Shown here one piece after another: positions 1 to 59,296 of a DNA stretch of 59,296 nucleotides; position 1 is the stretch's first letter, and each line of letters starts with the position of its first letter. Source of the stretch: Halanaerobiaceae bacterium (GTDB lineage Bacteria; Bacillota; Halanaerobiia; Halanaerobiales; Halarsenatibacteraceae). The position numbers were made by a program, and so were the translations under genes. The stretch spans positions 1 to 59,296 of the forward strand of contig PWEJ01000101.1 in assembly GCA_003553485.1 (NCBI GenBank), given 5' to 3'. A model generated the notes under the pieces. That model saw only the letters and a list, made by a program, of their open reading frames with translations. It was not told the DNA's origin and made no database searches.

Positions 1-22
1 AAACCAGATTTAAAATACAAGA

Positions 23-86
23 CGGGATGGAGCCCACAATGTAATAGCGCTACCCTCATAAGAGGGCCGCAGTGCGCTCCATCCCG
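23..86. repeat. Inverted repeat with nested hairpin
   Basis: An 11-bp perfect inverted repeat has its left arm cgggatggagc at 23-33 and its exact reverse complement at 76-86. A smaller hairpin, ccctc-ataa-gaggg, sits inside at about 53-66. A near copy of the left arm (gcggggtggagc) recurs at 107-118. The arrangement resembles the ends of a small mobile or REP-like element, but no transposase is visible. Function unknown. Confidence 0.6.
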
Positions 87-134
87 CAGGTTTATTGTAT
101 CAAAAAGCGGGGTGGAGCACAACTCCAGAAAATT

Positions 135-160
135 CTGGGGTGGGGGTACCCCCACCCCAG
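135..160. repeat. Perfect 26-bp palindrome
   Basis: The half ctggggtgggggt at 135-147 is followed directly by its exact reverse complement at 148-160, with no spacer. It is G/C rich in an AT-rich setting and has no T-run after it, so a simple terminator is unlikely. It could be a protein-binding or recombination site or an element end. Confidence 0.75.
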
Positions 161-234
161 CCCTGTAATCTTAAGATATCACAATAACGGTTCTGGAGAA
201 GATCCAAAATAATTAAGAGGGAGATGTTATTATA

Positions 235-1009
235 ATGAGAAAAATATTAAAAAAGACTTCTAGTAAAATAAAAAGAGATGGAGTTTTAGATACTATAAAG
301 ACTATTGATCTAAGATTATTAGAGAATAATAAATTGTATAGAAGTTTTAGAGGAATAAAAAGAATTAAAAACCCAAATGAAGTAGTATATATTCCAGTAA
401 AATCTCAAGTCAAATATAAAATTTCTAAATCTTTTATGAGAAAAAATTATACTTTTTTTAGAGGTATGATATTAGGAGATGATTGGGATAATCACAAGAA
501 AACTTTTATTGATAAATCTGATGATTATAAGGCTTTTAAACAAAGGTTTGAAGATGAAAAAAATGGGAAGATACAATTTATTACAATAAGATAAAAAGAA
601 GAATTGCAGAAGATGGTAGTTATGGTGGTTGTGAAACTTTTTCTGAATATAAAGAAAAAAATTTAAAAAGATGGGATTCGTTATATGAAGAAATCAAAAA
701 AATGGATATAAATCGCAAAAAGAAATCCAAATTGGTAAAATTAATCCAAAACCTAATAGGTCTTTCAAGAAAGAAGGCAAAGTGAAAAATGAAATAAATG
801 TAGCTATAGGAAGGAATGGAGAAATAATTCATAATTGCAGTGGAACTCATAGGATTGTATTAGCTTATTTACTTGGGATAGATAAAGTGCCAGCAATTGT
901 TAATATCTGGCACAAAAAATATATAGATAAGATAAAAAAAGATAAAAAAAATATAACTCCTAAAACAGCAATTGAAACTATTTTAGATGAGTATAAAAAA
1001 TCAAATTGA
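235..1009 (+). pseudogene. Frameshifted remnant of a hypothetical protein with an RNGEI...GTHR...IPAIV type C-terminus
   Basis: Three consecutive segments read as one protein only if the frame changes twice. The first (235-594) starts at an ATG behind a gagggagatg-like RBS. The second (about 592-782) reads in another frame as KRRIAEDGSYGGCETFSEY and onward, without a start. The third (782-1009) contains GRNGEIIHNCSGTHRIVLAY then LLGIDKVPAIV. From memory, that tail resembles ParB-like small proteins found near surface-polysaccharide genes that carry an RNGEI, HR and KIPV pattern. It is read here as one gene with two indels. The segment is much richer in A/T than the metabolic genes downstream, which fits acquired and decaying DNA. 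Sequencing error is the main alternative. Confidence 0.6.
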
Positions 1010-1746
1010 TAAAATGATGTTTTATATGATTTGTGGTTCTATTGCAAAAAGTCATTATCGAAAGCTCGCTTTGCTCGCTAGGGTACCGGTTACCTCCCGA
1101 ATTTTGTCGAAAAAATGACGGCAGGCGATTTCTAAGAGTTATTTAAAAAGCTAAGAAAGGTGAATATAAAAAAGTTATAAATAATCTACGAGCCAGCCAT
1201 TGGGAACTAGCACGATTTCCACCGGCGGGCTTTTCTATTTTGCAATATTTTCGTGGATGCACTCGAATTTTCCGCGGATTGAGAGAAGCACCGTAAAACT
1301 CAAAAAATGAGGTCAAAAAAATAAGAAAAGCGAGTTCCCTGTCCTACCAGCTGCCATAAAAGAACCCTGATCTTTTAGGCAAAACCCTACTTAGAAAAGC
1401 CCCTACTGGAAAACGGCGAGGCAGTTTAAACTAATATAGATAGATTAGATACCAGCGGGAAACCGGTGGTTTTAATATAAATTTTGCAGGACTTAATATT
1501 GCAATGAAGAAATATGAATTGTAAGAAAATTTATGTCAGAAGATTTAATAATGCCATAAATTGAAAAAGAATTATAGTTATAAAAATGAAACTAGCATTT
1601 TAAAAATAAATTAAGAGCAAATTTAGACCCAATTAGCTATATTGAATATGAGGAATCTATAGACGATTGGGGATTATTTGTTATAGATCTTTCAAATGTC
1701 CCTGATATTGAGCAAAACATAATTATTACAGTGAGGTGAAATTGCC
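1010..1746. other. Long intergenic stretch with a repeat copy and a gene tail
   Basis: This stretch of about 740 bases has no intact gene. At 1078-1105 it holds one copy of a diverged repeat (ctagggtaccggttacctcc...) whose partner lies at 2628-2655, on the far side of the SDR gene. From 1596 to 1737 one frame stays open for 46 codons, ending in DWGLFVIDLSNVPDIEQN then IIITVR and a stop, without a start codon; it looks like the tail of a lost gene. The middle (1180-1470) is locally richer in G/C and contains several short inverted motifs, but I recognise nothing in it. Confidence 0.5.
1078..1105. repeat. Diverged direct repeat, copy 1
   Basis: The block starting ctagggtaccg matches 2628-2655 at about 24 of 28 positions in the same orientation. 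The two copies bracket the SDR gene. Confidence 0.5.
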
Positions 1747-2574
1747 ATGACAGATCTATATCGTAAACAGTATCCACTTAAAGGAAAAAAAGTTTTTATA
1801 ACAGGTGTTAGTCGCCGAAAGGGAATTGGCTATGCTATTGCTAGACAAGTAGCTGCCTGGGGAGCATCTGTTATTATCCATCATTACCAGCCTCATGATA
1901 AAGAGCAACCCTGGGGAGCTGATGATTTAACTAAAGTAATAAAAGGCATTGAAGATAAACTTATAGAAGATTCTTTCATATATGCTCTAAGTGGTAATTT
2001 TCTAAATCCTGAAGAACCAAAGAGAGTTATAGAAGAAATCACTAAAAATTGTGGTCATATTGATTCTCTGGTTTGTAACCATGCACTTAGTGGAAATGAT
2101 GGTGCAATTGGCGAGCTAAATGCAGAAATGCTAGATAAACACTGGGCAATTAACACACGATCATGTCTATTATTAGCCCAATATTTTGCAGACCAACATG
2201 ATTATCAAGCAGGTAGAGGAAATATTATATTTATGACTTCAGGGCAACGACCAGGACCAATGTCTGGGGAAATTGGATATGCGAGCTCTAAAGGGGCTTT
2301 AGCTGATATTACTCTAACAATTTCTGATCAGCTTGCAGATGATAATATTACTGTTAATACAGTTAACCCTGGCCCTGTAGATACTGGCTATTTAAGTAAG
2401 GAGATGTGGAAACAGATTAAACCTATGTTTCCATTTGGGAGATATGGGCGACCAGAGGATGCAGGTCATCTTGTTGCTTGGCTATTAACAGAAGAGGCTT
2501 CGTGGATTACTGGACAAATTATTAATGCTGAAGGAGGTTTTAGGCGTTGGCATCCAGGTTATTTTGAGGACTAA
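1747..2574 (+). CDS. Short-chain dehydrogenase/reductase (SDR family)
   Basis: This is a 275-residue soluble NAD(P)-dependent oxidoreductase of the classical SDR type, normal in length. The nucleotide-binding glycine motif TGVSRRKGIG lies at residues 19-28. The catalytic set is visible as Ser165 (in MTSGQ), Tyr178 and Lys182 (YASSK), followed by the typical NTVNPGPVDTGY and a C-terminal TGQIINAEGGF. The ATG at 1747 follows a gaggtgaa RBS. It is FabG-like in motif content, but the substrate cannot be told. It stands alone between two diverged repeat copies and beside tRNA-Leu, a context that suggests an accessory gene gained by transfer rather than a fatty-acid synthesis gene. Confidence 0.85.
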   Translation: MTDLYRKQYPLKGKKVFITGVSRRKGIGYAIARQVAAWGASVIIHHYQPHDKEQPWGADDLTKVIKGIEDKLIEDSFIYALSGNFLNPEEPKRVIEEITKNCGHIDSLVCNHALSGNDGAIGELNAEMLDKHWAINTRSCLLLAQYFADQHDYQAGRGNIIFMTSGQRPGPMSGEIGYASSKGALADITLTISDQLADDNITVNTVNPGPVDTGYLSKEMWKQIKPMFPFGRYGRPEDAGHLVAWLLTEEASWITGQIINAEGGFRRWHPGYFED

Positions 2575-2627
2575 ACACCATTAAGAGACAAGCCCTCTGT
2601 AATGGAAACTATAGCGATTTACAGCGA

Positions 2628-2655
2628 CTAGGGTACCGATTAACTCTTGAATTTT
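2628..2655. repeat. Diverged direct repeat, copy 2
   Basis: This is the second copy of the block at 1078-1105, in the same orientation, with about four mismatches. It lies just after the SDR gene and before the tRNA-Leu terminator. Confidence 0.5.
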
Positions 2656-2670
2656 ATTACCATCTCAAAA

Positions 2671-2698
2671 ACAAAAAAAGCCAGGCAAAGCCTGACTT
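2671..2698 (-). terminator. Rho-independent terminator of tRNA-Leu
   Basis: Read on the minus strand, gtcaggc-ttt-gcctggc forms a tight hairpin followed by a run of seven T. It lies immediately downstream of the tRNA-Leu gene. Confidence 0.85.
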
Positions 2699-2714
2699 AA
2701 ATATCATAATAAAA

Positions 2715-2801
2715 TGGTGCCGAAGGTGGGATTCGAACCCACACAGACTCGCGCCCACCGGATTTTGAATCCGGCGCGTCTGCCAATTCCGCCACTTCGG
2801 C
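2715..2801 (-). tRNA. tRNA-Leu (anticodon CAA)
   Basis: On the minus strand the acceptor arms gccgaag and cttcggc pair, the T arm contains ggttcgaatcc, and the CCA end is encoded. The anticodon stem ccgga/tccgg encloses the loop ttcaaaa, giving anticodon CAA. A long variable arm fits class II leucine tRNA. Confidence 0.95.
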
Positions 2802-2813
2802 ACCTCAAAAATA

Positions 2814-2842
2814 ATTCTAACATAGAACCGGGCAAATTACAA
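2814..2842 (-). promoter_or_regulatory. Putative promoter of tRNA-Leu
   Basis: On the minus strand TTGTAA (2837-2842) and TAGAAT (2814-2819) are separated by 17 bases. They end about 13 bases upstream of the tRNA 5' end, a good fit to a housekeeping sigma promoter. Confidence 0.65.
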
Positions 2843-2962
2843 GGGGTTAGAGCAAAGTAAAGAGGCAGCCAAAGGTCCTGGAAATCATTCTCACAGCAGT
2901 CCAATTTTTCAAAAAAAGCCCAGAAAAATAACTAAAAACTTTACAATTTTTTAAAAAAGAGC

Positions 2963-2991
2963 TTGCATTATCTAATTAAACTGTGTATAAT
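2963..2991 (+). promoter_or_regulatory. Strong sigma-A-like promoter
   Basis: TTGCAT at 2963-2968 and TATAAT at 2986-2991 are separated by exactly 17 bases. The promoter would transcribe the small ORF at 3085 and, through two terminators, possibly the ABC exporter genes. Confidence 0.75.
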
Positions 2992-3084
2992 ATAGGAGAA
3001 TTTAATAAAATTATTTAACTTAAATCTTTAAATTATTAAGTTTTATTATTAATATTAATTATTACGGAGAGAGGAGGGTCAAAA

Positions 3085-3276
3085 ATGATCAAGGGCTATT
3101 TAAATCAAATTAAGTTTTTGTTGAGCCAGATAATTATTGCAGATGTAAGCCAGGGGAGTAGTATGCCCAAATCTGCCTTGAGATTATTAAACAGAGTAAG
3201 AGCAGCTTTAAAACTAAATAGCCAATCATTTAATATGGCCTATCCTTATCCAGAGCTAATCTTTAGAAACCACTAA
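3085..3276 (+). CDS. Small protein of unknown function, possible leader ORF
   Basis: This is a 63-codon ORF with a very strong RBS (agaggaggg, 8 bases before the ATG). It is hydrophobic near the N-terminus (FLLSQIIIADV) and basic in the middle (ALRLLNRVRAALKL). It resembles nothing I know. It lies about 95 bases downstream of a consensus promoter and is followed by two tandem terminators before the ABC exporter genes. It may therefore encode an independent small protein or a leader that influences read-through. The RBS and promoter make translation likely; the function is open. Confidence 0.55.
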   Translation: MIKGYLNQIKFLLSQIIIADVSQGSSMPKSALRLLNRVRAALKLNSQSFNMAYPYPELIFRNH

Positions 3277-3321
3277 ATTTCTAAAGTAAAAGCAAGCCAG
3301 ATAATTGGATACCAGTCAGTA

Positions 3322-3360
3322 ACTGCGGCCATATTAAAAGCCGCGGTATTTTTATTTTTA
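3322..3360 (+). terminator. Rho-independent terminator 1
   Basis: actgcggc (3322-3329) pairs with gccgcggt (3340-3347), including one G-U pair, and is followed by a T-rich tract. It ends the small-ORF transcript. Confidence 0.75.
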
Positions 3361-3382
3361 GATATCGATATATTTATGTCTT

Positions 3383-3409
3383 AACCCGCGGTGAATTCCG
3401 CGGTTTTTT
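3383..3409 (+). terminator. Rho-independent terminator 2
   Basis: ccgcgg at 3386-3391 pairs with ccgcgg at 3398-3403 around a six-base loop, followed by six T. It is the second terminator within 90 bases, just before the ABC exporter start at 3439. Confidence 0.75.
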
Positions 3410-3438
3410 AATTTATGTAAGAAAAGAGGTTTTAAATA

Positions 3439-5223
3439 ATGACTTCAATCAAACTAGCTTTAAAATATATGACAACTAAAAATATTAAATATTTATCAGC
3501 TTTTATAGCAGTGGGTCTGGCAGCAATATTAATGCTCCTAAATCCTCTGATCATAAAAGTGACCATTGATTCAGTAATAGGTGATGATCCTCTAAACTTA
3601 CCAACTTTTATTATGAATATCTTTGGTGATTATCTCAACAGAGAAAGTCTACTGCAGCAACTCTGGCTACCGGCCCTATTGATTTTATTGATAACGATTT
3701 TGCGAGGAATCTTTTTATACCTCAAAGGTAAATGGGCTGCAGAAGGGGCAGAGGAATTTGCTAAAAATCTCCGGGATGAGCTCTTTACTCATCTACAATA
3801 TCTGGATTTCGGCTATCACTTAAGAAAAGATACAGGAGATCTTATTCAGCGCTGTACCTCTGACCTTGATACCATCAGAAGGTTTTTGGCCATCCAGTTA
3901 GTTGAGGTTGGTAGAGCTTTCTTTATGTTATCTGTAGTTTTAATCATTATGCTTTCTTTAGATATATATATGACCATTATTTCTTTACTGGTCGTTCCTA
4001 TAATCTTCATCTTCGCCTATGTTTTTTTCCAAAAAGTCAAGGTGGCCTTTAAGGCCTCAGATGAAGCAGAAGCCCGGCTATCAACGATGATCCAGGAAAA
4101 TCTTAACGGCGTTCAGGTGGTAAAAGCCTTTGCCAAACAACCTGAGGAAAAAAAGAAATTTGTCCAGCGGAATAATGAGCATAAAGATTTGACCTTCCAT
4201 TTAATTAAGTTGCTGGCCTATTACTGGTCTCTTTCGGATTTTATCTGCTTTGTACAAATAGGAATTGTTTTAATAGCTGGCTCCTTTAGAGCAGCTTCAG
4301 GTCAGTTAACTTTAGGCTCCCTGGTCGTCTTCACAACCTATATTGGCATGTTGCTCTGGCCGGTAAGGCAGACAGGCAGGATTCTCACCGATATGGGTAA
4401 AGCAGAGATTGCCTTTACTAGAATAAATGAAATCTTAGCCGAGCCCAAAGAAACCTATAGAGGCCATGGCAGTAAGGGCCAGGGAAAGATATCAGGTCAT
4501 ATTGTTGTTCAGAATTTATCCTATGCCTATGAAGATGAATTGGTTTTGGATGATATCTCCTTTGAGCTCAAACCAGGAGAGAAGCTGGGAATCCTGGGAA
4601 CAACAGGCTCAGGTAAAAGCACCCTGACCTACATTTTGACCAGATTACTGGATTACCAAAAAGGTTCCATTAAAGTAGATGGTCAGGAATTAAAGGAATA
4701 TGATAGAGGTTTTATTAGAAATCAAATTGGATTGATTTTACAGGAGCCCTTTCTTTTTGCCAAAACCATTAAAGAAAATATCACGATTGGAGCAAAAGAA
4801 AAGGAGAATCTAATAGATTCAGCAGTTGAAGTGGCTCAGCTTGATAAAGTAATTGACGAATTTAGAGACCAGTATCAAACAGCAGTGGGAGAGAAGGGAG
4901 TCTCTTTATCTGGAGGGCAAAAGCAGCGGCTGGCAATTGCCAGGACTCTAATAAAGGACACTCCAGTAATAATCTTTGATGACTCCTTAAGTGCTGTCGA
5001 TACGAAGACTGATTATCTAATCAGAGAGTCTTTAAGCGAAAGGTATGGTGATAAAACGATGATAATTATTTCCCACAGAATAGATACTTTAGCAGATACA
5101 GATCAGATATTAGTCATGGACCGGGGTGAAATTGTCCAGCGAGGTAAGCATGAGAAACTGCTGACTGAATCAGGTCTCTATAGTAGAACCTGGAAAATTC
5201 AAAGCCAGAGTGAAATTGATTAA
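3439..5223 (+). CDS. ABC exporter half-transporter, subunit 1 (degenerate ATP site)
   Basis: This 594-residue type IV (MDR-like) half-transporter has an N-terminal membrane domain (about residues 15-310, six helices) and a C-terminal ATPase. Walker A GTTGSGKST is at about 387 and the signature LSGGQ at 490. Walker B reads IIFDDS with Asp515 where catalytic Glu is usual. The switch His is present (IISHR). That pattern marks the subunit of a heterodimer that supplies the non-hydrolysing site, as in YheI/YheH (BmrCD) or TM287/288. The ATG follows aaagaggt. The next gene, 11 bases downstream, encodes the partner. Likely substrates are hydrophobic or toxic compounds or lipids; the sequence does not say which. 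Confidence 0.92.
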   Translation: MTSIKLALKYMTTKNIKYLSAFIAVGLAAILMLLNPLIIKVTIDSVIGDDPLNLPTFIMNIFGDYLNRESLLQQLWLPALLILLITILRGIFLYLKGKWAAEGAEEFAKNLRDELFTHLQYLDFGYHLRKDTGDLIQRCTSDLDTIRRFLAIQLVEVGRAFFMLSVVLIIMLSLDIYMTIISLLVVPIIFIFAYVFFQKVKVAFKASDEAEARLSTMIQENLNGVQVVKAFAKQPEEKKKFVQRNNEHKDLTFHLIKLLAYYWSLSDFICFVQIGIVLIAGSFRAASGQLTLGSLVVFTTYIGMLLWPVRQTGRILTDMGKAEIAFTRINEILAEPKETYRGHGSKGQGKISGHIVVQNLSYAYEDELVLDDISFELKPGEKLGILGTTGSGKSTLTYILTRLLDYQKGSIKVDGQELKEYDRGFIRNQIGLILQEPFLFAKTIKENITIGAKEKENLIDSAVEVAQLDKVIDEFRDQYQTAVGEKGVSLSGGQKQRLAIARTLIKDTPVIIFDDSLSAVDTKTDYLIRESLSERYGDKTMIIISHRIDTLADTDQILVMDRGEIVQRGKHEKLLTESGLYSRTWKIQSQSEID

Positions 5224-5243
5224 ATTGTATTGGAGTGAGGAAC

Positions 5244-7073
5244 TTGAAGAATAAGGAAAAGTCCTTTAAGAAAAATATAGATTTGAAATTATGGAAAGAA
5301 ATATTGTTATATAGCCTTCCCTATAAAAAAATTATAATAGTCTTATCGGCAGTGATGCTCCTGGTTGCCGGCATTGATGCTATCCTGCCCTTGCTGACCA
5401 GATATGCCATTGATAACTATATAGTGACAGAAGATTTAACTGGCCTCTATGGCTTTAGCCTGATATATTTGCTGATAATTGTTATCCAGGGTATCAACAT
5501 TTTTGCCTTAATCTACTTTGCCGGCAAACTGGAGACGGAAATGGCAGCCTCAATCAGGGAGAAGGCCTTTGACAGCCTGCAGGGATTATCGCTTTCCTTT
5601 TATAATGAAAGGCCGGCGGGGTGGCTGATTGCCAGGTTAACCTCAGATGTCCACAAGTTATCAAGTATTATATCCTGGGGTATTGTTGATTTTGTCTGGG
5701 GTTCGGCAATGATGGTGGCCATAGTATTTATCATGCTGAGGCTAAACTTCAGATTGGCTCTAATCACTTTAATAGTACTGCCAGTTTTGCTGATTATTAG
5801 CATCTATTTTCAGCGAAAAATTCTCCGGGAATTTAGACTGGTCAGGAAGATAAACTCAAAGATCACCGGAGCCTTTAATGAAGGGATTATTGGAGCCAGG
5901 ACCAGTAAGACTTTAGTAATCGAAGAGGATAACTGCGATGAATTTTCCGGGTTAACAGGAAAGATGGCCCGCTCTTCTATCAAAGCAGCCATCTACTCCT
6001 CGCTATTTTTGCCCTCTGTGCTGGTTCTCAGCAGTATTGGTACAGGGCTTGCCCTCTGGCAGGGGGGAGAAGCTGTAATACAGGGTGCTATAACTTATGG
6101 TACTCTGGTAGCCTTTATCAGCTACACTGTCCAGTTCTTTGAACCAGTCAGAGAGCTGGCCCGGGTTTTTGCAGAGCTACAGTCGGCTCAGGCTGCCGCT
6201 GAGAGAATAATCTCCTTGATTAAGACAGAATCAGATATTATTGACAGGGAAGAAGTCAAGGAAAAATATGGTTCAATTTTGCAGCCTAAAAAAGAAAACT
6301 GGCCTGAGATTAAGGGCGAGATTGAATTTAAAAAGGTCTATTTTAAATATAATGACCAGGAAGAGGTTTTAAATAACTTCAACTTAAAGGTTGCGCCCGG
6401 TCAAAAAATAGCCCTGGTAGGCGAGACTGGTTCTGGCAAAAGTACCATCGTCAATCTCTTGGGTCGCTTCTATGAACCAGTAAGTGGTGAGATTTTAATT
6501 GACGGGGTTGAATACAGAAACCATTCCCAGAGCTGGCTGCAGTCAAAGATAGGATATGTTTTACAGGATCCTCATCTATTTAGTGGCTCTATTAAGGAAA
6601 ATATCCGCTATGGTTTTTCTGAGGCCACCGACAGAGAGATAAAAGAAGCTGCCGATTTAGTGCAGGCCACAGAATTTATCGAGCAATTACCGGCTGGTTT
6701 TGCTACTGAAGTCGGTGAGGGAGGAGACCTCCTGTCCACCGGCGAAAAGCAATTAATTTCCTTTGCTCGGGCAATTATCTCAAACCCGGCTATCTTCATT
6801 TTAGATGAGGCCACCTCTTCCATAGACACAGAGATGGAGCTGGTAATGCAAAAAGCTATCAATGAAGTTTTGAAAAATCGCACCAGTTTCATAATTGCCC
6901 ACAGGTTATCAACAATAAAAAATGCAGATAAAATAATAGTCTTAAAACAGGGGGAAATCATTGAATCCGGCAGTCATTATCAACTGCTTGATAGAAAGGG
7001 TTATTATTATGCCCTCTATCAAAATCAATTTTATCGGGGAAGAGAGCGACAAAAGCAAAGAATCACCTCTTAA
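5244..7073 (+). CDS. ABC exporter half-transporter, subunit 2 (consensus Walker B)
   Basis: This half-transporter of about 609 residues is the partner of the previous gene. The membrane domain spans about residues 15-320. Walker A GETGSGKST is at about 393, and Walker B LDEATS has catalytic Glu522. The signature, however, is LSTGEKQ (about 497) instead of LSGGQ. In a heterodimer this signature faces the Asp-type Walker B of subunit 1, so both defects fall in the same nucleotide site. I chose TTG 5244, 9-12 bases after ggagtgagg, over the in-frame GTG at 5235 that lies inside that RBS. The start is therefore uncertain by three codons. Confidence 0.9.
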   Translation: MKNKEKSFKKNIDLKLWKEILLYSLPYKKIIIVLSAVMLLVAGIDAILPLLTRYAIDNYIVTEDLTGLYGFSLIYLLIIVIQGINIFALIYFAGKLETEMAASIREKAFDSLQGLSLSFYNERPAGWLIARLTSDVHKLSSIISWGIVDFVWGSAMMVAIVFIMLRLNFRLALITLIVLPVLLIISIYFQRKILREFRLVRKINSKITGAFNEGIIGARTSKTLVIEEDNCDEFSGLTGKMARSSIKAAIYSSLFLPSVLVLSSIGTGLALWQGGEAVIQGAITYGTLVAFISYTVQFFEPVRELARVFAELQSAQAAAERIISLIKTESDIIDREEVKEKYGSILQPKKENWPEIKGEIEFKKVYFKYNDQEEVLNNFNLKVAPGQKIALVGETGSGKSTIVNLLGRFYEPVSGEILIDGVEYRNHSQSWLQSKIGYVLQDPHLFSGSIKENIRYGFSEATDREIKEAADLVQATEFIEQLPAGFATEVGEGGDLLSTGEKQLISFARAIISNPAIFILDEATSSIDTEMELVMQKAINEVLKNRTSFIIAHRLSTIKNADKIIVLKQGEIIESGSHYQLLDRKGYYYALYQNQFYRGRERQKQRITS

Positions 7074-7326
7074 ATTATAAGGCAGGGGCAGGAATTAAGC
7101 TAGCGATAAATAATATAATAAATAAGAGCAGCTAATTTGAATATTTTTGTCTCCTGCCTTTTACTCTCTGTATTCTCCGTTCCTCTGTTCTATGTGTTCC
7201 GCTGTTATCTTATTGCTCAAATAATGCTGTACCCATGATAAAAAACTTTGCAGTACAGTTACACTAATATCTTAAAATTGCAACTAGAAGGTAAATAATA
7301 TCAATAGCAAAAATTGGAGGAAGTCG

Positions 7327-9591
7327 ATGACAGGCAATAATAATAAACAAAATCAGACTAATTCAAGTCAAGATATTTTTGCTCACTGGAAAAGTGTTCT
7401 GAAATTATTAACTTATATTGCTGACTCAACCACGGCCTTTGTGGCTAGATTTAGTGAAGAAATAGAGTTAATGCAGTTAAGCATAGATGATGGCGACAGT
7501 CAAATCCAGATAAAGCAGGATGATTTACTCTCTTTATCCCGGACCTTCCGTCAAAAAAATTTGCCAAAGGAGACCGTAGTTGAGATAAATAGCTCTCAAA
7601 AGCTGGAAGAATGGCTGGCTGATAAGCAGCTTAAGGGTAATTATAGTTCTTATCTGGCTTTACCTATCTATCATCCTGAAAATAAAATATTTGGCATTAT
7701 AGGGATAGCCAGCAAGAACGGAGGCAGTTTCCCTGAAAAAACAAAGACTTTACTGCTGGAAATGCAAAAACTTCTAGAACAGCAGCTAAAACATAAGCAG
7801 CAGCATGAAAAACTAGAAAACACCAAAAAGATATACCAGACTATCTTTGAAAATGCCCCCATTGGCCTCATGTTAGAAGATGAGCAAGGAAAGATTTTAG
7901 AAGTTAACGAAGTTTTATGTCAGTTATCAGGATATAGTAAGGAGGAAATAGAAGGGAGTACCATATTTGATATTTTTGTACTGCCAGAGCATGAAGAATT
8001 GGCCCGGGAAAATATAGCCAGAGTTTTAGCAGGAGAGGACTTAAGTTTTGATATTAAAAATTATGATAAAGAAGGTAACCAATATTATACTCATATTAAA
8101 GAAACCCGTGTCACTCTACCTGATGGTAGACCAGGGATTATATCGATGAATAATGATATCACCAAAAGAAAGGAATTAAATCAGAAGTTACAGACTGAGA
8201 AAGAAAAATTTGCCTCTCTTTTTTCCAATACTCCTGACCCCATAATAGAAATTGATAGTCAGGGGGATATTGTGAATATAAATGACGAGTTTATCAAGAA
8301 ATTCAAATACCAACCCGGTGAAATTATTGGTGAGAATATAGATGCTGCTCTAAAGCAGTCTGGCAGAAAGAATTCTGTAAATAAATCTCTTACTGCGAAA
8401 CTTTTGGCTGGAGAAATGCTTAGAAAAGAGGTGCGTCGTTTTGACAGGGAAGGCAACCCCTATAATTTCTTATTAAAAACTGTCCCCATTACTGTAGAAG
8501 ACGAGGTGGTAGGGGGTTATGCCATTTATTCTGATATTACAAAGCGGAAGAAAAAAGAGCAGGAATTAATATATAAAACCAATCATGATGAGCTAACCGG
8601 TTTACATAATCGTTCCTTTTTAATAAAAAAGCTTGAGGAGTTGAATAAAACTTCAGCAGTTCCCCTTAGTATCATCATGATAGATGTAAATGGGTTAAAA
8701 ATTATCAATGATACCTTTGGACATAGCACCGGGGATAAAGTTTTAAAGACTGTGGCTGAGGTTTTAGAAAATTTGGCTAGAGAGCAAGATTTAGTTGTTC
8801 GCTATGGAGGCGATGAGTTTATTATTTTAATGCCTCAGACAGAGATCACCTCTGCTAGAGTAACTGGTGAAAAAATTAGGCAAGAATGTGATAAAAGATC
8901 TCAGGATAATATGCCGATATCCCTGGGGATGGGTTTTGCCGTCAAAAACAATCCTCAGGAGGATTTAAATGGCATTATTAAAGAAGCTGATGACCGGATG
9001 ATGCAGGATAAGATGATAAATAGCAAAAGTCAGAAAAATCGCATTGTTAAGGGACTGTTGGATACCCTGGGAGCAAAAAGTGATGAGACTAAAGAACATG
9101 CAGTCAGAATGGAAAAATTGGCCCAAAAACTGGGGAAGAAGATTGGAGTTGCTGAAGCTGATATGAGAAAGCTTTCTTTACTGGCAACCCTGCATGATAT
9201 CGGGAAGACTTCAATTCCTGAAGAGATTTTAACCAAACCCGGCCGGCCCACTGAGAAGGAGTGGGAGATGTTAAAATCTCATCCCGAGAGAGGCTATAAG
9301 ATTGCTGCGGCCTCTGAGGAGTTCAGTCTAGTAGCCGAAGAAATTTTATCCCATCATGAACGCTGGGATGGTCAGGGCTATCCCCGTGGACTTAAAGAAG
9401 ATGAAATCCCCCTCTTAGCCCGGATAATCTCTTTAGTCGATGCCTATGATGCCATGACCAATGGCCGCCCCTATCAAAAAGCTATTAGCAGGGAAGAGGC
9501 CTTAACAGAGATAAAAGCCTGTGCTGGCACTCAGTTTGACCCGGAGCTGGCAGTTAATTTTGTTAAACTCTTTGAGAATAATTGCTGTTAA
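7327..9591 (+). CDS. GAF-like/PAS/PAS/GGDEF/HD-GYP c-di-GMP turnover protein
   Basis: This 754-residue cytoplasmic sensor protein has domains in this order: GAF-like (about 20-155), PAS (165-285), PAS (290-410), GGDEF (415-570) and HD-GYP (580-750). The cyclase motif is canonical (GGDEF from 494) with an I-site RxxD (REQD) five residues before it. The phosphodiesterase has HDIGK (His623), a downstream HPERGY, HHERWDG and GYP (684). Both c-di-GMP synthesis and degradation are therefore possible, with the PAS/GAF domains setting the balance. The linker TLGAKSDETKEH recurs in the paralogues at 14570 and 17572. The ATG follows an attggaggaag RBS. No membrane segment is seen. Confidence 0.92.
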   Translation: MTGNNNKQNQTNSSQDIFAHWKSVLKLLTYIADSTTAFVARFSEEIELMQLSIDDGDSQIQIKQDDLLSLSRTFRQKNLPKETVVEINSSQKLEEWLADKQLKGNYSSYLALPIYHPENKIFGIIGIASKNGGSFPEKTKTLLLEMQKLLEQQLKHKQQHEKLENTKKIYQTIFENAPIGLMLEDEQGKILEVNEVLCQLSGYSKEEIEGSTIFDIFVLPEHEELARENIARVLAGEDLSFDIKNYDKEGNQYYTHIKETRVTLPDGRPGIISMNNDITKRKELNQKLQTEKEKFASLFSNTPDPIIEIDSQGDIVNINDEFIKKFKYQPGEIIGENIDAALKQSGRKNSVNKSLTAKLLAGEMLRKEVRRFDREGNPYNFLLKTVPITVEDEVVGGYAIYSDITKRKKKEQELIYKTNHDELTGLHNRSFLIKKLEELNKTSAVPLSIIMIDVNGLKIINDTFGHSTGDKVLKTVAEVLENLAREQDLVVRYGGDEFIILMPQTEITSARVTGEKIRQECDKRSQDNMPISLGMGFAVKNNPQEDLNGIIKEADDRMMQDKMINSKSQKNRIVKGLLDTLGAKSDETKEHAVRMEKLAQKLGKKIGVAEADMRKLSLLATLHDIGKTSIPEEILTKPGRPTEKEWEMLKSHPERGYKIAAASEEFSLVAEEILSHHERWDGQGYPRGLKEDEIPLLARIISLVDAYDAMTNGRPYQKAISREEALTEIKACAGTQFDPELAVNFVKLFENNCC

Positions 9592-9663
9592 TTTGGTTAA
9601 ACTATTTAAAAATCGCTCTGATTATGATAGACTGATTAGTAACAAATAAATAATTTTTAAATA

Positions 9664-9740
9664 GCGCCCGTAGCTCAATTGGATAGAGCATCTGACTTCG
9701 GATCAGAGGGTTGGGGGTTCGAGTCCTCCCGGGCGCGCCA
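9664..9740 (+). tRNA. tRNA-Arg (anticodon TCG)
   Basis: Acceptor gcgcccg pairs with cgggcgc, the T arm contains gggttcgagtcc, and CCA is encoded. The anticodon stem tctga/tcaga encloses cttcgga, giving anticodon TCG. Confidence 0.95.
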
Positions 9741-9840
9741 TTATTTTTAAATAGTAAATTATTTTTTTCTCAATTTATTTACAAATTATCCAAAAAAATT
9801 GCACAAATTTAAAAAAAGTTTCGACCAGAAAGGAAGTAAA

Positions 9841-11553
9841 ATGAAAACGTTAATACGGGATTTATCTTTTAAGTTCAAGATAATGGCAATAATAATTTTG
9901 ACAGTTCTTCTATTAACGGCGGGCAGTTTAATAGGATTTAGGGCAACTTTGACAAATTTAATTGTTGAACAGACTTTAGAAAGTGATCTGGAGATGGGGT
10001 ATGGTATTTTAGACCGGGAATATCCTGGTGATTGGAGTTTGGAAAATGGACAGCTTTATAAGGGCGATGAATTGTTAAATGATAACTTTGAAATGGTTGA
10101 TTACATAGGCGATCTGACTGGTGGTACAGCGACATTATTTGCTGAAGAAACTCGGGTCTCAACTAATGTCCAGTTGGAAACAGGCGAAAGAGCTACTGGA
10201 ACGGTGGCTGAAGATGCTGTTATTGATAGGGTTCTTGGAGAAGGAGAAAATTTCTATGGTGAAGCTGATGTAGCAGGGACTCCTTCTCAAACAGCTTATA
10301 CTCCAATCGAAGATGAAGCAGGTAATATTATCGGCATGTGGTATGTAGGTGTCTCACAGGAGTATGTTGATGCCCTTATTGCTGATTCATTTCAGAATAT
10401 TTTAATCATCTCAGTAATAATTGGTTTATTCCTGCTGATCATTGGTTATATATTTTCTCGAAGAGTTGCAGGCTCTTTAGGTGTGGCGGCAAGTCTGATG
10501 GAGAAAGTAGCAGAAGGCAACTTAAAGGTGAAAGCTCCTGAAAAATTAGGGGCTAGACAGGATGAAATTGGCCAATTGATAAATTCACTGCAGAAAATGA
10601 TAAGCAATTTATCTACAATTGTACGTGGTGTTCAGGATAATTCTGGTTCAGTAGTTGAAGCTTCTAGCCAGTTAAGCGACGCTTCTGATGAAATGGGTCA
10701 GAGTTCTGAAGAAATTGCTCGCTCTATTACTACTGTGGCTGAGGAAAGTGGCGATATTAGCAATCAGGTAGTTAACATTCAAAAAATATCTGATGAATTA
10801 GAAGATGACGGGGATAATTTAGTAGATAATGTTTCTACTGCTTTAGAGGTGGCCGAAGAATCTGTGGAAATGGCCGAATATGGCAATAATGAAATTAGCA
10901 AGGCCATTGACCAGTTGGATATAGTTAATGAAACTGTAGATTTTGCTACAGATTCTATTGAAAAGCTAGGCAAAAGATCAGAGCAAATAGGTGAAATGGT
11001 GGAGATGATTGAGGCTATTGCTTCACAGACCAATTTACTGGCCTTAAATGCAGCTATAGAGGCAGCTCGAGCTGGTCAGGAGGGTACTGGATTCGCTGTA
11101 GTGGCTGATGAAATCAGAAAACTGGCTGAAGAATCTTCCAAAGCAGCTGGAGATATTACTAGTTTAATTGAAGATATTCAATCTGAAACCCAGGCTACAG
11201 TGAACTCTATGGATACCAATATTGAACAGGTTAAAGGACAGATAAAGATTATGAATAAAGCCAGTGATTCTCTGGCTAATATAGTGACTTCTTCTAAGAC
11301 GAGTCAAGAAAAGATACTGGCAGTTAAGGATTTTGCTGCTAAATTAGAAAATAAAATTAAAAATATAGATAAATCCATTAAAGAAATTAGAGGCTCAGTA
11401 GAAGATAATGCAGCCAGTTCGGAAGAGGTTTCTGCTTTAGCAGAAGAGCAAAGTGCTTCAGTAGAGGAAGTGGCCGCCTCTTCAGATGAGTTAGAAGATA
11501 TGGCTAAACAATTAAATGAACTTGTTGGTAGATTCCAATTGAAAAACGATTAA
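9841..11553 (+). CDS. Methyl-accepting chemotaxis protein
   Basis: This 570-residue membrane chemoreceptor has a first helix (about 10-35) and an extracytoplasmic Cache-like domain (about 36-183, with the [20 protein letters not shown] pattern typical of single Cache domains). A second helix (about 186-205) and HAMP follow, then a long coiled-coil signalling domain. The hairpin tip reads [20 protein letters not shown] (from about 393), which binds CheW and CheA. The signalling tail lacks the Cys/His signatures of a soluble redox receptor. I preferred the ATG at 9841 behind gaaaggaag to an upstream TTG at 9799. The ligand is unknown. It is followed by a strong terminator. Confidence 0.93.
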
Positions 11554-11580
11554 AGATATCTGACAATATATTCCTTTCAA

Positions 11581-11610
11581 AACCCCTCAGTGGTTTGCTG
11601 AGGGGTTTTT
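11581..11610 (+). terminator. Rho-independent terminator after the chemoreceptor gene
   Basis: aacccctcag and ctgaggggtt form a perfect 10-bp stem around tggtttg, followed by T residues. Confidence 0.92.
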
Positions 11611-11671
11611 ATTTGCTATATACACTAATTATTGTTAAAATTAATACAAAATAAGGTAGAGGGATAAAATA

Positions 11672-13603
11672 ATGAAAATGAATCCTATATTTAAAAAACT
11701 TAATCATCACCTAACTTTAACCAACTTAATAAGAGCAGTTCTAATAGTAAGCGCCTTTGTATATGTGATGTATGGCATATATTTTAGAACATCTTCTCAG
11801 GGGCTAACTGATCTTTTTCCTAATTATCAAAGGTTTGTTGCTGCTTTTTTACTATTAAGTATTTTTGCTGGTTCTTTCTGGAGTGAATATGTAAAAAATA
11901 ATTTAATATCCTTTTGCATATACTTCTCCACCTTTGCCTCACTACAGATGATTTTATTCTTGCACCAGACTAATTATCCTGCCCAGCATGCAAATGCTAT
12001 GGTGGTAGTGGCTATCTTAATTAACCTTTTTTATACTAATATAAAGCCACTTATTATTCATAATATTATTTTTCTAACTGCAATTTATTTTTCTGTTTTA
12101 ACTGCAGCTCAAACAGAGGTTCACAGATATCACTATTTAATTATAATTACCAGTGTTGTGTTAATATCTTTCGTCTTGGCTACAATTAATCACAGGCAAG
12201 GAAAGAAAATAAAAGAGCAGAAAGATAAATATAGGGAACTTGTGGATAATACTCCTGATTTCATTTATAGCTTAGATAAGAGAGGTCAACTTTTAGCTGT
12301 CAATAATAGTTTTGCTGAAGCTCTATTGATGAAAAAGGAAGACATATTGGGAAAGAAGCTTTCGGAGCTAGACTTAAATAATGATTATCTGCAAGAATAT
12401 GAGAAAAACCTTAATATAGTTTTAACCAAAAAAGAAAAGGTCAAAACTGAAATTAACCATGCTCTCCTGGATAACCAGAAAAGTTTCTATGAAATAGAGC
12501 TTATTCCCATTTTGGATAATAATAATGAAATAGTAAAAGTTAGAGGTATGAATCGAGAAATAACCCAAAGAAAAGAAGCAGAAGAGAAAATCAAATATAA
12601 AAGTTATCACGATGAATTAACAGACCTGTATAATAGGAGCTTTTTTGTAGAAGAATTGAACAGGCTTGATACTGAAAGACAACTTCCATTAAGCATTATT
12701 ATTGGTGATGTCAATGCTCTTAAGCTGGTCAATGATGCTTTTGGTCATGATAAAGGAGACGAATATTTAACTACTATTGCAAAAATAATTAAAAAGTGTT
12801 GCCGAACTGAAGATATTATTGCTCGCTGGGGAGGAGATGAGTTTGTAATTTTGTTGCCCCAGACAAAGAAAAGTGTAGCTAAAGAAATAGCGCAAAGAAT
12901 TAAATCCAGTGTAGCAGAGGCTGATTTTGAGCCTGTAGTTCCCAGCATTGCTCTGGGTCATGCCACTAAAAACAGAAAAGATGAGGATGTAAAAATAATA
13001 CTCCAGAAGGCAGAAGATTTAATGTATCAAAATAAGTTAAGGGAAAGCGATGTAAAACATGAAGCTATTATAAATTCCTTGATAAATACTCTTCAGGAAT
13101 CATCCCCTGAAAATCATGAACACTGTCAGCGTCTTATTGGTTTAGCAAAAAAATTAGGTAAAAAGCTCAATTTATCAGAAAAAGAATTGGCTGATTTAAA
13201 ATTATTAGCCGAAATGCATGACATAGGCAAAGTAGCTATTCCAGGTGAAATAATTGAAAAAGAAAAAGAATTAAGCAATGAAGAAAGAAAAATATTGAAA
13301 CAACACACTAAAAAGGGGTATCAACTTATTAAATCTATTCCTTATTTTAGTAAAATAGCTAAAGGTATTTTGCATCATCATGAAAACTGGGATGGAACAG
13401 GTTACCCCCATCAACTTAAAGGGGAAGAAATACCATATTTAGCTAGGATTATAAAAGTTATTAATGAATATGACAAGTTGACTCATTACCATCCTCATGT
13501 AGAAAGAGTTTCTCAACAAGAAGCTATTAACAAACTTAAAATTGGTGCAGGTAAAGAGTTTGATCCTTATATTGTGGAAACATTTATTCAGGAAGTATTA
13601 TAG
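11672..13603 (+). CDS. Membrane PAS/GGDEF/HD-GYP c-di-GMP turnover protein
   Basis: This 643-residue protein starts with a multi-helix membrane domain (about residues 15-170, about six segments, very few charges). PAS (187-300), GGDEF (310-460) and HD-GYP (470-640) follow. The cyclase motif GGDEF is at 387 with an RTED I-site. HD-GYP ligands are visible at HDIGK (His516), QHTKKGY, HHHENWDG and GYP (577). It is the only membrane-anchored member of the four paralogues, so it may sense the membrane or an extracellular cue. The ATG follows agaggga. It sits between the chemoreceptor terminator and a response regulator gene. Confidence 0.9.
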   Translation: MKMNPIFKKLNHHLTLTNLIRAVLIVSAFVYVMYGIYFRTSSQGLTDLFPNYQRFVAAFLLLSIFAGSFWSEYVKNNLISFCIYFSTFASLQMILFLHQTNYPAQHANAMVVVAILINLFYTNIKPLIIHNIIFLTAIYFSVLTAAQTEVHRYHYLIIITSVVLISFVLATINHRQGKKIKEQKDKYRELVDNTPDFIYSLDKRGQLLAVNNSFAEALLMKKEDILGKKLSELDLNNDYLQEYEKNLNIVLTKKEKVKTEINHALLDNQKSFYEIELIPILDNNNEIVKVRGMNREITQRKEAEEKIKYKSYHDELTDLYNRSFFVEELNRLDTERQLPLSIIIGDVNALKLVNDAFGHDKGDEYLTTIAKIIKKCCRTEDIIARWGGDEFVILLPQTKKSVAKEIAQRIKSSVAEADFEPVVPSIALGHATKNRKDEDVKIILQKAEDLMYQNKLRESDVKHEAIINSLINTLQESSPENHEHCQRLIGLAKKLGKKLNLSEKELADLKLLAEMHDIGKVAIPGEIIEKEKELSNEERKILKQHTKKGYQLIKSIPYFSKIAKGILHHHENWDGTGYPHQLKGEEIPYLARIIKVINEYDKLTHYHPHVERVSQQEAINKLKIGAGKEFDPYIVETFIQEVL

Positions 13604-13698
13604 TTAATTCTTTATTTAGTTTTCTAATAAGCAAGTATAAAGGATGTAATTATCAGATAACCTTAATCAAAGGCAAAGTTCTTTAAGGAGGAGAAAAC

Positions 13699-14529
13699 AT
13701 GGCCAATATTTTAGTAGTAGATGATGTAGGTATAATCCGCTATAAAGTGGAGAGTATTTTAAGTAAAGCAGGGTTTAATGTTTTTTTGACGAATAATATA
13801 AATACAGTAAAGAATAATAGCTTTTCCCAGGATGTTGATTTAGAGGATATTGATTTAGCACTTTTAGACATCTACTTACCGGATGGAAATGGTCTTGATT
13901 TACTGGCCTATTTATCTGAATATTATATAAATATTTCCGTGATAATGATGAGTGTGGAAAGCAAAAAACCCATTGTAAAAAAAGCAGTTAATCTGGGAGC
14001 AAAAGAATATATTAATAAACCTTTTGATGCTAAAACACTGCTGAATAAGGTCTATTCTTTATTATCTGATGATAAGTCTGGGAATAAGGAAAAAGCTATC
14101 TCCAGGCAGACTTCCGAAAATGATATAAATTCTTTTAAAACTGATCTTTCTTTAGAAATAAATCGAGCTTTAAGATCTGAAAATCCTTTTTCTTTAGTTA
14201 AAATGGAAATTAAAGAACTTGATCACAAACAATTAATTAGCTTTAAAGAAACTATAACCAGCAAAATTAGAAATATTGATCAGGTATATTTAACCAAACA
14301 CAGTGAATACACATTTCTGTTACCACTAACCAATGCAAACGGGTGTGAAACTTTCATTAAAAAAATCACAGAGGAGCTCAAACAAAACTTCTCACCAGAA
14401 AAAAACAATATCCTTACTGAGAAAATAACTTTTCCAGACATAATTTTAAATCAACAAAAAGAACCATTAGACCTTGAGAAACAACAGAAATATCATAAAA
14501 TTTTATTAGAAAAACTAGCTTTTTCATGA
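13699..14529 (+). CDS. Response regulator with a degenerate GGDEF-like output domain
   Basis: This 276-residue protein has an N-terminal receiver (about 1-122) with acidic pocket DD near residue 8, phospho-acceptor Asp57 (LLDIYLPDGNG) and Lys107 (NKPF). The remainder (about 150-270) reads like the frame of a GGDEF domain: LSLEINRALRSENPFSLVKM at the start, then HSEYTFLLPLTNANG where GGDEFLILLPQT would be. The catalytic signature is replaced by HSEYT, so cyclase activity is unlikely. It may bind nucleotide or dimerise with the cyclases around it. The ATG follows aaggaggag. The degenerate-GGDEF call is inference. Confidence 0.75.
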   Translation: MANILVVDDVGIIRYKVESILSKAGFNVFLTNNINTVKNNSFSQDVDLEDIDLALLDIYLPDGNGLDLLAYLSEYYINISVIMMSVESKKPIVKKAVNLGAKEYINKPFDAKTLLNKVYSLLSDDKSGNKEKAISRQTSENDINSFKTDLSLEINRALRSENPFSLVKMEIKELDHKQLISFKETITSKIRNIDQVYLTKHSEYTFLLPLTNANGCETFIKKITEELKQNFSPEKNNILTEKITFPDIILNQQKEPLDLEKQQKYHKILLEKLAFS

Positions 14530-14569
14530 TTGGTATATTTTAATATTGCTTTAACCTGGAGGTGAACTT

Positions 14570-17473
14570 ATGAATGATGAAGAAGATTGTAATAATGAAA
14601 TTTCTTATCAGTCTTTTATTAATGCTCTGCCCTACAGTGCTGCTATTTTAGATGATAAGGGAGTAATCATTGATGTCAATGAAAAGTGGAAGGAATTTGG
14701 CAGGCAGAACAATTTAGCAATGACAAATAATGGTATAGGAATTAATTATATTAGAGTAGCTGAGCAGGCAGCAGGAGAAGAAGCCAGCGGATCCACAGAA
14801 GCTGCCACTGGAATAAAAGAAATAATTTCCGGCCAGCGAGACATTTTTACTTTAGAATTTCCCTGTCATTCAGATGAAGAAAAACGCTGGTTTGCAATGA
14901 AAGTTAAGCCCCTTAATGAGGGTGCTTTAGTTTTACATGAAAATATAACAGAAAGAAAGATAGAAAAACTATGGAATAAAGCCCTTTTTAAGAACAGCAA
15001 TTCAGCTATAGCCAGATTAGATAGTGAGCATAAAGTTTTAAATATAAATAATAAATTTGCGGAAAAATTTGGCTGGTCTTTAAAGAATATAAAAGGAAAG
15101 AACCTGGATAAAGTCCTGGAAAGAAAAAATCCTGAAAGTATAGATAAAAATCTGACTAAACAGGTAATGGAAGGCCAGAGGGTTAAAAAAGAGGGTACCA
15201 GATATACCAATAAAGGAGAAGCAAGAGAATTTTTAATTAAAGGTATACCAGTAAATTTAGAAGATGATGTCCAGGGAATATATGCTATTTATGATGATAT
15301 CACAGAGATTAAAGAGAAAGAAGAAATATTGGACTCAATATTCAGCTCTTCTTTAGACCTTTATTACTTTATTGCAGAACCTACTGAAGATAACCAGGAT
15401 GCTATCATTAAAGATATCAGCCCCGGGGCTTTACAGGTCTTTGGTTATGATAATGATAAAATATCAAAAAAAGATATAATTGGAAAACCAATCTCCCTAT
15501 TCCAAACCTCTCAAATGGCTGAAAAAAACCCCGAAATGCATCAAGCAGTAAAAAACGGCAATACAATTACAGTTAAAAATAAAATGATTGGCCCTGATGA
15601 TAATGAATTCACCGTATTATCCTTTGTCTCACCCTTTAAAACAGGAGATAATAACAAGGTAATATCAGTTTCACTTAATATCAGTGAAGTAGAGGAAACC
15701 AGAAAAAATTTGGCAGCTACATTAGACTCAATTGGAGACGCCGTTATTACCACTGATAAAGATGGCATAATAAATCGGATGAATCCAGTGGCTGAACAAT
15801 TAACAGGTTATTCCTTTAAAGAGGCCCAAAATAAACCCCTGGCTGAAATATTTAACATTATCAATGCAAATACCAGAGAGAAAGTGCAAAATCCAGTGGA
15901 TGAAGTACTAAAAAAAGAGAAAAAAATAGGTCTGGCCAATCATGCTGTCTTAATTTCAAGGAATGGTCAGGAGTATCATATAGCCGATTCTGCTGCTCCC
16001 ATAAAAGATGCTGAAGAAGATCTGATGGGGGTTGTTTTAATTTTTAGGGATATTAGTGAAAAATACAAAATGAGAGAAAAAATCGCGGAAAGTGAAAAAC
16101 GCTTTCAAAAAATGCTGGAAGTTATTCCCGATATGATCTCCATCCAGGATAAAGATATGAATATTATTTATAGTAACTGGAAAGAAATCGCTGATGTTCC
16201 AGAACACAAAAGGCAATTGCATACCAAATGCTATAAAACCTACCGGGGTTATGAGGAGATTTGCCCTGATTGCCAGGCTATTTCTGTCCTGGAAAATAAC
16301 CAGCCTTTGCAGAAGGAAATTAAACTTTCCAATGGTGGCTGGTATGATTTAAGGGCGATTCCCATCCAGGAAGACAGCCAGGGTAATGTAGAGCTCTTTG
16401 TAGAATGGATTAGAGATATCACCGAGATAAAAGAAAGGGAAGAGAGAATTCGTTATATTTCCTATCATGACAGTTTGACTGATCTTTACAACCGTAATTA
16501 TATGGAAGAAGCGATTAAAAAAATTGACTCCCGGGATAAATTGCCTGTTGGTGTTATCATGGTTGATATTAATGGTCTTAAGGTTATTAATGAGGCCTAT
16601 GGGCATGAAAAAGGAGATGAAATATTAACTAAGACAGCTGATATATTGACTTCTTCTATCCGAAATAAAGATATTTTAGCCCGCTGGGCAGGAGATGAGT
16701 TTATTATATTGCTGCCACAAACAAAAGAAAAACAAACTAAAGAAGTCATAAACTGCATTAAAAATAAGGTCAATGAGACCCAGATTGAGGATATTCCTTT
16801 ATCCTTTGGAATTGGAGCTGCCTTAAAAAGAAATCGCCGGCAAAACATTTATGAAGTTATCCATCAGGCAGAGGATAGAGTATATAAAGATAAACTGACT
16901 CAGAGCAGGAGCACCAAAAACAAATTGGTCAAAAGCATGTTAAGTACTCTGGGAGCTAAAAGTGATGAAACAAAGGAACATTCAATGCGAATGGCTAAAT
17001 ATAGCATGCAACTGGGAGAAAAAATTAATCTTAGTACTGATCAACTAAATAATTTAACCTTACTGGCTACCTTACATGATATAGGTAAGGTTAATATAGC
17101 TGAAGAAGTATTAAACAAGGCAGAAAAATTAACCGATGAAGAATGGGAAAAGATAAAAGAACATCCGGAGAAAGGATATCTGATCGCTTCATCGATTGAA
17201 GAATTTGCTCCAATAGCAGAACCTATACTGGCCCATCATGAATACTGGAATGGAGATGGTTACCCTCAGGGTTTAGAAGGTGAGGAAATACCTCTTTTAG
17301 CCCGGATTATTAGCATTGTCGATGCCTTTGATGTAATGACTAATGGTCGCCCTTATCAGAAGGCCAAAACCCGGAAAGAAGCCCTGCAGGAAATAAAAGA
17401 TTGTGCTGGCAGTCAGTTTGATCCGAAACTGGCAGCAAAATTTGTGGAGGTAATTCAAGAATCAGATAGTTAA
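14570..17473 (+). CDS. Multi-PAS/GGDEF/HD-GYP c-di-GMP turnover protein
   Basis: This 967-residue cytoplasmic protein has about five PAS domains (near 15-125, 134-250, 253-380, 381-500 and 511-625), then GGDEF (630-780) and HD-GYP (790-960). The cyclase motif is AGDEF (from 707), an active variant in known enzymes, with an RNKD I-site. The phosphodiesterase has HDIGK (His836), HHEYWNG and GYP (897). The fifth PAS carries Cys554, Cys565 and Cys568 in a C-x10-C-x2-C pattern seen in many anaerobe PAS domains; it may bind metal or an Fe-S cluster. The ATG follows cctggaggtgaa. Confidence 0.9.
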   Translation: MNDEEDCNNEISYQSFINALPYSAAILDDKGVIIDVNEKWKEFGRQNNLAMTNNGIGINYIRVAEQAAGEEASGSTEAATGIKEIISGQRDIFTLEFPCHSDEEKRWFAMKVKPLNEGALVLHENITERKIEKLWNKALFKNSNSAIARLDSEHKVLNINNKFAEKFGWSLKNIKGKNLDKVLERKNPESIDKNLTKQVMEGQRVKKEGTRYTNKGEAREFLIKGIPVNLEDDVQGIYAIYDDITEIKEKEEILDSIFSSSLDLYYFIAEPTEDNQDAIIKDISPGALQVFGYDNDKISKKDIIGKPISLFQTSQMAEKNPEMHQAVKNGNTITVKNKMIGPDDNEFTVLSFVSPFKTGDNNKVISVSLNISEVEETRKNLAATLDSIGDAVITTDKDGIINRMNPVAEQLTGYSFKEAQNKPLAEIFNIINANTREKVQNPVDEVLKKEKKIGLANHAVLISRNGQEYHIADSAAPIKDAEEDLMGVVLIFRDISEKYKMREKIAESEKRFQKMLEVIPDMISIQDKDMNIIYSNWKEIADVPEHKRQLHTKCYKTYRGYEEICPDCQAISVLENNQPLQKEIKLSNGGWYDLRAIPIQEDSQGNVELFVEWIRDITEIKEREERIRYISYHDSLTDLYNRNYMEEAIKKIDSRDKLPVGVIMVDINGLKVINEAYGHEKGDEILTKTADILTSSIRNKDILARWAGDEFIILLPQTKEKQTKEVINCIKNKVNETQIEDIPLSFGIGAALKRNRRQNIYEVIHQAEDRVYKDKLTQSRSTKNKLVKSMLSTLGAKSDETKEHSMRMAKYSMQLGEKINLSTDQLNNLTLLATLHDIGKVNIAEEVLNKAEKLTDEEWEKIKEHPEKGYLIASSIEEFAPIAEPILAHHEYWNGDGYPQGLEGEEIPLLARIISIVDAFDVMTNGRPYQKAKTRKEALQEIKDCAGSQFDPKLAAKFVEVIQESDS

Positions 17474-17571
17474 ACCCTACCTTCTTAAGTTTGCACCTTG
17501 CTATTCTACCGAAAATTACTTGCATTAATTTAGGCCAATGCTTAAAATAAAGGTACAAGCAAAGTCTTTTT

Positions 17572-20142
17572 ATGGGAGGAGGGATTATTATTAATGATTT
17601 TGCCAGTAACAGTGAAGAATTTGCTTCCCAATCTATTTTTTCTTCTTTGCCTGGAGGGGCATTGCTCCTTGATAAAAATTTGGAAATTAAGTTAACCAAT
17701 AAGAAGTGGAAGGAAAAAATGGCGGAACTGAAACCGGCTTTTACTTCTGCTGGCGAGAATAAAAAATTTTCCAAATTTCTTGTGCAAATTGGCTGTTTTT
17801 CTGAAACTGTCAAAAATGTAAAAAAGAAATTGATCAGCATTATTGAGCAGAGAGAGCAGGAATTAAAGGAAGCAGTAGCTTTTCCAGCAGGGAATAAAAC
17901 CAAAATCTTTGAGTTTACATTTAGCAAATATAAAGATGGAGTATTGATATTGACAGAAGACATAACAGTTCAAGCAGAAAGAAAAAAAGAATTTGAGATG
18001 TTAAAATTTTCTGTAGATAATGCTGATATAATGGTTATGAGGGTAACTCCTGCCGGAGAGATTTTATATGCTAATGAGCAGTTGAGCAAAAAGCTGAATT
18101 ATCCTCCAGAAGAAATGGTTGGTTTAAATGTTAGAAAAATTTTGGCCGAAGATGAATTTATTGATCGGCAAAAATTCTGGCATAAAATAAAGGAGAATAA
18201 CTCTATCTCCTACGAAAGAAAATTTGTGAGTAAAGAGGGACGAGTTTTTTCTGTCAGCATTGTAAGCCAATTCTTTGAGTATGGAGAAGAAGAGTATGAA
18301 TTTGTTTTTGCTCAGGATATAACGGCTCAAAAAGAGATGGAAGAGGAGCTAAGAGTACGAGAACAACAGTACCGCAAGATATTTAACACTGCTCCAGTAG
18401 GTATGGAGGTAAAAGATTCTAAAGGGATAATAATTGATGTTAATGATAGGTTATGTGAATTAACTGGTTATGATAAAGAAGAACTGGTGGGGGAAAGCCT
18501 CTTTGATATTATTGTCCCGAAAGAATTTGAGGATAAGGCCCGGGAGGATTTCAACAAAATTTTGGCCGGTGAAAATTTAGAACAGCTATTACCTTCCAGG
18601 AAAAAATCAGGTGAATATTATTTTGTTAATTTAAAAGACACCAGGATTCAATTGCCCGGGGGTGAGTACGGGGTTATAAGTATGAGACTGGATGTAACTG
18701 ATAGATTAGAGGCGGAAAAGGAGCTGAGGGAAGAGAAGGAAAGATTTCGCTCTTTAGCAGAGACAAGCCCCTTTGGTCTCTGTGTTTACAGGGATAAATT
18801 CATTTACGTGAACCAGGCTTTAGTGGAGATGACTGGTTATTCAAAGGAAGAAATTTTAGCCATGAATTTTTGGGAGCTGGTGGCGCCGGAACATCAGGCT
18901 TTGGTGAAAAAAAGAGGTTATGCCAGGTTGAAAGGTAAGAAGCCAATCTCTAATTATGAATTTAAATTGCAGCGCAAAGACGGGAAAAAGTTCTGGATAT
19001 TATTTTCCGGTACTAGAATTGATTATAGGGGGGGACCTGCCGGTCTCGGTACAGTAATAAATATCTCTGAGCGGAAAAAGGCGGAGGACAAGTTAAGATA
19101 TTTGAGCTACCATGATAGTCTGACTTCTCTTTATAACCGTACTTTTGTGGAAGAAGAGATGGCACGGCTTAACACAGAAAGGCAGCACCCCCTGAGCATT
19201 ATTTATTGTGATGTAAATGGCCTTAAGATTGTCAATGATACCTATGGTCATAAAACCGGGGATGAATTATTGGAGGAAGTTGCCAGGATCTTAAATAGCG
19301 CTATCAGGGATGAAGATCTTCTAGCTCGCTGGGCTGGCGATGAATTTGTGATCTTACTGCCCCAGACTGATTCTGCTCTGGCCCAAAAAATAGCCAATCG
19401 AATAGAAGAAGCCTGTCAAAGAGCAAACTTCAAAGATATCCCCATTAGCCTTGGAATTGGTATAGCTACTAAAAAAACTGTAGAAGAAAAATTCCAGGAG
19501 GTTTTAAGTAGAGCCGATAAGAAGATGTACGAGAATAAACTCACCAAAGCCAATAGTGCTGAAAATAAACTGGTACAAAATATGATGAATACTCTAGGGG
19601 CTAAAAGTGCTGAGACAAAAGAACATGCGATGAGAATGACTCATTTAGCTCATCAATTAGGTGATAAAATAAATCTTTCTAATGAGCAGTTAAATAAACT
19701 ATCTCTCCTGGCAACTCTCCATGATATTGGTAAAACTACTATTTCAGAGAAAATTTTGACGAAGCCAGGAGACTTATCGGAGGAAGAGTGGCAGATAATA
19801 AAGGAACATCCTGAGAGAGGATATAAAATAGCTTCAGCCACAGAAGAATTTGCTCCAATAGCCAAAGCTATTTTACATCACCATGAAAAATGGGACGGTT
19901 CAGGTTACCCCGCCGGATTAAAGGGTCGAGAAATACCGCTTTTATCTCGAATTATTGCTATAGTGGATGCCTTTGATGTTATGACCTCCGGCCGGCCCTA
20001 TAAAAAACCCATGAGTGAAGAAGAAGCCCTGCAGGAAATAGAAGTATGCTCGGGTGATCAGTTTGATCCTGAATTAGCTGAGGAATTTGTAGAGATGATA
20101 GTTGGCCAAAAATCAAAAAATATTTCCCTGGATGTAAATTAA
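17572..20142 (+). CDS. Multi-PAS/GGDEF/HD-GYP c-di-GMP turnover protein
   Basis: This protein of about 856 residues has four PAS-type domains (about 20-135, 144-260, 267-385 and 392-510), GGDEF (515-665) and HD-GYP (670-850). The cyclase motif is AGDEF (588) with an RDED I-site. The phosphodiesterase has HDIGK (His717), HHEKWDG and GYP (778). The start is a problem: the first ATG (17572) is immediately followed by gggaggaggg, which looks like the real RBS. Translation may begin at one of three ATT codons (17584-17592) just downstream, a rare start. The difference is only a few residues. It is closely related to the 14570 gene, so local duplication is likely. Confidence 0.88.
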   Translation: MGGGIIINDFASNSEEFASQSIFSSLPGGALLLDKNLEIKLTNKKWKEKMAELKPAFTSAGENKKFSKFLVQIGCFSETVKNVKKKLISIIEQREQELKEAVAFPAGNKTKIFEFTFSKYKDGVLILTEDITVQAERKKEFEMLKFSVDNADIMVMRVTPAGEILYANEQLSKKLNYPPEEMVGLNVRKILAEDEFIDRQKFWHKIKENNSISYERKFVSKEGRVFSVSIVSQFFEYGEEEYEFVFAQDITAQKEMEEELRVREQQYRKIFNTAPVGMEVKDSKGIIIDVNDRLCELTGYDKEELVGESLFDIIVPKEFEDKAREDFNKILAGENLEQLLPSRKKSGEYYFVNLKDTRIQLPGGEYGVISMRLDVTDRLEAEKELREEKERFRSLAETSPFGLCVYRDKFIYVNQALVEMTGYSKEEILAMNFWELVAPEHQALVKKRGYARLKGKKPISNYEFKLQRKDGKKFWILFSGTRIDYRGGPAGLGTVINISERKKAEDKLRYLSYHDSLTSLYNRTFVEEEMARLNTERQHPLSIIYCDVNGLKIVNDTYGHKTGDELLEEVARILNSAIRDEDLLARWAGDEFVILLPQTDSALAQKIANRIEEACQRANFKDIPISLGIGIATKKTVEEKFQEVLSRADKKMYENKLTKANSAENKLVQNMMNTLGAKSAETKEHAMRMTHLAHQLGDKINLSNEQLNKLSLLATLHDIGKTTISEKILTKPGDLSEEEWQIIKEHPERGYKIASATEEFAPIAKAILHHHEKWDGSGYPAGLKGREIPLLSRIIAIVDAFDVMTSGRPYKKPMSEEEALQEIEVCSGDQFDPELAEEFVEMIVGQKSKNISLDVN

Positions 20143-20173
20143 TTAGATAAATTATTTCTGGGAGGGAGTTAAA

Positions 20174-20641
20174 ATGTACGGTGATCTAAGACTATCTCAA
20201 GTCCTGGTGGTTTTATTATTGGCAATGATATTAACTTTAGGCTCGCAGGCAGAGGTCTTAGCAGAAGATATGGAGGAACCAGAAGAATCTGACTACATTT
20301 CAGAGTTTTTTGCCGACCGTGATGTTGAAGTATCAACGAAGTTAAATCAAGCTATTAGGGATGCCGTTGAAGATGAAGTATTAAAATCCAGTGAGCTGGC
20401 TAAGATGGTGCAGGATCTCTATGTCTCTTATCAACTGGGAATGACAGTAGAAGAAGCTGATTTAATTGCCAGGGCTATTCCTCACTGGGAAAGAATGGAT
20501 CTTTCTCTTCTGGCAGCTGCCTTTGGCGAAATAGCTGAAGAAGAGGAAGACTTCTTTCGCGATGCTTTAAAACAGATTTTAACAGAAGCGGAAAAAAAGT
20601 TGGAAGAAGCCAGTGAATTAGAGGAAGAGAACCAAACATAG
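20174..20641 (+). CDS. Small acidic secreted protein, unknown function
   Basis: This 155-residue protein has a clear signal peptide (VLVVLLLAMILTLGSQAEVLA, cleavage near residue 31). A highly acidic, helical mature part follows (MEEPEESDYI..., EEEEDFFRDALKQILTEAEK). I do not recognise the family. The ATG follows gggagggag. It is 31 bases after the last GGDEF/HD-GYP gene and before a terminator, so it is probably the last cistron of that unit and may act outside the membrane in the same response. The acidity fits a haloadapted organism. Confidence 0.7.
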   Translation: MYGDLRLSQVLVVLLLAMILTLGSQAEVLAEDMEEPEESDYISEFFADRDVEVSTKLNQAIRDAVEDEVLKSSELAKMVQDLYVSYQLGMTVEEADLIARAIPHWERMDLSLLAAAFGEIAEEEEDFFRDALKQILTEAEKKLEEASELEEENQT

Positions 20642-20684
20642 ACGGGGCTGGCAAACTAGCAGTAAAATATTTAACACCCATACT

Positions 20685-20728
20685 CCAAGAACTAAAGGTT
20701 CAACTTGGTTCTTGGATTTTTTATTTTA
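20685..20728 (+). terminator. Rho-independent terminator ending the c-di-GMP gene block
   Basis: ccaagaac (20685-20692) pairs with gttcttgg (20708-20715), followed by a T-rich tract. Confidence 0.85.
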
Positions 20729-21103
20729 GTTATTTTCCTGATTACTTATTTTCTTGATGAACTTTTAGAGTTATTGACTGAAAATTAAAGCAATCCTAGA
20801 ACAAAGTCGTACAATTAACCTTGCAAAGAAATGGCTTGAATTTTTTCCAAAAAAATATTGAATTATTAACTGGTTTATGATAAATTAAAATTAATTATTA
20901 CTTAAAAAGTACTAAAATTATTCTTTTTTTAATGCATAAAGTTAAATATTGATGAAAAATTAATTGAAGATTATACTTTCAAAATACTTAAGAGCCTGAA
21001 AAATTACTTATAAACTGCATATAAATAGATTTTTTAAACTTAGGACAAATGTAATATTTTTTAATTTTTAAAAAACAAATATTTTGCAATGGAGGTAGGT
21101 ATT
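20729..21103. other. AT-rich intergenic region upstream of the epimerase gene
   Basis: About 375 bases of very A/T-rich sequence with no ORF and no stable hairpin that I can see. It must hold the promoter of the epimerase and partner-switching cluster, but among many TTG and TAT-like hexamers none stands out with correct spacing. Confidence 0.5.
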
Positions 21104-22945
21104 ATGACAGAGAAAAAAACAAAGATTAAGAATTTTGAGTTTTCTGATTTAATTACCGGTTATGTGCAAAAGTTTGTTCCAGCAGAAGGGTTTTTTGAAC
21201 TGAAGACCACTGATGGCCGTCTTTATTCTATCAAGTTTGGTGATAATATTTATGCTCGCATGTTGCGGAACTTAGATGAGCCCTACATGGATTCCACTCA
21301 GCAGTTGGAAGACTTATTGCAGCCTGGGCAACTGGTCTTTGTTTATGGCATATTTTATCCCGACCAAGAAGAAGAGTATACCTTTGAGGCTCAGGTTATT
21401 GACTTTCCTGGTAAGAATCCGGAAAAATATCGTTTTGAGGAAGCAGATTGGTGGATAAAGCAGGCCGATGAGATTGCCAATTTTTTTGTGCAAGCTCAAT
21501 TCGGTGCTGAAAAAGAGATTGATTATGAAGAATACCGGACAGCTTTAGCTTTGACAGGGGCCCGTCGCGGTGAGTATCGTCAGGAGACAGATACTATATC
21601 TCGCCTGGTTTTTGGTTTTGCTTCAGCTTTTATGTTAACGGGCAAAGATATTTACTTAGAGGCAGCAGAAAAAGGAACTAAATATCTGCAGGAACACATG
21701 AAATTTTACGATGTTGATGAAAATATTGTTTATTGGTATCACGGTATCGATGTTACTGATAACCAGGAGCATAAAGTTTTTGCTTCTGAATTTGGTGATG
21801 ATTATGACGCTATTCCCATGTACGAACAGATTTATGCTCTAGCTGGCCCTACTCAGACCTATCGTATCACCGGTGATCACTCTATCATTAGAGATATAGA
21901 GTTGACATTAGATCTTTTTGAAAAATTTTATCATGACGATGAAGAAGGAGGTTACTTTTCCCATATTGATCCGATTATGCTAGATCCCCGCAGTGAGAGC
22001 TTAGGTCCTAACCAGGCCCGTAAAAATTGGAATTCTGTTGGCGATCATGCCCCGGCTTACCTTATAAATCTTTGTCTGGCCACAGGGGAAGAAAAATATT
22101 TTGACTTTTTAGAGTATACTGCTGATACAATTGTAGAACATTTCCCGGATTATGAGAATAGCCCCTTTGTCCAGGAGAAATTTCACGCTGACTGGAGCCA
22201 TGATTATAATTGGGGCTGGCAGCAAAACCGAGGAGTGGTGGGGCATAATTTAAAGATTGCCTGGAACTTGATGAGAATTAATAGCTATATACCTAAAGAT
22301 GAATATGTAGAATTTTCTCGTAAGATTGCTGAAACCATGCCGGAGGTAGGCCTCGATAAGCAGCGTGGTGGCTGGTATGACGTGATGGAAAGAAATTTAG
22401 CAGAGGGAGAGAACTTCCACCGTTTTGCCTGGCATGATAGAAAAGCCTGGTGGCAACAGGAGCAGGGCATTTTAGCTTATCAGATTCTTTATGGCACCTT
22501 AGGTGAGGAAGAATATCTACGCTTGGCTCGAGAATCAGCGGCTTTTTATAATAATTTCTTCCTGGACCATGACGATGGAGGAGTTTATTTTAATGTGCTT
22601 AATAATGGGATACCCTATCTTCTAGGCACAGAAAGATTGAAGGGAAGTCACTCGATGAGTGGCTATCATTCTATTGAGTTAGCTTATTTAGCCGCGATTT
22701 ATACCAATCTCCTTAATACCGGCAAGCCTTTAGATCTTTATTTCAAACCCAAAGTCGGCGGTTTTAAAGATAATATTTTACGAGTTAAACCCGATATCTT
22801 ACCAGCAGGTAAAGTGGAAATCACCGAAGTACAGGTTGATGATAAAGAGTGGCAGAGATATAATCCCCAGGAGTTAACAGTAGAAATACCACCAGTTGAT
22901 TATCGTCCTAAAATAAGGGTCAGATTGGCACCTGTCACAGACTAG
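21104..22945 (+). CDS. AGE-family sugar epimerase/isomerase-like protein
   Basis: This protein of about 613 residues has an N-terminal beta-rich segment (about 1-95, ITGYVQKFVPAEGFFELKTT) and then an (alpha/alpha)6-barrel type domain. The barrel carries motifs like those of N-acylglucosamine 2-epimerases and cellobiose 2-epimerases: GHNLKIAWNLMR, KAWWQQEQGILAY (compare WWPQAE) and SGYHSIELAY, each with a candidate catalytic His or stacking Trp. ATG 21104 follows ggaggtagg; an in-frame ATG at 21089 lies before that RBS and was rejected. At over 600 residues it is longer than the usual family length of about 400. Its place before a glycogen debranching gene suggests it acts on glucan-derived sugars, but the substrate is not known. 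Confidence 0.75.
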   Translation: MTEKKTKIKNFEFSDLITGYVQKFVPAEGFFELKTTDGRLYSIKFGDNIYARMLRNLDEPYMDSTQQLEDLLQPGQLVFVYGIFYPDQEEEYTFEAQVIDFPGKNPEKYRFEEADWWIKQADEIANFFVQAQFGAEKEIDYEEYRTALALTGARRGEYRQETDTISRLVFGFASAFMLTGKDIYLEAAEKGTKYLQEHMKFYDVDENIVYWYHGIDVTDNQEHKVFASEFGDDYDAIPMYEQIYALAGPTQTYRITGDHSIIRDIELTLDLFEKFYHDDEEGGYFSHIDPIMLDPRSESLGPNQARKNWNSVGDHAPAYLINLCLATGEEKYFDFLEYTADTIVEHFPDYENSPFVQEKFHADWSHDYNWGWQQNRGVVGHNLKIAWNLMRINSYIPKDEYVEFSRKIAETMPEVGLDKQRGGWYDVMERNLAEGENFHRFAWHDRKAWWQQEQGILAYQILYGTLGEEEYLRLARESAAFYNNFFLDHDDGGVYFNVLNNGIPYLLGTERLKGSHSMSGYHSIELAYLAAIYTNLLNTGKPLDLYFKPKVGGFKDNILRVKPDILPAGKVEITEVQVDDKEWQRYNPQELTVEIPPVDYRPKIRVRLAPVTD

Positions 22946-22979
22946 ATTTGCAACTAAATCAAAGAAGGTAGGTAAGATT

Positions 22980-23327
22980 ATGGAAATAATTTCTGAAGAA
23001 CAGCAAAATATAAAGGTTATGAAATTAATCGGTGATCTGGATAACAGCACTGCTGACCAGGCCAGGAGCGGTATAATGGCAGAAATCACTGCTAACACTC
23101 AAATGGTGTTAGACATGGCAAAATGTCAGTACGTTTCTAGTGCTGGGCTAAGAGTATTGATGATTGTTGCCAAAAAAATCAAGGCAGTTGGAGGACAGGC
23201 AGTACTGGCCAATATGGTAGAAGAAGTAGAGGATGTAATGGAAATGACCGGTTTTGGACATATGCTAGAAAGTTTTTCCTCTACAGGTGAAGCTATTGCT
23301 TATCTTAAGGAGGAGGGGGGAGAGTAA
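22980..23327 (+). CDS. STAS-domain anti-sigma factor antagonist 1
   Basis: This 115-residue STAS protein has the phosphorylation loop YVSSAGLRVL, with Ser53/Ser54 as candidate targets of an anti-sigma kinase. In partner switching, the dephosphorylated form binds the RsbW-like kinase (here at 25827) and frees its other client. The ATG follows a weak ggtaggtaag RBS. The stop lies three bases before the debranching enzyme start, so the two are translationally close. Confidence 0.9.
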   Translation: MEIISEEQQNIKVMKLIGDLDNSTADQARSGIMAEITANTQMVLDMAKCQYVSSAGLRVLMIVAKKIKAVGGQAVLANMVEEVEDVMEMTGFGHMLESFSSTGEAIAYLKEEGGE

Positions 23328-23330
23328 AGC

Positions 23331-25436
23331 ATGGAAAGAGTTGATACCTATCCTACTCATGAACATCAGGGGATTAAATTTCGCCGTGGCCAACCTCTAC
23401 CCTTTGGAGCTTCCATTGTACCAGGAGGAGTTAATTTTTCCGTCTTTTCTAAACATGCCACTGATTGCGTACTGGTGCTCTTTAATAGACATGAAGATGA
23501 ACCCTTTGCGGAGATTCCTTTTCCCGATGAATTCAGAATCGGCAATGTTTTTACTATGATAGTCTTCGATCTTGACTATGAAAATTTAGAGTATGGTTAT
23601 AAAATGGATGGCCCTTATGAACCAGAAGAAGGTCATCGTTTTGATTCCCAAAAAATCCTCCTGGACCCCTACGCTAAAGCGGTATCGGGACGAGAAATCT
23701 GGGGAGAATTGCCGGATTGGAATAAACCTTTTCAGCATCGCTCCAGAGTTATTTTTGATGATTTTGACTGGGAAGGCGATAAACCATTGGAAAAGAACAT
23801 GGAAGATTTAATTATCTATGAAGCCCATGTTCGAAGTCTGACTCGCCACGAGTCAGCAGAGGTAAAATACCCCGGCACTTTTGCTGCCATCAGAGAAAAG
23901 ATTCCCTACCTTAAAGAATTAGGGATTAATTGTTTAGAATTATTGCCAGTTTTTGAATTTGATGAATTTGAAAACTCCAGAATCAATGAGGATACTGGGG
24001 AGAGACTATATAATTATTGGGGCTACAGTGCAGTAAACTTTTTTGCCCCTAAAGCAGGCTTTGCTGCTACCGGTCAATTTGGTATGGAAGTCGATGAATT
24101 AAAAAACCTGGTCAAGGAACTGCATAAAAATGACATTGAAGTGATTTTAGATGTGGTCTTTAACCATACCGCTGAAGGTAATGAAAAAGGCCCCTATATC
24201 TCCTATCGTGGTGTCGACAACAAGACCTACTATCTTCTGACCCCAGAAGGGTATTATTATAATTTTAGTGGCTGTGGTAATACTCTTAATTGTAATAATC
24301 CTGTGGTTAGAAATATGATCCTGGACTGTCTGAGATATTGGGCCTCTGAATATCATATCGATGGATTTAGATTTGACCTGGCTTCAATTTTAGCCAGAGA
24401 TCAAGAGGGAAGACCAATGGCTAACCCGCCTCTGCTGGAAACTCTAGCTCATGACCCTATATTAGGTAAATGCAAGTTAATAGCAGAGGCCTGGGATGCT
24501 GGTGGATTATATCAGGTTGGCTCCTTTCCAGACTGGGGACGCTGGGCAGAATGGAATGGCGAATACCGGGATGATGTAAGAAGTTTTATTAAAGGAGAAG
24601 GTGAAGTGGTGGGGTCTATAACCCAAAGAATCCAGGGCTCGCCAGATCTTTATGCCCAAAGAGGTCCAACGGCTTCTATTAATTTTGTTACCTGCCATGA
24701 TGGTTTTACCTTGAATGATCTAGTCTCTTATAATGACAAACATAATGAAGCCAATGGCGAAAATAACCGCGATGGAACTGACAATAATAATAGCTGGAAT
24801 TGTGGGGTGGAAGGCCCAACCAACGACCCTGCTATTAAGCATCTGCGCAAAAAACAGATGAAAAATGCCCTTACAATCCTGTTGCTCAGTCGAGGTGTGC
24901 CCATGTTTTTAGCCGGAGATGAATTTGCCAATACTCAATATGGCAATAACAATGCTTACTGTCAGGATAATGAAATTTCCTGGTTGGACTGGAATCTGCT
25001 AGAGGAAAATAAGGGGCTTTTTCGCTATTGCAAAAATCTCCTTAGTTTCAGAAAAAATCATCCAGTTTTAACTTCGGACTCTTTTACTTCCGGCACTAAT
25101 GCCACTGGTTATCCAGAGATTTCTTTTCATGGTTTAGAACCCTGGCAGGCTGATTTTAGCTGTAATTTAACTTTAGGAGTTTTGTTTGCTGCTCCAGCAG
25201 AGAAATATCAACTATCAGCCGATGAATTTATTTATCTGGCCTTAAATATGCACTGGGAAGGACATGATTTTTACTTGCCAGAAATACCTCTAGATCATAA
25301 TTGGCAGGTAGTGGCCAATACAGAACTAGCAACTCCAGAAGACATCTGGCCAGCAGGAGAAGAAAAGAAACTAGAAAACCAGGATCAGATTTATTTGAGT
25401 CCTCGTTCGGCAGTAATTCTTTTAGGTAGCAAATAA
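23331..25436 (+). CDS. glgX: Glycogen debranching enzyme, GlgX/isoamylase type
   Basis: This 701-residue GH13 enzyme would hydrolyse alpha-1,6 branches of glycogen. An N-terminal CBM48-like domain (about 15-150, PLPFGASIVPGGVNFSVFSK) precedes the barrel. Catalytic residues are visible: nucleophile Asp349 (GFRFDLAS), acid/base Glu386 (IAEAWDAGG) and transition-state Asp457 (TCHDGFTLNDLVSYNDKHNE). Length and motifs fit GlgX. The ATG follows ggagggggg, overlapping the end of the STAS gene. Its position inside a partner-switching operon is unusual and suggests that glycogen breakdown is expressed or controlled together with that switch. Confidence 0.93.
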   Translation: MERVDTYPTHEHQGIKFRRGQPLPFGASIVPGGVNFSVFSKHATDCVLVLFNRHEDEPFAEIPFPDEFRIGNVFTMIVFDLDYENLEYGYKMDGPYEPEEGHRFDSQKILLDPYAKAVSGREIWGELPDWNKPFQHRSRVIFDDFDWEGDKPLEKNMEDLIIYEAHVRSLTRHESAEVKYPGTFAAIREKIPYLKELGINCLELLPVFEFDEFENSRINEDTGERLYNYWGYSAVNFFAPKAGFAATGQFGMEVDELKNLVKELHKNDIEVILDVVFNHTAEGNEKGPYISYRGVDNKTYYLLTPEGYYYNFSGCGNTLNCNNPVVRNMILDCLRYWASEYHIDGFRFDLASILARDQEGRPMANPPLLETLAHDPILGKCKLIAEAWDAGGLYQVGSFPDWGRWAEWNGEYRDDVRSFIKGEGEVVGSITQRIQGSPDLYAQRGPTASINFVTCHDGFTLNDLVSYNDKHNEANGENNRDGTDNNNSWNCGVEGPTNDPAIKHLRKKQMKNALTILLLSRGVPMFLAGDEFANTQYGNNNAYCQDNEISWLDWNLLEENKGLFRYCKNLLSFRKNHPVLTSDSFTSGTNATGYPEISFHGLEPWQADFSCNLTLGVLFAAPAEKYQLSADEFIYLALNMHWEGHDFYLPEIPLDHNWQVVANTELATPEDIWPAGEEKKLENQDQIYLSPRSAVILLGSK

Positions 25437-25472
25437 AATTATGCAAAAATAGCTAGAGGAAGGTGATAGTTA

Positions 25473-25787
25473 ATGGAGGCTAAATTGGAGTATAATATAA
25501 AGGAAAATCAGGGAGAAGTGGAAATTGAATTGGCAGGTTCTTTAGATGCTACTAATGCTAGCAAACTACTTGAGGAGTTGAAAAAGCTGCAGGATAAAGA
25601 TATTAAGAGCATTATCTTTTCAGTGGCTGATCTTGAATACATCGCCAGCGCCGGACTGCGAGTAATTATTTTCACCAAGCAGAAAATAGGCCGAGATGCT
25701 AGCATGAAGCTAATTTCTCCCCAGGATGAGGTTAAAGATGTAATTAGAATGAGTGGGCTAGATAATTTTCTTGAAATTGAAGAATAA
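25473..25787 (+). CDS. STAS-domain anti-sigma factor antagonist 2
   Basis: This 104-residue RsbV/SpoIIAA-like protein has the phosphorylation loop IASAGLRVII with Ser59. It lies 36 bases after glgX and 39 bases before the RsbW-like kinase gene, the usual order of antagonist then kinase. Having two antagonists in one cluster suggests two inputs to one kinase. The ATG follows gaggaaggtga. Confidence 0.92.
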   Translation: MEAKLEYNIKENQGEVEIELAGSLDATNASKLLEELKKLQDKDIKSIIFSVADLEYIASAGLRVIIFTKQKIGRDASMKLISPQDEVKDVIRMSGLDNFLEIEE

Positions 25788-25826
25788 GAAAATACAAGCC
25801 GATCAGGCACTAAAGGATGATTAAAG

Positions 25827-26279
25827 ATGGCCAAAGTAAAGTTTATAGCTCAACAGGAAAACCTTGCTGAGATGCTGGAATTTGTCTTGCAGGGGATAAA
25901 GGAGATAAACCCTGAAAATGAAGGCAAATTATTGAGCAAAGTAAGACTGGCCTGTGAAGAGGCATTAGTAAATATAATTAATTATGCCTATGAGGATGGA
26001 GAGGGGGAGGTGGAAATAGAGTATAATTATAGTAAAAAAGAGAATCTTTTTATAATAAAGCTTATAGACCAGGGAATTCCCTTTAATCCCTTAGCCAAAG
26101 AAGACCCTGATATTGACCTGCCGATGGAGGATAGGGAAATTGGAGGATTGGGAATTTTGATGATAAAAAATTCCATGGATGAAGTTGTTTACCGGAGAGA
26201 AGAAGGGAAAAATATTTTGCAATTGAGCAAGAAAATTGCTCCGGACCAAAACACAAATCTGGAGGGGAAGAGCAATTAA
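25827..26279 (+). CDS. RsbW-like anti-sigma/serine kinase (HATPase)
   Basis: This 150-residue GHKL ATPase has an N box CEEALVNIINYAY, a G1 box LIDQGIPFNP and a G2 box GGLGILMIKNSMD, as in RsbW/SpoIIAB. It should phosphorylate the STAS proteins on either side of glgX and hold a client protein in the non-induced state. No sigma-factor gene is visible nearby, so the client may be encoded elsewhere or may not be a sigma factor. The ATG at 25827 has a weak RBS (aaaggatgattaaag). Confidence 0.92.
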   Translation: MAKVKFIAQQENLAEMLEFVLQGIKEINPENEGKLLSKVRLACEEALVNIINYAYEDGEGEVEIEYNYSKKENLFIIKLIDQGIPFNPLAKEDPDIDLPMEDREIGGLGILMIKNSMDEVVYRREEGKNILQLSKKIAPDQNTNLEGKSN

Positions 26280-26298
26280 GCAGGCTAAGCAGTCAATT

Positions 26299-27444
26299 AT
26301 GGATAAATTCAATATAACTGACAGAAAAAACTGGCAGCATCAGATCTTATTTTTGTCCTATCTCTTATCACTTGTAAGTGCTGCTATTATTTACTTTACC
26401 GGTGGGACCCATCGAGTCTATCCCCAGCTAATGTATTTTCCTATAACATTAGCGGCGGTTACCAATAGCAAAAAACAGGCTTTATTACAGGCCCTGGTCA
26501 GTGGAATTTTGATTGGCCCCTTTATGCCCTTAAATGTGGAAACAGGTGTTATGCAATCGCCGCAAAATTGGCTCATCAGAACACTTATTTTTATAGCGGT
26601 AGCCCTGGTAATAAGTTCTTTTGTGGATTATTATCTGCAGGAACATAAGCATAAAGAGAGAATAAAGAGTGAATTAAAAGTAGCTAACAAAATTCAAGCC
26701 AGTATGCTGCCTAGAATTTTCCCGCCTTTCCCCAACAGGGATGAATTTGATATCTATGCCAGCATGACTCCCGCTAAAGAAGTGGGGGGAGATTTCTATG
26801 ACTTTTATATGCTTGAAGATGACAAAGTGGCTATTGTAATTGGCGATGTTTCTGGCAAAGGGGTACCAGCCGCCTTATTTATGGTAATCACTAAGACCTT
26901 GATTAAAAATGAAGCTCAGCGTAATATACCTCCAGAAGAAATTTTTTATAATGTCAATAATGCTCTCTGCCGCGATAATGAAGAACTGCTCTTTGTGACA
27001 GCCTTTTTAGGTATACTGGATTTGAAAAAAGGCAAGCTGGAGTATGTTAATGCAGGTCATAATCCACCTCTTGTCAGATTGCAGGAGAAAGAGGAGGAAT
27101 TTGAATTTTTAGAGTTAGAAAGTGGTTTTGTTTTAGGGGGCATGGCTGATTTTCCTTACCAGAGAGAAGAAATTTCTTTTCAACCTGGCGATATGATTTA
27201 TATTTATACCGATGGCATCACTGAGGCTATGAATGCTGAAAGGGAGCAGTTCTCAGAACAGAGGTTGTTGGACACCCTGAGTAAGTTAAACTCACCGGAT
27301 TTACAGGTCGCGGAGATTGAACATAAAATAAAGCTAGAGGTTAATGGTTTCACCGGTGAAGAACCGCAATATGATGATTACACAATGGTTATTTTACATC
27401 TTAGAGAAAAAACAGCTGAAAATATTGGAAAGGTAGGGAGCTAA
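26299..27444 (+). CDS. Membrane PP2C-type (SpoIIE/RsbU-like) serine phosphatase
   Basis: This protein of about 381 residues has four to five predicted membrane helices (about 15-115) and then a SpoIIE-type PP2C domain. That domain has ASMLP, GGDFYDF, GDVSGKGVPAALFM, NAGHNPPLV, DGITEAMN and YDDYTMVIL, which carry the metal-binding aspartates. It should dephosphorylate the STAS proteins and so activate the switch in response to a membrane-sensed cue. The start is uncertain. A strong RBS, ggagggg, overlaps the end of the kinase gene and points to an ATT codon at 26275, while the first ATG is 26299 with no good RBS. Confidence 0.9.
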   Translation: MDKFNITDRKNWQHQILFLSYLLSLVSAAIIYFTGGTHRVYPQLMYFPITLAAVTNSKKQALLQALVSGILIGPFMPLNVETGVMQSPQNWLIRTLIFIAVALVISSFVDYYLQEHKHKERIKSELKVANKIQASMLPRIFPPFPNRDEFDIYASMTPAKEVGGDFYDFYMLEDDKVAIVIGDVSGKGVPAALFMVITKTLIKNEAQRNIPPEEIFYNVNNALCRDNEELLFVTAFLGILDLKKGKLEYVNAGHNPPLVRLQEKEEEFEFLELESGFVLGGMADFPYQREEISFQPGDMIYIYTDGITEAMNAEREQFSEQRLLDTLSKLNSPDLQVAEIEHKIKLEVNGFTGEEPQYDDYTMVILHLREKTAENIGKVGS

Positions 27445-27445
27445 C

Positions 27446-28006
27446 ATGAAAACCAAAATAGGAATATTACTGGAAAATCGCTTTATTGACCAGGAGATAA
27501 TTTATTATCAACATCGTTTTCCTGAAGCTGGTTATGAAGTGGATTTTTTAACTCGACTCTGGGGACAACCTAGCCTGGAGTTTACGGGATTAGAGCTGGA
27601 GATGAAAATTACAGTGAATAAAAGTTTTACTGAGTTATCTGCTGATTCCTGGCAGGATTATGGAGCCCTGATAGTGCCGGCTGGTTATGTAGCCGATTAT
27701 TTATTGTATGCTGAAGAGGCTAGAGAGTTGTCGCCGGCTGTGAAGCTGCTCCAGGAAATCATGGCTGACAAGTCAATAATCAAGGGTTTTATCTGTCATG
27801 CTCTCTGGTTAGCTGGACCATTACCGGAGGTATTTTCCGGGCGGAAAGTAACCTGCCATAACAATATTATCTCTCATGTAGAAAATATGGGCGCTAATTA
27901 TATAAATCAGGATATAGTAGTAGATGATGATTTAGTAACAGCTAGAGATGGGGGGCTTTTTGCAGAATTTGCAGGAGAAATTATTGAACAGGTGGAGAAA
28001 AAATAA
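27446..28006 (+). CDS. DJ-1/PfpI family protein 1
   Basis: This 186-residue class I glutamine-amidotransferase-like protein has the nucleophile elbow GFICHALWLAG with Cys117 and an early KIGILLENRFIDQEI strand. Relatives include deglycases, proteases and stress proteins; the exact reaction is not evident. It begins one base after the stop of the phosphatase gene and is 17 bases before the tautomerase start. It is therefore probably co-transcribed with the partner-switching genes and may be one of their outputs. Confidence 0.85.
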   Translation: MKTKIGILLENRFIDQEIIYYQHRFPEAGYEVDFLTRLWGQPSLEFTGLELEMKITVNKSFTELSADSWQDYGALIVPAGYVADYLLYAEEARELSPAVKLLQEIMADKSIIKGFICHALWLAGPLPEVFSGRKVTCHNNIISHVENMGANYINQDIVVDDDLVTARDGGLFAEFAGEIIEQVEKK

Positions 28007-28023
28007 ATGAGGTGGAGATACCC

Positions 28024-28242
28024 ATGCCAGTTATAACTATCCAGTGCCTGGAACTAACAAAAGAACAAAAGGAAAAATTAGCAGACAGGATAATCACTGC
28101 TTTTGCAGAAGAGACCATTGTTTCTGCTGATAAAGTCTATCTATTTTTTGACAACTATCGACCTGAAGATGCAGCCTGTGACAAGAAATTGTTTTCTGAA
28201 AAGTATCCAAATTACTATGATATGTTCCCCGATAAAGAATGA
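28024..28242 (+). CDS. 4-oxalocrotonate tautomerase family protein
   Basis: This 72-residue protein begins MPVITIQCLELTKEQK. After Met removal the catalytic Pro1 would be N-terminal, as in tautomerases. I chose the ATG at 28024 behind gaggtggag because it exposes that proline; an ATG at 28012 would not. Family members tautomerise 2-hydroxydienoates or phenylpyruvate-like compounds. No aromatic-degradation genes are nearby, so the substrate is open. Confidence 0.85.
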   Translation: MPVITIQCLELTKEQKEKLADRIITAFAEETIVSADKVYLFFDNYRPEDAACDKKLFSEKYPNYYDMFPDKE

Positions 28243-28272
28243 GAGTAGAAGATAAAGGAGGTGGGAAATTCA

Positions 28273-28611
28273 GTGTATGAGGACAGAATCATTTATGACC
28301 AGGACCAGACCAAAGAGCAATTTACAGCTGGCATTTTATTACAGAGTTTAGGCCAGGGAGAAGAGATGAGTGTTTTACACTGGGATTTAGAGGATGGTAG
28401 TGTAGTTGATTGGCATGAGCATAGCAATGAGCAGTTTGGTTATGTGATTGCTGGCGGATTTAAAGTCTGTTTAGGAGACGAGGAGTATGAGCTGAAGGCT
28501 GGTGATGCTTACTATGTTCCAGCTGATGTTCAACATAAATTTGTCGCCCGAGGTGCTACTGAAGCTATTGATGTCTTTAGTCCTCCCCGGGAAAACTTAC
28601 CTGAGGCCTAA
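28273..28611 (+). CDS. Cupin-domain protein
   Basis: This 112-residue single-domain cupin has metal-binding motif 1 WHEHSNEQFGYVIAGGF, which includes two His and a Glu. Motif 2 is GDAYYVPADVQHKF. Proteins like this are small metalloenzymes or sugar/acid binders. GTG 28273 follows aaggaggtg; an in-frame GTG at 28261 lies within that RBS. It sits between the tautomerase and the second DJ-1 gene, which suggests they form a small metabolic set. Confidence 0.85.
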   Translation: MYEDRIIYDQDQTKEQFTAGILLQSLGQGEEMSVLHWDLEDGSVVDWHEHSNEQFGYVIAGGFKVCLGDEEYELKAGDAYYVPADVQHKFVARGATEAIDVFSPPRENLPEA

Positions 28612-28657
28612 AACCTAGGCTCTTATCGACAAAATAATTAAACTAGGAGGAAATAAG

Positions 28658-29440
28658 ATGAAAAAAGTACTGGTTTGTGCTTCGAATTATGGATTTTGGG
28701 GTGAAGAGTTGCAGGCCCCCTGGGATGCCCTCAATGAAGCTGGTTTTGACGTGACTCTAGCAACTCCGCAGGGAAAGAAGCCGCTGCCTTTAGAAGTAAG
28801 TGTTGATTCTGACTTTGTTGACCCCATAATAGATGCTAAACCCAATCCCCCTGAAGTATGCCAGCGTGTTAAAGAAATGGTGGATAATGGCGAGTTAGAC
28901 GATGCTATTAGCTTTAAAGAAGCTGACATGGCAGATTATGATGCTATTGCTATGGCCGGTGGACTGGGAGCTATGCTTGACATGGCTAACGATTATAATC
29001 TTCATCAGCTGGTCTTAGATGCCTATCGCTCAGATAAATTAATTGGCGCTATCTGTTATGCTGTTGCTGTCCTGGTCTTTTTACGGGAGCCAAAGCTTGA
29101 TTATAAAAGTGTTATTTATGGCAAACAGATAACAGCCCATCCTCGAGCCTGGGATTTTTATGGTCCTGATTATGCTTTTACCTATGATCTTTATGGGGCA
29201 ACTGAAGATAACGCTGGTACTGATGTTGTTACGCCAGGCTTTCTGCACCCTTTAGAAGATATTGTAAGAGATGCCGTGGGGCCTAAAGGAGCTTGCATTG
29301 CCAGAATTGATGCTAATCGTGAGGACCCTGAAGTTCATTGTGATTGGCCCTTTGTTACTGGAACTTCGGTGGAATCCTCCATTGCTTATGGAGAACTACT
29401 GGTGGAAGTTCTCAAAAACCCAGAGAAATATCGCAAATAA
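28658..29440 (+). CDS. DJ-1/PfpI family protein 2 (Hsp31/glyoxalase III-like)
   Basis: This 260-residue protein has an Hsp31-like start (KKVLVCASNYGFWGEELQAP), the segment AMAGGLGAMLDM and nucleophile elbow GAICYAVAVL with Cys133. The length and the inserted region (residues 40-80, rich in D and P) fit the larger subgroup that acts on methylglyoxal or related carbonyl compounds; that activity is inference. The ATG follows aggaggaaa. It is followed by a hairpin and then the ThDP enzyme. Confidence 0.85.
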   Translation: MKKVLVCASNYGFWGEELQAPWDALNEAGFDVTLATPQGKKPLPLEVSVDSDFVDPIIDAKPNPPEVCQRVKEMVDNGELDDAISFKEADMADYDAIAMAGGLGAMLDMANDYNLHQLVLDAYRSDKLIGAICYAVAVLVFLREPKLDYKSVIYGKQITAHPRAWDFYGPDYAFTYDLYGATEDNAGTDVVTPGFLHPLEDIVRDAVGPKGACIARIDANREDPEVHCDWPFVTGTSVESSIAYGELLVEVLKNPEKYRK

Positions 29441-29496
29441 CAGGCAATTATAATCTTCAGGATTAGAATTAAGTGAGAAATTTTATTGTTAAAAAC

Positions 29497-29535
29497 AACC
29501 GGCCAGTAAATATTCTTTGCTGGTCGGTTACCAGA
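29497..29535 (+). terminator. Hairpin with T-run upstream of the ThDP enzyme gene
   Basis: aaccggccag (29497-29506) pairs with ctggtcggtt (29520-29529) with one G-U pair, and a ctttttat stretch follows. It could end the DJ-1 transcript, or act as an attenuator for the next gene, which starts about 30 bases later. Confidence 0.6.
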
Positions 29536-29561
29536 CTTTTTATAAGGGATGTGACTATAAG

Positions 29562-31226
29562 ATGAACATAGCAGAAGCAATCATTAAAAACCTGGAAAAT
29601 ATAGGAGTGAAAACAGTCTTTGGAGGTTCAGGCCAATCGGATGCTGAGCTGCTCTTTGCTCTGGATAAAACCGATATTGAAGTAATTTTAATTAGGCATG
29701 AGCAGGCAGCTTCTTTCATGGCCTGTGGTTATGGCATGTTTGACTCAGACAATTTAGGAGTCTGTTTTTCCACCGCTGGCCCTGGAGTCATAAACATGAT
29801 TTCTGGTTTAGCAGTGGCCTACTCTGACTCTTTGCCAGTTCTTTCTATAACACCCTATACTCCGCCTGAATATCGCGGTCGAGGAGACTTAGGAGAAACT
29901 TCGGGATATTATCGCACCCCGGATTCCCAGAAAATGCTGGAAGCGACTACCAAGAAATCTTTTATTTTAGAGAGACCTGAAGATACCTGTGATATTTTAG
30001 AGGAGGCAATAAATTTAGCCTTTGCCGAACGTCCAGGACCAGTAAATCTCCATGTGGGATACAACCTAATGAAAGAGGAGGTTCCAAACTACCGGGATAT
30101 CGAAATAGTGCGAAAACCAGTCTTAGCCTCGACAGATGAATTAGATGAATTCGCCAAAGCTTTAGGAAAAGAACTGAAGCAGGACCGGGATGTAATTGCT
30201 CTATTGGGCTATGGTTGTGTTAGAAGTGGAGCTGAAACGGAGCTTAAAGATCTTCTTGAGACCTATCAGATACCTTTTGTGACCACCATGGATGGTAAAG
30301 GAGTCCTCTCAGAGGGGCATCCCTTAGCCTTGGGTACTATAGGAGTATCTGGGGATCAGGGAGCCAAAAAAGCCTTTAAAGACGCCGAGGCAGTTTTGGC
30401 TGTAGGTAATTCCTTTGCTAAATGGTCGGCCTGGAAATTTGCTGAGGGACTTTTTGCCGATAAAAACTTATTTCATATCAATATAGCTGAAAAAGAACTT
30501 GGAAAGAACTATCAACCAGATTATGCTCTGCAGTCTGATGCTAAGCCAGCTGTAGAAGAGCTTTTAAAAAGGCTGTCAAAGGAAGACATTGAAGTTAGAG
30601 ATAATAAAGAGCTTCCTCAGGACCGCTATTACAACCGGGAGATCAACTATCAGGGTGATTTAATCCATCCCGGCGAATTAGTTTTAGAGATCAGCCATAA
30701 TCTACCAGAGGATTCTATTATTCTAGGTGATGCTGGCGGTCATATGCTCTGGCTACATTCCTATCTAAACTTAACCAAAGGCCAGAATTACCATAATCCT
30801 GGCAGTTTTGGTCCGATGGCCTTTAGTGTTAATGGAGCTTTAGGCATTAAAAAAGCCTGCCCAGAAAGACCGGTGATAGTAGGTTGTGGAGATGGTGGTT
30901 ATCAAATGTCGGGATTTGAGTTTATGACAGCAGTGGAAAATGAAATCCCCGTCATCTGGATAATATTCAACAACGGTGAGTTTAATGTCATTAAAATGTT
31001 CCACCTCCGTTTCAAAGAAACTGAAGTATATAATCACTTTGCCAATCCTGATTTTTCAGAATATGCTAAAGTCTGTGGAGGAAGAGGCTATAAAATTAGA
31101 AAGTTAGCTGATTTTGCTCCTGCCTTTAAGGAAGCCTTAGCAGCAGGTGAACCTGCTATAATAGATGTCAAGGTAGACCCTGATGTATACCCGCCTTTCT
31201 ATCTTTATGATGAAGAAGAGGAGTAA
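29562..31226 (+). CDS. Thiamine-diphosphate-dependent enzyme (acetolactate synthase-like)
   Basis: This protein of about 554 residues has the three-domain architecture of the ThDP decarboxylase/synthase family. The proton-relay Glu47 is in RHEQAASF. The ThDP/Mg motif begins GDGGYQMSGFEF (443) and ends with NN after about 27 residues. The family includes acetolactate synthase, sulfoacetaldehyde acetyltransferase and 2-oxoacid decarboxylases; no motif seen here decides between them, and no ALS small subunit follows. ATG 29562 follows aagggatgtgac; upstream in-frame codons run through the hairpin and were rejected. Confidence 0.85.
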   Translation: MNIAEAIIKNLENIGVKTVFGGSGQSDAELLFALDKTDIEVILIRHEQAASFMACGYGMFDSDNLGVCFSTAGPGVINMISGLAVAYSDSLPVLSITPYTPPEYRGRGDLGETSGYYRTPDSQKMLEATTKKSFILERPEDTCDILEEAINLAFAERPGPVNLHVGYNLMKEEVPNYRDIEIVRKPVLASTDELDEFAKALGKELKQDRDVIALLGYGCVRSGAETELKDLLETYQIPFVTTMDGKGVLSEGHPLALGTIGVSGDQGAKKAFKDAEAVLAVGNSFAKWSAWKFAEGLFADKNLFHINIAEKELGKNYQPDYALQSDAKPAVEELLKRLSKEDIEVRDNKELPQDRYYNREINYQGDLIHPGELVLEISHNLPEDSIILGDAGGHMLWLHSYLNLTKGQNYHNPGSFGPMAFSVNGALGIKKACPERPVIVGCGDGGYQMSGFEFMTAVENEIPVIWIIFNNGEFNVIKMFHLRFKETEVYNHFANPDFSEYAKVCGGRGYKIRKLADFAPAFKEALAAGEPAIIDVKVDPDVYPPFYLYDEEEE

Positions 31227-31248
31227 AGAAGTTAAGGAGGAGTAAATA

Positions 31249-31773
31249 ATGAAGAAATTATTGGCTACAATCTTCTCCGTCTTAGGAATTGTAGCTGTAT
31301 ATAATGGCGCTACCAGTGGCCGGCTGTGGCTCGGCCCGCTGGTAGTACTTATAATAGCCGTAATCAGATTTTTTTTAGAGGAAGAAGGAGTTATACTCTG
31401 GCAGAAGGCACTGATGGTGGCAGCCCTGGGAGTAATTATAGAATCAATACTCATTGCAGCAGGAATCTATACCCCTGTGGAAGAAGCGAGAATAATCATG
31501 CCCTGGCCTCTTTTGCCAGAATGGATTTTAATCCTCTGGTTGAATTTTGGTCTGGTGATAGATGATTTTAGAATGATAACCCGTGGTAAATTGCTTATCA
31601 GCAGCGCCATGTCCTTTATCTTCGCCATATTAATTTTTCTAAAATCCAGCTATTTTAACTTGCTGGTTATAGAATTTCATGTCTTCAGCCTGTTGATTAT
31701 TGGTTTTTTCTGGATATTAGGGATTGCTTTAATGCTAAAGTTTGCTCAGCGTATTGAAGCCAGGGCAATATAA
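31249..31773 (+). CDS. Membrane protein, DUF2878-like
   Basis: This 174-residue protein has about five to six hydrophobic segments. The run LPEWILILWLNFGLVIDD resembles the PLW-LLLWLNF core I associate with DUF2878 membrane proteins; that match is from memory and unverified. The ATG follows aaggaggag, 22 bases after the ThDP gene. No function can be assigned. Confidence 0.6.
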   Translation: MKKLLATIFSVLGIVAVYNGATSGRLWLGPLVVLIIAVIRFFLEEEGVILWQKALMVAALGVIIESILIAAGIYTPVEEARIIMPWPLLPEWILILWLNFGLVIDDFRMITRGKLLISSAMSFIFAILIFLKSSYFNLLVIEFHVFSLLIIGFFWILGIALMLKFAQRIEARAI

Positions 31774-31796
31774 TCATCTTTTTAGAGGTGAAAGAG

Positions 31797-32657
31797 ATGT
31801 TGAGAATTAAAGAAAACAAAAGAAGATTTTGTTTATCATTATTAATAATAGCCCTGTTGATAGCTTTACAGATTGCTTCAGTTTCTTCTCTAACTCTGGC
31901 TAATGCCGAATACCCGGCAGATATACAGCGCATCTTCGACCGGGGAGAACTTATAGTGGGAGTGTATGCAGGTGAGAGGCCGCCTTTTTTCATGGAAGAT
32001 GAGGAAGGTGAGCTTTATGGACTTGATGTGGAGATAGCCGAGGGTATAGCCGCTGAGCTAGATGTTGAACTAAATTTTAATCGGGAAGCGGAGAGTTTTG
32101 CTGAGCTTTATGAGCTAGTTAGAGATCAGGAAGTAGATATGGTGCTGTCGAAATTCAGTAAAACTTCAGAGAGACTAAGGGCTATCAAATTTACTGAGCC
32201 TTATATTGTCTTTCGCTGGGCAGTCTTACTTAACTCCGAATATGCCACTCAACAGGGGATTGTAGAATACCCCATGGATCATTTGCGCGAAGATGATTAC
32301 CTGGAGATTGGCGTGGTAGGGGGTACCTCCTGGGAAGAGTTTGCTGTAGAGCTCTTTGGTGAGGAGAAGATTGTTGGTTTAAGAGATTGGCAGGAAGTAA
32401 TCGCTGCTTTATCAGCAGGTGACATAGTGGCTGCTCTTTATGATGAAAACGAGGTCATAAGGTCAATTTATCAGAATCCTGATATAGCTCTTTTTGCTAA
32501 TACCTATGTTCTAGAGGATAGAGAAGATAAGATAGCTATTGGTCTGCCGCGAGAAAGTCAACAATTACAGGCCTGGTTGGACTATTACCTGGCAAGTAAC
32601 AATCTATTCTACACAGTTTCTGATTTATTAGATAAGTACCCGGAAATATATGAGTAA
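31797..32657 (+). CDS. Extracytoplasmic solute-binding protein, family 3
   Basis: This protein of about 286 residues has a signal peptide (LLIIALLIALQIASVSSL, cleavage near ANA-EYPADI) and a type 2 periplasmic binding fold. Fold motifs include GELIVGVYAGERPPFFMEDE, LYGLDVEIAEGIAAEL, DMVLSKFSKTSERL and FTEPYIV. Such proteins bind polar amino acids or similar solutes. No ABC permease or ATPase gene is next to it; instead an SDF-type symporter follows after 26 bases. Start ATG 31797 is behind agaggtgaaag. There is no lipobox Cys at the signal end, so release or a membrane anchor must be considered. Confidence 0.85.
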   Translation: MLRIKENKRRFCLSLLIIALLIALQIASVSSLTLANAEYPADIQRIFDRGELIVGVYAGERPPFFMEDEEGELYGLDVEIAEGIAAELDVELNFNREAESFAELYELVRDQEVDMVLSKFSKTSERLRAIKFTEPYIVFRWAVLLNSEYATQQGIVEYPMDHLREDDYLEIGVVGGTSWEEFAVELFGEEKIVGLRDWQEVIAALSAGDIVAALYDENEVIRSIYQNPDIALFANTYVLEDREDKIAIGLPRESQQLQAWLDYYLASNNLFYTVSDLLDKYPEIYE

Positions 32658-32683
32658 AAGATTTTGAGGAAGTGATTAATAAA

Positions 32684-33982
32684 ATGAAGGATAAACTGGA
32701 GATTTTATTGTCTCCCTGGGCTGTTATTTTGGGAATGGTAGCCGGGATAATAATTGGCCTAAATTTTACCGGTATCGTTCCTTATTTAGAGCCAGTGGGA
32801 GATATTTATCTTTCTCTATTAATGATGTGTGTTATTCCCATTCTAGCTTCAGCAGTTGTTACCAGTATTGGCAAACTGGTTAACTCTGAGCATAAAGGTG
32901 GTTATTTAAAAAAATTAATATCTGTCTTTGTGGTGCTGCTCCTGGCAGTGTCCCTTTTTAGTGTTATAGCTGGACTGGGCTTTGGTTTGCTGGTGGAGAT
33001 TGATAGCGACACTCAGAGAGCTATAGGAGAGATAACTATTGAAAGTGGAGAAAGTGGTCAAGACGATGTATTGGTTCCTGGAACGACGGTAAGAGAGATT
33101 AATTCTTTAGATGGTGACCTAGGTAGAAGAGATGATTTTAGCCTGATTGATTTTTTAGTAAATATAATTCCGGAAAACATCTTTACAGCTCTGGCCAATG
33201 ATGAAAATTTGCAGGTTATTTTCTTTTTTACCCTTTTTGGTTTGATGTTAAAATTCACCTCTAAAGAGGCCACTATGACCATAATCGCTTTTTTTGATGG
33301 GGTTTTTGAAGCTTTTCAAAAACTCATCAAATTAACGATGTATTTTCTGCCTCTGGGTTTGGCAGCTCTGGTAGCAACTCAGTTTGTTCAGATTGGCTTT
33401 GGGGCTTTAATTTCTCTCTTGAAATTTATTTTCTTAATTTATTTTGCTGCCCTTTTTATCTTTCTGGCTATTACTATTATCATCTGGAAAAGGGGTTCTA
33501 AAAGTTATCTTCAGCAGTTAAAGGCCATGGGAGAAACCTTGATGATCTGTCTGGGTACGAGAAATAGTTTTGCCGCCATCCCCTCAGCCATAACTGCTTT
33601 AAGTGAGGAATTGGATTTTGATACTTCTGGAGTCAACCTCTCTGTACCTTTAGGAGTATCTATCTGTCGCTTTGGCAATGTCATGGTCTTTTCTTTAGGA
33701 GCAATTTTTGCCACTCAATTATATGGAATTAGTTTAGGGCTCGAACAGCTTTTAATCGTTATAATAGTATCAGTCCTGGCCGGAATGGCCACTTCAGGAG
33801 CTCCAGGTCTAATTGCCAGAACCATGATAGGAATGGTCTTGACCCCTTTAGGAGTACCGGCAGCAGCTATTATTGCTCTTTTATTAGCAATCGACCCTGT
33901 TATAGACCCGATAACAACTGTAGTCAATGTATATCCTAACCTGGGGGCAGCTGCTATCATTGCCAGTGAAAAGGAAGAGTGA
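32684..33982 (+). CDS. Divergent dicarboxylate/amino acid:cation symporter (SDF family)
   Basis: This protein of about 432 residues has eight-plus membrane helices in the GltP/DctA fold. Recognisable late segments are SVPLGVSICRFGNVMVF, then MATSGAPGLIAR (hairpin 2) and LAIDPVIDPITTVVNV (helix 8). Key sites differ from typical members. The serine-rich hairpin 1 is GTRNSFAAIP, helix 7 has RFGN where NMDGT is usual, and the helix 8 Arg is replaced. Ion coupling and substrate are therefore uncertain. ATG 32684 follows tgaggaag. It is paired with the binding-protein gene upstream. Confidence 0.85.
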   Translation: MKDKLEILLSPWAVILGMVAGIIIGLNFTGIVPYLEPVGDIYLSLLMMCVIPILASAVVTSIGKLVNSEHKGGYLKKLISVFVVLLLAVSLFSVIAGLGFGLLVEIDSDTQRAIGEITIESGESGQDDVLVPGTTVREINSLDGDLGRRDDFSLIDFLVNIIPENIFTALANDENLQVIFFFTLFGLMLKFTSKEATMTIIAFFDGVFEAFQKLIKLTMYFLPLGLAALVATQFVQIGFGALISLLKFIFLIYFAALFIFLAITIIIWKRGSKSYLQQLKAMGETLMICLGTRNSFAAIPSAITALSEELDFDTSGVNLSVPLGVSICRFGNVMVFSLGAIFATQLYGISLGLEQLLIVIIVSVLAGMATSGAPGLIARTMIGMVLTPLGVPAAAIIALLLAIDPVIDPITTVVNVYPNLGAAAIIASEKEE

Positions 33983-34036
33983 TAATGAAGATATTGAGGA
34001 TGGGATATTTATGAACTTGATAGTTGGCAGAATTGG

Positions 34037-34723
34037 ATGTTATTTATGAGATTTATAAAAAAACTTTTTATTGGTCCTGGAATGGAAAATGAAGATTTTG
34101 CTGATATTTATTTTTCCGAAAATGAACTTAAAAACGAATTTGAGGCTGTCTGGAATGATGAATTAAAACCTTCTTTTGGTATTGAAAGATTGCTGAGGTT
34201 GTTTTTAGTATTGACTCAGTGTATTTATCCGACTATATTGATTAAAGGCTTCGTCAAACGATTATCTTACCCCCTGCAGCGATTAACTCTAGATCTATAT
34301 GTCTTATTCAAGTTTTTTTGGCTCACTTTGCTTCTTTTAACTGGTGGATATGACAATTTATTATTAGTCATTATCACTATCTATCTTTTATCAGAGACAG
34401 TTGTCTATATCCTAAATATGATAGTCCTGGCTGATATATTTTCCCACACCGTTAGCTTCAGTCGTTCCATGATTATGCTGTTATTTAATTATTTGCAGAT
34501 CTCCTTTTGTTTTGCTATCGTTTATTTGAAATTTGAACTTGTGGTCGGCATAGAGGAGCCCCTGGCAGCTGTTTACTATAGTTTGGTTACCATGACTACT
34601 CTCGGTTATGGAGAATTTTATCCTCGTTCAGGAGCTGGCCAGCTGGTTGTAATAATCCAGATGATAATTTTTAGTTTGTTTATCATGATTTTTCTCAATT
34701 ACTTCATCAATAAAAATGACTAA
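34037..34723 (+). CDS. Two-helix potassium channel-like membrane protein
   Basis: This 228-residue protein has four to five hydrophobic segments. The last two flank a pore loop with selectivity filter TTLGYGEFYP (about 187-196), the TxGYG signature of K+ channels. No voltage-sensor Arg repeat and no RCK domain are present. The N-terminal 50 residues are acidic and cytoplasmic. The start could be ATG 34037 or ATG 34046. Potassium uptake or release would suit an osmoadapting halophile; this is inference. Confidence 0.82.
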   Translation: MLFMRFIKKLFIGPGMENEDFADIYFSENELKNEFEAVWNDELKPSFGIERLLRLFLVLTQCIYPTILIKGFVKRLSYPLQRLTLDLYVLFKFFWLTLLLLTGGYDNLLLVIITIYLLSETVVYILNMIVLADIFSHTVSFSRSMIMLLFNYLQISFCFAIVYLKFELVVGIEEPLAAVYYSLVTMTTLGYGEFYPRSGAGQLVVIIQMIIFSLFIMIFLNYFINKND

Positions 34724-34746
34724 AACTTTCTGAGGAGGTAAAATAG

Positions 34747-35211
34747 ATGTTTGATATTAATAGTGCATCCAGAGAAGAACTGGCTCAAATTACTGGTATT
34801 GGAGAAGATATCGCTGATAAAATTGTGGAATATCGCCGGGAAAAAAATGGTTTCCAAAAATTAAAGGAGTTAAAATGTGTGGCCGGGATTGGAGAAAAAA
34901 AGTTTTCCCGCATCAGCTCTGAACTCACTGTTACTGTAGACCAGGAAAATCAGGAAAAAAACCGGGTATTGATAGAATTTGACCCCGCTGATGTAGGTGG
35001 AGTCGAACCAGAGGAAGTCCACTTAGTTGGCACTATGAATAACTGGAATCCCAGGGATAAAACCTATCCCTTGCAAAAAAATGAGGAGGGCATCTGGTGT
35101 AATATATTTCATTTTCCTCCAGGCACAGAATATAAAATAATGTGGGACTCAGCAAGCTGGGAAGAAGACAAATACATGGGTTTTTATGGAGAAAACTTCA
35201 TGGTAGAGTAA
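34747..35211 (+). CDS. Helix-hairpin-helix domain fused to a CBM48/glycogen-binding-like domain
   Basis: This 154-residue protein has two clearly different halves. Residues 1-60 are a ComEA-like double HhH (FDINSASREELAQITGIGED and FQKLKELKCVAGIGEKK), normally a DNA-binding unit. Residues 75-152 read like an isoamylase N-terminal/AMPK glycogen-binding fold (EEVHLVGTMNNWNPRDKTYP, then EYKIMWDSASWEED). No signal peptide is seen, so it is likely cytoplasmic. I know of no named family with this fusion. The ATG follows gaggaggta. It lies within 10 kb of glgX. Confidence 0.72.
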   Translation: MFDINSASREELAQITGIGEDIADKIVEYRREKNGFQKLKELKCVAGIGEKKFSRISSELTVTVDQENQEKNRVLIEFDPADVGGVEPEEVHLVGTMNNWNPRDKTYPLQKNEEGIWCNIFHFPPGTEYKIMWDSASWEEDKYMGFYGENFMVE

Positions 35212-35294
35212 ACTTTTCTTTTACATTGGAACTTACCAAAAAGAATTATTAAAATTGACTATTTTTTAATTAAACAAGATCTAAGAAAAGGGAT

Positions 35295-37067
35295 GTGGTT
35301 AATATTTTTCTAAAGGCAGATAAAATGGTGGGGTTTTTATTGATAATGCTTTTGTTAGGGGGGATTTTTTTAGGAGGATGGATTTCAGGGGTTGAAGTGG
35401 TTATAGCTGAAAATGTTGGAGTAGAAAAAGATAGCAACTTAAACTACGGTAATCTCAATGATGAATTGCTGCGCTCCCATGAAGAGATGATCCTCATTGA
35501 AAGAGGAGAGAAAGCTGGCCATTATGTAGTGGAGGATTTTTATCTTAGCAAATATCCTGTAACAGTGGGAGAATTTATTGAACTAATGGGTTTTAATCCC
35601 TCCTTTTTGCCAGGGGAAGTAGATGATTTTAGAGAAAAATTTGCTGAATATGCCCACCATCCCATTGAACATGTTACCTGGTATGATGCTGTGAAATTTG
35701 CCAACAAATTGAGTGAACAGCAGGGTTTAGAGCCCTATTACAACATAACGGAGATTGAAAGAATCGGTGAGCCTGAGAATGAAGCTGAAAAGGAGCAGAC
35801 AATAATAGCAGCTGAAGTGAGCAAAAATGAGGCAGCAGCGGGCTATCGCCTGCCGACTCTAACAGAGCATATTTATGCCGCAGCAGGAGGGAGGAAGGGC
35901 CAGGCCACGCTTTTCCCTGGCAGTAATGACCCTGATGAAGTGGCCTGGCAGATGACCTCCGTCACTGAAGATTTAACTCAGCCAGTGGGGACAAAAGCAG
36001 CTAATGAGTTAGGTTTATATGATATGGGAGGTAATGTTTTTAACTGGACTGATACAGCCGATGGGCCCCGCAAAATGGCTCGCGGTGGCGGATACATATT
36101 TTTTGCTGATTTGATAGAAGTAGATAACCCCGGTATCAGCCACCGCCCAGAAACTTTAAATTCTAGAATCGGTTTTAGGCTGGCTAAAAATAATCCTGAA
36201 GCTAAAGAAAATGAAATTGAGCAGAATAATCCCAGTGATGAAGAGGAATATCCGCTAGAAAAAGTTGATCTTCTCCGCTCCCATGAAGAGATGGTCCTGG
36301 TCGAAGCAGGGAGTAAGGCCGATATCAGCATAGAGGAGGATTTTTATCTTAGCAAATATCCTGTGACAGTAGGAGAATTTATTGAACTAATGGGTTTTAA
36401 TCCCTCCTTTTTGCCAGGAGCAGTGGATGATTTTAGAGAAAACTTTGCTGAATATGTCTATCATCCCATTGACCATGTCACCTGGTATGATGCCGTGAAA
36501 TTTGCCAATGAATTAAGCAGAGAGCAGGGTTTCACCCCCTATTATAATATCGAAGTCAAAGAGCGGGCAGCGGAGCCCATTGATTTTGGGGGTACAGAGG
36601 ATAATATAGTAGCTGCTGAGGTCACAGTCAACCCGGCAGGTGATGGCTTTAGATTACCCACGGTAGAGGAGCATATGTATGCGGCCGCTGGAGGTGAAGA
36701 GGGTAAGCCCACCATCTATGCCGGCAGTAATGACCCAGAAAAAGTTGCTCACTTCGACCTTATGCCCTGGTTCCAGGGAGAAGAGGGGTCAATAACTTTT
36801 CCAGTGGGAGAAAAAGAAGCCAATGAACTAGGGCTTTATGATATGTCAGGCAATGTTCATGAATGGACAGAGGGAGATTATGGCTATTATCGTACCAGCC
36901 CCGAAAAAAGCCAATATCCCTTTTATACTGCAGATGATAATTTGAGAAGTTATATGCGCGGCGGCAGTTTTATGGTCTCGGTAGATTTCTGTGAAGTTGA
37001 TAATATAGGTGTAGAAAGGAGAAAGTTCACCTATCGTCATTATCTGGGTTTCCGGCTGGCTCGTTAA
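35295..37067 (+). CDS. Secreted tandem FGE/SUMF1-like (sulfatase-modifying-factor) protein
   Basis: This 590-residue protein has an N-terminal signal or anchor (MVGFLLIMLLLGGIFLGG) followed by two FGE-sulfatase domains (about 60-300 and 325-590). They share long near-identical stretches such as FYLSKYPVTVGEFIELMGFN. True formylglycine-generating enzymes use two cysteines. Copy 1 has neither (GGGYIFFADLI), and copy 2 keeps only the second position as Cys566 (GGSFMVSVDFC). Oxidative catalysis is therefore unlikely; a structural or carbohydrate-binding role is more probable. The start is GTG 35295, or ATG 35325, which begins right at the signal peptide. Confidence 0.85.
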   Translation: MVNIFLKADKMVGFLLIMLLLGGIFLGGWISGVEVVIAENVGVEKDSNLNYGNLNDELLRSHEEMILIERGEKAGHYVVEDFYLSKYPVTVGEFIELMGFNPSFLPGEVDDFREKFAEYAHHPIEHVTWYDAVKFANKLSEQQGLEPYYNITEIERIGEPENEAEKEQTIIAAEVSKNEAAAGYRLPTLTEHIYAAAGGRKGQATLFPGSNDPDEVAWQMTSVTEDLTQPVGTKAANELGLYDMGGNVFNWTDTADGPRKMARGGGYIFFADLIEVDNPGISHRPETLNSRIGFRLAKNNPEAKENEIEQNNPSDEEEYPLEKVDLLRSHEEMVLVEAGSKADISIEEDFYLSKYPVTVGEFIELMGFNPSFLPGAVDDFRENFAEYVYHPIDHVTWYDAVKFANELSREQGFTPYYNIEVKERAAEPIDFGGTEDNIVAAEVTVNPAGDGFRLPTVEEHMYAAAGGEEGKPTIYAGSNDPEKVAHFDLMPWFQGEEGSITFPVGEKEANELGLYDMSGNVHEWTEGDYGYYRTSPEKSQYPFYTADDNLRSYMRGGSFMVSVDFCEVDNIGVERRKFTYRHYLGFRLAR

Positions 37068-37095
37068 TTTAAAACTCTAAAATAGCTGATTTTAA

Positions 37096-37124
37096 TTGAC
37101 TAATTCAGTAATATTTTATATAAT
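37096..37124 (+). promoter_or_regulatory. Consensus sigma-A-like promoter of the FIST hybrid kinase
   Basis: TTGACT (37096-37101), 17 bases, TATAAT (37119-37124): almost perfect. The start codon is about 60 bases downstream. Confidence 0.8.
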
Positions 37125-37182
37125 TTTAATAACTTAGTTTATTAGTTTTCATTATTAGTAATTATGATTAAGAGGTGAAATT

Positions 37183-40100
37183 TTGCAGACTTTCAATACC
37201 TATTATCAAAGTCAGGAAGAACTAGCAGGGTTTATAAATGATAAACAGATTGCTGGCGATAATATTTTAGTCCAGGTTTTTGCTGGAGTCTGTCAGCGGG
37301 ATTATTTGCAGAGAGTGATAGATGAAATTAAGGCTTTATTACCTCAGGCAGAAATCTTAGGCACAACTACAGCAGGTGAGATATTACAGGGAGAGATTAG
37401 CGAGAATAAGATAGCTATTTCTTTTTCTATTTTTTCTGAAAGCAAAATTACTGGAACTGCAGTACCCTATCAGGGCGAAGATAGTTATACCATTGGTAAG
37501 AAAATAGGGGAAGAGATAATAACAGATGATACCAAGGCGGTAATTTTATTTACCGACTGGGCTAATATTCAGGATGATATTATGACCGGAATTAAAACCA
37601 TGGCTGATCAAGAAGTTATAATAGCCGGTGGTAAAGCCGGTGATAATTTTGATTTTACCTTTGAAAATAGCTTTATATTTTATAATGATAAACTTATGAA
37701 CCAGGGGGCAGTAGCAGTAGGATTGGCTGGAAAGTCTCTTCGAGCTTACTCAGATTATAATCTGGGCTGGCAGAAAATTGGCAAAAAACTGGAGATAACT
37801 TCAAGTGAAGAAAATAGAGTCTATGAAATTTCTGGTGATTCAGCCTATGATATCTATGCTCGCTATCTAGGAGAGGATATTGCCCGGGGGTTACCACAGA
37901 CGGCAGGACCGGAGTTTCCCCTTTTACTGGCAGAAAAAGAGGTGATGGTGGCCCGGGGGGCAGTGGTGCGGCATGATGATGGTTCTTTGAGTTTTGGAGG
38001 CAAAGTACCTGAAGGAGCTGAAGCATATTTAAGTTATGGTCATATTGATAACATAGTAAAAAAGAATATTGAACTATTGAACCGCCTGGCTGATCAATTC
38101 AAACCAGAAGGTCTTTTTCTTTACTCCTGTTCAATTAGGAAGACTGCTTTACAGGAGAACTTATCTAAAGAATTGGGGCTTTTTAAAGATTTAGCTCCTT
38201 CTGCTGGATATTTTACCTATGGTGAGTATTATACTCAGGGTGATAGAGGTTTTTTGTTGAATATAACCCTGACTGTTCTGGCTTTAACGGAGGGAGAGGA
38301 AGGATTTTCTCAGGATTTCAAAAATGAAAAACAGGACAGTTTAAAGGACCGTCAGGCTAATACTATCATGGCTTTAACCAAGATGGCCAATACAGTGACT
38401 GAAGAGCTTTCTCAGGCCAAGGAAAAAGCAGAAAAAGCCGATAAGGCTAAAACTAATTTTTTAGCCAATATGAGTCATGAAATTCGTACCCCGATGAATT
38501 CTATTGTTGGTTTAAGTGACCTCTGCTTAGAGACTGATTTAAATGAAAAGCAGCAGGGTTATCTGGAGAAAATCAAGGCTTCCAGTCAATACTTACTTAC
38601 AATTATCAATGATATTTTAGATATTTCTAAAATAGAGAAAGGCAAATTAAAATTAGAAGAAGAGCCCTTTGATTTAGATGAAGTTTTAAATCAAGTCTGG
38701 TTAATAGTAGCTGAAGAGGCTCGCCAGAAAGAATTAGAGGTTCTCTTTTCCCGGGCTCCAGAGATACCTTATAAGCTAATTGGTGATGCCACCCGTTTGA
38801 ATCAGGTACTGACCAATTTGACAAAAAATGCAATTAAGTTTACCTCCTCAGGTGAAGTTATCATACATGTTGAAGAGGTAGCTCGAGATGCAGAGAAGGT
38901 CAGATATCAATTTGCAGTGGAAGACACTGGTATAGGCATATCTGTAAACCAGCAGCAAAATCTCTTTCGGCGTTTCACTCAGGCTGACTCCTCCACCACT
39001 CGTCAATACGGTGGTACAGGATTGGGGCTGGCGATATCTAAAGAACTTGTGGAAATGATGCAGGGAGATATCTGGGTAGAAAGCGAAGTAGGGGAAGGTA
39101 GCACTTTTTACTTTACCGCTGAATTTGGTCTGGCCGAAGAAACTGCTAAAACCTATCAGGCAGTTAGCGACCTGGCAGGTTTACCGGTATTGGTTGCCGA
39201 TGATAACCCAACGGCCCGGCAGATTCTTCGGCAATATTTAGAATACTTTTCTTTTATACCGACTTTAGTTGAAAATGGAGAAGAAGCTTTAGAGGAGCTT
39301 GAAGCGGAGCTTGAAGCTGACGAGTCTAAATATAAACTGGTGATGCTGGATTGGAATATGCCTGGTCTCAATGGTTTAGAAGTAGCTGAAAAGATTAAGG
39401 CTAACCCTCGTTTCTCTCAAGATTTAAAATTCGTATTAATATCAGCCTATTCCCGAGAAGAGATTATGGATAAACCAGGTTTTCAGAATATCTCTGCTTT
39501 TCTTACCAAGCCGACCAATCCCTCTAATTTATTAGACTCCATAATGAATGCAATGGATGAAAGTCCCAGCACTTTATTGAAAAAATCCCAGCAGGAGCAG
39601 CAAGAGCAGGACCCTCTGTCCCTGGCAGGTACCAAAATTTTATTGGTGGAGGATAACCGTATCAATCGGGAATTAGCCCGAGAAATTCTTGCAACAAACG
39701 GTTTGTCGGTAGATACTGCAGCCAATGGCCAAAAAGCCTTAGATAGATTAAAACAAAGAGAATATGATTGTGTTTTAATGGACGTCCAGATGCCTGAAAT
39801 AGATGGTTATACAGCCACTAAAAAAATTAGAGCAGAATTGGGGCTCAATGATTTGCCAGTTTTGGCTTTAACAGCTAATGTGTTAGAAGAAGACCGGGAA
39901 AAAGCAGCTGAAGTCGGCATGGATGGCCACATTGCTAAACCCATCGATGTAGAAGAAATGTTAAAGACAATAAAAAGGGTAGTTACTTCCAATACCAGTT
40001 TTAAGTCTCAGGCAATAGATGAATCTTCCTGTGATCAAGGGTCCTCTTCCTCACTGCAGCCCCAAGCTCTACAGTCCCAAAAGGTAGCAAAGCAGGTGGA

Positions 40101-40719
40101 GGATAGTCTAGCTCAAATATCTTCTCTTGAAGCAAAAAAAGGACTCAAGAGACTAGAGGGCGACTGGAGTCTTTATCTGAAACTACTGGAAAGTTTTGCA
40201 GATAAGCAAAGCTCAAATAAAGAAAAACTATTAAGAGCTATGGTAGAGAAAGATAAGGCTGAGTTAAGAGAATTGACCCATGAATTAAAGGGCACTGCAG
40301 CTAATTTAGGTGCTCAAGAATTATCGAAACTGGCAGGTAGAATAGAAAATAATTTAGAATCCAGTTCATCAATGCCTGTGTCTTTAGTTAAAGACCTTTA
40401 TAAAGAGTTGACAGTCTTAGTTGCCGAGATTGAAGACTTAGAAGTAGAAGCGGTTAAACCTCAAAGAGAAGAAACAAGCCTCACTGACTTAACCCAAAAA
40501 GAAGCCCAAGAGTTGTTAGCAGAATTAAGGAAATTGGAAAAAATGGTGAAAAATTTTGATTCTGAAGCAGTGGATCTGGCTCGGGAGATTGCTGAAAAAA
40601 CCTGGCCAAAAGAGTTAGAATCTCAGATAAATGCTATAGTAAGTAAATTGGCTAACTTTTCTTTTGCTGAAGCTCAGCAATTACTAAGAGAGCTCAAGGA
40701 AGTTTTGGAGGTAGACTAA
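37183..40719 (+). CDS. FIST-domain hybrid histidine kinase with two receivers and HPt
   Basis: This 1178-residue soluble phosphorelay sensor has these parts: FIST N and C sensory domains (about 25-380), HisKA with His432 ([13 protein letters not shown]), HATPase (to about 655), receiver 1 (Asp723), receiver 2 (Asp867, [10 protein letters not shown]) and a C-terminal HPt with His1033 ([12 protein letters not shown]). FIST domains are thought to bind small ligands such as amino acids. The start is TTG 37183, with a good aagaggtgaa RBS. The next gene begins one base after the stop, so the phosphoryl group may be passed to that REC-HD-GYP protein. No membrane segment is seen. Confidence 0.93.
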
Positions 40720-40720
40720 T

Positions 40721-41869
40721 ATGAACTTTTTTAAAAATGTCAGAGAATTTGCTGATGATGAGCAGAAAAACATTCTGGCCGTCGATGATTCCCCTGAAAA
40801 TATTGAAATAATAAAACAAAGCTTAACTCCAGAATATCAGGTCAAGGCTGCAGTGAGAGGAGAGTTAGCCCTAGAAATAGCCCGTCAGCAGAGGGTGGAT
40901 TTAATTCTCCTGGATATCCGAATGCCAGGCATGGATGGTTATGAAGTCTGTCAGCGCTTGAAAGAAGACCCAGATACTGCTCAAATTCCAATCATTTTTT
41001 TGACAGGCCAGGATACCATGAGTGATGAAGCTTTAGGACTGCAGATGGGGGCAGTGGACTTTATAATTAAGCCCATAAATCCACCAATCCTTAAAGCCCG
41101 CCTGCAAACTCATCTAGCTTTGAACTCAGCCCGTAAAAAGTTGAAAAAACACAATAATTATTTAGAAGAGTTAGTAGAAGAGAAAGTTGCCGAAATTGCT
41201 GATTCTCGCATGGCTTTAATATATGCCTTAGCCCGGTTGGCTGAATCAAGGGACGAGGAAACCGGGGAACACCTGATAAGAACTCAAAAATATTGCTGGT
41301 TACTGGTCAATAAGCTAAAAGAAAAGGGCGGTTATTGCCAGGAAATTAATGATAGCTACTGCAAAAATATCAGCATAGCCACTCCCCTCCATGATATTGG
41401 CAAAGTGGGAATACCTGATTCTATTTTATTAAAACCGGGAAAACTCTCTGCGGAAGAATTTGAACGAGTTAAAAATCATACCCTGATTGGTTATGATATT
41501 ATAGAAGAGATTCAACAGATGTATGCTGACAATACTTTACTACAGGTAGGGGCAAATATTGTTCTCTACCATCATGAAAAATGGAATGGTAGCGGCTATC
41601 CTGAAGGTCTTAGTGGGCAGGATATTCCTTTAGAGGCTAGAATAATGGCCATAGCTGATGTCTATGATGCTTTAAGAAGTGAGCGGCCTTACAAAGATGC
41701 TTTTTCTCCTGCAAAAAGCTCAAAAATTATCCAGGAGGATAGAGGCAGCCATTTTGATCCCCTTTTAGTGGATTGTTTTCTGGAATTAGAAAGTGAATTT
41801 GCCAAGATAAGCAGTGAAAAGGAAACCATGGTGAATTTTTCCCAGGAGATAACATTGATTGGTTCTTAA
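40721..41869 (+). CDS. REC-HD-GYP response regulator (RpfG-like)
   Basis: This 382-residue protein has a receiver (about 18-140, Asp65 in LLDIRMPGMDG, Lys in IIKPINPP), a coiled linker and an HD-GYP domain (about 165-355). The HD-GYP motifs are HDIGKVGIP (His224), NHTLIGY, HHEKWNG and GYP (292). It should hydrolyse c-di-GMP when phosphorylated. It is encoded one base after the FIST hybrid kinase, which is the obvious phosphodonor. The ATG follows gttttggaggtag. Confidence 0.93.
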   Translation: MNFFKNVREFADDEQKNILAVDDSPENIEIIKQSLTPEYQVKAAVRGELALEIARQQRVDLILLDIRMPGMDGYEVCQRLKEDPDTAQIPIIFLTGQDTMSDEALGLQMGAVDFIIKPINPPILKARLQTHLALNSARKKLKKHNNYLEELVEEKVAEIADSRMALIYALARLAESRDEETGEHLIRTQKYCWLLVNKLKEKGGYCQEINDSYCKNISIATPLHDIGKVGIPDSILLKPGKLSAEEFERVKNHTLIGYDIIEEIQQMYADNTLLQVGANIVLYHHEKWNGSGYPEGLSGQDIPLEARIMAIADVYDALRSERPYKDAFSPAKSSKIIQEDRGSHFDPLLVDCFLELESEFAKISSEKETMVNFSQEITLIGS

Positions 41870-41962
41870 TTATATTTTTTGTAACTATAATTTTTTAGAT
41901 TAAGATTGTTATTTAACTTGATTATGGGCCATAAATTTGATAAAGTAAAAATAGCTTTTGGA

Positions 41963-41980
41963 ATGTTATATTATTAACAT
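41963..41980. repeat. Inverted repeat upstream of the Rnf-like operon
   Basis: atgtta and taacat flank tattat, a symmetric 6-6-6 site about 40 bases before the first gene. It could be an operator or overlap a -10 region. Confidence 0.35.
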
Positions 41981-42017
41981 ATAAATCAAGCCAAAATTAT
42001 AAAGGGGGATTATTTAG

Positions 42018-42890
42018 ATGTCAACCAAAGCAAGGCTATTTTTGGGAATTTTTGTGATATTTTTCTTAATTATGTCCCTTAGTTCGTTTGGTCCTGCTCG
42101 GGCCCAGGAAATATTAGAAGAGCCTGAATTAAATGATGAAGATTGGCTGGCAGAGTCAGTAGGTGGTATAGAAGCCGACCAGGAAAAACTAACCAACAAC
42201 ATTCAGGACATTGCCATGCCTCTTTACTTTTTAGAAAATTATTTAGCAGAAGTTCTCCCTGCCATTGCCGAGCCGGGAGATTATAAAATCAACAGTCTCC
42301 CTACCCGGGAAGGACTTTTTGAGATTGAAGATATAGAACAGGTGAGCAAACAGTTTGAAGAACAGCCGGAAGACTGGGAGGAGGGGGATGACTGGCAGTG
42401 GAATTTTCAGGACGATGAACGTTATGTAGAGATAAACTTAACCTCTCGCCAGATTGATTTTGTTGAGGAGCCAGGCAAGCCTTTATTAAGCCGTCTGATA
42501 CTTGATCTTGAATATTATACTCCTGATTATGAAGTTACAGGAATTATTCATTTATATGATGATTTCGATGATCTGGATTTTTCTATTACATTAGAGCATT
42601 ATGATGCCGCCTATGATAAAGTAGAGGCTGAAATAAGCATGGACTTACTTGATAGAGTGGAAAATAGATTTAGTTTTTCTGGTGATATGTACTTGCCAGG
42701 GCTTAATGTTAGCGGTCAGCATCAATTCATATTTACTGACCGTCCCCTGGAACTACCTCGCACCAAACCTTTGTATTTAGATGAGTTTATCTTCAATGGT
42801 TATATAGGTTCAGAAAGTTTTGCTATAGAAGGGGATCTATGGATCTGCAGAAGTTCAATCGTGATGGATGGTTATACAGTAATCTATTAA
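42018..42890 (+). CDS. Secreted acidic protein preceding the Rnf-like genes, unknown
   Basis: This 290-residue protein has a signal peptide (LFLGIFVIFFLIMSLSSF, cleavage near ARA-QEI). The mature part is acidic and looks beta-rich (LILDLEYYTPDYEVTGIIHL, SFSGDMYLPGLNVSGQH). It has no cysteine motif for a cofactor, only a single Cys near the end (LWICRSS). I recognise no family. The ATG follows aaaggggga. It ends 25 bases before rnfD, so co-expression is likely. It may be an extra extracytoplasmic subunit or assembly factor; this is inference. Confidence 0.65.
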   Translation: MSTKARLFLGIFVIFFLIMSLSSFGPARAQEILEEPELNDEDWLAESVGGIEADQEKLTNNIQDIAMPLYFLENYLAEVLPAIAEPGDYKINSLPTREGLFEIEDIEQVSKQFEEQPEDWEEGDDWQWNFQDDERYVEINLTSRQIDFVEEPGKPLLSRLILDLEYYTPDYEVTGIIHLYDDFDDLDFSITLEHYDAAYDKVEAEISMDLLDRVENRFSFSGDMYLPGLNVSGQHQFIFTDRPLELPRTKPLYLDEFIFNGYIGSESFAIEGDLWICRSSIVMDGYTVIY

Positions 42891-42915
42891 TTAATATTTT
42901 GAAAGGAGGAGTAAA

Positions 42916-43827
42916 ATGTCGGAAAATCCTGACATAGTTGTGACTGAAGCGCCCCACTTAATGTCTGATGGAGATTCCACTCTTTTAGTAATGTCAGATG
43001 TTTTGTTGGCGCTTTTACCTGCGACTCTAGCAGGTATATATCTTTTTGGCATTAATACACTTTATGTTATTATGGCGGCTGTTTTTACAGCCATGGCTGT
43101 AGAGGCAGTCTTTTTGCGACGTATTGGAAGCTTTCAGGAAGTGTTGGGCGATGGCAGTGCAGCAGTAACAGGTTTGCTGCTGGCCCTAACCCTGCCACCT
43201 GATATCTCACCAGGATTGGCTGCTGCCGGAGCAGCAATGGGAATTATCATTGGTAAACTTTTATTAGGAGGGTTAGGCCATAATATTTTTAATCCCGCCC
43301 TTGTTGGCCGGGCAATATTACTGGCAATCTGGCCGGCAGCAATGACGACTTACTCCAGCCCTTTAGATGGCAATACTACTGCTACAGTTTTAGGTGGGGC
43401 TGAGTATAGTTATGCAGAGATGTTCCTCGGCAATATTCCAGGTAGCATAGGAGAGACTTCTGCTCTGTTACTGCTTTTGGGAGCAATTTATCTCTTCTTT
43501 AGGGGTAGAATAGGCTGGCGCATTCCTTTAGGTTATTTAGGCACTGTTGCCCTTTTATCACCATTATTTGGGGCCAATGTTCTGGTACAATTACTTGGTG
43601 GAGGTTTGATGCTCGGCGCCTTTTATATGGCTACTGATATGGTGACCTCTCCCATGGATGATCGGGCAAAATTGATCTTTGGAGTTGGCTGTGGACTCTT
43701 TACGATTGTTATTCGGGAGTTAGCAACTCTACCTGAAGGCGTAACTTATGCTATCTTACTCATGAATGCTCTGGTACCTTTAATGGATAGATATATCAAA
43801 CGCAGAGCCTTTGGAGAGGTGAATTAA
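42916..43827 (+). CDS. rnfD: Rnf complex subunit D (NqrB-like membrane flavoprotein)
   Basis: This 303-residue membrane protein has about nine helices. Conserved RnfD signatures include GKLLLGGLGHNIFNPALVGR, FLGNIPGSIGETSALLLLLG and GAFYMATDMVTSPMD. The usual FMN-acceptor motif S-G-A-T appears as T-T-A-T with Thr157, so covalent FMN attachment is plausible but the glycine is changed. It is the first Rnf gene here, whereas rnfC usually comes first. The ATG follows aaaggaggag; the next gene begins one base after the stop. Confidence 0.93.
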   Translation: MSENPDIVVTEAPHLMSDGDSTLLVMSDVLLALLPATLAGIYLFGINTLYVIMAAVFTAMAVEAVFLRRIGSFQEVLGDGSAAVTGLLLALTLPPDISPGLAAAGAAMGIIIGKLLLGGLGHNIFNPALVGRAILLAIWPAAMTTYSSPLDGNTTATVLGGAEYSYAEMFLGNIPGSIGETSALLLLLGAIYLFFRGRIGWRIPLGYLGTVALLSPLFGANVLVQLLGGGLMLGAFYMATDMVTSPMDDRAKLIFGVGCGLFTIVIRELATLPEGVTYAILLMNALVPLMDRYIKRRAFGEVN

Positions 43828-43828
43828 A

Positions 43829-44374
43829 ATGGCTGGAGATAAAAAATATTCTACTAGCATATTTATTGTGGCTATAACCCTGGTGGTTGCAGTTTTGGTC
43901 TTATCTTACGGTTATAGTATTGTGCAGGAATTAGCTGTTGCCGAAGATGTAGATGAAGAAGTCAGGGAGCATTTGGTGGCTATCTATGGAGAGGATGCTT
44001 CCTTTTCTGAGTTTGAATATGAAGGTGAGGTTTTTTATGCAGCTAGAGAAGCAGGAGATACCATCGGGGTAGCTCACACCGGTAGTGGCTCCGGTTATGG
44101 TGGAGATATTTATGTGCTTACGGGTATTGATCGTACAGGAGAAATAGTGGGTATTGCTGTTAAAGACCATCAGGAAACACCTGATTTAGGAGATAGAGTT
44201 GAGGATGATGATTTTCGAGAAAGATTTGTTGGTTTAGCTTTAAATGACCCAATAGAAATTGGCGATGATGTTTCTGGCTTAACAGGAGCAACTGTTTCAG
44301 CAGAAGGTGTAGCAGAAGCTGTTAGGTCTTCAGTTCAAAAAGCCTTTGACGCCATGCAGTCAGGTGAATATTAG
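43829..44374 (+). CDS. rnfG: Rnf complex subunit G (NqrC-like FMN protein)
   Basis: This 181-residue protein has one N-terminal helix (about 10-30) and an extracytoplasmic FMN-binding domain. The covalent FMN site is intact, TGATVSAEGV with Thr155, as is the HQETPDLGDRV segment. It carries electrons on the outer face of the membrane in known Rnf complexes. The mature part is acidic. The gene is tightly spaced after rnfD and 20 bases before rnfE. Confidence 0.93.
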   Translation: MAGDKKYSTSIFIVAITLVVAVLVLSYGYSIVQELAVAEDVDEEVREHLVAIYGEDASFSEFEYEGEVFYAAREAGDTIGVAHTGSGSGYGGDIYVLTGIDRTGEIVGIAVKDHQETPDLGDRVEDDDFRERFVGLALNDPIEIGDDVSGLTGATVSAEGVAEAVRSSVQKAFDAMQSGEY

Positions 44375-44394
44375 AAAGGGGGAGCTCAGCTAAT

Positions 44395-44991
44395 ATGGAG
44401 TTATTTTCATCGAAATTCTGGCAACAATCAAGAATCTATTTGCTTCTCATAGCATTAGCTCCGGCTTTAGGTGGGGCAACCAATTTTATCAATGCCCTTT
44501 ATCTGGGGTTGATTACTCTGGTTATAACAATAGCGGCCGGGCTAGTAAATGTCGCTTTAAAAGGAATTATCGATAAAGAAGCTAGAGTACCTTTCACAGT
44601 AATAGTTACTCTAACTTTGTTAACTATATATCAATTCTATTTGACAATTTTTAATGCTTCCCTGCTGGACGAATTGGGAATTTTTATTCCCCTGGTAGCT
44701 TTAAATGTTCTGGTCTTGCGGCAGACAGTTTTATTTGAAGTGGAAGATGTGAGTAAAGAGTTCCGCAAAAGTGTCTGGTTAGGTGTGCAATTTCTCTTTA
44801 TACTGATTTTTCTCGGTGGCCTGCGTGAGGTCTTTTCCACCGGTGGAATAATGGGAACTGAACTTTTAGCTCGAGACCTATCATTTTTTGGAGAACCCGG
44901 GGGAATGATGATAATCCTGGGCATGCTTTTTGCTTTAGTAAAAGCAATTGCTCCTGAATTACAGCAAGAACGAGAAAAGGGGGTAAAATAG
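44395..44991 (+). CDS. rnfE: Rnf complex subunit E, lacking both cluster cysteines
   Basis: This 198-residue membrane protein of the NqrD/RnfE family has recognisable ALAPALGGATNFINALYLGL and LGIFIPLVALNV. In typical RnfE both places carry Cys (LGLCP; IPLIVxNC) that bind an intramembrane [2Fe-2S] cluster with RnfA. Here they are Ala22 and Val105. The overall hydrophobic pattern and the GGLREVFSTGGIMG segment are kept, so the fold is probably intact. The start ATG follows aaagggggag; the stop lies one base before rnfA. Confidence 0.88.
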   Translation: MELFSSKFWQQSRIYLLLIALAPALGGATNFINALYLGLITLVITIAAGLVNVALKGIIDKEARVPFTVIVTLTLLTIYQFYLTIFNASLLDELGIFIPLVALNVLVLRQTVLFEVEDVSKEFRKSVWLGVQFLFILIFLGGLREVFSTGGIMGTELLARDLSFFGEPGGMMIILGMLFALVKAIAPELQQEREKGVK

Positions 44992-44992
44992 C

Positions 44993-45565
44993 ATGCTGGA
45001 TCTATTTTATCTTTTGCTGGGAGGAGTACTCTGGAATAATGTGATATTAACCCAGTTATTAGGATTATCACCCTTTTTAGTTGAACGGGAAAGAGCCTCA
45101 GTGGAGGACCTCTGGGGAATGGGAATGATGACAACAGCTTTATTAGTTGCTTCAGCTTTTCTAGCCTTTCTGGCTTATGATGTGGTGCTTTTACCCCTGG
45201 GTTTAGAGTTTTTGGATAATCTAATATTGATAATAATTGTCTTTTTGTTAGTATTATTATTCCAACAATATAAAGATGAAGGAGAACGAGGTAAACGCTG
45301 GCATTTATATTTACCTGATGTTTTTATGAATACTGCTATTTTTGGTGTTTTATTATTAAATGTAGCTGAATGGGAAACTTTAATTGAGGCTCTGGTAGGA
45401 GCAGCTGGTTTTGGCTTGGGCTTTGCTTTTATGCTGGTTATTGTGGAATCCTTTAACAAGCGCCTGGAAAAGTTACCTCTGCCAAACTGGATTACTGGAG
45501 TACCAGCCCAATTGATTACTTTGGGAATTTTAGCCCTGGCAGTATCAGGCTTTAATGGGCTATAA
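44993..45565 (+). CDS. rnfA: Rnf complex subunit A, lacking both cluster cysteines
   Basis: This 190-residue membrane protein of the NqrE/RnfA family has six helices. The equivalents of the cluster cysteines are changed: LGLSPFL has Ser26 (usually LGLCPF), and FMNTAIFGVLLLN has Thr114 (usually TNCAVLG). Other family features remain (ILWNN-like start, LYLPDVF, GFGLGFAFMLV). Together with RnfE this removes all four ligands of the intramembrane [2Fe-2S] site. No rnfB gene follows, unlike the usual rnfCDGEAB order. Confidence 0.88.
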   Translation: MLDLFYLLLGGVLWNNVILTQLLGLSPFLVERERASVEDLWGMGMMTTALLVASAFLAFLAYDVVLLPLGLEFLDNLILIIIVFLLVLLFQQYKDEGERGKRWHLYLPDVFMNTAIFGVLLLNVAEWETLIEALVGAAGFGLGFAFMLVIVESFNKRLEKLPLPNWITGVPAQLITLGILALAVSGFNGL

Positions 45566-45596
45566 AATTTAAAGAATTTATGGAGGTGTACCTTAA

Positions 45597-46931
45597 GTGA
45601 GAACTATAAAGTCCTTTGATAAAGGGATGTATATCCCTCATCACAAGGAATATACGAATGATAAAAAAATAACTAGATTGTTGCCCTACCCTAAAGAAGT
45701 GATAATACCTTTAAATCAGCATATTGGCGAAACAGTTGAGCCTTTAGTTGAAGTTGGAGATAGAGTTGAGGTTGGAGATAAAATTGGGGACTTAGATGAA
45801 TTTTGGAGTGCCCCGGTCTTTGCCAGCCTATCAGGGGAAGTAAAGGCTATTGAACCTCGACCCACGGGGACGAATGGCGATTGCCTTTCAGTAGTTATAG
45901 CAGCTGATGAAGAACAACCAGAATTCACTATAGAGGAGCGGGAAAACTGGGAGCAGTTATCAATAAATGAACTAAAAAATCTCCTGCAGGAAAATGGTAT
46001 AGTTGGTATGGGAGGAGCTGCCTGTCCCACCCACATTAACGTCAGTGCTGATGATCCCGTCCCCAACTTAATTTTAAATGGAGCAGAATGTGAACCCTTT
46101 TTAACCTGTGACCACCGGATGATGGTGGAATGGGCCGATAAATTAATTAAAGGAGCCCAGATTCTCTTTAGAATCATTCAAGCTCAGGACTGTTTTATTG
46201 GCATTGAAACCAATAAACCTGATGCTATTGAAGTTTTAGAAGAGAAGACGGCAGATCTAGAACATTTCCATGTTGTTCCTTTAGATACCAAATATCCTCA
46301 GGGTTACAAAAAGACTTTGATAAAGGCTATAACTGATAAAGAACCACCTATGGGCGCTCGGTCAGCAGAAGTTGGCTGTATAGTGAGAAATGTAGGTACA
46401 ACAATAGCTATTTATGATGCTATTGTGAACCAAAAACCTTTATTTGAGCGTGTTACAACTGTCAGCGGACCGGAGACAATTCCCCAGGCCGGAAATTATA
46501 TAGTACCTATCGGTACTCCGGTAAGACATATATTAGAGGTCTGTGGTGTTGATACCGATAATATTTCCAGCCATAAGATAATTTTAGGAGGAGCAATGAC
46601 TGGTTCTGCTGTCACCACCCTGGATGCTCCAGTTACCAAAAGTGATACCGGCGTTTTATTATTACCTGAAGAAATGGTCGAGTTAAATGAGGAAGTTGGC
46701 CCCTGCATCCGCTGTGGTAAATGTGTAGATAACTGTCCGATGTTTTTATTTCCCAATGAGTTGAGTTTGTCTGCTGAAGCCGAGGATTACCATGAAGCCG
46801 AGCGTCTCCACGCCACTGAATGTGCGGAATGTGGAATTTGCAGTTACGTTTGTCCTTCCCGCCGGCCAGTGGTAGAATCCATAGTTCAGGCAAAGCCAGA
46901 GGCTAAAAAAATACGTCGCAGTAAAAAGTAA
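45597..46931 (+). CDS. rnfC: Rnf complex subunit C with two [4Fe-4S] sites
   Basis: This 444-residue peripheral subunit has an N-terminal hammerhead region, a NuoF-like FMN/NADH domain, an SLBB-like segment and two ferredoxin motifs (from Cys370, CIRCGKCVDNCP; from Cys409, CAECGICSYVCP). NGAECEPFLTCDHRMM is conserved. The nucleotide/flavin loop reads GGAACPTHIN (139-148) where relatives have GGAGFPTHVK; the usual Lys is Asn148. NADH or FMN binding may differ. GTG 45597 follows tggaggtgta. It is last in the operon, an unusual position, and is followed by a terminator. Confidence 0.92.
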   Translation: MRTIKSFDKGMYIPHHKEYTNDKKITRLLPYPKEVIIPLNQHIGETVEPLVEVGDRVEVGDKIGDLDEFWSAPVFASLSGEVKAIEPRPTGTNGDCLSVVIAADEEQPEFTIEERENWEQLSINELKNLLQENGIVGMGGAACPTHINVSADDPVPNLILNGAECEPFLTCDHRMMVEWADKLIKGAQILFRIIQAQDCFIGIETNKPDAIEVLEEKTADLEHFHVVPLDTKYPQGYKKTLIKAITDKEPPMGARSAEVGCIVRNVGTTIAIYDAIVNQKPLFERVTTVSGPETIPQAGNYIVPIGTPVRHILEVCGVDTDNISSHKIILGGAMTGSAVTTLDAPVTKSDTGVLLLPEEMVELNEEVGPCIRCGKCVDNCPMFLFPNELSLSAEAEDYHEAERLHATECAECGICSYVCPSRRPVVESIVQAKPEAKKIRRSKK

Positions 46932-46995
46932 CTATCGGGAGCAAAATGAAAAAACAAATAAAACTTAGTAAATAATATAAAATTATATGCTGGCA

Positions 46996-47036
46996 AACCG
47001 GGGAGATTACTTCCCCGGTTATCTTTCTTTTAATTT
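46996..47036 (+). terminator. Rho-independent terminator of the Rnf-like operon
   Basis: aaccgggga (46996-47004) and tccccggtt (47012-47020) form a perfect 9-bp stem, followed by a T-rich tract. Confidence 0.92.
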
Positions 47037-47051
47037 ATTTCTCTTTATCCC

Positions 47052-47079
47052 TTACAAAGCAGTGATTTTTTGATATAAT
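47052..47079 (+). promoter_or_regulatory. Putative promoter of the unknown gene at 47131
   Basis: TTACAA, 16 bases, TATAAT, with an extended -10 (TGATATAAT). Confidence 0.6.
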
Positions 47080-47130
47080 ATAATTATACACTAGGGGAGT
47101 GTCTGCTGAGCTTATGAGGATGTGAGATCA

Positions 47131-47712
47131 ATGCCTGACAGGTTAAATAGCATCTCAGGAATGGTTAATAATATTGTCCAGCAGAAAAAGATAGCTCAGA
47201 AGAAGATAACTGAACGACAGGAACAGGAAGAGGAGAGCAAATATTCCTCTGCTGGCGATGAAATAAAGGTCTCAGAATTAGGAAGAAAACTGCGCCTGTT
47301 GCTTAAAATAATTGAAAAAGAGGGAAGTGAAGAGGATTTAACAGGCTTTCACTATATCATGAAAGAATTTATTAAAAAACCAGATAGCTTTGCCATTTTG
47401 AATTTTGTAGAAGTGCTTTTAACTTTACATAAAAAAAGGTGGGATTACTTCAATGAGGTTCTCTTTCAGGCCTATATCCTGGCCAAAGATGATTTAAATC
47501 CCGGTCTCTGGCTTGGCATTTTAACTAGACTGGGAGTTGAAGAGGCAGAAAATTTTATTTATTGTACTTCAAGAATATTTCGCCAACAAAATCGCAAAGG
47601 TGTTATTAAAGAATTAGTTCAATATCTTGAGAGGGTAAGGGTTATTATCAATCAGTATGGAGAAGAAGAAAGAGATAGAAGAGTAAAACAAATATTACAG
47701 GCCGGTCAATAA
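47131..47712 (+). CDS. Hypothetical protein upstream of cheY and the flagellar operon
   Basis: This 193-residue soluble protein is mostly helical and strongly charged (QQKKIAQKKITERQEQEEES near the start; RDRRVKQIL near the end). There is no signal peptide and no motif I recognise. ATG 47131 follows gaggatgtgag. It has its own promoter and is separated from the Rnf genes by a terminator. Its place just before cheY and flgB suggests a link to motility, but this is only context. Confidence 0.65.
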   Translation: MPDRLNSISGMVNNIVQQKKIAQKKITERQEQEEESKYSSAGDEIKVSELGRKLRLLLKIIEKEGSEEDLTGFHYIMKEFIKKPDSFAILNFVEVLLTLHKKRWDYFNEVLFQAYILAKDDLNPGLWLGILTRLGVEEAENFIYCTSRIFRQQNRKGVIKELVQYLERVRVIINQYGEEERDRRVKQILQAGQ

Positions 47713-47734
47713 TGCCTTATCCACTTAACTTTTT

Positions 47735-47763
47735 TTGTAATAATTTCTAGACATTGATATAAT
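47735..47763 (+). promoter_or_regulatory. Putative cheY promoter with extended -10
   Basis: TTGTAA (47735-47740), 17 bases, TATAAT (47758-47763), preceded by TG at the extended -10 position. It would leave a leader of about 205 bases before cheY. Confidence 0.65.
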
Positions 47764-47975
47764 AAATAATATACAGGTGTTTTTTAAAGGCAAATTATAA
47801 GTCTAAAAGGCTAATATTTTTTAGTTGATAATTATAGGCAGGAATACCTGTTAGTATTTAGAATATATCCATATAGCAGTTTTTTAACTGCTTTCATTGA
47901 CCTATCTTGTTAATACTATACATCCAGGTGTTATTTTGTTGTCAAAATAAAGCACTTTGAAGGGGGAAAATATTC

Positions 47976-48332
47976 TTGAAGTCCGTACTTATTGTTGATG
48001 ATGCGGCTTTTATGCGCTTAAATCTGAGAAAGATTCTTAAAGATGACTATGAAATAATTGGCGAGGCTGAGAATGGAATAGAAGCTGTGGAGATGTATCA
48101 GGAGCATGAGCCTGATATAGTTACCATGGATATAACGATGCCAGAGATGGATGGGCTGGAGGCAATTAAAGCTATTAAAGATATTGATCCTGATGCAAAC
48201 ATAATCGTTGTAAGTGCTATGGGACAGCAAAAAATGGTTATTGATGCTATTGAAGCTGGAGCAGCTGATTTTATTGTCAAACCCTTTAAAGATGAACGTG
48301 TAATCAATGCCATTAACAAGATTTCTCAATAA
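47976..48332 (+). CDS. cheY: CheY-like single-domain response regulator
   Basis: This 118-residue stand-alone receiver has the acidic pair DD (8-9), Asp in TMDITMPEMDG and Lys in IVKPFKDE, matching Bacillus-type CheY. It would bind the flagellar switch (FliM/FliY, not in this window) when phosphorylated. The start is a TTG codon at 47976 with a strong gaaggggga RBS. The gene has its own promoter and long leader and lies just before flgB. Confidence 0.92.
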   Translation: MKSVLIVDDAAFMRLNLRKILKDDYEIIGEAENGIEAVEMYQEHEPDIVTMDITMPEMDGLEAIKAIKDIDPDANIIVVSAMGQQKMVIDAIEAGAADFIVKPFKDERVINAINKISQ

Positions 48333-48425
48333 CCTTTTATTAGTCTAAAAGACATAAGAGAGCAGTTATAACAATATTTCCTAAAAATTAGTAAAAAAGT
48401 AGTGTTTCAAATTAGTTATTTTCCT

Positions 48426-48453
48426 TTGTTGAGCTATATGATATAATTATAAT
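48426..48453 (+). promoter_or_regulatory. Putative flagellar operon promoter 1
   Basis: TTGTTG, 16 bases, TATAAT, about 115 bases before flgB. The same hexamers and spacing occur before fliF. Confidence 0.6.
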
Positions 48454-48490
48454 AATAGTAATAATTTGAAATACAACCATACTTTTTTAC

Positions 48491-48520
48491 TATTCTAGCA
48501 TTTATTATTCTAGCATTTAT
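48491..48520 (+). repeat. Perfect 15-bp tandem duplication in the flgB leader
   Basis: tattctagcatttat occurs twice in a row, with no mismatch. Confidence 0.85.
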
Positions 48521-48567
48521 TGTATTGGCAACAAATTGGCTGAAAGCAGGAAAGGAGTATTATAATA

Positions 48568-48969
48568 ATGAATGAAATGCTTAATTTACTGCAAACCGGA
48601 TTAAGCGGGGCCAGCAGAAGACAGGATGCAATTACTAATAACATTGCTAACGCTGATACTCCTGGCTACAAAAGAGAAGATGTGGATTTTAAATCTACTC
48701 TGGAAAACATGACGTCGACCAGACCCGGTCTTGAGCTAAATACCACTCATCCCGGTCATCTGACTGGTACTGGAAGTGGAGCTCACCCTCAAGAATTCAA
48801 TCATTTTCGTGAGACCGCTACTTCCCTGAGGTTGGACGGAAATAACGTCGATATTGAAAAGGAAATGGCTGAGATGGCAAAGAACAATCTATATTTTGAT
48901 ACCCTGGCCCAACAAACTGATGCCAAATTCAATACAATTCATAGTGTGCTGGAAAGGAGTGGTGGATAA
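48568..48969 (+). CDS. flgB: Flagellar proximal rod protein FlgB
   Basis: This 133-residue rod protein begins with a coiled N-terminus and the rod-family motif NNIANADTPGYKR. It ends in a helix (MAKNNLYFDTLAQQ) typical of FlgB. Length and position are standard. The ATG follows aggaaaggag; flgC starts two bases after the stop. Confidence 0.95.
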   Translation: MNEMLNLLQTGLSGASRRQDAITNNIANADTPGYKREDVDFKSTLENMTSTRPGLELNTTHPGHLTGTGSGAHPQEFNHFRETATSLRLDGNNVDIEKEMAEMAKNNLYFDTLAQQTDAKFNTIHSVLERSGG

Positions 48970-48971
48970 TA

Positions 48972-49415
48972 ATGTTTTCTAACTTTGACACCAGTGCTTC
49001 TGGCCTAACAGCCCAGAGACTGAGGATGGATACAGTAGCCGATAACATTGCTAATGTCAACACTACCAGGACTGAAGAGGGAGAACCCTATCGCCGCAGG
49101 ATGCCAGTTTTTTCTTCTCGAGATAGCGGCTCTTTTGCTAACTTTATCCAGAGAAGAATCGGCAGATTTGGTCAGGCTGATGAGCAGGGAGTAGAAGTGA
49201 CGGAGATAGCCGAGGATGAAAGCCCCTTCAAGCAGGTATATAATCCTGAACATCCTGATGCTGATGAAGAAGGTTATGTGGAGAAGCCTAATGTCGATAT
49301 TACCATGGAAATGGTTGACATGATCGATGCTTCCAGAGCTTATGAAGCTAATGTTACTGCTCTTGATACCAGCAAAAACATGGCTATGAGAGCCCTGGAT
49401 ATTGGTGGGGCATAA
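48972..49415 (+). CDS. flgC: Flagellar rod protein FlgC
   Basis: This 147-residue rod protein has the N-terminal rod motif VADNIANVNTTRT and the C-terminal VDMIDASRAYEANVTALDTSKNM. The part between is shorter than the hook protein, as expected. The ATG follows aaaggagtggtgg within the end of flgB. Confidence 0.95.
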   Translation: MFSNFDTSASGLTAQRLRMDTVADNIANVNTTRTEEGEPYRRRMPVFSSRDSGSFANFIQRRIGRFGQADEQGVEVTEIAEDESPFKQVYNPEHPDADEEGYVEKPNVDITMEMVDMIDASRAYEANVTALDTSKNMAMRALDIGGA

Positions 49416-49460
49416 TTTAAAATTAGATGCAGGCCTTAAAAATGAGGAGGAAAGATAGCA

Positions 49461-49763
49461 GTGGAGCCTATCTCAGAAAGACTAAATGTATTGGTAGATA
49501 ATGGTCTGGCGGAAAGAACTTCACGGGCAGCTGAAGAGGAAGGGCCCAGTTTTGCCGATATTGTCCAGGAAAATATAGCTGAGGTTAATGAATTAGAAAA
49601 AGAAGCAGATCAGTTAACCGAAGATTTTGCTCTGGGAAAGACTGATAATATCCATGATGTAGCTATTGCAACAGAAAAGGCCCGAATAGCCCTGGACCTT
49701 ACTCTGGAAGTACAGAGAAGAGTAGTAGATGCCTTTGATGAAGTTATGCGGATGCAGATATAA
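49461..49763 (+). CDS. fliE: Flagellar hook-basal body protein FliE
   Basis: This 100-residue protein links the MS ring to the rod. The C-terminal part DNIHDVAIATEKARIALDLT with LEVQRRVVDAFDEVMRMQI is diagnostic. The start is GTG 49461 behind aggaggaaag. An unusual 206-base gap with its own promoter separates it from fliF. Confidence 0.93.
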   Translation: MEPISERLNVLVDNGLAERTSRAAEEEGPSFADIVQENIAEVNELEKEADQLTEDFALGKTDNIHDVAIATEKARIALDLTLEVQRRVVDAFDEVMRMQI

Positions 49764-49969
49764 GGATAAATTAAATTATTTAGCTTTAAGAATTACATAA
49801 TATGGCTTTATAATTTTTGTTGTTATTTATTTGTTATTTATAATTCTATTTAATCGTAATCTATATTTTATTTAATACATTATTTTTAGTTTCAAATATT
49901 ATCTTTAATTTATTATCTAGATGTTAGACAATAAATTTCTACTTAATTTTAAGTGGGGTATAAAATATT
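49764..49969. other. AT-rich gap inside the flagellar operon
   Basis: It contains no ORF. It carries a candidate promoter at 49817-49844 and long A/T runs. Most Firmicute operons run from fliE to fliF with little space. Confidence 0.55.
49817..49844 (+). promoter_or_regulatory. Putative flagellar operon promoter 2 (before fliF)
   Basis: TTGTTG (49817-49822), 16 bases, TATAAT (49839-49844). It is identical in hexamers and spacing to the candidate before flgB. Confidence 0.6.
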
Positions 49970-51538
49970 ATGGATAGGCTGAGAGAGTATTTAAATCAGC
50001 TAAAGGAAATATGGGATAATCTTAATACCAGGGGGAAAATTATAACCGGCACAGTGGCAGGAGCGGTATTATTTGGCCTGCTCTTTTTGGTTTTTCGTTC
50101 TCCGGCCCGAAATTATCAACCTCTTTTTCAGCAACTCACGCCGGAAGATGCCAGTGCCATTGTAGAGGAACTGGAAACCAGGGATGTTAATTACCAGCTA
50201 GCTGAAGATGGCCAGACAATTATGGTCCCCGCTGATGATGTCCACCGGATGAGACTGGAGATGGCAGCAGAAGGGTTGCCAGAACAGGGGTTGGTTGGTT
50301 TTGAAATTTTTGATGAAACTCAGTTTGGCACCACCGATTTTGAGAGAAGAGTTAACCTCTATCGAGCGATGGGGGGAGAAATTAGCCGATCGATTCAGTC
50401 TATGAATAATATAGCCATGGCTCGGGTCCAGATCACTGCCCCGGAAGAAAGCCTCTTTATTGATGAGGAAAGGCCAGCTAAAGCATCGGTTATGCTTGAG
50501 CTTGAGCCCAATGTAGAACTTTCGGAAAGTCAGGCTCGAGCTATTGCTAATTTAGTATCCAGCAGTGTTCCAGATTTACAACCTGACAACGTTACCATTG
50601 TTGACACTGCCGGCAATTTGCTTTCTCCCCAGCAGAGAGGTGAAGAGTTAGATATAGCAGAGGGAACTTCTGAGCAGCGAGAGTTAGAAAGGGATTATGC
50701 CGATAGATTAAAGAGTGAGTTAAATGCTATGTTGACGAGAATATTAGGACCTGATAATTTTACAGTACAGGTTTCAGCCCGGATGAATTTTGATCAACGA
50801 GAAAGAGAATCTATGACCTATCTGCCGGTAATAGATGATGAGGAAGGGATTCCCCGCAGTCGGCAGGAGATGGTGGAGATGTATCGCGGGGAAGAATTAG
50901 AAGATGGAGGAGTGCCAGGGACTACCAGTAATATACCAGGCTATGAGGCCATCGAAGAGATGGAAGATGGCAGTTATCAGCGCTCAGAGACCATCATTAA
51001 TTACGAGATGGATGAAATCTTTGAGCGGGAGACCTTTGCCCCTGGTTCTTTAGAATTACTTTCAGTTTCAGTAATGATAGATGATGAGATGGAAGAGGAT
51101 GAACTGCTGGCTTTAGAACAATCCATCCAGGCTGCCATTGGCTATGAAGAGGAGCGAGGAGATACTGTTAATGTAGCCAGCATGGATTTTGACCGCACCT
51201 TAGAAGAAGAGATGGAACTGGCCAGAGCCCAAGCTGAAGAAGAGAGACAACGTCAGATGATGATGTATGCTATTCTAATAGGGGTGGTGCTGGTCATAAC
51301 GGCCATAACTATCTTTATACTCCGTCGCCGTACCGGACAAGAAGCCGAGCCCGTTCCAGAAGGTGCCAGGGTTGATATGATGGTAGATGATGAAGAAGAG
51401 GAAGAGGTTGAATTGCCTGAAGAGGAATTGAGTGAGGAAGAGAAGAAACTTCGCAAAATGCGTGATGAACTAAAAGAGATAGCTGAAGAACAGCCTGAAG
51501 AGATTGCTGATCTATTAAAAAGCTGGCTAATGGAATAG
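49970..51538 (+). CDS. fliF: Flagellar MS-ring protein FliF
   Basis: This 522-residue ring protein has a first membrane helix (about 24-42), the YscJ/FliF ring-building domain (from VFRSPARNYQPLFQQLTPED), a periplasmic part, a second helix (about 430-448, MMYAILIGVVLVITAITIFI) and an acidic cytoplasmic tail that binds FliG (ELKEIAEEQPEEIADLLKSW). The length is normal. The start is ATG 49970 behind taagtggggt. Confidence 0.95.
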   Translation: MDRLREYLNQLKEIWDNLNTRGKIITGTVAGAVLFGLLFLVFRSPARNYQPLFQQLTPEDASAIVEELETRDVNYQLAEDGQTIMVPADDVHRMRLEMAAEGLPEQGLVGFEIFDETQFGTTDFERRVNLYRAMGGEISRSIQSMNNIAMARVQITAPEESLFIDEERPAKASVMLELEPNVELSESQARAIANLVSSSVPDLQPDNVTIVDTAGNLLSPQQRGEELDIAEGTSEQRELERDYADRLKSELNAMLTRILGPDNFTVQVSARMNFDQRERESMTYLPVIDDEEGIPRSRQEMVEMYRGEELEDGGVPGTTSNIPGYEAIEEMEDGSYQRSETIINYEMDEIFERETFAPGSLELLSVSVMIDDEMEEDELLALEQSIQAAIGYEEERGDTVNVASMDFDRTLEEEMELARAQAEEERQRQMMMYAILIGVVLVITAITIFILRRRTGQEAEPVPEGARVDMMVDDEEEEEVELPEEELSEEEKKLRKMRDELKEIAEEQPEEIADLLKSWLME

Positions 51539-51573
51539 GGCTCTACTGTAATCAAAAGAGGTGACTTAAATTA

Positions 51574-52578
51574 ATGGCTAATAACATAGATGGTCGGAAA
51601 AAAGCAGCGGTACTGATGGTCTCTTTAGGGCCTGATATTTCTGCTAAAGTTTTCAAACATCTTTCCGACGAGGAAATAGAAGAATTAACCCTGGAAATTG
51701 CCAATATGCAAAAGATTGATAAAAGTGAGAAGAAAGAAATACTGGAAGAATTTTATCAACTGGCAAAGGCCCAGGAATATATCGACCGAGGTGGTATCCA
51801 GTATGCCAAGGATGTGCTGGAAAAAGCTGTGGGTGAAGATAAGGCCCGGGATATTTTAGGGCGCCTGACGGCAACTCTCCAGGTACGGCCCTTTGATGCC
51901 ATTAGAAAGACTGATCCCTCACAGATTTTAAACTTCATTCAGGGAGAACATCCCCAGACCATCGCCTTGATTTTAGCCTATCTCCAACCAGAGCAGGCTT
52001 CACAGGTAATGTCTGCTCTGCCACCGGAGATTCAAAGTGAAGTCTCCAAGCGGATAGCTATCATGGACCGCACTTCACCTGAGATCATAAAAGATGTTGA
52101 AGAAGTGTTAGAAAAGAAACTCTCCACTATAGCTACCAGTGAATATGCTTCCGCTGGCGGAATTGAATCCATTGTCGATATTCTCAATCAGGTTGATCGA
52201 GGAACAGAGAAGAATATCTTAGATCAACTGGAAGAGGAAGACCCTGAACTGGCCGAAGAGATCAAGATGAGAATGTTCGTCTTTGAAGATATAACTGTTC
52301 TCTCTGATAAAGCTATTCAGCTGGTCTTGCGTCAGGTTGACACCCATGATGTAGCGTTAGCTCTAAAGACGGCCAGCTCTGAGGTAGAAGAAAAAATATA
52401 TACCAATATGTCAGATAGAGCAGCAGAGATGTTAAAAGAAGATCTGGAATACATGGGACCTGTTCGCTTGCGGGAAGTTGAAGAAGCCCAGCAGAGGATT
52501 GTTAACGTTATCCGAGAGTTAGAAGATAGCGGCGAAATTGTAATAGCCCGAGGCGGGGAGAGTGAGGTAGTTGTCTAA
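51574..52578 (+). CDS. fliG: Flagellar motor switch protein FliG
   Basis: This 334-residue protein has N, middle and C domains. The EHPQTIALILAYLQPEQAS motif is in the middle domain, and the C-terminal torque helix contains VDTHDVALALKTASSEVEE and SDRAAEMLKEDLEYMGPVR. It converts stator force to rotation at the C ring. The start ATG follows aaagaggtgac. It overlaps fliH by 8 bases. Confidence 0.95.
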   Translation: MANNIDGRKKAAVLMVSLGPDISAKVFKHLSDEEIEELTLEIANMQKIDKSEKKEILEEFYQLAKAQEYIDRGGIQYAKDVLEKAVGEDKARDILGRLTATLQVRPFDAIRKTDPSQILNFIQGEHPQTIALILAYLQPEQASQVMSALPPEIQSEVSKRIAIMDRTSPEIIKDVEEVLEKKLSTIATSEYASAGGIESIVDILNQVDRGTEKNILDQLEEEDPELAEEIKMRMFVFEDITVLSDKAIQLVLRQVDTHDVALALKTASSEVEEKIYTNMSDRAAEMLKEDLEYMGPVRLREVEEAQQRIVNVIRELEDSGEIVIARGGESEVVV

Positions 52579-53344
52579 AATAATCAAATCATCCCAGATT
52601 ACAGGTGAATATCGTTTAAGTGATAAACTGGCCTTAAAAAAGCAGCAGGAAAAAGCCCGGCAGAAAAAAGAAAAAATGCAGCAAAAAAATGAGAAACTCA
52701 AATCTTTAAAAGAACAAATTTTAGCTGAAGCCCGCCAGGAAGCTGAGGCTATCAAAGAAAAAGCCCGAAAAGAGGCCGACCAGATAAAGTCAGCAGCCCA
52801 GGAAGAAGTCCAGGAGATAAAAGAAGAAGCCCGTGCTGAAGGTCAGGATAAAGGCTATCAGGAAGGGTTAGAAAAGGGTAAAAAAGCGGGTAGAGAAGAG
52901 GCTTTAGCAGAAATGCAGCAAGAGCTTACAACTTTAGAACAGACGGCAAAAAAAGCCGAGGAGGAAATCCAGGAAGAGCTTGCTAACCTGCCGGAGAGAA
53001 TGGTGGACCTGGCTATAGAAATTTCGCGCCATATAGTCCAGACTCAATTAAAACTCAAACCGGAATTAATATTGCCCATAGTTAAAGACTGTCTCTCTGA
53101 AGTGAGCATGAAAAATAACGAAGTAAAGGTTCGCGTTAACCCTCAGTTGGCCTCCTTAATATCCCAGCTGGAAAATAATTACCAGGGAGAATTTGACCTG
53201 GAAATCATAAGTGATAAAGACCTTGCCCGGGGTGATTGTCTGGTAGAGACAGAATTTGGCGGTCGAGATGCTACCTTAGAAGCTAAATATAAGCTTTTGC
53301 GGCAGAATTTAAATGAGGGGACAGTGACTGATGAAAAGTCTTGA
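52571..53344 (+). CDS. fliH: Flagellar assembly protein FliH
   Basis: This 257-residue regulator of the export ATPase has a long charged coiled coil (about 18-125, KQQEKARQKKEKMQQKNEK). The C-terminal FliI-binding part contains RMVDLAIEISRHIVQTQLKL and VRVNPQLASLISQL. The start is a TTG inside the end of fliG, and the end overlaps fliI by 14 bases, suggesting translational coupling. Confidence 0.92.
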   Translation: MSKIIKSSQITGEYRLSDKLALKKQQEKARQKKEKMQQKNEKLKSLKEQILAEARQEAEAIKEKARKEADQIKSAAQEEVQEIKEEARAEGQDKGYQEGLEKGKKAGREEALAEMQQELTTLEQTAKKAEEEIQEELANLPERMVDLAIEISRHIVQTQLKLKPELILPIVKDCLSEVSMKNNEVKVRVNPQLASLISQLENNYQGEFDLEIISDKDLARGDCLVETEFGGRDATLEAKYKLLRQNLNEGTVTDEKS

Positions 53345-54641
53345 TTTTCCGGCAGTATATCAGCAACTAGATAGCACTCCCACCAGCATAAATTTTGGTC
53401 ATATTACCAGAGTTGTGGGCCTGATTATTGAATCTCGAGGGCCGGAAGTCAGCATTGGTGAGCTCTGTCTGGTGAAAAATCATCAGCGTACCGTGCAGGC
53501 TGAAGTGGTGGGTTTTGATGATAACAAAGTTCTTTTGATGCCTATTGGGGAGATTCAGGATATCAATCCCGGTGCTAGAGTACTGGCTACCGGGGAAAAG
53601 TTAAAGGTTAAGGTTGGAGAAAATTTGCTGGGGAAGGTATTGGATGGACTCGGTAGGCCCCGTAACGGAGAAGAATATTTAACAGCAGATATGGAAGAGG
53701 TTCCCGTCCACAACTCGCCTCCTGACCCCATAACCAGACAGCGAGTAACTAAGCCCTTGAGTTTGGGGATAAGGAGTATTGATGGCCTTTTAACCTGTGG
53801 ACGAGGGCAGCGGGTGGGGATTTTTGCCGGCAGTGGTGTAGGTAAAAGTACCCTTTTGGGAATGGCAGCTCGCAATACTGAAGCTGATATCAACGTTATT
53901 GGGTTAATTGGAGAAAGAGGTAGAGAGGTTAGAGACTTTATTGAAAGAGATTTAGGTGAAGAAGGACTGGCAAGATCTGTAATTGTAGTGGCCACCTCTG
54001 ATAAGCCGGCCTTAGTCCGATTTAAAGCAGCTCAGGTAACTACCGCTATTGCTGAATATTTTCGCTCCCAGGGCCAGGATGTCTTGCTGATGATGGACTC
54101 TATTACCAGGGTGGCTATGGCTCTGCGCGAAGTTGGCTTGGCCAGTGGGGAACCGCCGGCGACAAGGGGATATCCTCCTTCTGTCTTTGCCCGTTTGCCG
54201 AAGCTCTTAGAACGAACAGGAGCTTCAGATTGTGGCACCATAACTGCTCTCTATACGGTTTTGGTGGAGGGGGATGATTTCAATGAACCAATCTCCGATA
54301 CCGTCCGGGGTATTTTAGATGGCCATATCGATTTATCACGGGAATTGGCCTCTCGCAATCATTATCCCGCCATCGATGTTTTGAGCAGTGTGAGCAGGGT
54401 AATGCCAGAAATAACCACAGAGGAACATCAAAAGGCAGCTGGTCAATTCAAAAAATTACTGGCCGATTATCAGGAGGCCGAAGATTTAATAAATATTGGT
54501 GCCTACGAAGAAGGAAGCAACCCAGAGGTAGATGCAGCGATTGCTCATATCTCGGCTATAAATGATTTCTTGCAACAGGATATCAGTGAAGAAGCAGAAT
54601 ATCAAAATACTATAACAAGATTGCAGGAAATTGTCTCTTGA
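53331..54641 (+). CDS. fliI: Flagellum-specific ATPase FliI
   Basis: This 436-residue F1-beta-like ATPase of the type III export apparatus has Walker A GSGVGKST (in IFAGSGVGKSTLLG) and Walker B DVLLMMDSITR. GERGREVRDFIERDLG and PSVFARLPKLLERTG are strongly conserved. Length is standard. The ATG overlaps fliH. Confidence 0.96.
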   Translation: MKSLDFPAVYQQLDSTPTSINFGHITRVVGLIIESRGPEVSIGELCLVKNHQRTVQAEVVGFDDNKVLLMPIGEIQDINPGARVLATGEKLKVKVGENLLGKVLDGLGRPRNGEEYLTADMEEVPVHNSPPDPITRQRVTKPLSLGIRSIDGLLTCGRGQRVGIFAGSGVGKSTLLGMAARNTEADINVIGLIGERGREVRDFIERDLGEEGLARSVIVVATSDKPALVRFKAAQVTTAIAEYFRSQGQDVLLMMDSITRVAMALREVGLASGEPPATRGYPPSVFARLPKLLERTGASDCGTITALYTVLVEGDDFNEPISDTVRGILDGHIDLSRELASRNHYPAIDVLSSVSRVMPEITTEEHQKAAGQFKKLLADYQEAEDLINIGAYEEGSNPEVDAAIAHISAINDFLQQDISEEAEYQNTITRLQEIVS

Positions 54642-54740
54642 TTTTTGAATGAGCAATTAATCATTAAGGGAGCAATTGATTATTAGAGGTTAAGAACTAA
54701 AATAATTTTATCTTAAAATAATTTTTATCTGGTGATTATA

Positions 54741-55220
54741 ATGAAAAAATTTAAATTTAAGTTAGATAAAGTTTTAAAAGTTAGAACGATTCAGGAGGAA
54801 CTTGCCCAAAACGACCTGGTTAAAGCTCGGAATAAGGCTAAAAAAATACGCCGCAGCGTGGAAAAATTAGAGAACAAACAGCACAGCACTTATAATTATT
54901 TGCGAGAGAAAAATTCTCCTGATCCTGATTTAGCAGTAAGAGCCAGAAAGTTTATCAACTATAATCGTCAGAATATCAAAGCATCAGAGAATAAACTGCA
55001 AGAACAGCTCCAGGTAGTAGAGAAAAGGAGAGAGAATTTATTGGAGAAAGCTCAGAACAAAAAAGTATTGCAAAAACTTAAAGATAAAAAGGCTAACCGC
55101 TTTTATCGAGAGCAGATGAGAAAAGAGCAAAAGAATATAGACCAGATAGCACTGGCCAATTCTGCCAGTAAATTTACGGCTATCTCGAGCAATGAAATCA
55201 ATTTAGATAATTCTCTTTAA
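54741..55220 (+). CDS. fliJ: Flagellar export chaperone FliJ
   Basis: This 159-residue, almost entirely coiled-coil and basic protein (FKFKLDKVLKVRTIQEEL at the start, then repeated K/E heptads) escorts export substrates and stimulates FliI. ATG 54741 was chosen over an in-frame GTG at 54732 because of typical N-terminal sequence. Position between fliI and ylxF supports the call. Confidence 0.88.
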   Translation: MKKFKFKLDKVLKVRTIQEELAQNDLVKARNKAKKIRRSVEKLENKQHSTYNYLREKNSPDPDLAVRARKFINYNRQNIKASENKLQEQLQVVEKRRENLLEKAQNKKVLQKLKDKKANRFYREQMRKEQKNIDQIALANSASKFTAISSNEINLDNSL

Positions 55221-55242
55221 AGTTAAGTGAGGTTGTTATTTG

Positions 55243-55776
55243 ATGAAGAAAAAACTACTAATCTTTGCTATAATACTGGCTTTACTCTCTACTATTACCA
55301 TCATAGCTTTAAACTTTTTCGGCATAATTTCTCTCCGTTATTATGGGGAAGAGATAATAACCGGTCTGCCTTTTTTAGAAGAATACCTGGCAACTGGAGA
55401 ACAGTATGATAGATTGGAAGAGGACTATGAAGAGTTATTGCAACAGTACAATGAGTTAGAGGCGGATTATGAGCAACTCTCAGAGGATTATGAGGCCTTA
55501 TCCCAGGAACAGGAAGATACATTAGCTGAGTTAGAAGAGCTGGAGGCAGTCTATGAAGACCTTCATGAAGAGGAGATGACCAGGGAAGAGAGAATGCAGA
55601 ATCTGGTTGATATTTACTCCAACATGAATCCGGCTCAGGCGGCAGATATCTTTGAGACTATGAATGAAGAAGTAGCAGTGGCAATCCTGGGAGGAATGGA
55701 AGACCGTGATGCAGCCGAACTGCTGGAAAATCTACCGGCTGAATTAGCAGCGGAGTTTTCAGCAGAATTACAATAA
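55243..55776 (+). CDS. ylxF: MotE/YlxF-like flagellar protein with an MgtE N-terminal-type domain
   Basis: This protein of about 177 residues has a membrane helix at 5-27, a very acidic coiled coil (about 45-110, with QYDRLEEDYEELLQQYNELE repeats) and a C-terminal MgtE_N-like segment (YSNMNPAQAADIFETMNEEV, GGMEDRDAAELLENLPAELA). The same gene lies between fliJ and fliK in Bacillus. It is thought to assist motor or export assembly. Confidence 0.85.
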   Translation: MKKKLLIFAIILALLSTITIIALNFFGIISLRYYGEEIITGLPFLEEYLATGEQYDRLEEDYEELLQQYNELEADYEQLSEDYEALSQEQEDTLAELEELEAVYEDLHEEEMTREERMQNLVDIYSNMNPAQAADIFETMNEEVAVAILGGMEDRDAAELLENLPAELAAEFSAELQ

Positions 55777-55867
55777 ACCTGTAACTAGCATTAGGTGAGC
55801 GGACAGAGATATTGACCATTGTCTGCAACCAAAAAAGGCTGAAATATTTTGGGAAGGAGGTGAATAA

Positions 55868-57691
55868 ATGGATGTAGGATTCAATATGTTAGCCGCGATG
55901 GGAGTAATGGACCGAGGCGAGCTTGCAGGTGACCATTCTGCTTTCCCTGAAGCTGGCGCTGGAGAAAAGCCTGACAGTGATTTTGCCGCTATGATTAAAG
56001 AAAAACTTGATATAAACCAGGAGCAGGCAGAACTGCTGGCGCAGGGAGAGTCTTTAGCTGCCGGGGAAGTAGATGCTGATTTGTTGGCTCAACTGCAGAA
56101 CTTTCTGGCAGAAATCGGCGAGGATAAGGAATTAGAAGCTGCTCTACTGGTACTCCTCTCTCAGTTAGAATTGCTGGATATAGCGGAACTGGGAGAAACT
56201 GAAGGTTTAAAGGAGTTATCGGAAGAGTTAGCAGAGCTGCAGGAAATACTGGCGTCTGGTGCAGTTGAAGATGAAGAGCTGGATACTGCTTTGCTGGCAC
56301 TTCTTTCTCAGTTAGAATCGTTAGATATAGCTGAGTTAGGAGAGAATGAGGGATTAAAAGAGTTATCGGAAGAGTTAGCAGAGCTGCAGGAAATGCTGGC
56401 ATCAGAGGATGACTTATCAGCTGAAGCTCTGGCAAAATTAGAGGAGAGTTTTTCTGCTGACTTACTGGAGCTGATCTCTCAATTAGAGGGAGATGAGTCC
56501 AACCAGGAGATACTGCAGGAATTGCTAAGCCAGATGATGAGCGAAGGTGGCAGCAATACTGAAGTGCTGGAAAACCTGGCTGATATGTTTTCCACTGAAG
56601 TTGCCAAGATGAAAGAGTTCCTTCAGCAACTGCAGGGTAGTGAAGAAGGTCAGGCTTTTAAAGCCAGGCTGGCTGCAGAGGTAGGTGACCTCTTATTAGA
56701 AGCAACTGCTGGTAGTGAGGGAACCGATAATACCACTGCTTTCACCCCTGAAGCCGATGGCTTTTCTTTTCTTCAAGCAGAGATGGAAACTGGTAGCCTC
56801 GCGGAACTGACTAAGGAATGGCTGGATTTTAATCAGGCCTTTGCCGACAACAGCAGAGCTAACATGGAGTTAGAGCAGCTTGATTTACCCCGGGAATGGC
56901 AATTCTCCAATTCAGAACTATTAGCTGAAATGGAGAATGATTCTGGAAATCTGGACTTAACCAGCAAGCTTGAATTGACTGGCTGGCAGGATCTTCAGCC
57001 TAATGTCGGAGAAGAAGGTGGCGATTTCAATATAACCGATAATTTAGCTGCCTTAATGGCCGGAGAAGAGATAGCTGTAGGCTCTGAGAATTCAGAGTTT
57101 ATGTCGGGAGAGTTTTTCTCAGGCTGGTCTGGCGAAGAAAACTTTAATCTGGCTGGACTGGAAAACAGCTCCAATAGCAGATTTTTAACTGAGGCCTTCG
57201 GTGATAACCCGGTATTAGATCAGTTATTCCTGGAAATTGACAGTATGCAGCAGAAGACTCCCACTCAGATGGAGATTGAGTTAGAACCACCCTGGCTGGG
57301 TCGTCTGCGTTTGAATGTTTCTGTAGAAAATGGTGAAGTTATGGCCCGTTTTCTCGTCGATAGCGATCTGGTCCGCCATGAATTGGAGAGCAATGTCAAC
57401 TTGCTGCGCAGCGCTTTAAACCGTCAGGGTTTCAATATTGAGCAGATTTCCATTGATACCCATGATCCTGATACGGCCTGGCAGCAGGAAGATGGACAGC
57501 AGACTAATGAAGAGCAAAATCCAAATTATGACCAGGACCAATCTGCCTTTAAACCTCCAGAAGAGGAAATAGCAGCAGTCCTCGGTGATTTAGAGGGTTT
57601 TAATGACGAAGATCTCGAGGGAATGAGTCTGGAAATGAAACGCTGGCTGGCCTGGCGTCAGTACTATAATCACATGAATGTGCTGGCCTAG
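55868..57691 (+). CDS. fliK: Flagellar hook-length control protein FliK
   Basis: This 607-residue, strongly acidic protein has a conserved C-terminal FliK domain (about 475-560, MEIELEPPWLGRLRLNVSVE and GEVMARFLVDSDLVRHELES). The long N-terminal ruler has an internal tandem duplication of 49 codons: 56129-56275 and the following copy share LKELSEELAELQE. Copy number of such segments could tune hook length. The ATG follows gggaaggaggtg. Confidence 0.9.
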   Translation: MDVGFNMLAAMGVMDRGELAGDHSAFPEAGAGEKPDSDFAAMIKEKLDINQEQAELLAQGESLAAGEVDADLLAQLQNFLAEIGEDKELEAALLVLLSQLELLDIAELGETEGLKELSEELAELQEILASGAVEDEELDTALLALLSQLESLDIAELGENEGLKELSEELAELQEMLASEDDLSAEALAKLEESFSADLLELISQLEGDESNQEILQELLSQMMSEGGSNTEVLENLADMFSTEVAKMKEFLQQLQGSEEGQAFKARLAAEVGDLLLEATAGSEGTDNTTAFTPEADGFSFLQAEMETGSLAELTKEWLDFNQAFADNSRANMELEQLDLPREWQFSNSELLAEMENDSGNLDLTSKLELTGWQDLQPNVGEEGGDFNITDNLAALMAGEEIAVGSENSEFMSGEFFSGWSGEENFNLAGLENSSNSRFLTEAFGDNPVLDQLFLEIDSMQQKTPTQMEIELEPPWLGRLRLNVSVENGEVMARFLVDSDLVRHELESNVNLLRSALNRQGFNIEQISIDTHDPDTAWQQEDGQQTNEEQNPNYDQDQSAFKPPEEEIAAVLGDLEGFNDEDLEGMSLEMKRWLAWRQYYNHMNVLA

Positions 57692-57719
57692 CTAGTTGAA
57701 TAGAGGAGTTGATAACAAG

Positions 57720-58166
57720 ATGCTGAACAATTTAGATCCAACTGTAGCTGGAGCTACAGGAGAATATTCTTCCATGGGTCAGGGTAAGCAGGTGGAAAGA
57801 GAGGACGATGGTCTGGGCAAGGATGCTTTTTTGGAGCTGCTAATCACCCAATTAAGCCATCAGGACCCCTTAGACCCCATGGATAATGACGAATTTGTTG
57901 CTCAAATGGCTCAGTTTAGCTCCCTGGAACAGATGGAAAATATGAACAGCAATCTGGAGAATTTCATTGAGAAACAGGGTATCTCAGAAGGTGCCAGTCT
58001 GATAGGGCGTGAAGTGGAAACAGTTGACTCAGATTCAGGAGAAAAGGTAGTGGGTTTAGTTGAAAGCGTCAGCAGAGAAGAGGGAGAATTTTACCTCCAT
58101 CTGCAGGGTTATGAAGACAAGTATCCTCTTGAAGGTATTACCGCTGTACATGCAGGAGATTTCTAA
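57720..58166 (+). CDS. flgD: Flagellar hook capping protein FlgD
   Basis: This 148-residue protein has the FlgD signature LGKDAFLELLITQLSHQDPL and DNDEFVAQMAQFSSLEQMEN. It is short, as in other Firmicutes, with a compact C-terminal domain. ATG 57720 follows agaggagttgat; an earlier in-frame TTG was rejected. Confidence 0.94.
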   Translation: MLNNLDPTVAGATGEYSSMGQGKQVEREDDGLGKDAFLELLITQLSHQDPLDPMDNDEFVAQMAQFSSLEQMENMNSNLENFIEKQGISEGASLIGREVETVDSDSGEKVVGLVESVSREEGEFYLHLQGYEDKYPLEGITAVHAGDF

Positions 58167-58194
58167 CAGCTGGTAATTTAGGGAGGCGATAATA

Positions 58195-58587
58195 ATGGAC
58201 AACAGAATGATGATAAACCAACCACTGCGTCCAGTCGACAGGACCCAGCAGACTGACCGTCAGCAGCAGGATAAGAAAGCTGATAGTAAAGCTGATTTTA
58301 AGAGTCTGCTGCAGGAGAGGCTGGCCGAAAGTGATAAGTTGAAATTTTCCAATCATGCTAAAGATAGGCTGGCAGACCGGCAGATAGAGTTATCTGATGA
58401 AAACATATCTAAACTGACGGCAGCTGTAGACAAAGCTGAAGCCAAGGGAGCAAAGGATTCTCTGGTTATGGTAGATGATGTGGCCTATGTTGTCAGTGTG
58501 GAGAACAAGACCGTAATCACTGCCATGGATGACAGCAGCATGAAGGAGAATGTCTTTACCAATATCGATAGTGCAGTCTTTATGTAG
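58195..58587 (+). CDS. Flagellar operon protein (TIGR02530-like)
   Basis: This 130-residue protein matches a conserved family found between flgD and flgE in Firmicutes and spirochaetes. A Q/D-rich start is followed by KFSNHAKDRLADRQIELSDE and KGAKDSLVMVDDVAYVVSVE. The family role is unclear; a link to hook assembly is inferred from position. The ATG follows gggaggcgat. Confidence 0.85.
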   Translation: MDNRMMINQPLRPVDRTQQTDRQQQDKKADSKADFKSLLQERLAESDKLKFSNHAKDRLADRQIELSDENISKLTAAVDKAEAKGAKDSLVMVDDVAYVVSVENKTVITAMDDSSMKENVFTNIDSAVFM

Positions 58588-58617
58588 TTAAAAATACGGC
58601 AATAAAGCAATGATATC

Positions 58618-58683
58618 CCCGGAAAAGGACTGGACCTCTTGGAGGAAGTCCAGATAGGTTGCTGACTTCAACCTATCACCGGG
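58618..58683 (+). ncRNA. Candidate three-way-junction leader RNA upstream of flgE
   Basis: Three nested helices can be drawn. P1 is cccgg (58618-58622) with ccggg (58679-58683). P2 is ctgga plus cctc (58630-58638) with gagg plus tccag (58642-58653). P3 is ataggttg (58654-58661) with caacctat (58669-58676). P1 closes both arms. It ends nine bases before the aaagggagg RBS of flgE, so it could control hook-protein translation. It matches no riboswitch I know, including the c-di-GMP classes. Confidence 0.5.
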
Positions 58684-58712
58684 AAAACTCAAAAGGGAGG
58701 TCGATTAGTTCT

Positions 58713-59296
58713 ATGATGCGCTCAATGTTTTCAGGTGTATCCGGACTGCAGACCCATCAGACCGGAATGGATGTAATTGGAGATAATATCTCCAATGTCA
58801 ATACTGTTGGATTTAAAGGTAGTCGAGCCACTTTTGCCGATATGATGAGCCAGACTTTACAGCCAGCTCAGGGCCCAAATGACCGGGGAGGCATTAATCC
58901 CCAGCAGGTCGGTATGGGAGTGGGACTGGCCAGTATCGATACCGATATATCCCAGGGGTCCCTGGAATCTACCGGTAATTCCACGGATTTAGCCGTGGAG
59001 GGTGACGGATATTTTGTCGTCAATGATGGCACAGAAGATTACTACACCAGAGCCGGTAATTTCTCCGTTGATGAAAATGGCAATCTGGTCAGCTCAACCA
59101 ATGGTTTCCAGGTTCAGGGCTGGATGGCTGAAGATGGTGAACTCCCCTCGACAACTGCCGACCAGATGGAAGAGATCAATGTCTATGATGAGCAAATCAT
59201 GATGGGAGATGCCACCACTGAAGCAGAATTTTCCGGTAATCTCGATGCTAATGCTCTTGAGAATTTTGCAGAGGAAGAAGGAATAGATGTAGAGGA
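58713..59296 (+). CDS. flgE: Flagellar hook protein FlgE (partial, cut by window end)
   Basis: The first 194 codons are present without a stop. The N-terminus MFSGVSGLQTHQTGMDVIGD with NISNVNTVGFKGSRATFADM is the hook-family motif. LAVEGDGYFVVNDG and YYTRAGNFSVDENGNL follow. The start is ATG 58713 or 58716, behind aaagggaggt. Confidence 0.95.
   Translation, partial: MMRSMFSGVSGLQTHQTGMDVIGDNISNVNTVGFKGSRATFADMMSQTLQPAQGPNDRGGINPQQVGMGVGLASIDTDISQGSLESTGNSTDLAVEGDGYFVVNDGTEDYYTRAGNFSVDENGNLVSSTNGFQVQGWMAEDGELPSTTADQMEEINVYDEQIMMGDATTEAEFSGNLDANALENFAEEEGIDVE

Follow-up and report, generated by a model that had tools for sequence, protein, structure and literature searches.

The closest described relatives of the system presented here are the RNF complexes (RnfABCDGE), represented by those of A. 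woodii (9eri), C. tetanomorphum (7zc6) and A. vinelandii (8ahx). The four ligands of the [2Fe-2S] cluster carried by RnfA and RnfE have been described as invariant (PMC9588780) and, in A. woodii, mutation of the cluster cysteines costs the complex two Fe and eliminates its Fd:NAD+ activity (PMC11889175). The origin proposed for the Na+-NQR complex (NqrABCDEF) is duplication of an rnf operon with loss of rnfB (PMC4014512). NQR kept the A/E cluster and recruited NqrF, while NqrA, the RnfC homologue, lost its cofactors. There are also two-subunit NQR/RNF-like systems, in which an NqrB/RnfD-NAD domain fusion is accompanied by an FMN protein; these have been proposed to connect NAD(P)H with an extracytosolic flavin by one path across the membrane (PMC8238504, PMC10979944). 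The route taken by ions in RNF and NQR is disputed and has been placed either through RnfA/E (PMC11889175) or through RnfD/NqrB (PMC9588780).

The locus analysed here lies in a stretch of 59,296 nucleotides (the window) from a Halanaerobiaceae bacterium, and all of its features are on the forward strand. The probable operon begins with gene X (42018..42890; 290 aa), located 25 bp 5′ of an rnfD-like gene for a membrane subunit (42916..43827; 303 aa). This is followed by an rnfG-like gene for an extracytosolic FMN_bind subunit (43829..44374; 181 aa), an rnfE-like gene (44395..44991; 198 aa), an rnfA-like gene (44993..45565; 190 aa) and an rnfC-like gene for an FMN/NAD(H)-binding subunit (45597..46931; 444 aa). 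A terminator-like stem-loop with a T-rich tail (46996..47020) is found 64 bp 3′ of rnfC but is weak evidence alone, because the consensus scan returned 11 such sites in the region against 5.1 expected. In Pfam and NCBIfam searches RnfD (PF03116, 335 bits; NCBIfam rnfD, 273 against a cut-off of 207) and RnfC (TIGR01945, 461 bits against 246, with Complex1_51K and RnfC_N) are above the family cut-offs, and RnfG (PF04205, 55.5 bits; NCBIfam rnfG, 71 against 102), RnfE (PF02508, 78 bits; NCBIfam, 89 against 213) and RnfA (PF02508, 78 bits; NCBIfam, 101 against 229) are below theirs. RnfC is far from NqrA (461 bits with TIGR01945 against 39 with nqrA), there is no NqrF in the operon, and residues 5-436 of RnfC align to 7zc6_C. 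The RnfE fold model matches 9eri_E with a TM score of 0.72. The operon therefore has five of the six RNF subunits, and differs from RNF in its D-G-E-A-C order and in the accompanying secreted gene X. It also differs from the two-subunit systems, which have two apparent subunits and no RnfD covalent FMN site: here the complex retains RnfA/E, RnfC and the RnfD threonine, and RnfD carries PF03116 alone over its 303 aa, with no fused NAD-binding PF00175 domain.

The preliminary description of this locus had reported that RnfB is missing and that all four cluster cysteines are replaced, and both observations are upheld. No RnfB was found in the window, and the codons at the cluster positions specify Ala22 (44458-44460) and Val105 (44707-44709) in RnfE and Ser26 (45068-45070) and Thr114 (45332-45334) in RnfA. 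Neither protein contains a single cysteine. Compared with 7zc6 by phmmer, GMCPTL has become ALAPAL, VNCII LNVLV, GICPFL GLSPFL and TNCAV MNTAI. As had been claimed, the flanking motifs are free of gaps: phmmer comparisons with four solved complexes (7zc6, 9eri, 8ahx and 7xk3) place no gap at the cysteine motifs and, together with MAFFT, rule out a misalignment. Substitution of the ligands by Ser or Thr was also considered and rejected, the RnfE positions being Ala and Val, and genome G415 having Thr at the position of Ser26 and Ala at that of Thr114. Across the four genomes that share this operon (class 2) the ligands are gone in every case, and the positions (Ala; Val; Ser or Thr; Thr or Ala) are variable and mostly non-ligating.

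The possibility had been raised of an rnfB gene elsewhere in the genome, with this operon grouping among ordinary RNF. Only one part of this holds. The sole true RnfB of the genome is encoded on another contig, inside an ordinary rnfCDGEAB operon (contig C111) with all four cysteines, but the window operon clusters apart from ordinary RNF, and is therefore a paralogue. Two other FeS-domain matches, one of 453 aa read as part of a CO-dehydrogenase-type gene group, the other a 57-aa frame lying at the edge of a contig, look unlike RnfB. Since an intact RNF operon is present, the C-D-G part might be fed in trans by the RnfB and RnfA/E of the ordinary complex, with the window RnfA and RnfE as bystanders. 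This appears quite improbable, given that A and E lie in the same gene run and are conserved and under selection, and that class 2 C and D are only about 41-44% identical to their ordinary counterparts and group apart in a clade with full support.

The cofactor residues examined on the other side of the complex are intact. RnfD retains Thr157 (codon 43384..43386, in DGNTTAT), the predicted site of covalent FMN attachment, and N126 and D241 of the riboflavin site, equivalent to A. woodii T156, N123 and D249. RnfG retains Y90 and the predicted flavinylation site T155 (codon 44291..44293, in LTGATVS), equivalent to Y113 and T185. RnfC has an FMN/NAD domain and all eight cysteines of two [4Fe-4S] motifs (CxxCxxCxxxCP; 46704-46739 and 46821-46856). 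Alignment and a motif check thus bear out the earlier reading that RnfG Thr155 and the RnfC Fe-S motifs are conserved. Every tested cofactor residue on the RnfC-RnfD-RnfG side is kept and flavinylation is predicted; the genome includes one ApbE flavin transferase. Among positions invariant in ordinary RNF, 80% are kept in RnfC and 86% in RnfD, against 50% in RnfA and 35% in RnfE. However, class 2 RnfC proteins carry changes at otherwise invariant residues (F143C, K148N, E238K, L255R, P256S), which makes NADH uncertain as a substrate. With RnfC kept and the cluster lost, the outcome is the mirror image of that in NQR.

Order and neighbourhood of the class 2 operon are kept between two genera, and it always lies 3′ of X. 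The frames are open in all four genomes and dN/dS is approximately 0.09 (0.05-0.12 across the five subunits, in the unsaturated pair). That A and E fall far under the family cut-offs and occupy long branches in the A/E tree would fit a duplicated rnf copy, minus rnfB, in the course of degradation. Decay is nevertheless very improbable, in view of this conservation across genomes, of selection on all five subunits and of the well conserved D and C. The earlier proposal of a distinct, maintained complex rather than random decay is thus supported. The X protein has an apparent N-terminal signal sequence and is 48-71% identical between species. It has no Pfam or NCBIfam match and no recognisable redox motif, and its structure model was unusable (mean pLDDT 48). 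X tracks class 2 across the order: it occurs in 5 of 38 genomes, four of which have the class 2 A/E genes, and is absent from the other 33, including five with class 3 (see below) and no class 2 (G342, G410, G416, G417, G421). In the fifth X genome, which is 76% complete, X lies at a contig end.

The survey covered 398 genomes of the phylum. All 21 A/E pairs with four cysteines are accompanied by rnfB (19) or belong to NQR (two). The 16 pairs with none of the four, those of the window and 15 further loci, fall into three classes (2-4), and neither RnfB nor NqrF was found at any of these loci; C and D are present wherever the contig extends far enough. This association exceeds chance and agrees with the suggestion that RnfB and the cluster were lost in a coordinated manner. 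A correlated-loss test on the A/E tree could draw on just 2 independent pairs, too few for significance. The preliminary description had suggested collecting homologues with the D-G-E-A-C order to see whether all lack the same cysteines. That order is confined to class 2, all four members of which lack them, the remaining Cys-less loci being C-D-E-A or C-D-G-E-A. Class 3 is a second such class in the window's own genome and class 4 a third, found elsewhere in the phylum. In both, FMN-domain arrays are fused to RnfD in place of a separate RnfG (C-D.(FMN)n-E-A), although in G410 the class 3 RnfD is short. They resemble multi-flavinylated proteins proposed to serve in longer-range electron transfer (PMC8238504). 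In four genomes, genes for an Mrp Na+/H+ antiporter come after those of class 3. A C+D tree of all sequences was a polytomy. When the two longest were removed, classes 2, 3 and 4 fell on one side of a branch (96/96) with locus L116 outside (AU p 0.026), so that one old origin of the Cys-less classes, together with one or more additional origins, is likely, though not firmly established. A wider contig scan for the class found a single relative, and a plasmid scan gave weak distant matches only. In the open-licence literature searched, we found no description of an RNF without RnfB and the cluster cysteines. The Cys-less classes are natural exceptions to ligands that had been called invariant and a cluster that had been called essential.

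Judging from the residues retained, the window complex is likely to transfer electrons between NADH and the cell exterior. The paralogue would have shed the input path, comprising RnfB and the RnfA/E cluster, and kept the output path. We infer that the subunits assemble and that electrons would pass between NAD(P)H at RnfC (FMN and two [4Fe-4S] clusters), RnfD (riboflavin and covalent FMN) and RnfG (covalent FMN), which would exchange them with an extracytosolic partner. RnfA/E, no longer an electron carrier, would form a scaffold in the membrane and might bind ions in a manner independent of the cluster. On balance we favour this reading, and propose a class of one-path RNF, defined by retention of C and D, lack of RnfB and an A/E pair devoid of cluster cysteines, which takes in the window operon and, as far as their contigs extend, the 15 further loci. 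In its simplest form electrons would be exported from NADH to an external acceptor, to which secreted X might pass them; no known acceptor gene lies within the operon. The opposite direction, in which an extracytosolic donor would reduce NAD+ via RnfG, RnfD and RnfC, follows the outside-to-inside course of ordinary RNF (RnfG to RnfD to RnfC to NAD+). Nothing specific speaks against it, but no candidate donor was identified and we regard it as improbable. If the favoured path is correct, soda-lake and other anaerobes would have, in the Cys-less complexes, a further conserved route for electrons across the membrane that is linked to NAD(P)H.

The favoured reading is less comfortable with RnfA and RnfE themselves: they are under purifying selection (dN/dS ~0.09) and have class-specific conserved charged residues, so that inert proteins would be odd. 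All four class 2 proteins share RnfA D109 and H104, which are absent from ordinary RnfA, where Leu and Gly are invariant; E31, which replaces an invariant Val, occurs in classes 2 and 3. A doubtful but possible alternative, suggested in the preliminary description beside a transporter driven by another donor, is that the complex is still ion-motive. In this case RnfA/E, by alternating access, would move Na+ or H+ with no redox centre of their own through a buried carboxylate/histidine site (D109/H104/E31) replacing the cluster, or ions would pass via RnfD, electrons running only along RnfC-RnfD-RnfG to an external acceptor. Transport would be driven by conformational changes in RnfG/RnfD during electron transfer between NADH and the external partner. 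The RnfA/E architecture is like that of alternating-access symporters (PMC12174285), RnfE R64 is kept and its A. woodii equivalent, R67, is needed for growth, the order of the hosts is halophilic, and Mrp genes follow class 3 in four genomes; in class 3 the same mechanism would be tied to an Mrp antiporter. On the other hand, the coupling proposed for RNF is reduction of the very cluster that is missing here. Most residues of the proposed Na+ passage are also replaced (RnfE E115 by V112; RnfA T110, Q85 and E88 by F111, L88 and Q91), although loss of E115 is not decisive because an A. woodii E115A mutant grew normally. In line with the favoured reading, the RnfB-contact residues K32 and R154 of RnfA are lost (E33, N155), though E158 still aligns (E159).

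With cluster and RnfB naturally gone and the tested cofactor residues of the other path intact, whether Cys-less complexes pump bears on both ion-route models, and they offer a natural test of which RNF subunit pumps ions. Contig C93 of the window's genome also encodes RnfC and RnfD without any of A, E, G or B in the vicinity, so that the C-D half seems able to stand by itself, in keeping with the favoured reading.

The window operon consists of RnfD-, RnfG-, RnfE-, RnfA- and RnfC-like genes in this order on the + strand (42916-46931), identified by Pfam and NCBIfam family matches. It is preceded by gene X (42018-42890), whose 3′ end lies 25 bp upstream of rnfD and whose product appears to begin with a signal sequence and matches no known domain, and is followed by a terminator-like hairpin, weak on its own (46996-47020). 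Among named relatives, the closest is found on a 6-kb contig from a metagenome-assembled genome of Halanaerobiaceae; its gene order is identical and its RnfE is 90% identical. In two genera a flagellar run, cheY-flgB-flgC-fliE-fliF, is found directly downstream (window:46932-52578; locus L073:8876-13774), and the locus is thus an old, stable neighbourhood.

When aligned with RnfE and RnfA from three solved RNF complexes and with NqrD/E from V. cholerae, the window proteins run through the four cysteine motifs without a gap, and another residue stands in place of each of the four cysteines. Alignment to the ordinary RnfE/RnfA of the phylum gave the same outcome, again with ungapped motifs, and neither window protein contains a single cysteine. 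Replacement of the four cluster cysteines within ungapped flanks, as claimed in the preliminary description, therefore holds against both reference sets, and its residue numbering was exact. The RnfE structure model is of moderate confidence (pLDDT 71); its best match is A. woodii RnfE (TM 0.72), so that the fold appears to be retained.

Comparison of PF02508 scores over 38 genomes of the order, followed by retrieval of the loci, separated ordinary pairs (198-222 bits) from class 2, the window type (54-90 bits, four genomes), and class 3 (20-38 bits, nine genomes); a single 129-bit match is a fragment. The genomes are mostly drafts and the classes are defined by sequence alone. Homologues with the D-G-E-A-C order, which it had been proposed to collect, are those of the four class 2 genomes, all without the cluster cysteines and all with the order X-D-G-E-A-C (X is split by a contig end in G418). 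Class 3 has the order C-D-E-A and its RnfD usually bears FMN-domain arrays; one such RnfD, of 1253 aa, has nine FMN-binding domains plus a match resembling the TonB C terminus (L077:7665-11423, - strand, genome G416). The host genome's own class 3 locus is probably divided, within the FMN array, between the ends of contigs C168 and C51. In four genomes the cysteine-less rnfE-rnfA lie directly before Mrp Na+/H+ antiporter genes (L076, G342; L077, G416; L075, G417; L074, G421), which in L076 match MnhE, MrpF, MnhG, MnhB and MrpC- and MrpD-like Pfam families, as though the antiporter were linked to an electron path derived from RNF. ExbB/TolR/TonB-like genes were read downstream of class 3 genes in further genomes of the family. 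A wider sample of 398 genomes, all within the phylum, added class 4 from another family (C-D.(FMN)n-E-A) and odd single loci without rnfB: L116, with two cysteines, and L115 and L118, with one.

Loss of RnfB and loss of the cluster had been described as paired, and the survey bears this out. Four-cysteine E/A pairs are accompanied by rnfB in 19 of 21 cases, the other two being NQR loci in which a gene read as nqrF was counted as the input subunit, while neither rnfB nor nqrF accompanies any of the 16 zero-cysteine pairs; some class 3 loci among these reach a contig edge upstream, and E and A have further genes downstream in all. L119 (G270) is a reverse exception, with rnfB present but one RnfE cysteine changed to Gly and the first RnfA cysteine displaced by one position. 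L119 and L118 (G145; one of four cysteines retained, rnfB not found in the stretch read) are possible intermediate states. In a tree-based test for joint loss, independent events were too few for significance. The C+D tree gives classes 2, 3 and 4 full support each and, minus two very long rows, a branch (96/96) that sets all three together and leaves L116 outside; this may reflect one old lineage and one further separate case, a reading that is not secure.

All subunits are under constraint: in G418/G420, the unsaturated pair, their dN/dS is 0.05-0.12 (RnfE 0.09-0.10; RnfA 0.09). Functional residues were numbered after A. woodii (PMC11889175). RnfG T185 and Y113, RnfD T156, N123 and D249 and eight RnfC cysteines are kept; retention of the RnfG threonine (the Thr155 of the preliminary description) and of the RnfC Fe-S motifs is thus confirmed. 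RnfE R67 and N107 and RnfA N112 and E158 are also kept, and the four cluster cysteines, RnfE E115 and RnfA K32, T110, Q85, E88 and R154 are lost. Class 2 retains 80%, 86% and 66% of the positions invariant in ordinary RNF in C, D and G, but only 35% and 50% in E and A; constraint was thus relaxed on the input half and maintained on the output half. RnfA has class-specific gains (H104, D109, E31). Class 2 RnfC (window:45597-46931) carries F143C, K148N, E238K, L255R and P256S, changes in residues that ordinary RnfC never varies and that classes 3 and 4 retain; the added positive charges might shift NADH/NADPH preference.

In described RNF, electrons pass from ferredoxin through RnfB, the A/E cluster, RnfG, RnfD and RnfC to NAD+ (PMC12174285). 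With RnfB and the cluster absent, the remaining chain, RnfC-RnfD-RnfG, would connect cytoplasmic NAD(P)H with the covalent flavin outside, and the simplest working device would pass electrons from NAD(P)H to an extracytosolic partner or the other way. X, present in the class 2 genomes and a fifth genus-mate (76% complete) and in 0 of the order's 33 other genomes, is the best candidate partner. We infer the electron route and its direction, any movement of ions and the part played by X from the observed gene content, residues, conservation and co-occurrence. A one-path route has already been proposed for two-subunit NQR/RNF-like systems (PMC8238504, PMC10979944); our literature search of open-licence papers found no description of RNF complexes lacking RnfB as well as the cluster cysteines. 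The proposed origin of NQR has rnfB loss from a duplicated rnf operon as its first step, and the RnfC homologue there lost its cofactors (PMC4014512). NQR retains the A/E cluster (PMC12174285); the window complex represents the opposite outcome.

The genome search left the window operon without RnfB, but rnfB does exist elsewhere, within a complete, ordinary rnfCDGEAB on contig C111 (four cysteines; RnfB of 327 aa). The host encodes one ApbE and six RnfD-type proteins, two of which stand out. One belongs to an rnfC-rnfD pair without other rnf genes (L061:4311-6640, - strand, contig C93), which lies near genes for UbiA, polyprenyl synthase and a cytochrome b5-like protein and is perhaps a minimal NADH:quinone path. 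The other, on contig C158, is a 1127-aa protein (L063:11366-14746, - strand) in which an RnfD/NqrB membrane domain is fused with a formate-dehydrogenase-like molybdopterin protein (molybdopterin oxidoreductase); its neighbours are NuoE/NuoF-like genes, a multi-FMN-domain protein and a CO dehydrogenase. Elsewhere in the window (7327-20142) lies a run of large proteins read as PAS-GGDEF-HD-GYP-like, together with a methyl-accepting chemotaxis-like protein.
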